Part shown: positions 1 through 29,717 of the stretch, one piece after another | How positions within the stretch are numbered: the first letter of the stretch is position 1 | Layout of the letters: every line of letters starts with the position of its first letter | Virus record (IMG/VR): IMGVR_UViG_3300027720_000023 | Span: 1 to 29,717 of that record | Origin: a virus | Reading direction: 5' to 3' (one strand) | DNA length: 29,717 bases | Notes under the pieces: generated by a model | Told to the model about the DNA's origin: nothing | The model's database searches: none | The model's input: the letters and a program-made list of their open reading frames with translations, nothing else | Made by a program: the position numbers and the translations under genes

Positions 1-1
1 G

Positions 2-1885
2 AAGAGACTTGAGGTGATGAGTCTTGATGATACTCACGGTTGGTTTGGTGGTGGTGCTAATCCAACACCAGCAGTAGTAGCAACAGTAGACCGTATAGAT
101 TTTTCAAATGATACTGGAACTGCAAATATTAGAGGTTCATTAAGTGTAGCAAAACGTGATTCCACAGCAACAGGAAACTCTAACTACGGATGGTTTGGTG
201 GTGGTTATATTCCAACACCAGCAGTAGTATCAACAGTAGACCGTATAGATTTTGCAAATGATTCTGTAGCAGTATCAGTCAGAGGTCCATTAAGTATAGA
301 AAGAGGTTTTTTAGCAACAACAGGAAACTCCAACTATGGATGGTTTGGTGGTGGAATGAACCCATCAGTTACACCATACATATTTCATTCAAGAGTAGAC
401 CGTATAGATTTTTCTAATGATTCTTCCACAACATCACCAAGAGGCCCATTAAGTATAAGAAAAAGTCTCTTTACAGCAACAGGAAACTCCAACTATGGTT
501 GGTTTGGTGGTGGTTACACTGGTCCAGGAGTTCCAGGACTTTTAACAACAGTTGATCGTATAGATTTTTCAAATGATAGTCCATCAACATCTACAAGAGG
601 TCCATTAAATTCAAGTCCAACATATGGTCAAGGAAAACAAGGTTTAGCAGCAACAGGAAACTCCAACTATGGATGGTTTGTTGGAGGTGCTGATGCAGCA
701 ACACCAATTCTAAATGTAGTAGATCGCATAGATTTTTCTAATGATACGACAACAGCATCATCGAGAGGTTTATTATTGGTAGCAAAAAATAGAATGGGAG
801 CAACAGGAAACTCTAACTATGGTTGGTTTGGTGGAGGTTTTATTCCAACACCAGCAGTAGTATCAACAGTAGACCGTATAGATTTTTCAAATGATTCTGT
901 ATCAGCATCCCCAAGAGGTCCGTTGAGTTCTGCAAGATTTGGTTCAGGAGCAACATCAGGACAAGCAAAAGGACCAGCAATCAAACTGCAAAAAACAGGG
1001 AATTATGGTTGGTTTGGTGGTGGTAATCTCGGAACTTTTGTTACAACAGTAGATCGCATAGATTTTTCTAATGATTCTCCCACGGCATCAGTTAGAGGTT
1101 CATTAAGTTTAGCAAGAAGTAATTTAGCAGCAACAGGAAACTCTAACTATGGTTGGTTTGGTGGTGGTTTCGGGGCAAGTGCTACTCCAATAGTAGACCG
1201 TATAGATTTCTCAAATGATTCTACAACAGCATCAATAAGAGGTCCATTAAGTTTAGCAAGAGAGGGTTTAGCAGCAACGGGAAACTCCAACTATGGTTGG
1301 TTTGGTGGTGGTTATGCTCCAACATCATATAGGTCAATAGTAGACCGCATAAATTTCTCTAATGATTCCTCAACAGCATCACCAAGAAGTATATTAAGTT
1401 TAGCAAGAGGTTCTTTAGCAGCAACAGGAAACTCTAACTATGGTTGGTTTGGTGGTGGATATACTCCAACTGTTAGTTTAAGAGTAGACCGTATAGATTT
1501 CTCAAATGATTCATCCACAGCATCAGTAAGAGGTTCATTAAGTTCAGCAAGAGCTATGTTAGCAGCAACAGGAAACTCTAACTATGGTTGGTTTGGTGGT
1601 GGTGCTACTCCAACAGTAGTATCAACAGTAAACCGTATAAATTTCTCGAATGATTTGGCAGCAACATCAGTTAGAGGTCCATTAAATGAAATAAACCAGA
1701 GAGATAAATTAGCAGCAACAGGAAACTCTAACTATGGTTGGTTTGGTGGTGGTTCTAATCCTTCAAAATCAACAGTAGACCGTATAAATTTCTCAAATGA
1801 TTCTGTAACAGCATCTGTTAGAGGTCCTATAACACCAGCAACAGGAAGAAATTATTTAGCAGCAACCTCCAACACCCCAACATAA
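2..1885 (+). CDS. Kelch-like repeat tail-fibre/adhesin protein A (5' end outside window)
   Basis: The reading frame is open to the window edge, so the N-terminus is probably missing; GTG (14) and ATG (17) are the first start codons visible. The protein holds 12 repeats of about 48 residues. Each has the core NYGWFGGG, a loop of variable length, VDRIDFSND, then RGPL...AR and LAATGNS. This matches the Kelch pattern (S-V-x-R-x-D-F/Y ... R ... GG), so each repeat is probably one beta-propeller blade. Repeats 6 and 12 end in ATSG/ATSN instead of ATGNSNYGW. A short basic linker (about 949-1000, IKLQKTGN) separates two sets of six. Blade 5 reads GWFVGG. Two paralogs follow at 3349 and 7022. The likely role is a virion surface fibre or receptor-binding protein; this is inferred from the repeats and late-gene context. 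I see no catalytic motif. Confidence 0.8.
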   Translation, partial: KRLEVMSLDDTHGWFGGGANPTPAVVATVDRIDFSNDTGTANIRGSLSVAKRDSTATGNSNYGWFGGGYIPTPAVVSTVDRIDFANDSVAVSVRGPLSIERGFLATTGNSNYGWFGGGMNPSVTPYIFHSRVDRIDFSNDSSTTSPRGPLSIRKSLFTATGNSNYGWFGGGYTGPGVPGLLTTVDRIDFSNDSPSTSTRGPLNSSPTYGQGKQGLAATGNSNYGWFVGGADAATPILNVVDRIDFSNDTTTASSRGLLLVAKNRMGATGNSNYGWFGGGFIPTPAVVSTVDRIDFSNDSVSASPRGPLSSARFGSGATSGQAKGPAIKLQKTGNYGWFGGGNLGTFVTTVDRIDFSNDSPTASVRGSLSLARSNLAATGNSNYGWFGGGFGASATPIVDRIDFSNDSTTASIRGPLSLAREGLAATGNSNYGWFGGGYAPTSYRSIVDRINFSNDSSTASPRSILSLARGSLAATGNSNYGWFGGGYTPTVSLRVDRIDFSNDSSTASVRGSLSSARAMLAATGNSNYGWFGGGATPTVVSTVNRINFSNDLAATSVRGPLNEINQRDKLAATGNSNYGWFGGGSNPSKSTVDRINFSNDSVTASVRGPITPATGRNYLAATSNTPT

Positions 1886-1912
1886 ATACCTCAAACTACA
1901 TTATTACTGATG
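1819..1912 (+). repeat. Duplicated junction, copy 1 (end of fibre gene plus leader of next gene)
   Basis: The stretch covering the last fibre codons (gcagcaacctccaac), the ATAAATAC box and the leader ctacattattact up to the ATG closely matches the stretch at about 9243-9301. In both places it joins a Kelch fibre gene to a 2OG-Fe(II) oxygenase-like gene. The conserved core is roughly 1857-1912; the boundary on the fibre side is approximate because the fibre genes are themselves paralogous. Confidence 0.65.
1881..1888 (+). promoter_or_regulatory. T4-type late promoter (cATAAATA)
   Basis: The octamer CATAAATA matches the T4 late consensus TATAAATA at 7 of 8 positions. It overlaps the stop codon of the fibre gene and lies about 20 bp upstream of the oxygenase-like gene at 1910. 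The same arrangement recurs at 9270. Confidence 0.6.
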
Positions 1913-2521
1913 AAGCAGAACATTATTATTGTTGATAATTTCTATGAGAATCCATATGAAGTTCGTCAATATGCACTAAATCTTGAGTATCCACAACCAC
2001 AAGACGGTTATACCTATCCAGGTAGAAACTCAAACGGAACTTTTTACAACAAAGAGATTCACGAGAAGTTTGAGAATCTCATAGGAAGACATTTAGTTCC
2101 TGCTGATTGTGGTAATCACGGAGATTTTAGATTATCATTAGAAGCAGATACATTCCAACAAGACATTCATATTGACCCAATCTGGGAATGGGGTTGTGTT
2201 CTTTATATGAATCTACCGCATCAGTGTATTGATGATGCCGGAACATCTTTCTGGAAACATAAAAAACTGGGATGGGAAAGATGCCCAGAACAACAAGAAG
2301 CATCGTGGTTTGGTTATACTTCTTATGATGAAATTCGTGATGGTATTATCTATGGTGATGGACTGGACCGTTCCAAGTGGGAGAGATATTGTCTTGCAAA
2401 TATGAAGTATAATAGAGCAGTCATCTTTGACCCAAAACTCTGGCACTCACACGGAGCAAACTTTGGAGATTGTTTAGAAAATGGTAGATTAGTTCAATTG
2501 TTCTTCTTTAATAATGCATAA
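1910..2521 (+). CDS. 2OG-Fe(II) oxygenase-like protein (DUF6445-like)
   Basis: 203 aa, beginning MKQNIIIVDNFYENPYEVR, an opening typical of small phage dioxygenase-like proteins. A candidate iron-binding triad is visible: H87-x-D89 (DIHIDP) and a distal His in WHSHG (H179 or H181), followed by R193 (GRLVQLFFF), which could bind the 2-oxoglutarate carboxylate. AGTSFWKHK (110-118) resembles the DUF6445 family as I remember it. The family would predict a double-stranded beta-helix enzyme hydroxylating an amino acid or sugar. The gene sits between a fibre gene and a sulfotransferase, whose start it overlaps by 8 bp, so the two are probably translationally coupled. Modification of the fibre or of host surface glycans is inference. 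Confidence 0.65.
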   Translation: MKQNIIIVDNFYENPYEVRQYALNLEYPQPQDGYTYPGRNSNGTFYNKEIHEKFENLIGRHLVPADCGNHGDFRLSLEADTFQQDIHIDPIWEWGCVLYMNLPHQCIDDAGTSFWKHKKLGWERCPEQQEASWFGYTSYDEIRDGIIYGDGLDRSKWERYCLANMKYNRAVIFDPKLWHSHGANFGDCLENGRLVQLFFFNNA

Positions 2522-3344
2522 GACTTATTTTTTTGAGAGTGGATTACCTCGTTCTGGTTCTACATTACTTTCTGCAATTCTAAATCAAAATCCAGACATT
2601 CACTGCGGTGCTATATCTCCTGTATTGGAGATTATGTATTATACAGAGCAATACTTTGAAGGTTCAGAGCAGGCACTTGCATATCCAAAACCAACACAGC
2701 ATCATAAGATTATTTCAAGTGTGATTGATAATTATTATAGTGATATTGATAAGCCAATTGTAGTAGATAAGTGCCGAGCATGGCCGAATAATGTTGACCG
2801 ACTACAAGAATACATCACAAAGACTCCAAAAATTCTGTGCCCTGTAAGAGATGTGGTAGAGATTCTTGCATCGTTTATTCAAATGATTCATCGTAATTCT
2901 AATCAAGTATCATTTGTAGATAAGGCACTGAAAGATAAGGGTTATACACCAACAGATGATAATCGGTGTGATTATCTTATGTGCCCCGAAGGTATTGTAG
3001 ACCAGTCTCTGTATGCCTTTGGAGAGGGCATCAGGAAAGGTTGTGAGAAGTATATGCATATGATTGAGTACAATGACTTGGTGAATCGTCCAGAAGACAC
3101 TATGCATAAGGTTTATAAGTTTTTAGAGATTCCTGAATACAAACACGACTTTGGGAATGTAAATCATAAATACAGGGAGAGAGATGATGAAGTTTACGGA
3201 TTGAGTGATATGCACGAAGTTCGTAAGCAAGTGAAAAGAACTTCTAAAAGACCTGAAGAAGTTTTGAGTAATTATGTATTGAATAAGTATTCTGGTATGG
3301 AATTTTGGAGAAAGGCAAAACAACCCATCAGTCTTTTCATATAA
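2514..3344 (+). CDS. Sulfotransferase family protein
   Basis: 276 aa. The 5'-phosphosulfate-binding loop is clear at residues 11-27 (LPRSGSTLLSAILNQNP). The 3'-phosphate-binding motif follows at 110-120 (PVRDVVEILAS, with R112 and S120). IVVDKCRAW (83-90) is also typical. These features place it among PAPS-dependent sulfotransferases, which move sulfate from 3'-phosphoadenylyl sulfate to hydroxyl or amine groups of sugars, lipids or tyrosine. The acceptor cannot be read from sequence. It overlaps the upstream oxygenase-like gene and is followed 4 bp later by a second fibre gene, which suggests sulfation of fibre or host glycan. There is no signal peptide or membrane segment, so it should act in the cytoplasm. 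Confidence 0.85.
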   Translation: MHKTYFFESGLPRSGSTLLSAILNQNPDIHCGAISPVLEIMYYTEQYFEGSEQALAYPKPTQHHKIISSVIDNYYSDIDKPIVVDKCRAWPNNVDRLQEYITKTPKILCPVRDVVEILASFIQMIHRNSNQVSFVDKALKDKGYTPTDDNRCDYLMCPEGIVDQSLYAFGEGIRKGCEKYMHMIEYNDLVNRPEDTMHKVYKFLEIPEYKHDFGNVNHKYRERDDEVYGLSDMHEVRKQVKRTSKRPEEVLSNYVLNKYSGMEFWRKAKQPISLFI

Positions 3345-3348
3345 GTAA

Positions 3349-5271
3349 ATGACAATCAATAATAACAATATATTTGGAGCATTTACACTTGGAGAAGTTC
3401 GTAGTGGACGACTGACTGGTGATTGGTTGAATAAAGAATCCGTTGCGAATTATGGTTGGTTTGGTGGTGGAACTACTCCAGGACCAACACTAGTATCAAG
3501 AGTAGACCGTATAGATTTCTCTAATGATTCACCATCAGCATTAGTAAGAGGTTCATTAAGTCAAGCAAGAAGAGGTTTATCGGCAACAGGAAACTCCAAC
3601 TATGGTTGGTTTGGTGGTGGTTCAATTCCAACACCAGCAGTAGTATCAACAGTAGACCGTATAGATTTTTCGAATGATTCTTCAACAGCATCACCAAGAG
3701 GACCATTAAGTTCGTTAACACGTACTTTAGCAGCAACAGGAAATTCTAACTATGGTTGGTTTGGTGGTGGTACTACATTTCCTGGACCAAGTAAATCAAC
3801 AGTAGAACGTATAGATTTCTCTAATGATTCCGCAACAGCATCAGTAAGAGGTCCATTGAGTTCGACAAGATATAATTCAGCAGCAACAGGAAATTCTAAC
3901 TATGGTTGGTTTGGTGGTGGTTCTTTGCCTGGAGCAACATCAACAGTAGAACGTATAGATTTCTCTAATGATTCCTCAACAGCATCAGTAAGAGGTCTAT
4001 TAAGTTCGGCAAGACGTACTTTAGCAGCAACAGGAAATTCTAACTATGGTTGGTTTGGTGGTGGATATGGACCAACACTACCATATCAATCAACAGTAGA
4101 CCGCATAGATTTCTCGAATGATTCTTCGACGGCATCAGTAAGAGGTTCATTAAATGCAGGAAGAGGATATTTAGCAGCAACAGGAAACTCTAACTATGGT
4201 TGGTTTGGTGGTGGTACTACATTTCCTGGACCAATAGTAGGAACAGTAAACCGTATAGATTTCTCGAATGATTCTCCATCAGCATCACCAAGAGGTTCAT
4301 TAAGTGCATCAAGATATCAGTTAGCAGCAACCTCAGGAGTTCTCAATATTCGCAGACAAAAAGCAGGGAATTATGGTTGGTTTGGTGGTGGATATGCTCC
4401 AGCAACAACAAGGTCAACAGTAGACCGTATAGATTTCTCAAATGATTCTGCAACAGCATTAGTAAGAGGTCCATTAAGTTCTCCAGCAGGAAGACGATAT
4501 GGTTTTGCAGCAACAGGAAACTCCAATTATGGTTGGTTTGGTGGTGGAGATATTCCAGTAGTAGCAACAGTAGACCGTATAGATTTCTCTAATGATTCAC
4601 CATCAGCATTAGTAAGAGGTCCATTAAGTCAAGAAAGAAGAGGTTTATCGGCAACAGGAAACTCTAATTATGGTTGGTTTGGTGGTGGTCAGGCTGGTTC
4701 CCCAGTAGTAGCAACAGTAGACCGTATAGATTTTTCCAATGATTCTGCATTAGCATTACTGAGAGGTCCATTAAGTTCAGTAAGATATGCTTCAGCAGCA
4801 ACAGGAAATTCCAATTATGGTTGGTTTTTTAATGGATCAAATCCAGCATTTATTCCAAACCAACAATCAACAGTAGACCGTATAGATTTCTCTAATGATT
4901 CTTCATTAGCATTGCCAAGAGCTATACTAACATCTCCAACAGCAAAAGAAAAACATGCAGCAACAGGAAACTCTAACTTTGGTTGGTTTGGTGGTGGTAG
5001 TAGTCCAGCAACATCAAGAGTATTTCGTATAAATTTTTCTAATGATTCTGCATTAGCATTACTGAGAGGTTCATTAAATGCTCCATCAGGAAGAGCTGAA
5101 TTAGCAGCAACAGGAAACTCTAACTATGGTTGGTTTGGTGGTGGTGGGCCTGGACCAGTATCAACAGTAGACCGTATAGATTTCTCTAGTGATTCTGTAT
5201 CAGCATCACCAAGAGGTCTATTAAGTTTAGGAAGATCTGAATTAGAAGCAACATCAAATACTAACAAATAA
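3349..5271 (+). CDS. Kelch-like repeat tail-fibre/adhesin protein B
   Basis: 640 aa and complete. A short unique N-terminus (residues 1-35, MTINNNNIFGAFTLGEVRSG) contains FTLGEVRS, which may anchor the protein to the virion. Twelve NYGWFGGG...VDRIDFSND repeats follow, six before and six after a linker (about 4325-4370, IRRQKAGN), as in the paralogs at 2 and 7022. Blade 10 reads YGWFFNGS, losing the triple Gly; blade 11 has VFRINF in place of VDRIDF. Blade 7 (from 4372) is identical over about 60 bp to blade 2 of the paralog at 7022. Predicted to be two six-bladed propellers. It lies between the sulfotransferase and the glycosyltransferase genes. Confidence 0.8.
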   Translation: MTINNNNIFGAFTLGEVRSGRLTGDWLNKESVANYGWFGGGTTPGPTLVSRVDRIDFSNDSPSALVRGSLSQARRGLSATGNSNYGWFGGGSIPTPAVVSTVDRIDFSNDSSTASPRGPLSSLTRTLAATGNSNYGWFGGGTTFPGPSKSTVERIDFSNDSATASVRGPLSSTRYNSAATGNSNYGWFGGGSLPGATSTVERIDFSNDSSTASVRGLLSSARRTLAATGNSNYGWFGGGYGPTLPYQSTVDRIDFSNDSSTASVRGSLNAGRGYLAATGNSNYGWFGGGTTFPGPIVGTVNRIDFSNDSPSASPRGSLSASRYQLAATSGVLNIRRQKAGNYGWFGGGYAPATTRSTVDRIDFSNDSATALVRGPLSSPAGRRYGFAATGNSNYGWFGGGDIPVVATVDRIDFSNDSPSALVRGPLSQERRGLSATGNSNYGWFGGGQAGSPVVATVDRIDFSNDSALALLRGPLSSVRYASAATGNSNYGWFFNGSNPAFIPNQQSTVDRIDFSNDSSLALPRAILTSPTAKEKHAATGNSNFGWFGGGSSPATSRVFRINFSNDSALALLRGSLNAPSGRAELAATGNSNYGWFGGGGPGPVSTVDRIDFSSDSVSASPRGLLSLGRSELEATSNTNK

Positions 5272-5276
5272 ACATT

Positions 5277-7010
5277 ATGAAATCAGGAGCAAGTGAAAGT
5301 TCTTATTATTTTCTTGAAGAATATTATAAGTTTCCAGAAAATATTATAGTTTCTCATTTACCACAAGAACTTCAACAATCAAATAAACCAGTCAAAGTAT
5401 TATGGTCGCAACATTCTTACGACCAACCACATTATCTTAACTTTGACTTTTCAATTTGTGATTTAATTGTCTCTCCATCAAACTGGTGTAGAGAACAATT
5501 CATTAAGTATCATCACATTCCCGAAGATAAAATCGTCACAATTCCAACAGGAGTATCAAAGCAATTCACATACTCATCAAGAAAATCAAAGACATTTATC
5601 TATACTTCCATACCATATAAAGGTCTTGAAGTATTAGCACAAATCATTCCTCATATTCCAGAGGCAACATTCAAGATTTTCTCTGCAATGAATCTTTATG
5701 ATATTCAAGAAGATCCATACACAGAACTTTATGAATATCTCAAATCACTTCCAAATGTCATCTACTCACCAGCAGTAGACCAAGCAGAACTGATAGAGCA
5801 CTTACAAGATGCTGCATTCTTTATTCATCCAAATATCTGGGAAGAAACATTCTGTGTTTCATTAGCAGAAGCAATGTCTTGTGGATGCTTTCCAATTCTT
5901 ACAGATATTGGAGCACTTCCAGAAGTATCCAATGAGATTGCAAATATTGTTCCAATGGAAGGTATAAGAACATCAAAGGGATATGAAGTTACAGATAACT
6001 TCCTAAATAACTTTATAGATGCCTGTAAATCTGCATTATATTTCTTTGATACTGATAGGCAGTACTACGACCAAATTTCACAATCTGTTTCACATTATGC
6101 TACTGAAACTTATGATTGGAAAAAAATTGCAAACGTTTGGAAACAAACATTAGAACCATTTAGTAAACAAACTATGACTGAAAATTGTAACCAACTGCAA
6201 ATTATTTCCCCAGAGGAAGCAGTAAATAACGAAGAATATCTACAACAAGCATTTCAAGAAGTGCTTCGTTGGGAAGATGCAGACAAAGAACTCGCACAAG
6301 GAAGAACCAATTTCCAGATTGAAAAGTTCTTTCTGTTAGAGCAATATACAGTTCCTGCAGCATTCCAGGCGGCAATTAAGAATCGTCGTATTCTTGCCGA
6401 AGGTTATATGCAAAAACTGATTGAGATGAAAGAAAGAGTTCGTGAGTTTGAGTATCGTTGGAAAGATAAGAATACTGATGAACCCGTAGAGTGGAATACT
6501 TCTGGACCAAATGGTGGTTCTACAAAACTCTACTGGCACGATTTGGATTCAATCTCAACTCAAAACTACTTGAAGTCTTGTGAGTTGGAGATTCGTGACC
6601 GTATTCAGCAAATGAATTTCTTTGATAAGATTATTAATCGTTTGATTGAACTGAATGGTGGTAAGACAGTCACCAAAGAACAGTTTGAGAATGAGGACCA
6701 TATCTATTGGGAACGCAGATTTGCAGAGCAATCTCTGGATGAAATGGTAAGTTCCAAGACTGGTATTAGTATCGGTAATCTTCACTCTATGAGAAGAGGA
6801 ACTGCTCCTACATTAGTGAGTGATGATACTAACCGAATCAAGAATGGTTATGGTGCTCTTGCTGATGCTATTAATGACCCAGATAAATTCCTAAATACTC
6901 TGCAAGAGAAAGTTCTTCGTGGTATTGAAGAAGTGACGAATACTGATTTAGGTTTGCTTGCACCTGGAACCGAACAACATCAACAACTTTTAGAATCCAG
7001 AAACTCATAA
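5277..7010 (+). CDS. Glycosyltransferase (GT4-like) with extra C-terminal domain
   Basis: 577 aa. Residues ~1-300 look like a GT-B fold glycosyltransferase: DLIVSPSNWCREQF (62-75), IPTGVSKQF (89-97), and the EX7E motif E190-E198 (EETFCVSLAEAMSCGCFPI) that contacts the sugar-nucleotide donor. The N-terminal Rossmann domain seems short, with no clear GxxGG loop near the start, so it may be a reduced GT-B enzyme. From ~310 to 577 there is a different, charged and probably helical region (QQAFQEVLRWEDADKEL, LIEMKERVREFEYRW) that I do not recognise. This may be a fusion of an enzyme to a virion or chaperone domain. It starts 5 bp after fibre B and ends 11 bp before fibre C, with a GGAG ribosome site there, so it is probably co-expressed with both. 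Confidence 0.75.
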   Translation: MKSGASESSYYFLEEYYKFPENIIVSHLPQELQQSNKPVKVLWSQHSYDQPHYLNFDFSICDLIVSPSNWCREQFIKYHHIPEDKIVTIPTGVSKQFTYSSRKSKTFIYTSIPYKGLEVLAQIIPHIPEATFKIFSAMNLYDIQEDPYTELYEYLKSLPNVIYSPAVDQAELIEHLQDAAFFIHPNIWEETFCVSLAEAMSCGCFPILTDIGALPEVSNEIANIVPMEGIRTSKGYEVTDNFLNNFIDACKSALYFFDTDRQYYDQISQSVSHYATETYDWKKIANVWKQTLEPFSKQTMTENCNQLQIISPEEAVNNEEYLQQAFQEVLRWEDADKELAQGRTNFQIEKFFLLEQYTVPAAFQAAIKNRRILAEGYMQKLIEMKERVREFEYRWKDKNTDEPVEWNTSGPNGGSTKLYWHDLDSISTQNYLKSCELEIRDRIQQMNFFDKIINRLIELNGGKTVTKEQFENEDHIYWERRFAEQSLDEMVSSKTGISIGNLHSMRRGTAPTLVSDDTNRIKNGYGALADAINDPDKFLNTLQEKVLRGIEEVTNTDLGLLAPGTEQHQQLLESRNS

Positions 7011-7021
7011 GGAGAAAGTAG

Positions 7022-9274
7022 ATGCCAGCAGGAGACGTATTTGGTCTTGATGGATTTTTTCTAAACGTATCAAATCCCATTACGGTTTCTGCTGTAGACA
7101 TTAATTCTACTGCTGCAGGTGCTGGTATTACTGTAACTGCTGGTTCTTTTAGTTCTGGAACTGTAACTCTCACTCTTTCAACTGCTGCTGGTCTCACAAC
7201 AACACCTTTTTATGTGGGTGCAAAGATTGCAGTTTCTGGTATTGGTTCTACAACAGGAATAGCATATACTGGATATAATGGAAATTTTGTAGTCACAGGA
7301 TTTGCAGGAACAACAACAGTGTCTTATGCAACTACTGGTTATGTTGGTAGTGTGGATGCTGGTATCACCACAACTGGTTTGGTAATGTTAGTGACTGATG
7401 GGAATGTCACGAATACCACTTGGAGTACCTCTCAAACTCACGGTTGGTTTGGTGGTGGTTTTTCGTTTCCAGGATCCATAACTTATTCAACAGTAGACCG
7501 TATAGATTTCTCTAATGATACTGGAACTGCAAATATTAGAGGTCCATTAAGTTTAGCAAGATATGGTTTAGCAGCAACAGGAAATTCTAACTATGGTTGG
7601 TTTGGTGGTGGATATGCTCCAGCAACAACAAGGTCAACAGTAGACCGTATAGATTTCTCAAATGATTCTGCATCAGTATCAGTAAGAGGTCCATTAGGTG
7701 TAACCAAAACAAAGGCAGCAACAACAGGAAACTCTAACTATGGTTGGTTTGGTGGTGGTGGTGCAATAACAGCTTTAGCAACAGTAGACCGTATAGATTT
7801 CTCGAATGATTCTGGAACAGCATCACCAAGAGGTCCATTAGTTTTAGAAATATATAGTTTAGCAGCAACAGGAAACTCTAACTATGGTTGGTTTGGTGGT
7901 GGACTTGTACAAGTACCAACAGTGAAATTATCAAGAGTAGAACGCATAGATTTCTCAAATGATTTTTCAGCATCATCAATAAGAGGTCCATTAAGTGCTT
8001 CAAAATATGTTTTAGCAGCAACAGGAAACTCCAACTATGGTTGGTTTGGTGGTGGAAGATCTGTTCCATCAGCAACCTACTTATCAACAGTAGACCGTAT
8101 AGATTTCTCTAATGATTCTGCAGCAGCATCAGTTAGAGGTCCATTAAGTTCTGAAAGACAAAGATTATCAGCAACAGGAAACTCTAACTATGGTTGGTTT
8201 GGTGGTGGATATGGATCATCACTACCATATCTATCAAGAGTAGACCGTATAGATTTCTCTAATGATTCTACATCAGTATCAGTGAGAGGTCCATTAAGTT
8301 CAGCAAGAGGATATAAAGCAGCAACATCAGGGCAGGCAAGGTCTTCAAGTATTCGTCTACAAAAAGCAGGGAATTATGGTTGGTTTGGTGGTGGAGAAAA
8401 TTCACCACTAACAGCAACAGTAGACCGTATAGATTTCTCAAATGATTCCACAACAGCATCACCAAGAGGTTCATTAACTTTAGCAAGAACAAGATTAGCA
8501 GCAACAGGAAACTCTAACTACGGTTGGTTTGGTGGTGGATATACAACACTTCCAACCACAAGAGTAGACCGTATCGATTTTTCAAATGATTCTCCTGCTG
8601 GAGCATCTATTAGAGGTGATTTTAATACAATTAAATCAAATCCATCAGCAACAGGAAACTCTAATTATGGTTGGTTCGGTGGTGGAAATAGGGGTACAGC
8701 ATCTACTACTGCACCATATTTGACAACAGTAGAACGTATTAACTTTACGAATGATTCAACAGCAGCATCACCAAGAGGTTTATTAATTACAGCAAGATAT
8801 GGTTTAGCAGCAACAGGAAACTCAAATTATGGTTGGTTTGGTGGTGGTGCAGATGCATCAGTTTTTTTGGCAACAGTAGAACGTATTGACTTTACGAATG
8901 ATTCTCCATCAGTATCTCCAAGAGGTTCATTAATTACGGCAAGAAATGCTTTGGCAGCAACAGGAAACTCAAATTATGGTTGGTGGGGTGGAGGTGCGAC
9001 ACCAACAATCGTGGCAACAGTAGAACGTATAGATTTCTCAAATGATTCTGCATCAGTATTGAGTAGAGGTGCATTACTAATAGCAAGAAGTAGATTGGCA
9101 GCAACAGGAAACTCTAACTATGGGTGGTTTGGTGGAGGAACATCACCAGCATCTTTTAATAGTAATGTTTATCGTATAGACTTCTCTAATGATTCAGTAA
9201 CAACCACAGAAAGAGGAAAATTATCTGGAAGTAGATATGGTCATGCAGCAACCTCCAACGCACCCATAGGATAA
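7022..9274 (+). CDS. Kelch-like repeat tail-fibre/adhesin protein C with N-terminal virion domain
   Basis: 750 aa. Unlike its paralogs it has a long N-terminal region (about 1-140, MPAGDVFGLDGFFLNVSNP) rich in Thr, Gly, Val and Ser (for example ITVTAGSFSSGTVTLTLS). This looks like a beta-sandwich of the kind that fixes phage fibres to the particle. WSTSQTHGWFGGG then opens twelve Kelch-like blades arranged 6+6 around a linker at about 8318-8370 (IRLQKAGN). Blades 9-11 use VERI(N/D)FTND variants and blade 11 has WWGGG. THGWFGGG also begins the visible part of protein A, so A probably carries a similar N-terminal domain upstream of the window. The ribosome site ggaga lies just before the ATG. 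Role inferred: receptor-binding or decoration fibre. Confidence 0.82.
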   Translation: MPAGDVFGLDGFFLNVSNPITVSAVDINSTAAGAGITVTAGSFSSGTVTLTLSTAAGLTTTPFYVGAKIAVSGIGSTTGIAYTGYNGNFVVTGFAGTTTVSYATTGYVGSVDAGITTTGLVMLVTDGNVTNTTWSTSQTHGWFGGGFSFPGSITYSTVDRIDFSNDTGTANIRGPLSLARYGLAATGNSNYGWFGGGYAPATTRSTVDRIDFSNDSASVSVRGPLGVTKTKAATTGNSNYGWFGGGGAITALATVDRIDFSNDSGTASPRGPLVLEIYSLAATGNSNYGWFGGGLVQVPTVKLSRVERIDFSNDFSASSIRGPLSASKYVLAATGNSNYGWFGGGRSVPSATYLSTVDRIDFSNDSAAASVRGPLSSERQRLSATGNSNYGWFGGGYGSSLPYLSRVDRIDFSNDSTSVSVRGPLSSARGYKAATSGQARSSSIRLQKAGNYGWFGGGENSPLTATVDRIDFSNDSTTASPRGSLTLARTRLAATGNSNYGWFGGGYTTLPTTRVDRIDFSNDSPAGASIRGDFNTIKSNPSATGNSNYGWFGGGNRGTASTTAPYLTTVERINFTNDSTAASPRGLLITARYGLAATGNSNYGWFGGGADASVFLATVERIDFTNDSPSVSPRGSLITARNALAATGNSNYGWWGGGATPTIVATVERIDFSNDSASVLSRGALLIARSRLAATGNSNYGWFGGGTSPASFNSNVYRIDFSNDSVTTTERGKLSGSRYGHAATSNAPIG

Positions 9275-9301
9275 ATACTCACAACTACATTATTACTAAT
9301 G
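9243..9301 (+). repeat. Duplicated junction, copy 2
   Basis: Second copy of the junction at 1857-1912: gcagcaacctccaac, then the ATAAATAC box and ctacattattact, then ATG. Differences are a few substitutions and a small length change before the ATAAATA box. It again joins a fibre gene to an oxygenase-like gene, suggesting module duplication or recombination. Confidence 0.65.
9270..9277 (+). promoter_or_regulatory. T4-type late promoter (gATAAATA)
   Basis: GATAAATA matches the T4 late consensus at 7 of 8 positions. It overlaps the stop codon of fibre C and lies 21 bp before the oxygenase gene at 9299. Confidence 0.6.
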
Positions 9302-9949
9302 AATTTATTATCCAAAGTTTTGATTGCACCAAAAGTCATCAGTCAAGAAGGTATTGATGCTCTGGTAAATCATATGAAAACTTCAAGAACAGAAGACCTT
9401 TCAGTATTTGACCCAGACAAATCCAATCAGACACGAGGAACTGAATGGATTACTGATAAGAGAACAAGAGATACTCAAATTGCACCAATTGAACCTGTAT
9501 TTCCACAGGTCAATGAACTGATGCATCATATTGTAAAGCAAGTCATCAACCCTTTTTATCAGTTTGAAGTTGATAGTAGTGAAGTTCCACAACTTCTTTG
9601 TTATGATGTAGGAGGACACTACCAACCTCATATTGACGGTGAAGGTGTATGGACTGCACCAGACCAAACACAACTGTGGAGAAAGACAGTAGACCGTGAT
9701 TTGTCTATGGTCTTATATTTGAATAATGAATTTGAAGGTGGAGATTTTGTATTTCCAGACCTTCATATTCGTGTTCGTCCTGAACCTGGACTTCTGGTAT
9801 GTTTTCCTTCCAATCGGTATTATAGACACGGTGTAGAACCAGTCACCAAAGGAAACAGATATTCTATGGTGACTTGGATGACTGTGAAAGGATTTGAGAG
9901 TATGGAAACACAATCTAATAACCTCAAAGCTAAATATGGAGTATGCTAA
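9299..9949 (+). CDS. 2OG-Fe(II) oxygenase, prolyl 4-hydroxylase-like
   Basis: 216 aa. The iron and cosubstrate motifs are well formed: H111-x-D113 (YQPHIDGE), distal H177 (YYRHGVEPV) and R187 (GNRYSMVTWM) ten residues later. DLSMVLYLNNEFEGGDFVFP and PEPGLLVCFPS are typical of the P4H/PKHD-type family. Such enzymes use O2, Fe(II) and 2-oxoglutarate to hydroxylate proline, lysine or other residues. Proteins of this type are common in cyanophage tail modules. It differs from the oxygenase-like protein at 1910 but sits behind a near-identical leader after another fibre gene. The fibre, or a host wall protein, is a plausible substrate (inference). Confidence 0.85.
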   Translation: MNLLSKVLIAPKVISQEGIDALVNHMKTSRTEDLSVFDPDKSNQTRGTEWITDKRTRDTQIAPIEPVFPQVNELMHHIVKQVINPFYQFEVDSSEVPQLLCYDVGGHYQPHIDGEGVWTAPDQTQLWRKTVDRDLSMVLYLNNEFEGGDFVFPDLHIRVRPEPGLLVCFPSNRYYRHGVEPVTKGNRYSMVTWMTVKGFESMETQSNNLKAKYGVC

Positions 9950-9955
9950 GAACCG

Positions 9956-10507
9956 ATGATTACTTATACTTGGAGTATTTCTAAATTAGACTGTGCCCCA
10001 GCAGAAAATGGACTCACTAATATTGTAAAAGTCATTCACTGGGGACTTACAGGAGTAGATGAGAGTGGTGTATCCGCATCTATAAGTAATTCTTATCCTC
10101 TCCCCTCACCAAGTCCAGAAGCATTTACTGATTATTCAACTCTCACAAAAGAAACTGTGATTAGTTGGTTAGAAAGCAACCTTGATGTTGGGTATATAAA
10201 ATCAAGACTTTCTAATGAGATTGCGTCTCAATATAATCCTCCAATCACTTCATTACCTCTTCCTTGGATAAGAGTAGAAGAACCTGTTGTAGTTGAAGAA
10301 GAAACTACAACTACTGAAGAAACTACAACTACTGAAGAAACTACAACTACTGAAGAAACTACAACTACTGAAGAAACTACAACTACTGAACAGACACTAG
10401 AAGAAAAGATTGCTGATGGTTATAATCCTGATGCAAGAGATGGAGATGAAGACGGTATAGTTCAAGAAGGTACTAAATGGGAAAGACCAGTAGGAACTGA
10501 GCTATAA
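9956..10507 (+). CDS. Phage protein with DUF7936-like N-terminus and Glu/Thr repeat tail
   Basis: 183 aa, 7 bp after the P4H-like gene. Residues 1-100 (MITYTWSISKLDCAPAENG, VIHWGLTG, ISWLES) resemble a small domain common in T4-like cyanophages, which I remember as DUF7936 (function unknown). Residues ~113-145 are five exact copies of EETTTT plus EQ, encoded by an 18-bp tandem repeat, which should be disordered. The C-terminus (LEEKIADGYNPDARDGDEDGIVQEGTKWERP) has an acidic stretch, DARDGDEDGIVQE, that resembles a Ca-binding or dockerin-like loop (weak). Probably a virion-associated or assembly protein at the end of the late cassette. Confidence 0.65.
   Translation: MITYTWSISKLDCAPAENGLTNIVKVIHWGLTGVDESGVSASISNSYPLPSPSPEAFTDYSTLTKETVISWLESNLDVGYIKSRLSNEIASQYNPPITSLPLPWIRVEEPVVVEEETTTTEETTTTEETTTTEETTTTEETTTTEQTLEEKIADGYNPDARDGDEDGIVQEGTKWERPVGTEL
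10298..10387 (+). repeat. 18-bp tandem repeat x5 (codes EETTTT)
   Basis: Five exact units of gaagaaactacaactact lie in frame in the gene at 9956. Absence of substitutions suggests recent expansion by slippage or recombination. Copy-number change in whole units would keep the frame. Confidence 0.95.
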
Positions 10508-10563
10508 TTTATCTTCAAACCCAACAGAGTGATTTTAGATAGGTTTTGATATCTTGTCAACAC

Positions 10564-10592
10564 TTGACACCTAAAAGTCTTTGATGTATGAT
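10564..10592 (+). promoter_or_regulatory. Sigma-70 promoter (TTGACA-17-TATGAT)
   Basis: TTGACA at 10564-10569, a 17-bp spacer and TATGAT at 10587-10592. It is the best -35/-10 pair in the window. It lies after the late cassette; a terminator follows about 80-105 bp downstream, so the direct product may be a short RNA. Confidence 0.75.
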
Positions 10593-10598
10593 GTATAA

Positions 10599-10695
10599 GT
10601 CTTCGCAACTTTGTATCTTTGAGTTGTAAGACCCGTCCTTGTGGTGGTGGACGGTTTCTATGGTGGAACACGGGGGGCAACTGCCCCCTTTTTTT
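10599..10695 (+). ncRNA. Candidate ~100-nt small RNA
   Basis: The stretch from the predicted start of the 10564 promoter to the terminator at 10673-10695 has no convincing ORF. It contains a hairpin CCGTCC (10633-10638) / GGACGG (10649-10654) before the terminator stem. It could instead be a leader that is attenuated before the gene at 10731. Existence as a discrete RNA is inference from promoter and terminator spacing. Confidence 0.4.
10673..10695 (+). terminator. Intrinsic terminator
   Basis: Stem GGGGGC/GCCCCC with loop AACT followed by seven T. It should end transcription from the tail cassette and from the 10564 promoter just before the promoter of the gene at 10731. Confidence 0.85.
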
Positions 10696-10696
10696 C

Positions 10697-10705
10697 TGCT
10701 ATGAT
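10697..10705 (+). promoter_or_regulatory. Extended -10 promoter (TGC-TATGAT)
   Basis: TGCTATGAT lies directly behind the terminator. The leader ATTACGGAGTAGTCA matches that before the gene at 12973. At the position where the CCACTT dyad sits in related promoters (10651-10666) there is only a degenerate match (ACGGTT-TCTA-TGGTGG). Confidence 0.6.
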
Positions 10706-10730
10706 TACGGAGTAGTCAAAAGCACCCCCC

Positions 10731-12893
10731 ATGCCCGTTAATTTAGAAGTCAAGGGTTCTCTTGCCAAATGTTTGGCAACAGAGAACTTGATTATTGAAC
10801 ATAAAAAAGTCCCGACTGCTATGTTTGATGTAGACCGTCGTATTCTCACTCTTCCTACTTGGGATAAAGCATCTGCGACTGTCTATGACCTTCTTGTAGG
10901 TCATGAAGTGGGCCACGCACTTTTTACAGATAATGTGGATTGGACTATTGATTACCCAGAAGTCCCCAAAGATTTTGTAAATGTCTTGGAGGATGTGCGA
11001 GTAGAAAAACTAATGAAGAAAAAGTATGCTGGTCTCTCCCGTACTTTCTTCAATGGTTATAACGAACTCAACAGTGATGATTTCTTCTCCACAAAAGAAG
11101 AAAATCTTGACGAATTGTCTTTTATTGACCGTATCAATCTTTATTACAAGATTGGAGCATTTCATAACATTGCTTTCAACGATGATGAAGAGCAGTTCCT
11201 AACTCGTGCTGGTCAAACCGAAACCTTTGATGATGTTCTAAAACTTTCTCGTGAGATTGTAGAGTTTGTGAAATACAAACGTCAAAAGGTAAATAACCTT
11301 CCTGAAAATGATATGGAGCAATCTTCTAGTCCTGGTGGTGAGGAAGTAGAAACTCCCAAACCCAATCAAGGTTCTGGTAGTGATACTCAAAACGACCAAG
11401 AAGGTCAAGGTGAAGGTGAAGGTGAAGGTGGGGGTCAAGATGAAGGTGAAGGAGGTGAACTCTCCAAATCTATGGAAGCACCAGAAGGTGGTGGAAATGG
11501 TGTTGACCCAAGCAATCAGCACAGAGAAAGTAATGAATTGGAGTCCAAAACTTCAAAGTCTTTTGATGAAAAATCCAAAGACCTTGTAGATAGGTATTCC
11601 CAGGAAACCAACTATGTGGAACTTCCTGAAATGATTCTTGAGAATATGATTATTCCTAATGAGTTCATTCACAGTAAAGCAAAGGAAGAGTATTCTAGGA
11701 ATGATGTGAATAAGGATTACTTTGCTCTTGCTTGTAAAGAGTATGCTACTTACAAGAAATCAGCAGAGAAAGAAGTATCTTATCTGGTAAAAGAGTTTGA
11801 GTGTAAGAAGTCTGCCGACCAATATGCTCGTGCTTCTACTGCCCGTACAGGGGTTCTAGACACGCAGAAACTTCATACCTATAAGTTCAACGAGGACTTG
11901 TTTAAGAAGGTCTCTGTGGTCCCTGACGGTAAGAATCACGGTCTAATCTTTATTCTAGATTGGTCTGGTTCTATGAATAACTTTATTCTAGATGCTTATA
12001 AGCAACTGTTGAATTTGGTTTGGTTCTGCCGTAAGGTGAATATTCCTTTTGAGGTTTATGCTTTTACTTTGGAATGTAATTCTTATATGGAAGTACAACC
12101 AAATCATCCTCTTACTTATAAGAAAGTAGCAGGTGTTATCGCACCAGAAGCATCATTCCGTTTGATGAACTTTTTCACCAGCAAAACGAATAATCGTGTT
12201 CTAGAAGAGCAACTCAAGAATATCTGGACTGCTTGTTATGCTTATCAATGTCATAGGGGTGTTGTTCCTCGTCATCTTGAACTCTCTGGTTCTCCTATTG
12301 GTGAAAGCATTATGGCTCTTCATTCTTTGATTCCTGATTTTCAGGCAAAGAATAAACTTCAAAAGGTTAATGTAGTCTTCTTGACTGATGGTGAAGGATA
12401 CCAAAATTCTGTAACCAAAGAGAGGAAAGGTCACTATGATGATACTTATATTGGTATGACGAAATACAACAAAACTTCTATTCGTGATCGCAAAAGTGGT
12501 CGTGTCTATCGTAGTTTTGATTACAATAGTTTCTCCCAATATGCTAAAATCCTTCTGGAAACGGTCAAAGATAGGTTCCCTACTGTAAATCTTATCAACT
12601 TCCGTATCACTCCTGGTCGTGATTTCCAAAACTGCTACCGTTGGTATGGTAATGGGTATGATAATTATGAGAGTGCGAAAGTAGAATATAGGAAGAACCA
12701 ATGTATCAGTTTCAATAATACTGGTTTTGACCAGTTCCACGTAATTGCTGCTACTTCTCTCGCACAAGATGAGGACTTCAAAGTAGAAGAAGGTGCTTCC
12801 AAAGCACAAATCAAAACTGCTTTTGTGAAGATGTTAGGTAAGAAAAAGACCAACAAAAAACTTCTGGGTTCTTTTGTTGACCTGATTGCCTAG
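10731..12893 (+). CDS. Metallopeptidase-like / VWA domain protein (CobT-like)
   Basis: 720 aa. Residues 58-62 form a zinc-peptidase motif HEVGH inside LLVGHEVGHALFTD; VLEDVRVEK (85-93) could supply the third ligand, as in gluzincin-type proteins. Residues ~195-265 are acidic and low-complexity (GEGEGEGGGQDEGEGG), like the linker of CobT. The C-terminal half has a VWA domain with the MIDAS motif D410-W-S412-G-S414 and a later LTDGEG that may give the last metal ligand. This layout (acidic linker plus VWA) beside a MoxR/CobS AAA+ gene is found in many T4-like cyanophages. Such pairs usually use the ATPase to remodel a target brought by the VWA protein. Actual cobalt chelation is doubtful. It may instead act in capsid or host-protein remodelling. 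Start ATG chosen because the metallopeptidase fold begins directly after it. Confidence 0.8.
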   Translation: MPVNLEVKGSLAKCLATENLIIEHKKVPTAMFDVDRRILTLPTWDKASATVYDLLVGHEVGHALFTDNVDWTIDYPEVPKDFVNVLEDVRVEKLMKKKYAGLSRTFFNGYNELNSDDFFSTKEENLDELSFIDRINLYYKIGAFHNIAFNDDEEQFLTRAGQTETFDDVLKLSREIVEFVKYKRQKVNNLPENDMEQSSSPGGEEVETPKPNQGSGSDTQNDQEGQGEGEGEGGGQDEGEGGELSKSMEAPEGGGNGVDPSNQHRESNELESKTSKSFDEKSKDLVDRYSQETNYVELPEMILENMIIPNEFIHSKAKEEYSRNDVNKDYFALACKEYATYKKSAEKEVSYLVKEFECKKSADQYARASTARTGVLDTQKLHTYKFNEDLFKKVSVVPDGKNHGLIFILDWSGSMNNFILDAYKQLLNLVWFCRKVNIPFEVYAFTLECNSYMEVQPNHPLTYKKVAGVIAPEASFRLMNFFTSKTNNRVLEEQLKNIWTACYAYQCHRGVVPRHLELSGSPIGESIMALHSLIPDFQAKNKLQKVNVVFLTDGEGYQNSVTKERKGHYDDTYIGMTKYNKTSIRDRKSGRVYRSFDYNSFSQYAKILLETVKDRFPTVNLINFRITPGRDFQNCYRWYGNGYDNYESAKVEYRKNQCISFNNTGFDQFHVIAATSLAQDEDFKVEEGASKAQIKTAFVKMLGKKKTNKKLLGSFVDLIA

Positions 12894-12894
12894 A

Positions 12895-12949
12895 CCACTT
12901 CACGGGGTGTCCCAAGGGCACCCCAAACCACCCCAATCCCTGCTATAAT
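12895..12949 (+). promoter_or_regulatory. Dyad-box/extended -10 promoter of the CobS-like gene
   Basis: CCACTT at 12895-12900 begins the box (right half degenerate, GGGTGT at 12905). Its centre (12902.5) is 41.5 bp before TATAAT at 12944-12949, which carries an upstream TGC. There is no -35 hexamer. A GC-rich hairpin lies between box and -10. The start region holds the dyad ATTAC-GGA-GTAAT. Spacing is identical to that of the promoters at 22237, 23335 and 26053. Confidence 0.6.
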
Positions 12950-12972
12950 TACGGAGTAATCAACCAAACACC

Positions 12973-14067
12973 ATGACTGACCAAGCACTAATTATCTTGA
13001 AAGAAAAATTCGGCACTGAATTTGGTGCTGATGCTGTGAAAGAAGTAGCAGCACAACTGAATACTTCTTATGCTACTCTTTCCAAATATCTAAACCAGTA
13101 TAAGGTTAGTCGTGGTAAGTGGAATCTGGACGCAACCGTTCAAGATTTGGAAGAGACTTATAATTCTCCTGCTGTTGAGGGTGTTGCTACTATGTCTGCT
13201 GTTGTTCAAAACCTTATTCCTGAAAAAGATGATACCTTCGTCAGCTTTGGTAACTTTACTGATATTAAAAAGGTTGTTCAATCTCGGTTGTTTTATCCTA
13301 CCTTCATTACTGGTCTCTCTGGTAATGGTAAAACTTTTGGGGTGGAGCAATCTTGTGCCCAACTTGGTCGGGAACTTATTCGTGTGAATATCACGATTGA
13401 AACCGATGAGGATGATTTGATTGGTGGTTTCCGTCTTGTCAACGGAGAAACTGTATGGCATAATGGTCCTGTGGTTGAAGCAATGGAACGTGGGGCAATC
13501 CTTCTTCTTGATGAGATTGACCTTGCTTCTAATAAGATTATGTGTCTTCAATCTGTTCTGGAAGGTAAAGGTGTCTTCCTGAAAAAGATTGGTGTACACG
13601 TTGCTCCCAAGGCAGGTTTCAATGTCTTTGCGACTGCGAATACCAAAGGTAAGGGTAGTGATGATGGTCGTTTCATCGGCACTAACGTGTTGAATGAAGC
13701 ATTCCTGGAACGTTTTCCAATTACCTTTGAGCAACAGTATCCTACGATTTCTATTGAGACCAAAATCTTGACGAATGTTGCTCAATCACTTAAAATTCCT
13801 ATGATTGGTGAGCACACCGATTTCATCAAGCACCTGTGTAATTGGTCTGACATTATCCGTAAGACCTTTGCTGATGGTGGTATTGATGAAGTGATTTCTA
13901 CTCGTCGTCTGGTTCATATTATCAAAGCATATTCTATCTTTGGTAAGAAAGACAAAGCACTCAAAGTTTGTCTGAATCGTTTTGATGACGAGACGAAAGC
14001 AACATTTGTGGAACTCTACGACAAAATTGACGCAGAGTTTCAACAAAACAACACAGAAGAGGGGTAA
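12973..14067 (+). CDS. cobS: MoxR/CobS-type AAA+ ATPase
   Basis: 364 aa. Walker A GLSGNGKT (114-121), Walker B ILLLDEID (176-183) and sensor/arginine region NVLNEAFLERFPITF identify a MoxR-type AAA+ ATPase. T4-like cyanophages usually annotate this gene cobS after the cobaltochelatase subunit. The protein is near the usual CobS length. Residues ~18-50 form a possible helix-turn-helix or CobS N-terminal region. The upstream neighbour is a VWA protein, the standard partner of MoxR ATPases, although a separate promoter at 12895 allows independent expression. ATP-driven remodelling of a complex is the family role. Cobalamin synthesis is unlikely to be the purpose because no CobN or other pathway gene is present. 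Confidence 0.9.
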   Translation: MTDQALIILKEKFGTEFGADAVKEVAAQLNTSYATLSKYLNQYKVSRGKWNLDATVQDLEETYNSPAVEGVATMSAVVQNLIPEKDDTFVSFGNFTDIKKVVQSRLFYPTFITGLSGNGKTFGVEQSCAQLGRELIRVNITIETDEDDLIGGFRLVNGETVWHNGPVVEAMERGAILLLDEIDLASNKIMCLQSVLEGKGVFLKKIGVHVAPKAGFNVFATANTKGKGSDDGRFIGTNVLNEAFLERFPITFEQQYPTISIETKILTNVAQSLKIPMIGEHTDFIKHLCNWSDIIRKTFADGGIDEVISTRRLVHIIKAYSIFGKKDKALKVCLNRFDDETKATFVELYDKIDAEFQQNNTEEG

Positions 14068-14076
14068 TTCCCTTTT
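14057..14076 (+). terminator. Weak hairpin terminator after the CobS-like gene
   Basis: AAGAGGG/CCCTTTT with loop GTAATT overlaps the stop codon. The T run lies inside the stem, so termination would be weak. Confidence 0.3.
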
Positions 14077-14115
14077 CGGTGATATATAGAACAACCTTTG
14101 CCACTTTTTCTTCCT

Positions 14116-14250
14116 ATGACACAACTTTTTCTAGATAAAGACGCAGATACAATCTACGATGAACTTCACGAAGGCTATGTTGAAGATAATCAAGAGGAGG
14201 AGTATAGAGAGGATAGAATGGACCAAATGATTTCAAGGTATGGGTACTGA
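14116..14250 (+). CDS. Small acidic hypothetical protein
   Basis: 44 aa, MTQLFLDKDADTIYDELHEGY..., ending ISRYGY. Strongly acidic (DNQEEEYREDR), no known domain. It begins 48 bp after the CobS-like gene and is followed one base later by another small gene. Start chosen as the first ATG that keeps the whole frame open. Confidence 0.55.
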   Translation: MTQLFLDKDADTIYDELHEGYVEDNQEEEYREDRMDQMISRYGY

Positions 14251-14251
14251 T

Positions 14252-14407
14252 ATGACAGACACAAACATTGCTAATCAGGAAACAAGACAGTTTATTAACA
14301 AAAGAGAAGATTTTGAGCAGTTTGCCAAATATCTTGGTTTAGATTACGATGACTACATTGCTTTTTACGAAGAAAAAGTCATTGACTTTGACGATTACTC
14401 AAAGTAA
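14252..14407 (+). CDS. Small acidic hypothetical protein
   Basis: 51 aa, MTDTNIANQETRQFINKRED..., C-terminus rich in Asp and aromatic residues (LDYDDYIAFYEEKVIDFDDYSK). No family recognised. Separated from the upstream small gene by one base and followed by a hairpin terminator, which supports its being a real last gene of a short unit. Confidence 0.55.
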   Translation: MTDTNIANQETRQFINKREDFEQFAKYLGLDYDDYIAFYEEKVIDFDDYSK

Positions 14408-14412
14408 AATGT

Positions 14413-14433
14413 AAGAGGGAACTTTCCCTCTTT
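14413..14433 (+). terminator. Hairpin terminator
   Basis: AAGAGGGA/TCCCTCTT stem with loop ACTT, then T. It lies between the small genes and tRNA-Arg, so it may also help set the tRNA 5' end. Confidence 0.6.
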
Positions 14434-14435
14434 AT

Positions 14436-14508
14436 GGGCATATAGTGAAGTGGACTATCACACGGCTCTTCTAAAGCCTTATCCCTGGTTCAAATCCAGG
14501 TATGCCTG
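14436..14508 (+). tRNA. tRNA-Arg (TCT)
   Basis: Acceptor GGGCATA/TATGCCT (first pair G-U), anticodon loop CTTCTAA, T-arm CCTGG-TTCAAAT-CCAGG, discriminator G. The anticodon stem has one mismatch. It reads AGA/AGG, useful for an AT-rich phage. CCA not encoded. It stands apart from the main array. Confidence 0.85.
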
Positions 14509-14516
14509 CTTGTTTA

Positions 14517-14525
14517 CGTTATAAT
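14517..14525 (+). promoter_or_regulatory. Possible -10 element
   Basis: ACGTTATAAT has a perfect TATAAT (14520-14525) but it ends only 4 bp before the ATG at 14530, and no -35 or dyad box is evident. Weak as a promoter for the downstream gene unless the message is leaderless. Confidence 0.25.
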
Positions 14526-14529
14526 GCTT

Positions 14530-14691
14530 ATGAATACTGACGGATACATTAGTAGTGATGGAACTTGGGCAGCAGTGCCCTGGTACGGCAAAAGGTGTGT
14601 TTCCATTTATAATGGTGAACAGATTTGTACTCATAACACTCTTGAAACCGCAAAGAAATTCATTCAAAAAGAAACTCGTAGAAAAAAATGA
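14530..14691 (+). CDS. Small hypothetical protein
   Basis: 53 aa, MNTDGYISSDGTWAAVPWYGKRC..., ending KKFIQKETRRKK. Resembles short phage proteins with a two-stranded hairpin and a basic helical tail; no family named. Its stop overlaps the next ATG (ATGA at 14688), indicating translational coupling. Confidence 0.6.
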   Translation: MNTDGYISSDGTWAAVPWYGKRCVSIYNGEQICTHNTLETAKKFIQKETRRKK

Positions 14692-14951
14692 TTAGTGTAA
14701 TTGAAACCTTTCAACAAGATGGAAATGACATCTATGTTCGTGGTATTGTGGAAGATGTGATTGAAATTTATCCAGCAACACTACAAGACCCACCAGAATA
14801 TGGTCCTGCTCTTTGTGAAGCAAGTTTTGTGCTGGATGAAGATGAAATTGTCCCCGAAGGTGAAGATGCTTTACTTGATTATCTCAATGAACTTTATCTT
14901 GATTGGAGGATTATAGATACAAGTGATTATAATCACGGATTTACTGAATGA
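14688..14951 (+). CDS. Hypothetical acidic protein
   Basis: 87 aa, MISVIETFQQDGNDIYVRGIVEDVIEIYPATLQDPPEYGPALCE.... The alternating hydrophobic and acidic pattern suggests a small beta barrel. No motif recognised. ATGA overlaps at both ends place it in a four-gene coupled unit, 14530-15178. Confidence 0.7.
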   Translation: MISVIETFQQDGNDIYVRGIVEDVIEIYPATLQDPPEYGPALCEASFVLDEDEIVPEGEDALLDYLNELYLDWRIIDTSDYNHGFTE

Positions 14952-15178
14952 CTTCCTACTATTTTTGGTTTGGAATTTTTATGTTTATTGGATACTTAAT
15001 CGTAACTGATAATAGTGTTGCTTATGCTTTCGCATTAGTATTGAAACTCATAAAATTTCAATACGAAAAACAAAAGTGGTGGTTGTTGAATAATCCACGA
15101 AATCCAGTGGTGAAATGGCTTATGTGGCGTAGAGCATTACGAATTGCGAAGGAACTTGAAAAAGAATTGAAAAAGTGA
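14948..15178 (+). CDS. Small membrane protein
   Basis: 76 aa. Residues ~4-35 (YYFWFGIFMFIGYLIV, SVAYAFALVLKLI) are hydrophobic and could form one long or two short membrane helices. The rest is strongly basic (WRRALRIAKELEKELKK), so the C-terminus should stay in the cytoplasm by the positive-inside rule. Overlaps the upstream gene by ATGA. No family recognised; a host-membrane modifier is possible. Confidence 0.65.
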   Translation: MTSYYFWFGIFMFIGYLIVTDNSVAYAFALVLKLIKFQYEKQKWWLLNNPRNPVVKWLMWRRALRIAKELEKELKK

Positions 15179-15184
15179 TATAAT
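15156..15184 (+). promoter_or_regulatory. Sigma-70 promoter (TTGAAA-17-TATAAT)
   Basis: TTGAAA at 15156-15161, 17-bp spacer, TATAAT at 15179-15184, about 26 bp before the ATG at 15211. It overlaps the end of the upstream gene. Confidence 0.6.
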
Positions 15185-15210
15185 TAGTATTGTGTTTATT
15201 CACGAACATT

Positions 15211-15432
15211 ATGTCTCGCACAAATCGTAATCTTGACGGAATGCATCGTTACGCACTTCGTTTTCCTCATACATTCAACGAAATTAAACAGTTGGATGGA
15301 ATTTTACACGAAGAAGACTTGGAGGGTCTTCCAGTTTCTGGATTAAATCACATGAAATCCAGGGAGCACAACTTACCAACTGCTTGGGACGATAAAGTAA
15401 TTTCAGCATATTATGAGGCAGACACACAATAA
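15211..15432 (+). CDS. Hypothetical protein
   Basis: 73 aa, MSRTNRNLDGMHRYALRFPHTFNEIKQLDGIL.... The ATG at 15211 is preferred over an in-frame TTG at 15190 because a promoter sits just upstream and the SRTNR start looks natural. Similar short proteins (SRTNRN, LRFPHT) occur in cyanophages as I recall; function unknown. Confidence 0.65.
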   Translation: MSRTNRNLDGMHRYALRFPHTFNEIKQLDGILHEEDLEGLPVSGLNHMKSREHNLPTAWDDKVISAYYEADTQ

Positions 15433-15476
15433 AGTGTCCTTCACCTCTTCCCGTTTTCGGGAGGGGGTGTTATAAT
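15421..15476 (+). promoter_or_regulatory. Dyad-box/TATAAT promoter, GACAC variant
   Basis: Dyad GACAC (15421-15425) / GTGTC (15434-15438), centre 15429.5, lies exactly 41.5 bp before TATAAT at 15471-15476. The same dyad form occurs at 29210. The box overlaps the stop of the upstream gene, and a 12-bp hairpin fills the space before the -10. Confidence 0.5.
15442..15469 (+). terminator. Strong hairpin without T-tract
   Basis: Twelve base pairs CACCTCTTCCCG/CGGGAGGGGGTG (two G-U) around TTTT. No T run follows; the -10 of the next promoter begins two bases later. It may end upstream transcription poorly or insulate the promoter. Confidence 0.5.
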
Positions 15477-15500
15477 ATGGAGAGAATACCAGGAGCACCT

Positions 15501-15608
15501 ATGACTGAAAAGTACTTGACTCATGAGGAAATGTTAGAAATAGCAGCACAACGAGAAGCAGCAAACGAACAAGAAGAAGAAACAACCGAAGAAGATGAAA
15601 CCAAATGA
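15501..15608 (+). CDS. Small acidic hypothetical protein
   Basis: 35 aa, MTEKYLTHEEMLEIAAQRE..., C-terminus almost all Glu/Thr/Asp. Preceded by a good ribosome site (aggag, 15491) and a promoter at 15471, and coupled by ATGA to the gene at 15605. These support translation despite its size. Confidence 0.6.
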   Translation: MTEKYLTHEEMLEIAAQREAANEQEEETTEEDETK

Positions 15609-15847
15609 AAAAGAAAGAACAAACGATTGAGTTTCCTCACGCACAGTTTCCTATTCTTATTATACATAACGATGGAAAGGAAATGAAGGACACTAAAAAG
15701 TGTTATTTTCAAAATATGAATCATGCTGAAAAATACATTGAAAAATGTAAATTCAAGAAAACAGATTATCAATCATTCGTTAAACCTGGAACAAATGTGG
15801 AAACTATGGTCTCTAGCACTGGGCGAAAAAGCAAGCAAAAAAAATAA
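15605..15847 (+). CDS. Hypothetical basic protein
   Basis: 80 aa, MKKKEQTIEFPHAQFPILIIHND..., lysine-rich with ending STGRKSKQKK. Possible small alpha/beta fold; no family recognised. ATGA overlap upstream. Confidence 0.6.
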   Translation: MKKKEQTIEFPHAQFPILIIHNDGKEMKDTKKCYFQNMNHAEKYIEKCKFKKTDYQSFVKPGTNVETMVSSTGRKSKQKK

Positions 15848-16001
15848 CGAAGCAGATTGTGTTGCGGTCCTTCGTACTGTTATTTTTCTAACTTATCTTA
15901 CTACAAATATTTTTATAATAAGTGGCGTGATAAGGCATTGGAATGACAACCCCAAAATTTACATTCAAATTGATGGAGCTAAAATTGGAAAACCTTTATG
16001 A
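15795..16001 (+). CDS. Small membrane protein of cyanophage type
   Basis: 68 aa from ATG 15795: MWKLWSLALGEKAS..., one hydrophobic segment at ~29-50 (VIFLTYLTTNIFIISGVI), then RHWND. Proteins that start MWKLW.LALGEKAS and share this membrane segment are familiar from T4-like cyanophages. That is why I choose this start rather than a longer in-frame one at 15723. It overlaps both neighbours by more than 50 bp, unusual even here. Function unknown; probably in the host inner membrane. Confidence 0.65.
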   Translation: MWKLWSLALGEKASKKNNEADCVAVLRTVIFLTYLTTNIFIISGVIRHWNDNPKIYIQIDGAKIGKPL

Positions 16002-16191
16002 TGATGGTGCGTTTTATGTGGAACAATCTAATTGGAAAACTTGGAAAAGTTTTGATAAGGACGGGAACGCACTTGTTACTTCACTCGCACAAGAGACTTG
16101 TGTTGCCGCCACTCGTTACTATCTCAAGGGAAAACAGGAAGGATTTATGGAAGTAATTACTCATCAGGGGATTGTGGATGGAAAACTCTGA
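15943..16191 (+). CDS. Hypothetical protein
   Basis: 82 aa, MTTPKFTFKLMELKLENLYDDGAFYVEQSNW.... A later start (ATG 15973, MELKLEN) would reduce the overlap with the upstream membrane protein and cannot be excluded. The C-terminus (ETCVAATRYYLKGKQEGFMEV) is probably helical. No family recognised. Confidence 0.6.
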   Translation: MTTPKFTFKLMELKLENLYDDGAFYVEQSNWKTWKSFDKDGNALVTSLAQETCVAATRYYLKGKQEGFMEVITHQGIVDGKL

Positions 16192-16345
16192 TTATCCTTA
16201 TCATACTCTGGACTACACCACACCTTGGGCAGAATTTTTGGCATATTCGGAGATTTGTCATCAACTGAATGTACCAAATCAACCAAGTGTCGGTAGATTT
16301 ATGAGGTACAGGAATTATCTAAAAGAAATTGGAGTTTTGAGATGA
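16178..16345 (+). CDS. Small hypothetical protein
   Basis: 55 aa, MENSDYPYHTLDYTTPWAEF..., ending RNYLKEIGVLR. The tail SVGRFMRYRNYLKEIGVL resembles a winged-helix-like end (weak). It overlaps the upstream gene by 14 bp and the downstream one by ATGA, a good sign that it is translated. Confidence 0.6.
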   Translation: MENSDYPYHTLDYTTPWAEFLAYSEICHQLNVPNQPSVGRFMRYRNYLKEIGVLR

Positions 16346-16665
16346 GATTTAGATTATTTGATTGGTTACTGGGAAATTATGAGATGCCTGACAAGTACAA
16401 ACTTATAGTTTCTGATGAGTATGATAATGAGTATTGTCTTGTGGGACTTTGTTCTTCTCTTGCCAAACAAGTTGTTATACTTGAAGAACGCATTACTACT
16501 CTGGAACAAAAGTACGAAGGTGCTCTTATAGACATCAAACTTCTTGAAGAAGAGAATATAGAGACTACAAATACTTTGTATGAAATTGAAAACAGACTAC
16601 AAGCAAAAATTGACAATATTCATCCAGTGACTTATAATCTTAATAATTATGGACTTGAAAAATAA
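16342..16665 (+). CDS. Coiled-coil hypothetical protein
   Basis: 107 aa. Residues ~40-90 (LAKQVVILEERITTLEQKYEGALIDIKLLEEENIET split by heptads) form a clear coiled coil, so it probably oligomerises. The N-terminus is MRFRLFDWLLGNYEMPDKY. No catalytic motif. Linked by ATGA upstream and TAATG downstream. Confidence 0.65.
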   Translation: MRFRLFDWLLGNYEMPDKYKLIVSDEYDNEYCLVGLCSSLAKQVVILEERITTLEQKYEGALIDIKLLEEENIETTNTLYEIENRLQAKIDNIHPVTYNLNNYGLEK

Positions 16666-16874
16666 TGTATGAAAATCTTTCGGCTTACGAACGCTCACTT
16701 GCAAGGTTTGGTGATAAATGTGCCCTCATTGCAGGACTTGAAATCACAAATAAAATCACTCCAGAACAAGCATATCAGGAAATTAAGGAGTTATACAGAG
16801 AACTTAAGAAACTCCGTAAGAAAGAACGTCGTGTCTGGGGAAACACAGGCATTAGTACTACGCAAGTGCTCTAA
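16665..16874 (+). CDS. Hypothetical helical protein
   Basis: 69 aa, MYENLSAYERSLARFGDKCALIAGLEITNKITPEQAYQ-type start; ends in a basic helix (LYRELKKLRKKERRVW). Its ATG shares a base with the upstream stop. The pattern of a short helical bundle plus basic tail recalls small nucleic-acid-binding proteins, but no family is recognised. Confidence 0.6.
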   Translation: MYENLSAYERSLARFGDKCALIAGLEITNKITPEQAYQEIKELYRELKKLRKKERRVWGNTGISTTQVL

Positions 16875-16989
16875 ATGTGGTGAAGAGAAACCACTAGATA
16901 AAGACCATTATCAGGTAGTAAAATACTTTAAATCAAACTTTTCATATTATTGTAATTGCTGTAATGAATACGTCAAACCAAGAGATTGA
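16831..16989 (+). CDS. Small zinc-ribbon-like protein
   Basis: About 52 aa from a GTG at 16831. Two knuckles are visible: KCSKCGEEKPL and YYCNCCNEYV, giving C-x2-C ... C-x2-C, as in one-zinc ribbons. A longer in-frame start at 16669 exists, but that stretch overlaps the gene at 16665 in another frame and looks non-coding, so I prefer the GTG. Zn-ribbons of this size (KCSKCGEEKPLDxDxY) are common in phages and often bind nucleic acid or protein. Confidence 0.55.
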   Translation: MSGETQALVLRKCSKCGEEKPLDKDHYQVVKYFKSNFSYYCNCCNEYVKPRD

Positions 16990-17146
16990 TAGTCTTAAGA
17001 TTACTGAAAATGCCGATGGCACTTTTGAGATGGAATGGGATAAGGACGACCAGAAGTGGAACTGGCTCAATGGCAAGACTTCTGCCGAAATTTCTGCTAT
17101 AGTAGAACAAGCAATCCAAGATAGACTGAACCAAAATGACAATTGA
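16964..17146 (+). CDS. Small conserved phage protein
   Basis: 60 aa, MNTSNQEIDSLKITENADGTFEMEWDKDD.... The pattern I-x-E-N-x-D-G-T-F-x-x-E-W-D-x-x-D-x-x-W, followed by an amphipathic helix (SAEISAIVEQAIQ), recalls a short family common in cyanophages; function unknown. It overlaps both neighbours. Confidence 0.7.
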   Translation: MNTSNQEIDSLKITENADGTFEMEWDKDDQKWNWLNGKTSAEISAIVEQAIQDRLNQNDN

Positions 17147-17699
17147 TTATCAAAAAGTATGGAACTCACTCAACGAACTTGAGATGGTAACATCCAAGAT
17201 TTGTTCTGCCCGTGAAATTCTGGATAGTGTTGTTGATAGACTTCAAGAGCATCAGTACGATAAAGCAGAAACTCTTCTATATGCTGCGGACGAATTTCTT
17301 CAGTATTATCTTGAAGAGTTTGATAGAAAGTTTAAGGATGCTTGGAAAGAAACTGTAGTCAAACTTAAAGAAGAAGACCCTTGTATGCCCCCTTGGGGAC
17401 ACAGTGATTTGGAATATAAAGGGTCAACGGTGAGTAGTGTAAAACAAGATAAAGTAGTCAAGTGGCAACTTCCTGTTGAGGAAGAAAATGATGTTATAAC
17501 AGGAGAAAAAGAATACTTTATCACCTTTCCAGATGACTTGTTGGAAGCAGCAAATCTTAAGCAAGGTGATGATGTAGAATGGGTGGATAGGAATGATGGT
17601 AGTTTTCTTCTCCGAAAAACTACACAACCAAAAACTTATGATGAAACGATTGCGGCAGGTTGGACTATGACTGCCGATGGTTTCTGGATTAAAGAATGA
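17136..17699 (+). CDS. Helical protein with AbrB/MazE-like C-terminal domain
   Basis: 187 aa. Residues 1-90 are helical (SLNELEMVTSKICSAREIL, LLYAADEFLQYYLEEFD). Residues ~105-160 (KVVKWQLPVEEE, EYFITFPDDLLEAANLKQG, DVEWVDRNDGSFLLRKT) follow the swapped-hairpin AbrB/SpoVT pattern, which usually binds DNA as a dimer. The last ~25 residues (YDETIAAGWTMTADGFWIKE) are unassigned. It is larger than most genes of this cluster. A DNA-binding regulator is plausible, but no target or toxin partner is visible nearby. Confidence 0.6.
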   Translation: MTIDYQKVWNSLNELEMVTSKICSAREILDSVVDRLQEHQYDKAETLLYAADEFLQYYLEEFDRKFKDAWKETVVKLKEEDPCMPPWGHSDLEYKGSTVSSVKQDKVVKWQLPVEEENDVITGEKEYFITFPDDLLEAANLKQGDDVEWVDRNDGSFLLRKTTQPKTYDETIAAGWTMTADGFWIKE

Positions 17700-17875
17700 G
17701 AACCATTCAAACCTGTGGTGGATTTGATGGTGAAGTTTATAATATCACCGTTGCGTTTGAGAAGCAAGCAATTACCTTAGATGGACTTTCTAAGGATGAT
17801 GTTTTGGAAATAAAGTCCTGTATTGATTGTATGTTATTTGAGGAGGAATCTGATGGCGTTGGGACAACAAGTTGA
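17696..17875 (+). CDS. Small hypothetical protein
   Basis: 59 aa, MRTIQTCGGFDGEVYNITVAFEK.... Acidic, with C46 and C49 in KSCIDCMLF-type spacing that could bind metal but lacks a second pair. ATGA overlap upstream; the next gene begins inside it. Confidence 0.55.
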   Translation: MRTIQTCGGFDGEVYNITVAFEKQAITLDGLSKDDVLEIKSCIDCMLFEEESDGVGTTS

Positions 17876-18083
17876 AGAAAGTTTGAAAGAGGCAGAGGCA
17901 AGTCTGCGAAATGCATTATCATTTGCCGCAAGAACAGAACGACCGATGGTTTGTAGTGTAATTGCTGATTTGATTAGTCGTATTGAATCAGTTCAAAATA
18001 CTGATTCTATTCTGGATAAACTGGAGAATCGTAAATTTGGTGATACTGGATTTTTCGGAACTATGTTTGGGAAAGATGACTAA
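17853..18083 (+). CDS. Hypothetical helical protein
   Basis: 76 aa from ATG 17853: MALGQQVEESLKEAEASLRNAL.... The start is set by the strong ribosome site aggagg at 17841; upstream codons in frame (from 17823) look non-coding. Two amphipathic helices and a Gly/Phe-rich end (FGDTGFFGTMFGKDD). No family recognised. Confidence 0.65.
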   Translation: MALGQQVEESLKEAEASLRNALSFAARTERPMVCSVIADLISRIESVQNTDSILDKLENRKFGDTGFFGTMFGKDD

Positions 18084-18234
18084 TTTTAATTCCAAAGAAT
18101 TGTCGGAAACTAGTATTCCAGGTATAAAACTTAAACCAGGAGGTAGTATCAAGGTGTCTGGTGATGCCAAAATGAAACTAATAATAGATGGTAAAGAAAT
18201 TGACTTAAAAAATATTGAGATTGAAAATGACTGA
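18076..18234 (+). CDS. Small hypothetical protein
   Basis: 52 aa from ATG 18076: MTNFNSKELSETSIPGIKLKPGGSIKVSGDA-type, then KLIIDGKEIDLKNIEIEND. Reads as an all-beta hairpin domain. Overlaps both neighbours by 8 bp. Confidence 0.6.
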   Translation: MTNFNSKELSETSIPGIKLKPGGSIKVSGDAKMKLIIDGKEIDLKNIEIEND

Positions 18235-18625
18235 TAAAGAAAAACCAGTGATTAATCCAGAAGAACTGCAAAAACCCAACAATCTTGGTACAGCACTAGA
18301 ACAGTGGTGGGACTCTGATGCCTGCAAAGAACTTCAGAAGTCAAATGAAGAGGCAAAGCAACGAGCAGTAGGTAAGTACTTTATGCTTTCTGAAGAAGAT
18401 AAACTTGACATGGTTCAGGCAATATGCCTTATTATGTGTAAGGCAGAGAAAGAAGGAACCAGTCACAGAGGTCTTCAGGATGCTCTGGGTATATATCCTG
18501 CGGGGTTTTGGGTTGACCATATGATGGAAGTACACAACGCATTATGGTCCTATTATCACGATAAAAAACAAAAAGAAGAATTAGATAAAGATATTGAAAC
18601 ATTACAGAAGTTTACAGAAACCTAA
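18227..18625 (+). CDS. Hypothetical protein
   Basis: 132 aa from ATG 18227 (MTDKEKPVINPEELQ...). Predicted mostly helical (DKLDMVQAICLIMCKAEKEG, YYHDKKQKEELDKDIETLQKF). GLQDALGIYPAGFWVDHMMEVHNALWSYY is distinctive but not one I can name. Last gene of the long coupled cluster that begins at 15501. Confidence 0.65.
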   Translation: MTDKEKPVINPEELQKPNNLGTALEQWWDSDACKELQKSNEEAKQRAVGKYFMLSEEDKLDMVQAICLIMCKAEKEGTSHRGLQDALGIYPAGFWVDHMMEVHNALWSYYHDKKQKEELDKDIETLQKFTET

Positions 18626-18683
18626 AGATATTCTTAAGGAAATACCATATTCATAGATATTGTGTTAGGATTACAAAACATAT

Positions 18684-18854
18684 ATGAAAACCCCTATGGA
18701 ATTAAGCACCGAAGAATGGAAAGAATTAGTGGCATTAAAAGAAGCAATTAATTATAATCCAGCATCAGTTCATCCAGAGAAGATGGAACTATTCACAGAA
18801 CTTCTTGTGAGGTCTTGGAGTGAAAAAACAGAAGTTATGACCTTTGATAAATAA
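18684..18854 (+). CDS. Small hypothetical protein
   Basis: 56 aa, MKTPMELSTEEWKELVALKEAI..., acidic and helical. Its last codons form the 5' arm of the terminator at 18839, so it must be the final gene of its transcript. No family recognised. Confidence 0.6.
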   Translation: MKTPMELSTEEWKELVALKEAINYNPASVHPEKMELFTELLVRSWSEKTEVMTFDK

Positions 18855-18868
18855 TCAAAGGTCTTTTT
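18839..18868 (+). terminator. Intrinsic terminator overlapping a stop codon
   Basis: Ten perfect pairs GACCTTTGAT/ATCAAAGGTC around AAATA, followed by five T. Confidence 0.85.
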
Positions 18869-18876
18869 GTATCTAA

Positions 18877-19566
18877 ATGATTTCGGAAGCAAGTAAGAGA
18901 GAAAAGATAGCAAATGCTGTTCTTGGTGCAACATTTGCATTAAGTGCGGCACAATCTCCTAAAGACTTTGTAAGAACAGGAAATATTGAAAGTCCTGGTA
19001 CTGCCCTAATGCAAACTTGGGGAAGAAGAAGAGGAGAAGCAGAAAGAAATCTAGATAGTGGTAGAGTTTCACATCCAGCAAGAAATAAAAAAATGAAGAA
19101 AACACTTAAAGAGTTTTTGGAAGAAGCATACCTTTACGAGATGCGTAAAGAAGATAAAGTCAAGGGGAAGCAAAAAACTCCTATGTATTTGGCAAGAACT
19201 TCGGGAAGTGTGAAAAAAACTCCAGAAGGTAAGTGGGAATTGGAGAAAATGAAACTTAAGAGACCTAATCCAGATGCGGTGATAGGAAGAAGGCGTCAAG
19301 GAATGACTGCTGCACCAGAACATTCTCCACATCCAGGATGGGGAAGTGAGAGAGAGCAACTTCGCAGACATGAGCACGGAGGTGGTGGAAGTGGTGCTAA
19401 AGATGGTAAACCAGGTGAAGGACGAGGAGTAAAGAGAACTCCAGGGGCAAAAAAAGAACGTGATTTTAACACTGATGGTCCAAGCCCACAAATGAAAGTA
19501 GGTTGGGCAAAATCAGCTAGAGCGAATAAAGGGAAGGATATTTTCAATAAAAAGACAACACTGTAA
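18877..19566 (+). CDS. Basic protein with internal capsid-targeting-like segment
   Basis: 229 aa, highly basic, rich in Gly, Lys and Arg. The first ~72 residues (MISEASKREKIANAVLGATF, SPGTALMQTWGRRRGEAERN) precede an internal Met (ATG 19093) that begins MKKTLKEFLEEAYLYEM. This resembles the T4 capsid-targeting peptide MKTYQEFIAEA and the starts of the genes at 19571, 20149, 20979 and 22738. Either the real start is 19093 or the signal is internal; the upstream part also looks coding. The C-terminal half is low-complexity (HEHGGGGSGAKDGKPGEGRG). Probable internal head protein packaged with DNA (inference). Confidence 0.6.
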   Translation: MISEASKREKIANAVLGATFALSAAQSPKDFVRTGNIESPGTALMQTWGRRRGEAERNLDSGRVSHPARNKKMKKTLKEFLEEAYLYEMRKEDKVKGKQKTPMYLARTSGSVKKTPEGKWELEKMKLKRPNPDAVIGRRRQGMTAAPEHSPHPGWGSEREQLRRHEHGGGGSGAKDGKPGEGRGVKRTPGAKKERDFNTDGPSPQMKVGWAKSARANKGKDIFNKKTTL

Positions 19567-19570
19567 TAAA

Positions 19571-20152
19571 ATGAAAACTTTTCAAAAGTTTATTGCTGAA
19601 GCACAAAGACATTTCTCAAGTAGAGCAGAACTTGAAAAACATTATGGAGGAGTTCCCGCAGGGATGGTTGCTAATAATGCAGCAAGTAGTGAAAATCCAA
19701 AATGGAGACTTGTAACAGCAGAAAATAGAAAAGGACAAGCACAAAGAAGAAATGAACGTATTGGTGCAGTTACTGGAGAGATATCAGGTAAACAAAAGAA
19801 ACAATCAGAAAAAAAAGAAACACTCGCAAAACAAAGAAGAAAAGAACTTCATCACGTTACTTCAACAGAAGAGTCTGATAAAATAAGACGTTCTATGTCT
19901 GCTAGTGAGTGGAAACAAAGAAAAAAAGATGATGCTAAAAAAGGCATCTATCACGGGCATCATCCAAGAAATTTAGCACTTGCAAATCCAACTCACGAAC
20001 CAACAACTAGTCCAGGACTTCATCATTCGGAGTATCACGCATTTGAAAGAAGGCAGAGAAGAAAACTTGCAGATGTATCAAACGCAATAAGCACACAAGA
20101 TGCTTATCGTATTCTAAATAATAAAAGGAAAAAGGAACAGAAGAATAAATGA
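19571..20152 (+). CDS. Predicted packaged internal protein, His-rich (possible nuclease-like)
   Basis: 193 aa. The N-terminus MKTFQKFIAEA is nearly the T4 capsid-targeting sequence of internal protein III (MKTYQEFIAEA), which is cut by the prohead protease after Glu. The remainder is very basic. Near residues 95-155 it has LHHVTS, GIYHGHHPRNLALAN and LHHSEYHAF, an arrangement of His and Asn that recalls HNH/His-Me nucleases. I cannot confirm the metal site. If both readings hold, it would be a nuclease ejected with the genome. The stop overlaps the next ATG. Confidence 0.65.
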   Translation: MKTFQKFIAEAQRHFSSRAELEKHYGGVPAGMVANNAASSENPKWRLVTAENRKGQAQRRNERIGAVTGEISGKQKKQSEKKETLAKQRRKELHHVTSTEESDKIRRSMSASEWKQRKKDDAKKGIYHGHHPRNLALANPTHEPTTSPGLHHSEYHAFERRQRRKLADVSNAISTQDAYRILNNKRKKEQKNK

Positions 20153-20979
20153 AAACCTTTCAAGAGTTTATTACCGAAGCAAAGAAGTGCTGGCCTGGTT
20201 ATAAGAAAAAAGGCACCAAAAAACTATTTGGAAAGACATATAATAATTGTGTAAAAGAAGAAGTTGAATTGGAAGAAAGTTCTACTGGTGAAAGAAGTAG
20301 AGGACGAGCTACTTTAGGTCGTGCTGGAAATAAGATGGACCGAGGAGAAAGGTCTGTTGCTGCAATTGCAAAGAAAGCAGGATTGAAAGGAACTGGTAAG
20401 TATTCCACTAAAGATTTGAGAACGAGAGCAAGAGATTATACAACATATGATAGTGATGATGATATGGATGATGCTGGAAGCACGGAACAAGACCATTTCA
20501 TTCGCACATATTCATCAGCAAGAAAAGCAGCAAAAGGTGAACGTTTGATTAGTAAGGTAAAACCAGCAGGAAGAAATGCATCTGGTATGACTAAACTCAA
20601 AACTGCACCTTCAAGTGAAAGTGTGAGAAGAGTTAAAGATTTGAGAAAGCAGATGGTCAAATCAGGTGCTTCTAAAACTGGAAAAGTTCATACTGTAGAT
20701 ATTATGCATCGTGATAGTGATGTTGGTAAAGGTGATAGAAACCAACAGATGGAAAGGGGTAGAAACTTTATTCAAGCAGTTAAAGATACTCCAAAACAAT
20801 TGAAGAAAGCAGGAGCAAAGAAAGGTGATACTGTAATTGGAAAACCAACAGCAGTTATGCCTGGTGAAGATAAGAAAACTGGTGAAGAAAAGAGAGGAAA
20901 ACTTTATAAAAAGATTTTTGGTAAGAAATCTACCAAAGCAAGTCCCAAAACAGGATTAATGGTAGGAAAAGTAGATTAA
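20149..20979 (+). CDS. Predicted packaged internal protein (capsid-targeting N-terminus)
   Basis: 276 aa with MKTFQEFITEA at the N-terminus, then KKCWPGYKKKGTKKLFGKTYNNC, a Cys/Lys motif I have seen in other cyanophage proteins. The body is basic and Ser/Arg-rich (TGERSRGRATLGRAGNKMDRG) with one acidic patch (YDSDDDMDDAGSTEQDH). This composition fits a DNA-associated head protein cut after ITE. ATGA overlap upstream, TAATG overlap downstream, so it is coupled to the next capsid-signal protein. Confidence 0.7.
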   Translation: MKTFQEFITEAKKCWPGYKKKGTKKLFGKTYNNCVKEEVELEESSTGERSRGRATLGRAGNKMDRGERSVAAIAKKAGLKGTGKYSTKDLRTRARDYTTYDSDDDMDDAGSTEQDHFIRTYSSARKAAKGERLISKVKPAGRNASGMTKLKTAPSSESVRRVKDLRKQMVKSGASKTGKVHTVDIMHRDSDVGKGDRNQQMERGRNFIQAVKDTPKQLKKAGAKKGDTVIGKPTAVMPGEDKKTGEEKRGKLYKKIFGKKSTKASPKTGLMVGKVD

Positions 20980-21278
20980 TGAAAACATTTAAACAGTTTT
21001 TATATGAGGCATCTACAACACAGAGATTGAAAATTGCAACAGCAAAGTTAATTGCAAAAAATCCAAAGAATTCTGTATATAAAACTCTATTGGATAGAAT
21101 TAAGGAAAGGCAAGCACCACTATATCCAGATTATCCAGGAAGAGAATCTGCTAGAAAAGATAAGACCTTAATTCCATCTGGAGGAACATCAAGTTTTCCT
21201 GAACTTGAAGGAATATCTACAAGAACTAAAAACCCCAAGAAGTTAAGAAAGCAGAAAGCACTTGGTGAGATATTATAA
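20979..21278 (+). CDS. Predicted packaged internal protein, small
   Basis: 99 aa, MKTFKQFLYEA start (capsid-targeting type, cut after YE expected). The rest is lysine-rich (IATAKLIAKNPKNSVYKTLL, KNPKKLRKQKALGEIL). No domain recognised. Its ATG shares a base with the upstream stop. Confidence 0.65.
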   Translation: MKTFKQFLYEASTTQRLKIATAKLIAKNPKNSVYKTLLDRIKERQAPLYPDYPGRESARKDKTLIPSGGTSSFPELEGISTRTKNPKKLRKQKALGEIL

Positions 21279-21294
21279 ATATATAAATAAATAC
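21274..21294 (+). promoter_or_regulatory. Overlapping late promoters (two TATAAATA boxes)
   Basis: TATAAATA occurs at 21274-21281 and again at 21282-21289, both perfect matches to the T4 late consensus, with a third AATAAATA-like stretch behind. It overlaps the upstream stop. The leader CAAAACGACTTGTAAAG before the ATG at 21311 resembles that of the gene at 22738. Confidence 0.8.
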
Positions 21295-21310
21295 AAAACG
21301 ACTTGTAAAG

Positions 21311-22225
21311 ATGAACTCACAAGACATTCAAAATCTTCAAGAATCATATTTGGCAGTATATGATGACGAAACAAGAGAAAATCTAGAATTTGAAAATTGG
21401 GTAAATAACCTACTTGATGAAGGTTATGATTTGAGTTCTTATACTTGGGACGAAATGGCTAAGATTTATATTGATGAGGCAAGAGCAGAAGGTGTAAGAC
21501 CTTATAAAGCAGGACCAACTCAAGCAGAAGTTAGAGCAGACGCAAAAAAATCAGAAAAAGCAAAAAAAGATAAAGATAAAGATAAAGAAGGTTATGGTCC
21601 TGAAGACAAATTTAAGAGTGATTGGAAGCTAAGAGCAGTACCCTCTTCAACAAGTAAGAGAAAAGATGGGACTGAGGAAACTGTTTCTCAAAGAATGAAT
21701 AGAGAAGCTCCATATAAAACAAGACCATTCTCTCCATTATTCACAAAACAGGGAAGTCGCACTGCTTCTGCTGTAACTAGAGCAACTGAAGGACCAGGTG
21801 AACCCCAATCAGTTACAATGCCTAGAAAGAAGTCAAAACCATCAAAGAAAATCGTCCGCAGGGGCAATCAAAATGAAGCATATGACCTCTATGATGTAAT
21901 CCTTTCGCACCTTATTGATGAAGGATATGCTGATACTTATGAATCAGCAGAAGCAATTATGGTGAATATGAGTGAAGAGTGGAGAGAGAGTATTGTTGAA
22001 GATTTTCCAAATGTATTAAATTTTCCAAGCCAGGGGGGATCTAGATCTGGAGATGCTGGCACCAGGGGATTAAAAATGATACAAACGCCAGGTGGACAAC
22101 GTGGATATATCAATAAACATAGTGGTGGTGAAATATTACCATCAGGAACTGTTAACAAAATTATGGGCGGAAACTTAATGGTGAAGAACGGCACCAAGAA
22201 AAATACTAATTCTAATATTGCATAA
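21311..22225 (+). CDS. Late protein with LDEGY-type helical motifs
   Basis: 304 aa, MNSQDIQNLQESYLAVYDDE..., a start common in cyanophage head-associated proteins. LLDEGYDLSSYTWDEM (~53-68) is followed by a Lys/Asp-rich linker (KKSEKAKKDKDKDKEG). Near residues 192-232 lies YDLYDVILSHLIDEGYADT..IMVNMSEEWRESIVE, a module shared with the gene at 24825. The tail is Gly-rich and contains GQRGYINKHSGGE. It has its own late promoter at 21274. It may be another packaged or assembly protein. No enzyme motif is seen. Confidence 0.7.
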   Translation: MNSQDIQNLQESYLAVYDDETRENLEFENWVNNLLDEGYDLSSYTWDEMAKIYIDEARAEGVRPYKAGPTQAEVRADAKKSEKAKKDKDKDKEGYGPEDKFKSDWKLRAVPSSTSKRKDGTEETVSQRMNREAPYKTRPFSPLFTKQGSRTASAVTRATEGPGEPQSVTMPRKKSKPSKKIVRRGNQNEAYDLYDVILSHLIDEGYADTYESAEAIMVNMSEEWRESIVEDFPNVLNFPSQGGSRSGDAGTRGLKMIQTPGGQRGYINKHSGGEILPSGTVNKIMGGNLMVKNGTKKNTNSNIA

Positions 22226-22236
22226 GAAGTTTAAGA

Positions 22237-22291
22237 CCACTTTCCAAACTGTCCCAAGACCCCACCAAGGGGTCTTTTTTTATGCTATGAT
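22237..22291 (+). promoter_or_regulatory. Dyad-box/extended -10 promoter
   Basis: CCACTT-TCCA-AACTGT at 22237-22252, centre 22244.5, then TGC-TATGAT with the hexamer at 22286-22291: exactly 41.5 bp. The terminator at 22256 lies between box and -10. No -35. Confidence 0.65.
22256..22280 (+). terminator. Intrinsic terminator inside a promoter unit
   Basis: AAGACCCC/GGGGTCTT stem, loop ACCAA, then T run. It ends transcription of the gene at 21311 just before the next promoter's -10. Confidence 0.9.
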
Positions 22292-22311
22292 ACTGGAAAT
22301 CAAAGAAACCT

Positions 22312-22719
22312 ATGGAACTCACAATCGTTGCTTACAAACTTGAAGATGGACTGTGGGCATTTGACCACCCCCATAACAATACAGTTCAAGAACTACTCCT
22401 AAACGGAACTGAAGAAGCAATTGACGAACACTTTTATTTTGGAACTGGACGACACGCAGTTGAAAAGGACCAAATGGAAATCATTTTGAATACAGAAGAA
22501 CCTGATGATTATGATACTCTGCTTGTAAAAGAAGTTGGTGATGATGATGGAACGACTTATACTGATACAACACTTTGTGCTCCTGTGTGGTTGTGTCCTT
22601 GGCTTCAAGGATACTTTGGTGAAGTTCCAGAAGAAATCTTTGTAAAGGTTCGTCCTATCAATCAAGGACTTGAAGGATTTGTAAATAGGACAGGTATGCG
22701 AGGTCTTTTGAATAAATAA
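22312..22719 (+). CDS. Conserved phage protein (DUF6717-like)
   Basis: 135 aa, MELTIVAYKLEDGLWAFDHPHNNTVQELLLNGTEEAID.... The start and order of motifs (LWxFD, VQE, DEHFYF) resemble a small family I remember as DUF6717 in cyanophages; the match is from memory. Acidic (DDDGTTYTDT), lacking the basic nature of its neighbours, and under its own promoter (22237), so it is probably an early or middle gene inserted in the late group. Ends 19 bp before the gene at 22738. Confidence 0.65.
   Translation: MELTIVAYKLEDGLWAFDHPHNNTVQELLLNGTEEAIDEHFYFGTGRHAVEKDQMEIILNTEEPDDYDTLLVKEVGDDDGTTYTDTTLCAPVWLCPWLQGYFGEVPEEIFVKVRPINQGLEGFVNRTGMRGLLNK
22711..22718 (+). promoter_or_regulatory. Late-promoter-like box (AATAAATA)
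   Basis: AATAAATA overlaps the stop of the gene at 22312. It is followed by ACAAAAGTAGTTGTAAGATG, close to the leader at 21292-21313, supporting a shared late signal for the capsid-signal protein at 22738. Confidence 0.55.
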
Positions 22720-22737
22720 TACAAAAGTAGTTGTAAG

Positions 22738-23328
22738 ATGAAGACATATAAACAGTTTATAACCGAGGCACGAGAAACATATTTGGATGTTTATGAAGGT
22801 AAAGTGCCTTGGAATGACTCAAAATATCCTTTACAAAGTGGGCATACTCCAGCAGAAAAAAATAAAGCAAAAAGAGCAAGAACTGGTGTAGAAGATCCAA
22901 ACAAACCCCAGATGGATATAAGTGATAGAGATATGGCTAGATACAGTGGAATGAAGGAAGTTGATGATACTGAAACCTCTAATGCTCCCAAACAAAAGAA
23001 AACTTTATTGGGTAAAAAGAAACCATTAGAACACAAAACACCTCCTCACGAGTTTAAAAAAGATAGAAGATTAGATACAACAAGAACTGATAATCAATAT
23101 GGTATGAGTCAATCTGCCAAAGGTGGTGGAGGAAATGCTACTAGGGGTCAAGCAAGAAGATACGTAGGAGGAAAGTTTAAAGGCAATGCAGATTGGGCAG
23201 ATAGTAATATCTTTCCATCCCCAATAGAACAAGGTGATACAAGAAGAAGAACTCCTAAAAAATGGGGAGGTCCAAATCCCAAAGAACTAACAAAAAGTCA
23301 TCCAATTGTTAGAAAAACACGCAAATAA
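22738..23328 (+). CDS. Predicted packaged internal protein (capsid-targeting N-terminus)
   Basis: 196 aa, MKTYKQFITEARETYLDVYEG.... MKTYKQFITEA differs from the T4 peptide MKTYQEFIAEA at only three positions. The remainder is basic and Gly/Arg/Lys-rich (GGGGNATRGQARRYVGGKFKG, DTRRRTPKKWGGPNPK), without recognised domains. It likely enters the head as a scaffold-associated protein and is trimmed after ITE. Expressed from the late box at 22711. Confidence 0.7.
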   Translation: MKTYKQFITEARETYLDVYEGKVPWNDSKYPLQSGHTPAEKNKAKRARTGVEDPNKPQMDISDRDMARYSGMKEVDDTETSNAPKQKKTLLGKKKPLEHKTPPHEFKKDRRLDTTRTDNQYGMSQSAKGGGGNATRGQARRYVGGKFKGNADWADSNIFPSPIEQGDTRRRTPKKWGGPNPKELTKSHPIVRKTRK

Positions 23329-23334
23329 TCAGGA

Positions 23335-23389
23335 CCACTTCCCAAACTGGCACAAAGTCCTCCCCAAGCACCCCAATCCGTGTTATGAT
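23335..23389 (+). promoter_or_regulatory. Dyad-box/extended -10 promoter, best copy
   Basis: CCACTT-CCCA-AACTGG (23335-23350), centre 23342.5; TATGAT at 23384-23389 preceded by TGT. Spacing 41.5 bp. The start region has the perfect dyad ATTAC-TAG-GTAAT. No -35 hexamer at the expected place. Confidence 0.7.
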
Positions 23390-23417
23390 TACTAGGTAAT
23401 CAAATGAATGGGGCACG

Positions 23418-23648
23418 ATGGAAGTTCTTGAGATTAGCACCTCTGGTGCGATTGCTAAACTTTCTTTTAATGACGAAGACAACACTGTTGGTGTTGCCTA
23501 CACTTACAAACCTGATAAATTTTATATCTTCAAGTGTGATAGTATTGAAGGTTTCAAAGGCAAACTTCGCAACACCTTTAATGCTGGTGAAAGTGTTGGT
23601 AAGATGATTTCTCAAATGAAGAAAGATGGTGTCCTTGTGACTGTCTAA
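23418..23648 (+). CDS. KTSC-domain-like small protein
   Basis: 76 aa, MEVLEISTSGAIAKLSFNDEDNTVGV..., with YKPDKFYIFKC and GESVGKMISQM near the end. Ser/Gly near residues 8-10, the F/Y-x-F/Y core and the final helix fit KTSC-type small domains found in phages; role unknown. ATG 23418 is chosen because the domain starts there. Another ATG at 23404 opens a different frame (67 codons) that looks spurious. A short leader (~22 nt) separates it from the promoter. Confidence 0.65.
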   Translation: MEVLEISTSGAIAKLSFNDEDNTVGVAYTYKPDKFYIFKCDSIEGFKGKLRNTFNAGESVGKMISQMKKDGVLVTV

Positions 23649-23663
23649 ATCTTTATTTTTTCT

Positions 23664-23738
23664 GCTCGTTTGGCCCTCTGGTGAAGGCGATCTGCTCATA
23701 ACAGATAGAAGGCGAAGGTTCGATCCCCGCAACGAGCA
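23664..23738 (+). tRNA. tRNA-Met-like (CAT), imperfect T-stem
   Basis: Acceptor GCTCGTT/AACGAGC, anticodon stem ATCTG-CTCATAA-CAGAT. The T-arm GAAGG-TTCGATC-CCCGC has two mismatches. Elongator Met or lysidine-type Ile2 cannot be told apart. It follows the gene at 23418 by 15 bp. Confidence 0.7.
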
Positions 23739-23741
23739 CTC

Positions 23742-23818
23742 GCCGTGGTTCAAAACTTTAGATAAGAGCAGTGGGGCACTTATCAAAAAGATTTGATTTG
23801 GATTCACAACCACACGGC
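23742..23818 (+). other. Structured intergenic element, tRNA-sized
   Basis: GCCGTGGTT (23742-23750) can pair with AACCACACGGC (23808-23818), leaving a two-base bulge. Inside, GATAAG pairs with CTTATC (23761-23784). Size and outer stem recall a decayed tRNA, but no proper anticodon arm is found. Confidence 0.35.
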
Positions 23819-23822
23819 ACTC

Positions 23823-23851
23823 TTGACTATTGTGATTCTTTGAGTTATGAT
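23823..23851 (+). promoter_or_regulatory. Sigma-70 promoter (TTGACT-17-TATGAT)
   Basis: TTGACT (23823-23828), 17-bp spacer, TATGAT (23846-23851), 12 bp before tRNA-Leu(TAA). Could also serve the Dam gene. Confidence 0.6.
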
Positions 23852-23863
23852 AGTCTTATACAC

Positions 23864-23936
23864 GGGCGTGTAGTCCAGCGGCAGAGACAGGGCGCTTAAA
23901 ACGCCTCCAGGGTCGGTTCGAATCCGACCACGCCTA
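23864..23936 (+). tRNA. tRNA-Leu (TAA anticodon) with short variable loop
   Basis: Acceptor GGGCGTG/CACGCCT (first pair G-U), anticodon loop CTTAAAA, T-arm GTCGG-TTCGAAT-CCGAC, A73. The variable region is only CCAGG (5 nt), whereas bacterial Leu tRNAs have a long arm. Confidence 0.8.
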
Positions 23937-23958
23937 TTATATAATACTTGAAAGTTAT

Positions 23959-24798
23959 ATGAAACAGTTCCCATTAAAGACGGCCTTGAGATATCCCGGA
24001 GGTAAGAGCAAAGCACTCAAAACACTTGCTCCTTGGTTTCCTAGTGATTTCAAAGAGTTTCGTGAACCCTTCTTGGGTGGTGGAAGTATTTCTTTAATGG
24101 TTTCGCAGAACTACCCAAAAGTTCCTATCTGGGTGAATGATAAGTATTATTACTTGTATAACTTTTGGGTTCAACTTCGTGATAATGGACAAGTTCTCAA
24201 AGATAAATTAAGAGCAATCAAAGAAAAAGTTCTTAATGACGACAACGCACACCGAGAACTCTTTGATGATTACTCTCACACGATTGGTAATCTTGAACCA
24301 TTAGAACAAGCAGTTGCGTTCTTTGTAATGAATAAGTGTTCTTATTCTGGTCTTACAGAGAACTCAACATTTTCAGTTCAAGCATCACGGTCCAACTTCT
24401 CATTAGTTGGTATTGATAAACTTCCACGATATTCTTATATCATCAAGGACTGGAAGATTACTAATATTGATTATGAAGAAGTGATGAACGCAGAGGGTGA
24501 TGATGTGTTTGTATTTCTTGACCCACCTTATGATATTAAGGATTTCCTTTATGGAACTGGTAGAAAACTTCACTCATCATTCTCACACGAAAGATTTGCT
24601 GATGATGTGGATAAATGCCCTCATCGTTTTATGATTACTTACAATCTTAATGATTGGATTACAAATCGTTATAAGGAGTATAATATAGATGAATGGAAGT
24701 TGAGGTATTCTATGGTTCATCGTGGTGAGAAAGGAACACAAGATAATGTGAAAACCGAATTGCTGATTACGAATTATAAACTTGATACAGTTTTATAA
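23959..24798 (+). CDS. dam: DNA adenine methyltransferase (Dam/D12 class)
   Basis: 279 aa. AdoMet motif I FREPFLGGGS (34-43) and catalytic motif IV DPPY (188-191) identify a D12-class N6-adenine methyltransferase, as in T4 Dam and E. coli Dam. The N-terminal TALRYPGGKSKAL is also typical. It would methylate adenine in a short duplex site (GATC is likely by family, but not proven). It could shield phage DNA from restriction or mark it for packaging. It follows tRNA-Leu by 22 bp, and its stop overlaps the late box at 24794. The downstream gene is unrelated, so this is a lone methylase with no cognate nuclease adjacent. Confidence 0.9.
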   Translation: MKQFPLKTALRYPGGKSKALKTLAPWFPSDFKEFREPFLGGGSISLMVSQNYPKVPIWVNDKYYYLYNFWVQLRDNGQVLKDKLRAIKEKVLNDDNAHRELFDDYSHTIGNLEPLEQAVAFFVMNKCSYSGLTENSTFSVQASRSNFSLVGIDKLPRYSYIIKDWKITNIDYEEVMNAEGDDVFVFLDPPYDIKDFLYGTGRKLHSSFSHERFADDVDKCPHRFMITYNLNDWITNRYKEYNIDEWKLRYSMVHRGEKGTQDNVKTELLITNYKLDTVL

Positions 24799-24801
24799 AT
24801 A
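24794..24801 (+). promoter_or_regulatory. T4-type late promoter (TATAAATA)
   Basis: Perfect late octamer overlapping the dam stop codon, 23 bp before the ATG at 24825. Confidence 0.75.
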
Positions 24802-24824
24802 CTTTGATAGAACTGTAAAAGCAA

Positions 24825-25832
24825 ATGAATTATAGGGACTTACAAAACATTTCAAATCTCTCTCAACAAATCTTAGTTGAGGGAGCAAATGAAGAGCACA
24901 ACGTGCTGAACCGTTGGCCTTATACTTCTCCTTATCTTCAAGAATCAACTGAACTTGATGAAGGTGCTGCAGGAGATGTTGCTGCCCGAGCACAAAAACT
25001 TGCCAATCAAAAAAAGGGGCAAACTCCTGAAAGAAAAGAAATGTATCAAGACCTTGCTTATAATGCAAGAGCAAGACAAAGAACACAAGATAATCCAGGA
25101 GACTTGGTGGGTGCTTCAAGATTTGAAAGGTCCAAGGCATACGGCCCTCAAATAACTCCAGCTAGCTCACAAAGAGCAAGTGAAACAGAAACGATTGGTG
25201 GTGGTACTTATGTAAGAGGATCAAAAAGAAAACCAAAAGGTAAGAAATATAAAAGGCAAGTACAATCAGGAGTTCGTGCCGCAAGTTCCCAAGAAAAGAA
25301 AAGATTGGGTGTAGGTGAAAGTTATGACCTCTACGACATCATTCTCTCACATCTCCTTGATGAAGGTTATGCTGAAACACAAGAACAAGCAGAAGTCATT
25401 ATGGTGAATATGAGTGAAGATTGGAGAGAGAGTATTTTTGAAGCAGAAGTTCTCGCACAAAAAGGTGGTGTTCCTGGGACAGTTCAAATGAATAAAACAA
25501 GAGAAGGTGGATTTTTAGGAATTGGAAGCAAAGAAGTTAGCAAACCAGTCCCTGGGTCTTTTAAAGAAAAAGATGTATCAAGCAAAGATGCTGCTAGGTA
25601 TAATACTGGAATAGATAAGAAATTCGGTAGTGCCGATAATATTGATAATACTTCTGCTGCTAATGTTCAATACGCAGCAAATCGTGCTGGTCATAGTGGA
25701 TATATGAAAGTCAAAGACCCAGGGTCACTTCCAAATACTGGTATTCCAAATAGACCAACCCCAGGAAGAGCATCAGACCAAAATCAAGCTAGACAAATGT
25801 CAGGTGATATTGTTCGTATGAACCGTAGATAA
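24825..25832 (+). CDS. Late protein sharing the DLYD..DEGYA module
   Basis: 335 aa, MNYRDLQNISNLSQQILVEG..., with ILVEGANEE and SPYLQESTELDEGAAGDV near the N-terminus; VEG and LQES-type sequences could be prohead-protease sites (weak). Residues ~166-205 hold YDLYDIILSHLLDEGYAETQEQ and IMVNMSEDWRESIFE, nearly the same as in the gene at 21311. Basic tracts (SKRKPKGKKYKRQ) and a Gly/Asn-rich tail follow. No enzyme motif. Probably another head-associated or packaged protein, expressed late from the box at 24794. Confidence 0.7.
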   Translation: MNYRDLQNISNLSQQILVEGANEEHNVLNRWPYTSPYLQESTELDEGAAGDVAARAQKLANQKKGQTPERKEMYQDLAYNARARQRTQDNPGDLVGASRFERSKAYGPQITPASSQRASETETIGGGTYVRGSKRKPKGKKYKRQVQSGVRAASSQEKKRLGVGESYDLYDIILSHLLDEGYAETQEQAEVIMVNMSEDWRESIFEAEVLAQKGGVPGTVQMNKTREGGFLGIGSKEVSKPVPGSFKEKDVSSKDAARYNTGIDKKFGSADNIDNTSAANVQYAANRAGHSGYMKVKDPGSLPNTGIPNRPTPGRASDQNQARQMSGDIVRMNRR

Positions 25833-25833
25833 T

Positions 25834-25862
25834 TTGACAAAACTCTAAAAAACTGGTATATA
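25834..25862 (+). promoter_or_regulatory. Strong sigma-70 promoter (TTGACA-17-TGG-TATATA)
   Basis: TTGACA at 25834-25839, 17-bp spacer ending in TGG, TATATA at 25857-25862 (extended -10). It serves the small gene at 25884. Confidence 0.75.
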
Positions 25863-25883
25863 TAATATACACAAGAACAAACA

Positions 25884-25982
25884 ATGACTAATCTCCATTC
25901 ACAACCTAAGAGTGATTATCCGATGAACCGCTGGTTTATTGGAGAGACCCTCTTGGTTGCGAATATGATAAGTCAAAGTTAA
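25884..25982 (+). CDS. Very small hypothetical protein
   Basis: 32 aa, MTNLHSQPKSDYPMNRWFIG..., between a strong promoter (25834) and a strong terminator (26006). It may be a true micro-ORF (a host-takeover peptide is possible) or a leader inside a ~130-nt RNA. Codon content alone cannot decide. Confidence 0.45.
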   Translation: MTNLHSQPKSDYPMNRWFIGETLLVANMISQS

Positions 25983-26005
25983 AAGACAAATCATAAAAAG
26001 CAACG

Positions 26006-26041
26006 AAGAGGGAGAATCCAAAAGATTCACCCTCTTTTTTT
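26006..26041 (+). terminator. Intrinsic terminator
   Basis: AAGAGGGAGAATC/GATTCACCCTCTT around CAAAA with one mismatch, then seven T. Ends the unit that begins at 25834. Confidence 0.85.
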
Positions 26042-26052
26042 ATGGTCTTGTG

Positions 26053-26107
26053 CCACTTGTGCTACTGGTCGTATCATTTGCCGTTGGGGGGCAACCTCTG
26101 GTATATT
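26053..26107 (+). promoter_or_regulatory. Dyad-box promoter 1 of the tRNA array
   Basis: CCACTT-GTGC-TACTGG at 26053-26068 (centre 26060.5), then TGG-TATATT with the hexamer at 26102-26107: spacing 41.5 bp, as in the promoters at 12895, 22237 and 23335. Confidence 0.6.
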
Positions 26108-26147
26108 ACATGAGTCGGTGGGGGAACGAGACCCCAAATGCCCAGGA

Positions 26148-26201
26148 CCACTTCTGGAACTGGCACACTAAAAGAGCACGGACCTCAAAACGTGGTATTC
26201 T
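26148..26201 (+). promoter_or_regulatory. Dyad-box promoter 2 of the tRNA array
   Basis: CCACTT-CTGG-AACTGG at 26148-26163 (centre 26155.5); TGG-TATTCT with the hexamer at 26196-26201, spacing 40.5 bp. The -10 is poor but the box is one of the best. It lies about 50 bp before tRNA-Lys. Confidence 0.5.
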
Positions 26202-26250
26202 TAAAGGGTGGTTGAGAGACCACCAGCACCTTGAAAATTTAACCTTTTAT

Positions 26251-26322
26251 GGGTCTGTAACTCAATGGTAGAGTAACGGGCTTTTAACCTGGAAGTTGTG
26301 AGTTCGAGCCTCACCGGACCCA
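26251..26322 (+). tRNA. tRNA-Lys (TTT)
   Basis: Acceptor GGGTCTG/CGGACCC, loop CTTTTAA, T-arm GTGAG-TTCGAGC-CTCAC, A73. First tRNA of the main array. The anticodon stem has one mismatch at its outer end. Confidence 0.92.
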
Positions 26323-26353
26323 TAGACCTAGAAAGTCATTAAACTTATCTAAT

Positions 26354-26435
26354 GGGAGAGTGCCCGAGTGGTTAATGGGAACGGTCTGTAAAATCGTCGG
26401 CTCTGCCTTCACAAGTTCAAATCTTGTCTCTCCCA
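26354..26435 (+). tRNA. tRNA-Tyr (GTA)
   Basis: Acceptor GGGAGAG/CTCTCCC, anticodon arm ACGGT-CTGTAAA-ATCGT, long variable arm (class II, as usual for bacterial Tyr), T-arm ACAAG-TTCAAAT-CTTGT. Confidence 0.93.
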
Positions 26436-26439
26436 CCTT

Positions 26440-26511
26440 GACTCTATAATGAAGTGGTTATCATACTTCTCTGTCTAAGAAGAATCACGAGTTCGAATCT
26501 CGTTAGAGTCG
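26440..26511 (+). tRNA. tRNA-Asp (GTC)
   Basis: Acceptor GACTCTA/TAGAGTC, anticodon arm CTTCT-CTGTCTA-AGAAG, T-arm ACGAG-TTCGAAT-CTCGT, G73 as expected for Asp. Confidence 0.93.
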
Positions 26512-26515
26512 TCGT

Positions 26516-26587
26516 GTTCCTGTCGTCTAATGGTTAGGACGATGCCCTTTCAAGGCATAAACGAGGGTTCAAATCCCTTCAGGAATA
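26516..26587 (+). tRNA. tRNA-Glu (TTC)
   Basis: Acceptor GTTCCTG/CAGGAAT (first pair G-U), anticodon arm ATGCC-CTTTCAA-GGCAT, T-arm GAGGG-TTCAAAT-CCCTT. Confidence 0.92.
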
Positions 26588-26590
26588 CTT

Positions 26591-26664
26591 GGGAACATAG
26601 CTCCAATTGGTAGAGCACTTGTTTGAAGAACAAGGTGTTATCGGTTCAAATCCGATTGTTCCCA
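26591..26664 (+). tRNA. tRNA-Phe (GAA)
   Basis: Acceptor GGGAACA/TGTTCCC, anticodon arm CTTGT-TTGAAGA-ACAAG, T-arm ATCGG-TTCAAAT-CCGAT, A73. Confidence 0.93.
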
Positions 26665-26668
26665 CCTT

Positions 26669-26741
26669 GGAAACATAGCTTAGTTGGTAAAGCATTCGAC
26701 TGATAATCGAAAGACCACTGGTTCAAGTCCAGTTGTTTCCA
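26669..26741 (+). tRNA. tRNA-Ile (GAT)
   Basis: Acceptor GGAAACA/TGTTTCC, anticodon arm TTCGA-CTGATAA-TCGAA, T-arm ACTGG-TTCAAGT-CCAGT, A73. Confidence 0.93.
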
Positions 26742-26744
26742 CTT

Positions 26745-26760
26745 GTTGCCTTCGGGCAAC
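26745..26760 (+). other. UUCG-tetraloop hairpin between tRNAs
   Basis: GTTGCC-TTCG-GGCAAC, a very stable hairpin with no T-tract after it. Probably a processing or stability element of the polycistronic tRNA transcript. Confidence 0.6.
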
Positions 26761-26793
26761 ATAAAACCCTTATGGGTTGCTTCAAGACAACAT

Positions 26794-26881
26794 AGAAAGG
26801 TGACCGAGAGGCTTAAGGTAGAAGTTTGCTAAACTTCCGAGGGGAAAAACCCCTCCGAGGGTTCGAATCCCTCCCTTTCTG
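26794..26881 (+). tRNA. tRNA-Ser (GCT)
   Basis: Acceptor AGAAAGG/CCTTTCT, anticodon arm GAAGT-TTGCTAA-ACTTC, long variable arm with GAGGGG/CCCCTC, G73. Class II as expected. Confidence 0.93.
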
Positions 26882-26883
26882 CT

Positions 26884-26955
26884 GGCAGTATAGCTGAGTG
26901 GTAAAGCACATCATTCATACCGATGCGACCGTGGGTTCAAATCCCACTACTGCCT
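26884..26955 (+). tRNA. tRNA-Met (CAT), elongator-like
   Basis: Acceptor GGCAGTA/TACTGCC fully paired, anticodon loop TTCATAC, anticodon stem with an A-C mismatch next to the loop, T-arm GTGGG-TTCAAAT-CCCAC. Discriminator T is unusual for Met. Ile2 is an alternative. Confidence 0.85.
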
Positions 26956-26956
26956 T

Positions 26957-27028
26957 GTGTCGTTAGTCTAGTGGTTAAGACATCTGTTTGTGGAACAGAG
27001 GAGATGAGTTCAATTCTCATACGACACC
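26957..27028 (+). tRNA. tRNA-His (GTG)
   Basis: Acceptor GTGTCGT/ACGACAC, anticodon arm TCTGT-TTGTGGA-ACAGA, T-arm ATGAG-TTCAATT-CTCAT, C73 as in bacterial His. The -1 base encoded here is T, not the usual G. Confidence 0.92.
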
Positions 27029-27030
27029 CC

Positions 27031-27102
27031 GCCCTTATAGCTCAGTGGTAGAGCAACTCACTAGTAATGAGTAGGTCGCTAGTTCAAATCTAGTTGAGGG
27101 CT
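27031..27102 (+). tRNA. tRNA-Thr (AGT)
   Basis: Acceptor GCCCTTA/TGAGGGC, anticodon arm ACTCA-CTAGTAA-TGAGT, T-arm CTAGT-TTCAAAT-CTAGT-like with G-T changes, T73. Anticodon AGT (A34) is rare in bacteria, where Thr is read by TGT or GGT. Confidence 0.85.
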
Positions 27103-27127
27103 TTGTCGGAAGTAATTAATCCGACAA
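27103..27127 (+). other. Perfect 8-bp hairpin after tRNA-Thr
   Basis: TTGTCGGA/TCCGACAA with a 9-nt loop. It overlaps the next structured element by two bases, so the two could be alternative folds. Confidence 0.6.
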
Positions 27128-27175
27128 CGTGAAATAGTTGGTAGCTCCAACACTATGTTGAATAGGTTTCACGTT
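27126..27175 (+). ncRNA. Candidate three-way-junction RNA in tRNA array
   Basis: Nine-base outer stem AACGTGAAA/TTTCACGTT encloses two hairpins, GTTGG-TAGCT-CCAAC and CTAT-GTTGA-ATAG. About 50 nt, not a tRNA. T4 carries stable RNAs C and D of unknown role in its tRNA cluster; this could be an analogue. A mere spacer is the alternative. Confidence 0.55.
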
Positions 27176-27178
27176 AAT

Positions 27179-27252
27179 GTCTAGGTGGCAGAGTGGTCGA
27201 ATGCGGAAGTCTGCAAAACTTCTTATCGTGGGTTCAAATCCCACCCTAGACT
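27179..27252 (+). tRNA. tRNA-Cys (GCA)
   Basis: Acceptor GTCTAGG/CCTAGAC, anticodon arm GAAGT-CTGCAAA-ACTTC, T-arm GTGGG-TTCAAAT-CCCAC, T73, the Cys identity base. Confidence 0.93.
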
Positions 27253-27278
27253 CTTGGTTCTTTATGAATCATATTTAA

Positions 27279-27352
27279 TGAGAAATCGTCTAATGGTAGG
27301 ACACCTCCCTTTGAAGGAGTCTATCTAGGTTCGAGTCCTAGTTTCTCAGCCA
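27279..27352 (+). tRNA. tRNA-Gln (TTG), CCA encoded
   Basis: Acceptor TGAGAAA/TTTCTCA with weak first pair T-A and G73, both typical for Gln. Loop CTTTGAA, T-arm CTAGG-TTCGAGT-CCTAG. The final CCA (27350-27352) is encoded and directly abuts tRNA-Leu. Confidence 0.92.
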
Positions 27353-27426
27353 GCCCGATTGATGGAATTGGTATACATACTTGTCTTAGAAACAAGGTTT
27401 TACAGGTTCGAGTCCTGTATCGGGCA
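27353..27426 (+). tRNA. tRNA-Leu (TAG) with short variable loop
   Basis: Acceptor GCCCGAT/ATCGGGC, Leu-like D-arm (GGAATTGGTATAC), anticodon arm CTTGT-CTTAGAA-ACAAG, variable loop only GTTTT, T-arm ACAGG-TTCGAGT-CCTGT, A73. The long variable arm expected for Leu is missing. There is no spacer from tRNA-Gln. Confidence 0.9.
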
Positions 27427-27430
27427 CCTT

Positions 27431-27502
27431 GTTGGGTTGGTGCAATTGGTAGCATCTTGGTCTCCAAAATCAAAGATTAGAGTTCAAGTCTCTAACCCTT
27501 CG
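27431..27502 (+). tRNA. tRNA-Trp (CCA)
   Basis: Anticodon arm TTGGT-CTCCAAA-ATCAA, T-arm TAGAG-TTCAAGT-CTCTA, G73. The acceptor GTTGGGT/ACCCTTC has two adjacent T-T mismatches (pairs 2 and 3), which may lower charging or mark decay. Confidence 0.82.
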
Positions 27503-27506
27503 CCTT

Positions 27507-27580
27507 GTCCTTTTAGCTCAGTGGATTAGAGCAGTAGGCTACGAACCTATGTGTCGGGAGTTCGAATCTCTCAAAGGACG
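27507..27580 (+). tRNA. tRNA-Arg (ACG)
   Basis: Acceptor GTCCTTT/AAAGGAC, anticodon arm GTAGG-CTACGAA-CCTAT, T-arm GGGAG-TTCGAAT-CTCTC, G73. A34 is normally turned to inosine by host TadA. Confidence 0.93.
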
Positions 27581-27582
27581 CT

Positions 27583-27602
27583 TGACTTTCCTTAGAAAGT
27601 CA
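27583..27602 (+). other. Perfect hairpin between tRNAs
   Basis: TGACTTTC-CTTA-GAAAGTCA, no T run after it; likely a processing element. Confidence 0.5.
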
Positions 27603-27619
27603 TATATACTATTGATAGA

Positions 27620-27665
27620 GGTTAAGTCCCTGTTATATCCTTATGAGGTATATCACACTTAATCC
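27620..27665 (+). other. Nested stem-loop before tRNA-Met
   Basis: GGTTAAGT can pair with ACTTAATCC (one bulged A), enclosing ATATCC with GGTATAT. Similar in size to the element at 27126; less perfect. Confidence 0.35.
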
Positions 27666-27670
27666 ATCAT

Positions 27671-27745
27671 CGCAGGGTAGTCAAGTGGTAAGACGCTAGG
27701 CTCATAACCTAGAGATCGTGGGTTCAATTCCCACCCCTGCTCCCA
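27671..27745 (+). tRNA. tRNA-Met, initiator-like (CAT), CCA encoded
   Basis: CGCAGGG/CCCTGCT leaves pair 1-72 open (C-T), resembling the C1-A72 mismatch of bacterial initiator tRNA. Anticodon arm CTAGG-CTCATAA-CCTAG lacks the three G-C pairs of initiators. T-arm GTGGG-TTCAATT-CCCAC. CCA at 27743-27745. Confidence 0.87.
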
Positions 27746-27774
27746 ATAACACACAAACATACAGGAGTAAAAGA

Positions 27775-27975
27775 ATGACACCTTACGAACTACGATTTGA
27801 GATTTTTAAGCAAGCATATTGTATGCTACAAGATAATTATTGCAACCGTCTTGAAGTAGAACGCAGTAAAAATTCAGATCTAGCACTACCAGCAGATTTT
27901 GATGGTACTTATCCAAGTTTAGATCAGGTTTTGGTACAAGCAGAAATCATTAATGACTTTGTAAGTTCTAAATGA
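27775..27975 (+). CDS. Conserved small phage protein in tRNA array
   Basis: 66 aa from ATG 27775: MTPYELRFEIFKQAYCMLQDNY.... The start is set by aggag at 27763; an upstream in-frame ATG lies inside the tRNA and is rejected. Similar MTPYELRFEIFKQA starts are familiar from T4-like cyanophages (from memory). Likely helical; ends DQVLVQAEIINDFVSSK. Function unknown. Its place between tRNAs suggests expression on the same long transcript. Confidence 0.75.
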   Translation: MTPYELRFEIFKQAYCMLQDNYCNRLEVERSKNSDLALPADFDGTYPSLDQVLVQAEIINDFVSSK

Positions 27976-27981
27976 TAAAGT

Positions 27982-27997
27982 AGGGTGGCAACACCCT
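27982..27997 (+). other. GNRA-tetraloop hairpin
   Basis: AGGGTG-GCAA-CACCCT directly after the small gene at 27775. Stable, lacks a T run, so a processing or 3'-end-protecting element is more likely than a terminator. Confidence 0.55.
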
Positions 27998-28006
27998 TAT
28001 GTGAAT

Positions 28007-28091
28007 GGAAGGTTGACCGAGTGGTTTATGGTGATAGTCTTGAAAACTATTGAGGGTAAAACCTCCCAGAGTTCGAATCTCTGACCTTCCT
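28007..28091 (+). tRNA. tRNA-Ser (TGA)
   Basis: Acceptor GGAAGGT/ACCTTCC, anticodon arm ATAGT-CTTGAAA-ACTAT, long variable arm (GAGGG/CCTCC-type), T-arm CAGAG-TTCGAAT-CTCTG. Discriminator T differs from the usual G for Ser. Confidence 0.92.
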
Positions 28092-28093
28092 TA

Positions 28094-28111
28094 GAAGGAT
28101 GCGAAACCTTC
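28094..28111 (+). other. Small hairpin after tRNA-Ser
   Basis: GAAGG/CCTTC with an 8-nt loop. Its arms resemble the acceptor of the preceding tRNA-Ser, so competition in folding is possible. Confidence 0.35.
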
Positions 28112-28125
28112 CACTCTCACAAAAT

Positions 28126-28200
28126 GCGAAATTAATTCAGCGGTAGAATGTCTGCCTTCCAAGCAGAACGTCAGGAGTTCGAATCTCCTATTTCGCTCCA
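28126..28200 (+). tRNA. tRNA-Gly (TCC), CCA encoded
   Basis: Acceptor GCGAAAT/ATTTCGC, anticodon arm TCTGC-CTTCCAA-GCAGA, T-arm AGGAG-TTCGAAT-CTCCT, T73, CCA 28198-28200 directly followed by tRNA-Val. Confidence 0.93.
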
Positions 28201-28273
28201 GGGAAATTAGCTCAGTGGTAGCAGCGTCTGCTTTACACGCAGAAAGTCCACAGTTCGAATCTGTGATTTCCCA
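28201..28273 (+). tRNA. tRNA-Val (TAC)
   Basis: Acceptor GGGAAAT/ATTTCCC, anticodon arm TCTGC-TTTACAC-GCAGA, T-arm CACAG-TTCGAAT-CTGTG, A73. No spacer from tRNA-Gly. Confidence 0.93.
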
Positions 28274-28310
28274 TTAGCAATCATATGATTGTTATAATTA
28301 CCAGGAGTAA

Positions 28311-28372
28311 GTCAGCGGTAGACGGCACCGTTTGGGGCGGTGAAGACGTTGGTTCGATCCCAACCTTCTGGA
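28311..28372 (+). tRNA. tRNA-Pro (TGG)
   Basis: Acceptor CCAGGAG/CTTCTGG, anticodon arm CACCG-TTTGGGG-CGGTG, T-arm GTTGG-TTCGATC-CCAAC, A73. The D-arm is compact. A TATAAT at 28293-28298 just upstream might be a weak internal promoter, but no -35 is seen. Confidence 0.88.
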
Positions 28373-28378
28373 TTGGAG

Positions 28379-28386
28379 AATAAATA
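28379..28386 (+). promoter_or_regulatory. Late-promoter-like box (AATAAATA)
   Basis: Lies 27 bp before the ATG at 28413; the leader ctacattatt matches those at 1896 and 9285, supporting a shared late leader. Confidence 0.55.
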
Positions 28387-28412
28387 TCTCCAAAATCTAC
28401 ATTATTCTTTTT

Positions 28413-28568
28413 ATGTCTCTTATTTCACAACAAGACCGAGAACTTGCTATTGAAGCATTGGATTTCTATCTCTTCAGTAAAGGTAACGACTTCACTGAAG
28501 CAAAGAGAGCAGAAGTAAATGCTCTTCTTAATTGGATTAAAATTGAGAAATCTAAGCATGAACATTAA
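28413..28568 (+). CDS. Small hypothetical protein
   Basis: 51 aa, MSLISQQDRELAIEALDFYLF..., probably two helices; ends IKIEKSKHEH. Preceded by a late box and by the same leader as the oxygenase-like genes. Overlaps the next gene by 11 bp. No family recognised. Confidence 0.65.
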   Translation: MSLISQQDRELAIEALDFYLFSKGNDFTEAKRAEVNALLNWIKIEKSKHEH

Positions 28569-28725
28569 ACTCTGGTATTGCGATTCAATGAAACAATGGC
28601 GTTGGACATTAACAGATTGTTCTCGTCCAATCATCAAACAAGAATCAGGACAACAACCAGATTTGAGAGATGCTATGAATGATGTAGCAACAACAGTTGA
28701 GTTTATGTTAGACCATAAACTTTAA
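28558..28725 (+). CDS. Conserved small phage protein
   Basis: 55 aa from ATG 28558: MNIKLWYCDSMKQWRWTLTD..., then QQPDLRDAMNDVATTVEFML. Closely related short proteins occur in T4-like cyanophages as I recall; the function is unknown. The start is supported by overlap coupling with the upstream gene; codons further upstream belong to that gene's other frame. Confidence 0.72.
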   Translation: MNIKLWYCDSMKQWRWTLTDCSRPIIKQESGQQPDLRDAMNDVATTVEFMLDHKL

Positions 28726-28735
28726 ACTTTTATAT

Positions 28736-28807
28736 TCCCCTGTAGTTCAGTGGTAGAACTCAAAACTGTTAATTTTGCTGTCTCTGGTTCGAATCCAGAC
28801 GGGGGAG
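28736..28807 (+). tRNA. tRNA-Asn (GTT)
   Basis: Acceptor TCCCCTG/CGGGGGA, anticodon arm CAAAA-CTGTTAA-TTTTG, T-arm TCTGG-TTCGAAT-CCAGA, G73 as expected. Confidence 0.93.
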
Positions 28808-28827
28808 TTGAAGTCTTAAGACTTCAA
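28808..28827 (+). other. 20-bp perfect palindrome
   Basis: TTGAAGTCTT/AAGACTTCAA between tRNA-Asn and tRNA-Met. RNA hairpin or protein-binding site; no T run. Confidence 0.5.
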
Positions 28828-28831
28828 ATAA

Positions 28832-28905
28832 CGCAGACGAGTGTAAAGGTAGCACAATAGGCTCATAACCTATAGGACGGAGTTCAATTCTCTGGTCTGC
28901 CACCA
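28832..28905 (+). tRNA. tRNA-Met, initiator-like (CAT), CCA encoded
   Basis: CGCAGAC/GTCTGCC leaves pair 1-72 open (C-C). Anticodon arm ATAGG-CTCATAA-CCTAT, T-arm CGGAG-TTCAATT-CTCTG, A73 and CCA at 28903-28905. Fourth CAT tRNA of the window; one of the four may be Ile2. Confidence 0.87.
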
Positions 28906-28910
28906 AATAA

Positions 28911-28981
28911 GGGGGATTAGTTAAACGGTATAACGGGTGCTTTGCAAGCACTTATTAACAGTTCGATTCTGTTATTCTCCA
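28911..28981 (+). tRNA. tRNA-Ala (TGC)
   Basis: Acceptor GGGGGAT/ATTCTCC carries the G3-U70 pair that defines Ala identity, with A73. Anticodon arm GGTGC-TTTGCAA-GCACT, T-arm AACAG-TTCGATT-CTGTT. It abuts the tmRNA. Confidence 0.93.
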
Positions 28982-28983
28982 TT

Positions 28984-29205
28984 GTCCAAGAGGGTGAGAA
29001 GTCTAATGTTTCGGACGGGGTTTCGATTACCCCCATCTCCATTACTCGGGGATGCCAGGTTTCGACGGAGCATAAAGGTCTTATCTGTTGACGGGACAAG
29101 TCCATAAACGCAAACAACATTGTTGCTTTCTCTCGTCAAACAGTTTCTGTTTGAACTAAACGAGTGAGGGGGTTATAAGTTTCCTTCTTACCCAAAACTT
29201 ATATT
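28984..29205 (+). ncRNA. ssrA: Circularly permuted (two-piece) tmRNA
   Basis: The gene is in inverted order. First comes the acceptor piece (about 28984-29041): T-arm GGGGT-TTCGATT-ACCCC (29017-29033), then acceptor strand CATCTCC and A73 (29041). After a 6-base spacer (TTACTC) comes the coding piece from 29048: GGGGATG, which pairs with CATCTCC, then AGGTTTCGACGG, the conserved tmRNA D-region. The tag frame starts at GCA 29110 and codes ANNIVAFSRQTVSV, stop TGA 29152-29154. A 9-bp stem (TATAAGTTT/AAACTTATA, 29174-29203) with a GGGG/CCC contact suggests a pseudoknot. The tag resembles cyanobacterial tags (ANNIV.FSRQ) but ends VSV rather than PVAA. The permuted form is known in alpha-proteobacteria, some beta-proteobacteria and marine cyanobacteria. 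Confidence 0.92.
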
Positions 29206-29207
29206 GG

Positions 29208-29234
29208 GGGACACTTGAGAAAGTGTCCCTTTTT
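29208..29234 (+). terminator. Intrinsic terminator of tmRNA/tRNA array
   Basis: GGGACACTT/AAGTGTCCC around GAG(A), then five T. The same sequence forms the GACAC...AAAGTGTCC dyad that lies 40.5 bp before the next -10. Confidence 0.85.
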
Positions 29235-29264
29235 ATGCCACTGGGCACTGAGAGGTGCTATGAT
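29210..29264 (+). promoter_or_regulatory. Dyad-box/extended -10 promoter, GACAC variant
   Basis: GACAC (29210) / GTGTC (29227), centre 29218.5; TGC-TATGAT with the hexamer at 29259-29264, spacing 40.5 bp. The leader ATTACTAGATAAACA resembles those at 23388 and 12948. Confidence 0.5.
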
Positions 29265-29287
29265 TACTAGATAAACAAAAAAAATCA

Positions 29288-29717
29288 ATGTTTGAATCTC
29301 TCATTCCTTTCATCAAAGAACGTCTCACTAAGCATCACGAACTTTATAGTGCTCAATGTAAAGCAGAACTCTGGGAAGAAAATCTTTGTTGGGCATTAAA
29401 GCAGGCAGGTTTTGGTAGTGATTGGAAACCAGACTTCAATCATAAAAGTGGACTCGATCAAACTACAGACGAAGGTATTCGTATTGGCAATAAGGGAGGA
29501 AATGTAATTAAAAATATTGTTGAAATTAGTGGATCACGATTGACTAAACACAAAACAATTCAAGACAAACTCAATTTCTTGAGTATAAAAAAAGAAGATT
29601 ATATTTTTTGTTTGGCTACTGAAAAGGATGAATGGAAAAAAGGAATCAAACGTTATTATTTCATTGTAATTAAGTCAGATATTCTTGATTATCATAATCA
29701 ACTCTGGGAAGAAACCT
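29288..29717 (+). CDS. Unidentified protein, 3' end outside window (possible nuclease-like)
   Basis: At least 143 aa, open to the window edge: MFESLIPFIKERLTKHHELYS.... Middle part: GLDQTTDEGIRIGNKGGN, then VEISGSRLTKHKT, KEDYIFCLATEKDEWKKG, KRYYFIVIKSDIL. Alternating beta strands with Asp, Glu and Lys at intervals could fit a PD-(D/E)xK nuclease fold, but I cannot place the catalytic residues, so this is only a hint. It has its own dyad-type promoter (29210) behind the tmRNA terminator, so it is probably early or middle expressed. Start ATG 29288 is the first in the leader. Confidence 0.7.
   Translation, partial: MFESLIPFIKERLTKHHELYSAQCKAELWEENLCWALKQAGFGSDWKPDFNHKSGLDQTTDEGIRIGNKGGNVIKNIVEISGSRLTKHKTIQDKLNFLSIKKEDYIFCLATEKDEWKKGIKRYYFIVIKSDILDYHNQLWEET

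Follow-up and report, generated by a model that had tools for sequence, protein, structure and literature searches.

A cyanobacterial-type permuted tmRNA gene at the end of a viral tRNA array, with a tag that lacks the terminal Ala-Ala

The carriage of tmRNA genes by phages is usually explained either by extra ribosome rescue or by the recycling of amino acids through degradation of the tagged products. Permuted (two-piece) tmRNA genes in phages are already known. The two-piece tmRNA of the marine methylophage Melnitz was published in 2022, and 53 two-piece phage tmRNAs were counted, of which 50 are marine or aquatic (PMC9004378). Like the locus described here, those of Melnitz and the pelagiphages are permuted tmRNA genes of marine T4-like phages, but the Melnitz gene is of the alphaproteobacterial type and is accompanied by a glutamine riboswitch (PMC9004378). 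The mycobacteriophages of the Bxz1 group and phage DS6A also encode a tmRNA or a tRNA-like domain; they belong to other lineages, and the DS6A RNA has no tag frame.

The closest described RNA is the cyanobacterial permuted tmRNA (RF01851; merged model RF04321), in which the acceptor half comes first and is followed by a short spacer and the coding half, with a G3-U70 pair, a long P2 helix, a tag of the form AN[NK]IV.F.R... and a hairpin at the tag end. Variation at the tag C-terminus has been studied with engineered tags. In Synechocystis, LVA is the strongest, AAV is weaker and ASV is the weakest (PMC3446811), and in Salmonella, tags ending in AAV and ASV are turned over more slowly and through ClpXP only (PMC11003136). 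The -AAV and -ASV endings are weaker ClpXP degrons and not null ones (PMC3446811, PMC11003136).

The window analysed here is the whole stretch of 29,717 nucleotides of the IMG/VR virus record IMGVR_UViG_3300027720_000023, a linear virus fragment of 29.7 kb. By its sequence, the source contig is a T4-like cyanophage; its CobS-like protein shares about 70% identity with the CobS of Synechococcus T4-like phages, and further proteins match phage protein families. Three long tandem-repeat proteins (GNSNYGWFGGG...VDRIDFSNDS...), possibly variable surface or fibre proteins, are encoded at positions 14-1885, 3349-5271 and 7022-9274, interleaved with a 2OG-Fe(II) oxygenase and a glycosyltransferase.

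Gene order and structure of the tmRNA locus

A permuted tmRNA gene of the cyanobacterial type lies at window positions 28982-29205, an assignment that we regard as virtually certain. It stands at the end of an array of about 23 tRNAs, which begins at 26250. The features, all on the + strand, are as follows.

26250-28981, +, tRNA array ending in the tmRNA: 22 tRNAs (ARAGORN) and one found by Rfam only
28911-28981, +, tRNA-Ala (TGC), abutting the 5' side of the tmRNA (ARAGORN and sequence)
28982-29041, +, acceptor piece, the tRNA-like 3' half (sequence, Rfam)
28992-29013, +, P2 helix, 5' side; its partner is 29066-29086 of the coding piece
29017-29033, +, T arm of 5 bp with loop TTCGATT (sequence, Rfam-alignment mapping, covariation)
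29034-29040, +, acceptor 3' strand CATCTCC; U70 of the G3-U70 pair is 29038
29042-29047, +, six-base spacer TTACTC, expected to be removed (sequence)
29048-29054, +, acceptor 5' strand GGGGATG (sequence)
29048-29205, +, coding piece, made up of the acceptor 5' strand and the mRNA-like domain; 3' end approximate (sequence, Rfam)
29066-29086, +, P2 helix, 3' side (Rfam-alignment mapping, covariation)
29110-29154, +, tag reading frame ANNIVAFSRQTVSV with stop TGA; the resume codon GCA is at 29110
29136-29154, +, 8-bp hairpin TCAAACAG/CTGTTTGA, containing the last tag codons and the stop codon
29208-29234, +, intrinsic-terminator-like hairpin GGGACACTT-GAGA-AAGTGTCCC, followed by TTTTT (sequence, fold)

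The 5' end of the acceptor piece is placed at 28982 by inference, the Rfam structure beginning at 28992; cleavage at the 3' end of tRNA-Ala would also create this end. The discriminator base is A29041, and CCA is not encoded. The segment 29200-29240, which spans the terminator-like hairpin, folds with -18.7 kcal/mol; the hairpin is not among the results of a consensus terminator scan. The tRNA found by Rfam only (28832-28902; 52.5 bits, anticodon CAT) lies between tRNA-Asn and tRNA-Ala and was missed by ARAGORN.

The earlier note on this DNA had read the order of the halves as the arrangement of marine cyanobacterial ssrA, and had named a covariance search with the two-piece model as the check and a better one-piece score as the contrary outcome. 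The acceptor half does lie upstream of the coding half, base for base, and ARAGORN calls a permuted tmRNA with the tag ANNIVAFSRQTVSV at this locus. The score is 111.7 bits with RF01851 (cyano_tmRNA; E = 1e-29, cut-off 70, above gathering) and 81 bits with RF04321 (tmRNA_permuted), also above gathering. With the one-piece model RF00023 the score is 27.5 bits, short of the cut-off of 47, and a one-piece tmRNA is ruled out on this ground. The cyanobacterial type is, therefore, upheld, although the window scores well below the best-scoring host genes (307-329 bits) with the cyanobacterial model.

The pairing agrees with this assignment. When the window is mapped through the Rfam alignment, all 29 pairs of the acceptor stem, T arm and P2 are standard (17/17 in P2). 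The seven pairs of the acceptor stem include a single G-U, as the earlier note had seen, and this is G3-U70, the alanine identity pair, which is present in 34 of 34 phages. Among these 34 phage tmRNAs, 93.4% of the cells are paired, versus 81.7% after shuffling and 43-55% in slid controls. Changes on both sides occur in 21 of the 29 pairs, and none of 500 shuffles is as high. Pairing is complete (100%) in the acceptor stem and T arm, with both-side changes in all five T-arm pairs, and the two segments of P2 are paired in 80.6% and 94.4% of cells. A chance hairpin or fragments of tRNA-Ala are ruled out by the E-value and the covariation. The six-base spacer, also described in the earlier note, is of ordinary length, since spacers of 5-8 nt occur in 97 of 100 phage genes and are found in hosts as well; the commonest host length is 12 nt, with 5-39 among the commonest lengths.

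The earlier note had pointed to no well-described phage example of a permuted tmRNA. The idea that this might be the "first phage permuted tmRNA" is ruled out by Melnitz (PMC9004378), while the permuted cyanobacterial-type phage tmRNA itself stands. The window gene differs from that of Melnitz in its cyanobacterial type, its position at the end of a tRNA array and its non-AA tag. In IMG/VR, at least 119 stretches match a general permuted-tmRNA pattern and 101 match the cyanobacterial-type pattern. In GenBank, cyanobacterial-type permuted tmRNAs are present in the T4-like cyanophage genomes S-CAM1, S-CAM3, S-SSM7/S-SSM6a, Sf-FS3, S-CRM01, S-CBWM1 and AG-345-P14, where the genes are unannotated or overlap "hypothetical proteins". 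In S-SSM7 (L299), S-CAM3 (L303) and S-SSM6a (L304), frames over the tmRNA carry the label 'hypothetical protein' (e.g., SSSM7_025, T4-LIKE GC 1277), and the tmRNA therefore passes as a protein family. One viral contig (L005) contains, about 0.7 kb upstream of its intact tmRNA, a second, broken acceptor half joined to the 3' portion of a sequence that resembles tRNA-Ala(TGC) (L005:5606-5722), apparently a recombinant of tmRNA and tRNA-Ala.

Tag C-termini in hosts and viruses

The distinguishing feature of the gene, absent from the earlier note, is a tag without a C-terminal Ala-Ala. The canonical SsrA proteolysis tag ends in Ala-Ala, whereas ANNIVAFSRQTVSV ends in ...TVSV, with SV where the hosts have AA. 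The ending ...VSV resembles ASV, and the SV/AV end matches the weakened forms among the engineered SsrA variants LVA, AAV and ASV; the window tag differs from these in being natural and in having a cyanobacterial tag background.

An example of a host tag is ANNIVRFSRQAAPVAA. ARAGORN supplied the host tags for comparison, from Prochlorococcus loci and a sample of the same family; three calls without AN[NK]IV were left out as spurious, and each of the 94 genuine calls (91 distinct sequences) has the terminus VAA. A class-wide DNA pattern search matched 8 of 242 cyanobacterial genomes and added few host loci. The viral tags of the cyanobacterial type are different. Among 44 distinct tags, 26 end in Val (TALV, SLV, TLV, VAV, QTV, ATV, VSV), six in TA, one in CA and eleven in AA. 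All 44 have Ala or Val as their final residue; Leu takes this place once, in the isolate S-CRM01. By deduplicated records (n = 98, leaving out the double entries of the window, which is also L001, and of L025 and L085), the numbers are 63 V, 27 AA and 8 TA or CA. Only the start of the tag, and not its end, was specified in the search pattern; the counts of endings are, therefore, unbiased, while the conservation of the start is biased. There is no general relaxation of the terminus in phages, because non-cyanobacterial permuted viral tags keep AA in 41 of 45 cases.

Most of the cyanophage isolates have altered ends, namely ...ELVTA (S-SSM7/6a), ...ELATA (Sf-FS3), ...QLATA (AG-345-P14), ...SLVAAL (S-CRM01) and ...AVSCA (S-CBWM1), and, unlike the window, none ends in Val. 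The lineage of S-CAM1, S-CAM3 and their kin keeps ...STVAA, so that the altered end is not essential to a cyanophage tmRNA. In seven viral sequences (L004, L010, L015, L026, L062, L088 and L299), the tags are lengthened at the start (AKTDTPAANNIV..., ANTSDSAANNIV...) to 21-31 residues, versus 16 in hosts. No description of an altered cyanophage tag was found in the literature searched, which consisted of open-licence papers.

Origin of the altered terminus

When the tree is built with the tag columns left out, about eight changes are needed to explain the Val state, and at least four of them are forced by well-supported (starred) branches. All four Val codons are in use among the viral tags, and the 3' end of the tag takes several different hairpin layouts across lineages. 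These data bear on a first alternative, in which the RNA is functional and its Val ending is either neutral or a product of RNA pairing at the 3' end of the tag, proteolysis being the same as with the host tag. In the lineage of the window, the hairpin stem takes in the Val codon, and a change from Val to Ala weakens the stem by about 4.3 kcal/mol (calculated for the near-identical copy L111). RNA pairing could thus have favoured GTT there, and an RNA-level cause is conceivable for the window's own gene; AT-rich phages may, in addition, favour GTN over GCN. RNA pairing is not sufficient as a class-wide cause, however, because in 15 of the 26 distinct Val tags the Val codon has an unpaired middle base, and reversion to Ala costs little or nothing there. 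Moreover, Prochlorococcus hosts with the same CAA ACA codons retain GCT GCT, and free drift predicts final Thr, Ser, Pro, Asp and Gly, in contrast to the Ala, Val and single Leu observed. We consider this alternative rather unlikely.

The retention of a small, hydrophobic last residue (Val or Ala) suggests that something still reads the tag end, and this would also be expected if the altered C-terminus redirected the tagged proteins to another protease or binding partner instead of acting as a weaker degron. Such redirection appears improbable, since there is no candidate partner, the phage records searched contain no ClpP-family gene, and a terminal Val is a known weak form for ClpXP (PMC3446811, PMC11003136). 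Still less probable is a decoy RNA that sequesters SmpB or AlaRS of the host and prevents host trans-translation, in the manner of the RNA of phage DS6A, which is tRNA-like only; inhibition of tmRNA in E. coli has been reported for a phage RNA of this kind (PMC4131195, PMC11915505), but the window RNA retains the resume codon, an open tag frame and a stop codon, and the frame is open across its relatives. A functionless relic derived from the host, for which partial copies such as that in L005 might speak, is hardly credible in view of the strong covariation, the fully paired acceptor and T stems and the open tags in about 100 contigs.

Proposed function and significance

The best explanation of the whole is a working rescue RNA that uses host SmpB and AlaRS and adds a tag less prone to proteolysis, and we hold it to be reasonably probable. 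From the gene order, structure, tag and recurrence, we infer the following course of processing, charging, use and weaker degradation. The permuted tmRNA would be made as the last RNA of the tRNA array. Host RNase P would cut before G29048, and a nuclease acting on tRNA 3' ends would cut after A29041. After the addition of CCA, the two pieces would be held together by the acceptor stem and P2, and the RNA would be charged by host AlaRS through G3-U70. Host SmpB would deliver it to stalled ribosomes, which would resume at GCA 29110 and add ANNIVAFSRQTVSV.

SmpB (PF01668) was not found in the window record, a fragment, or in 14 related phage records, six of these 15 being GenBank phage records searched whole; it is present in a host genome (G001). 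Phage-supplied SmpB or ClpP is likewise rejected as a candidate for the records searched, and host SmpB and host proteases must, therefore, act. Because the tag ends in SV and not in AA, slower degradation of the tagged products by ClpXP is expected, and the release of ribosomes would entail less proteolysis than with the host RNA. That the phage RNA works as a rescue RNA is quite likely, and its putative role in ribosome rescue during the destruction of host mRNA, which the earlier note had proposed, is plausible. By analogy with the engineered endings, the chances that the phage tag is a weaker degron appear evenly balanced; if it is, tagged proteins would be longer-lived during rescue by the phage RNA.

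For the family as a whole, we propose tentatively, at slightly less than even confidence, that the Ala-Ala end of a host-type tag has repeatedly been replaced in cyanophages, by Val, Thr-Ala, Cys-Ala or Ala-Ala-Leu, in a way that lets phage-encoded trans-translation free ribosomes and spares the tagged proteins from degradation by ClpXP. When the start of a tag is retained and its degron is lost, this argues for rescue without degradation. This is simple to test, because the altered-tag isolates S-SSM7, Sf-FS3, S-CRM01 and S-CBWM1 grow on named hosts. The gain to the phage may be either that phage proteins translated from broken mRNAs are spared or that the load on ClpXP is lighter. If the proposal is true, the altered tags would provide a naturally graded series for cyanobacterial protein turnover, and ribosome rescue would be uncoupled from proteolysis during infection.

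Follow-up and report, generated by a model that had tools for sequence, protein, structure and literature searches.

Two-piece tmRNA genes of a large cyanophage clade encode tags with a conserved valine end in place of Ala-Ala

Across a large clade of cyanophages, the tag encoded by a two-piece tmRNA gene ends in a C-terminal valine in place of the Ala-Ala found in the tags of picocyanobacterial hosts. The gene was analyzed in an IMG/VR virus record of 29,717 bases (hereafter the window), in which the DNA was read directly for the positions of all elements, and its relatives were collected from viral and cyanobacterial sequences. The conservation of this end suggests that the cyanophage clade rescues stalled ribosomes yet alters the fate of the tagged proteins. 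Phage tmRNAs and a mycobacteriophage tag are already known from the available portions of PMC4131195 and PMC9004378 and from GenBank notes; in the literature searched, as far as its accessible text goes, we found no paper on Val-ending phage tags and no earlier description of a clade-wide conserved Val end in cyanophages.

A permuted tmRNA gene at the end of a tRNA array

Positions 28992-29234 of the window form a circularly permuted (two-piece) tmRNA gene of the cyanobacterial type, as identified by both ARAGORN and Rfam (Table 1). ARAGORN places a permuted tmRNA at 28952-29245 with the tag ANNIVAFSRQTVSV followed by a stop, and the gene is matched by the Rfam families cyano_tmRNA (RF01851; 111.7 bits, E 1e-29, cut-off 70) and tmRNA_permuted (RF04321; 81 bits, cut-off 47). 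Both pieces are present in permuted order, the acceptor stem GGGGATG/CATCTCC has seven pairs including G3-U70, the alanine identity pair for alanyl-tRNA synthetase, the T-loop is canonical, and the tag frame is complete with conserved tag start and stop, running from the Ala resume codon GCA at 29110 through a last codon GTT to the stop TGA at 29152-29154. By analogy with the permuted family, the TTACTC spacer is expected to be cut out in processing, and the hairpin with its T-run is likely the 3' end of the tmRNA and a terminator too. Gene order, two-piece design, the acceptor stem with G3-U70, the 3' hairpin and the tag start (ANNIV/ANKIV.F.R) are all shared with the cyanobacterial permuted tmRNA (RF01851; RF04321), whose tag however ends Val-Ala-Ala-stop, whereas that of the window ends Val-stop and is phage-encoded within a tRNA array.

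Table 1. Features of the tmRNA gene and the adjoining tRNA array (window coordinates)
Feature	Position	Strand	Basis
tRNA array directly upstream of tmRNA	26250..28981	+	ARAGORN
Acceptor (3') piece of permuted tmRNA	28992..29041	+	RF04321/RF01851 alignments, sequence
T-arm, GGGGT TTCGATT ACCCC	29017-29033	+	5/5 T-stem pairs
Acceptor 3' strand CATCTCC	29034-29040	+	7/7 acceptor pairs
Discriminator A	29041	+	sequence
Intervening segment TTACTC	29042..29047	+	between both acceptor-stem strands
Coding (5') piece	29048..29234	+	sequence, Rfam; 3' end approximate, from hairpin and T-run
Acceptor 5' strand GGGGATG, G3 opposite U70	29048-29054	+	sequence
D-loop region	29055-29069	+	sequence
Tag reading frame ANNIVAFSRQTVSV and stop, Val-stop in place of Ala-Ala-stop	29110..29154	+	ARAGORN, sequence
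Hairpin round tag end	29131..29165	+	inner stem 29136-29142/29148-29154, outer stem 29131-29135/29161-29165
Strong hairpin (29206-29231), then T-run	29206..29234	+	fold, sequence

The preliminary description had reported a tag lacking the Ala-Ala end at 29110-29154, and this was borne out, with ARAGORN and direct reading giving identical coordinates. A sequencing error, named there as a possible source of the unusual end, is excluded because the same 45-nt tag frame is present in three other IMG/VR contigs (L002, L003, L004), and in two of them (L002 and L004) it lies behind a different tRNA-like half. The pairing of one tag module with different tRNA-like halves, seen between window 28992-29154 and L002/L004 and also between L308 and L300, suggests that tag modules are exchanged between tRNA-like halves within the tmRNA gene.

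The tmRNA gene stands at the end of an array of 25 tRNA genes called by ARAGORN (window 14436-28981), which covers all 20 amino acids; an extra tRNA at 28832-28902 was reported by cmscan only. PHROGs matches in the window include CobS-like, peptidase-like and 2OG-oxygenase families, and megablast ties the window to Synechococcus phages best through CobS. Three long repeat-built proteins with the motifs NSNYGWFGGG and VDRIDFSND are encoded at 14-1885, 3349-5271 and 7022-9274.

All 64 Val-ending genes of our collection show a 7-pair acceptor stem (a count favoured by the search itself, since the script takes the best-scoring stem), G3-U70 and five T-stem pairs, the paired sequences coming in several versions, and RF04321 scored above its cut-off in 17/17 contigs tested, with one match each. 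Judged by its sequence, the phage tmRNA gene thus looks functional. In 17 of the 64 genes (L002 2640-2810, L011, L014, L018, L048 and others) the T-loop reads GGCAGTA instead of TTCGATT; in 16 of these the D-loop region is altered as well (AGAATCGACTG), L315 being the one with the canonical form, and the acceptor stem with G3-U70 is intact throughout. Possibly these odd T-loops represent a new form of the tmRNA elbow, or the loss of EF-Tu/SmpB contacts.

The odd T-loops would fit a decoy or dominant-negative tmRNA that titrates SmpB or competes with the host tmRNA and whose tag hardly matters, and there is precedent in phage DS6A, for which a tmRNA consisting of the tRNA-like domain only was reported, a similar molecule being inhibitory to tmRNA (available text of PMC4131195, PMC11915505). 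However, the window gene has a canonical T-loop and a full reading frame with conserved tag start and stop, where the DS6A type has no tag reading frame, and we regard a decoy as decidedly improbable.

Valine ends in cyanophages and alanine ends in their hosts

Viral contigs were searched with three patterns, the first of which required R-Q within the tag, whereas the other two were blind to the tag end. The second pattern, built on the leader that precedes the tag plus the initial tag codons, yielded 53 rows including the window, 51 of which end in Val (47 LV, 4 SV) and two in AA. The third, built on the N-terminal tag start, returned 74 contigs; leaving aside six rows that were not tmRNA-like and one cut at a contig end, 60 of the 67 scored tags end in Val (53 LV, 4 TV, 3 SV), six in AA and one in CA. 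The Val-ending tags are 14-16 residues long, stop with TGA or TAG, and differ in their bodies (FSRQTALV, FSRQTVSV, FTRQPVLV, FSRSKSTALV, FSRTSVPSLV, FTRTAQTV, FSRSKVATLV). In total, 64 Val-ending contigs, including the window and three with AV ends, were grouped by DNA identity, giving 39 groups at the 95% level and 13 at 80%. The three AV-ending cyanophage tmRNAs (L005, L054, L015; SAPVAV, QAVAV) lie outside the LV clade. Photosystem reaction-centre genes were present in 8 of 20 contigs, which marks them as cyanophages, where such genes are expected. The Val tag end is kept across a large cyanophage clade.

Host genomes were scanned with the same motif, one genome per species, giving at least 120 loci, six of which were not tags. 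Among the matches listed, 109 of the 114 candidate host tags end in AA and none in Val, the other five having variant Ala endings (VFA, VLA, AVA); an AA-stop motif was found in 125 of 151 genomes of the WH7803 family. The Val-stop pattern occurred in three of 400 host-family genomes, and in only one of them, G408, does it belong to a real tag (ANKIVSFSRQTAPVAV; G408:C1:389010-389060, L378), which ends VAV and is a host exception counting against the reading favoured below. The host tags that the preliminary description gave as ending PVAA were checked, picocyanobacterial tags being ANKIVSFSRQTAPVAA, ANNIVRFSRQAAPVAA and similar sequences, and the difference it had drawn is real and clade-conserved: hosts carry Ala-Ala and the phage clade does not. 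In WH7803 (L379, G027:C1:862500-863150) we also noted a second tmRNA coding part with an intact tag that is not called by ARAGORN, probably a fragment that an integrating element left behind.

Host tag end TALVAA (L116) and phage TALV differ by the last two codons only, as might be expected if the phage gene were a decaying copy picked up from a host whose degron was lost by chance. This origin is disfavoured, to the point of being extremely improbable, by an end conserved over 39 DNA groups and by the intact stems. In addition, in a tree of the tRNA-like half and tag start (142 rows; bootstrap support rough, many forks open and recombination within the gene likely), the 71 picocyanobacterial rows form one clade and every phage row lies outside it. 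A recent capture from a sampled host is likewise unsupported by this tree, given its rough support.

Loss of AA is not a general habit of phages. When IMG/VR was scanned with a generic tmRNA pattern, at least 80 loci were obtained, 56 of them with ARAGORN calls (57 calls); among the matches listed, and with some contigs possibly being host DNA or prophage edges, 50 of the 57 calls end in AA and none in Val. When isolate phages were searched by blastn with the window gene, AG-345-P14 was the only match (75.9% over 52%), and no Val end was found in the isolate and single-cell cyanophage tmRNA regions that were fetched, which read ...SLVAAL in S-CRM01 (L357), ...STVAA in S-CAM1 (L359) and S-CAM3 (L360), ...ELATA in Sf-FS3 (L358), ...DELVTA in S-SSM7 (L361) and ...QLATA in AG-345-P14. 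The tmRNA genes of S-CRM01, Sf-FS3, S-CAM1, S-CAM3 and S-SSM7 are not annotated as such in their records. Since the cyanophage tmRNAs of S-CAM1, S-CAM3 and L007 keep AA, this end is compatible with phage life. In another cyanophage contig (L017, 11162-12669) an AA-ending tmRNA lies directly upstream of psbA.

Permuted tmRNAs like that of the window are known from marine phages (Melnitz, Mosig, AG-345-P14), and 53 of 133 unique phage tmRNA structures were two-piece according to the accessible part of PMC9004378; the AG-345-P14 tag, ending LATA, nevertheless differs from the Val end of the window. A Leu-Val end without AA does occur in the C1 mycobacteriophages (Bixzunavirus), whose tmRNA is likewise phage-encoded beside tRNAs: the tag of Wally is ATDTDATVTDAEIEAFFAEEAAALV (...AAALV), and 195 records match its tmRNA, a few in part only. 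Unlike that of the window, the Bixzunavirus tmRNA is one-piece by ARAGORN, has an unrelated tag body and belongs to phages of another host phylum. If a shared purpose exists, the Leu-Val ends of Bixzunavirus and cyanophage tags are convergent.

Conservation of the tag end as peptide and as RNA

Codon changes were counted on a tree relating 35 distinct tag modules, a set selected for a Val end. The last codon changed five times, always synonymously (GTT/GTC/GTA/GTG; 0, 0 and 5 changes at codon positions 1-3), the lack of residue changes being in part a consequence of how the set was selected. When this selection was lifted, 63 of 68 tags ended in Val, the remaining five in AA and none in anything else. 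In the 35 modules the second-last codon changed nine times, three times altering the residue, residues -3 and -4 changed six and five times, and the bases downstream of the tag three to 11 times each. Selection for nothing but loss of degradation should let the end drift, and no such drift is seen, which counts against simple loss.

In some subgroups the Val codon is part of a stem, so RNA structure may account for some of the constraint on it. The tag-end hairpin of the window has a folding energy of -9.4 kcal/mol (z -2.33). In the TGA subgroup (13 relatives) the proportion of pairing cells is 94.2%, compared with 15-41% in slid controls, and the covariation score was matched by 3 of 500 shuffles, with just one pair changing on both sides; the PSLV subgroup also has a stable hairpin at the tag end. 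These hairpins favour an explanation in which the tag end is set by the stem round the stop codon together with gene shortening and the peptide end is a by-product. However, in the STALV/TAG subgroup folding at the tag end is no more stable than in shuffled sequences (z -0.40), yet the end still reads LV, and differing contexts all end in Val. RNA structure alone thus does not explain the tag end, and we consider such an account quite improbable.

Expected fate of tagged proteins

Ala-Ala-COO- is the main determinant by which ClpXP recognizes ssrA, and KM rises when either of the two final Ala residues is changed (portion of PMC7652416 available). The window tag lacks this C-terminal element, ending Ser-Val, and the clade ends LV, SV or TV. 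On the host side, the residues that contact ssrA in E. coli ClpX (Y153, V154, T199, V202, R228, H230) are identical in the ClpX of 7/7 picocyanobacterial genomes with a ClpX match, an eighth genome (G072) having no full ClpX match. The engineered ssrA variants AAV and ASV resemble the phage tags in their C-terminal Val and undergo slower, ClpXP-dependent degradation: in Salmonella they were degraded more slowly and by ClpXP only (PMC11003136, in part), and tag strength in Synechocystis decreased from LVA through AAV to ASV, the weakest of the three (PMC3446811, in part). These variants are synthetic reporters without an LV end, whereas the phage clade is mostly LV; the SV end of the window is closest to ASV. 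The retained ClpX contact residues together with the behaviour of ASV and AAV lead us to expect attenuation, not full escape. The suggestion of the preliminary description that tagged proteins may escape ClpXP therefore agrees with the published ClpX data and the host contact residues in its direction, but escape is too strong a word, because Val-ending variants are still degraded by ClpXP, if slowly. What it had overlooked is that Ala-Ala has not just disappeared: the tags retain Val at the C-terminus, in most cases preceded by Leu, and this speaks for a signal under maintenance or for a degradation rate fixed at a given level.

We lean, with modest confidence, towards a two-piece phage tmRNA that rescues ribosomes and whose conserved Val tag end makes the products poor ClpXP substrates. 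This explanation builds on the observed gene anatomy, the conservation of the end, the absence of AA, the contrast with the hosts and the ClpX contact residues. The phage tmRNA would be transcribed in infected cells and cut into two pieces by host processing enzymes, and the tmRNA of phage Wildcat, its most expressed lytic gene, illustrates that phage tmRNAs can be highly expressed (PMC7474061, accessible text). Charging would be performed by the host alanyl-tRNA synthetase. No smpB was found in 16/16 contigs and no ClpP in 17/17 contigs (many of them fragments, three of about 247 kb), so that a phage-borne partner of either kind was set aside for the contigs searched, most of which are fragments, and the partners, including SmpB, would be those of the host. 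Stalled ribosomes would be freed during infection, when broken messages are expected to be frequent, and the tag would be written with the conserved C-terminal Val (usually Leu-Val, Ser-Val in the window) replacing Val-Ala-Ala. Tagged peptides would then be degraded more slowly as poor ClpXP substrates; rescue would be retained and proteolysis lowered to a maintained level, not merely lost, presumably to the benefit of the phage.

The (Leu-)Val end could instead be a positive signal that directs tagged proteins to a different protease or adaptor of the host, or to a different fate. The terminal Val is indeed kept while its surroundings change, and an ALV end is also found in the unrelated Bixzunavirus mycobacteriophage tmRNAs; the receptor or protease is hypothetical, however, the contigs searched encode no ClpP, and slow degradation by ClpXP could by itself retain Val, which makes re-addressing unlikely in our view. 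More broadly, we offer only tentatively, as a somewhat unlikely idea, that in trans-translation (Leu-)Val serves as a fate signal specific to phages, which evolved independently in cyanophages and mycobacteriophages and acts through a slow ClpXP rate or a different receptor. Under this idea the virus would commandeer ribosome rescue and redefine what becomes of the rescued proteins.

At stake is whether lytic phages carry tmRNA for ribosome rescue or for feeding proteolysis. In a clade that retains the anatomy for rescue but carries another conserved end in place of the degron, the two functions are naturally separated, and the two tag ends, being comparable in one host, make this question testable. 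Its recurrence in unrelated mycobacteriophages would turn the altered tag end into a general viral strategy.
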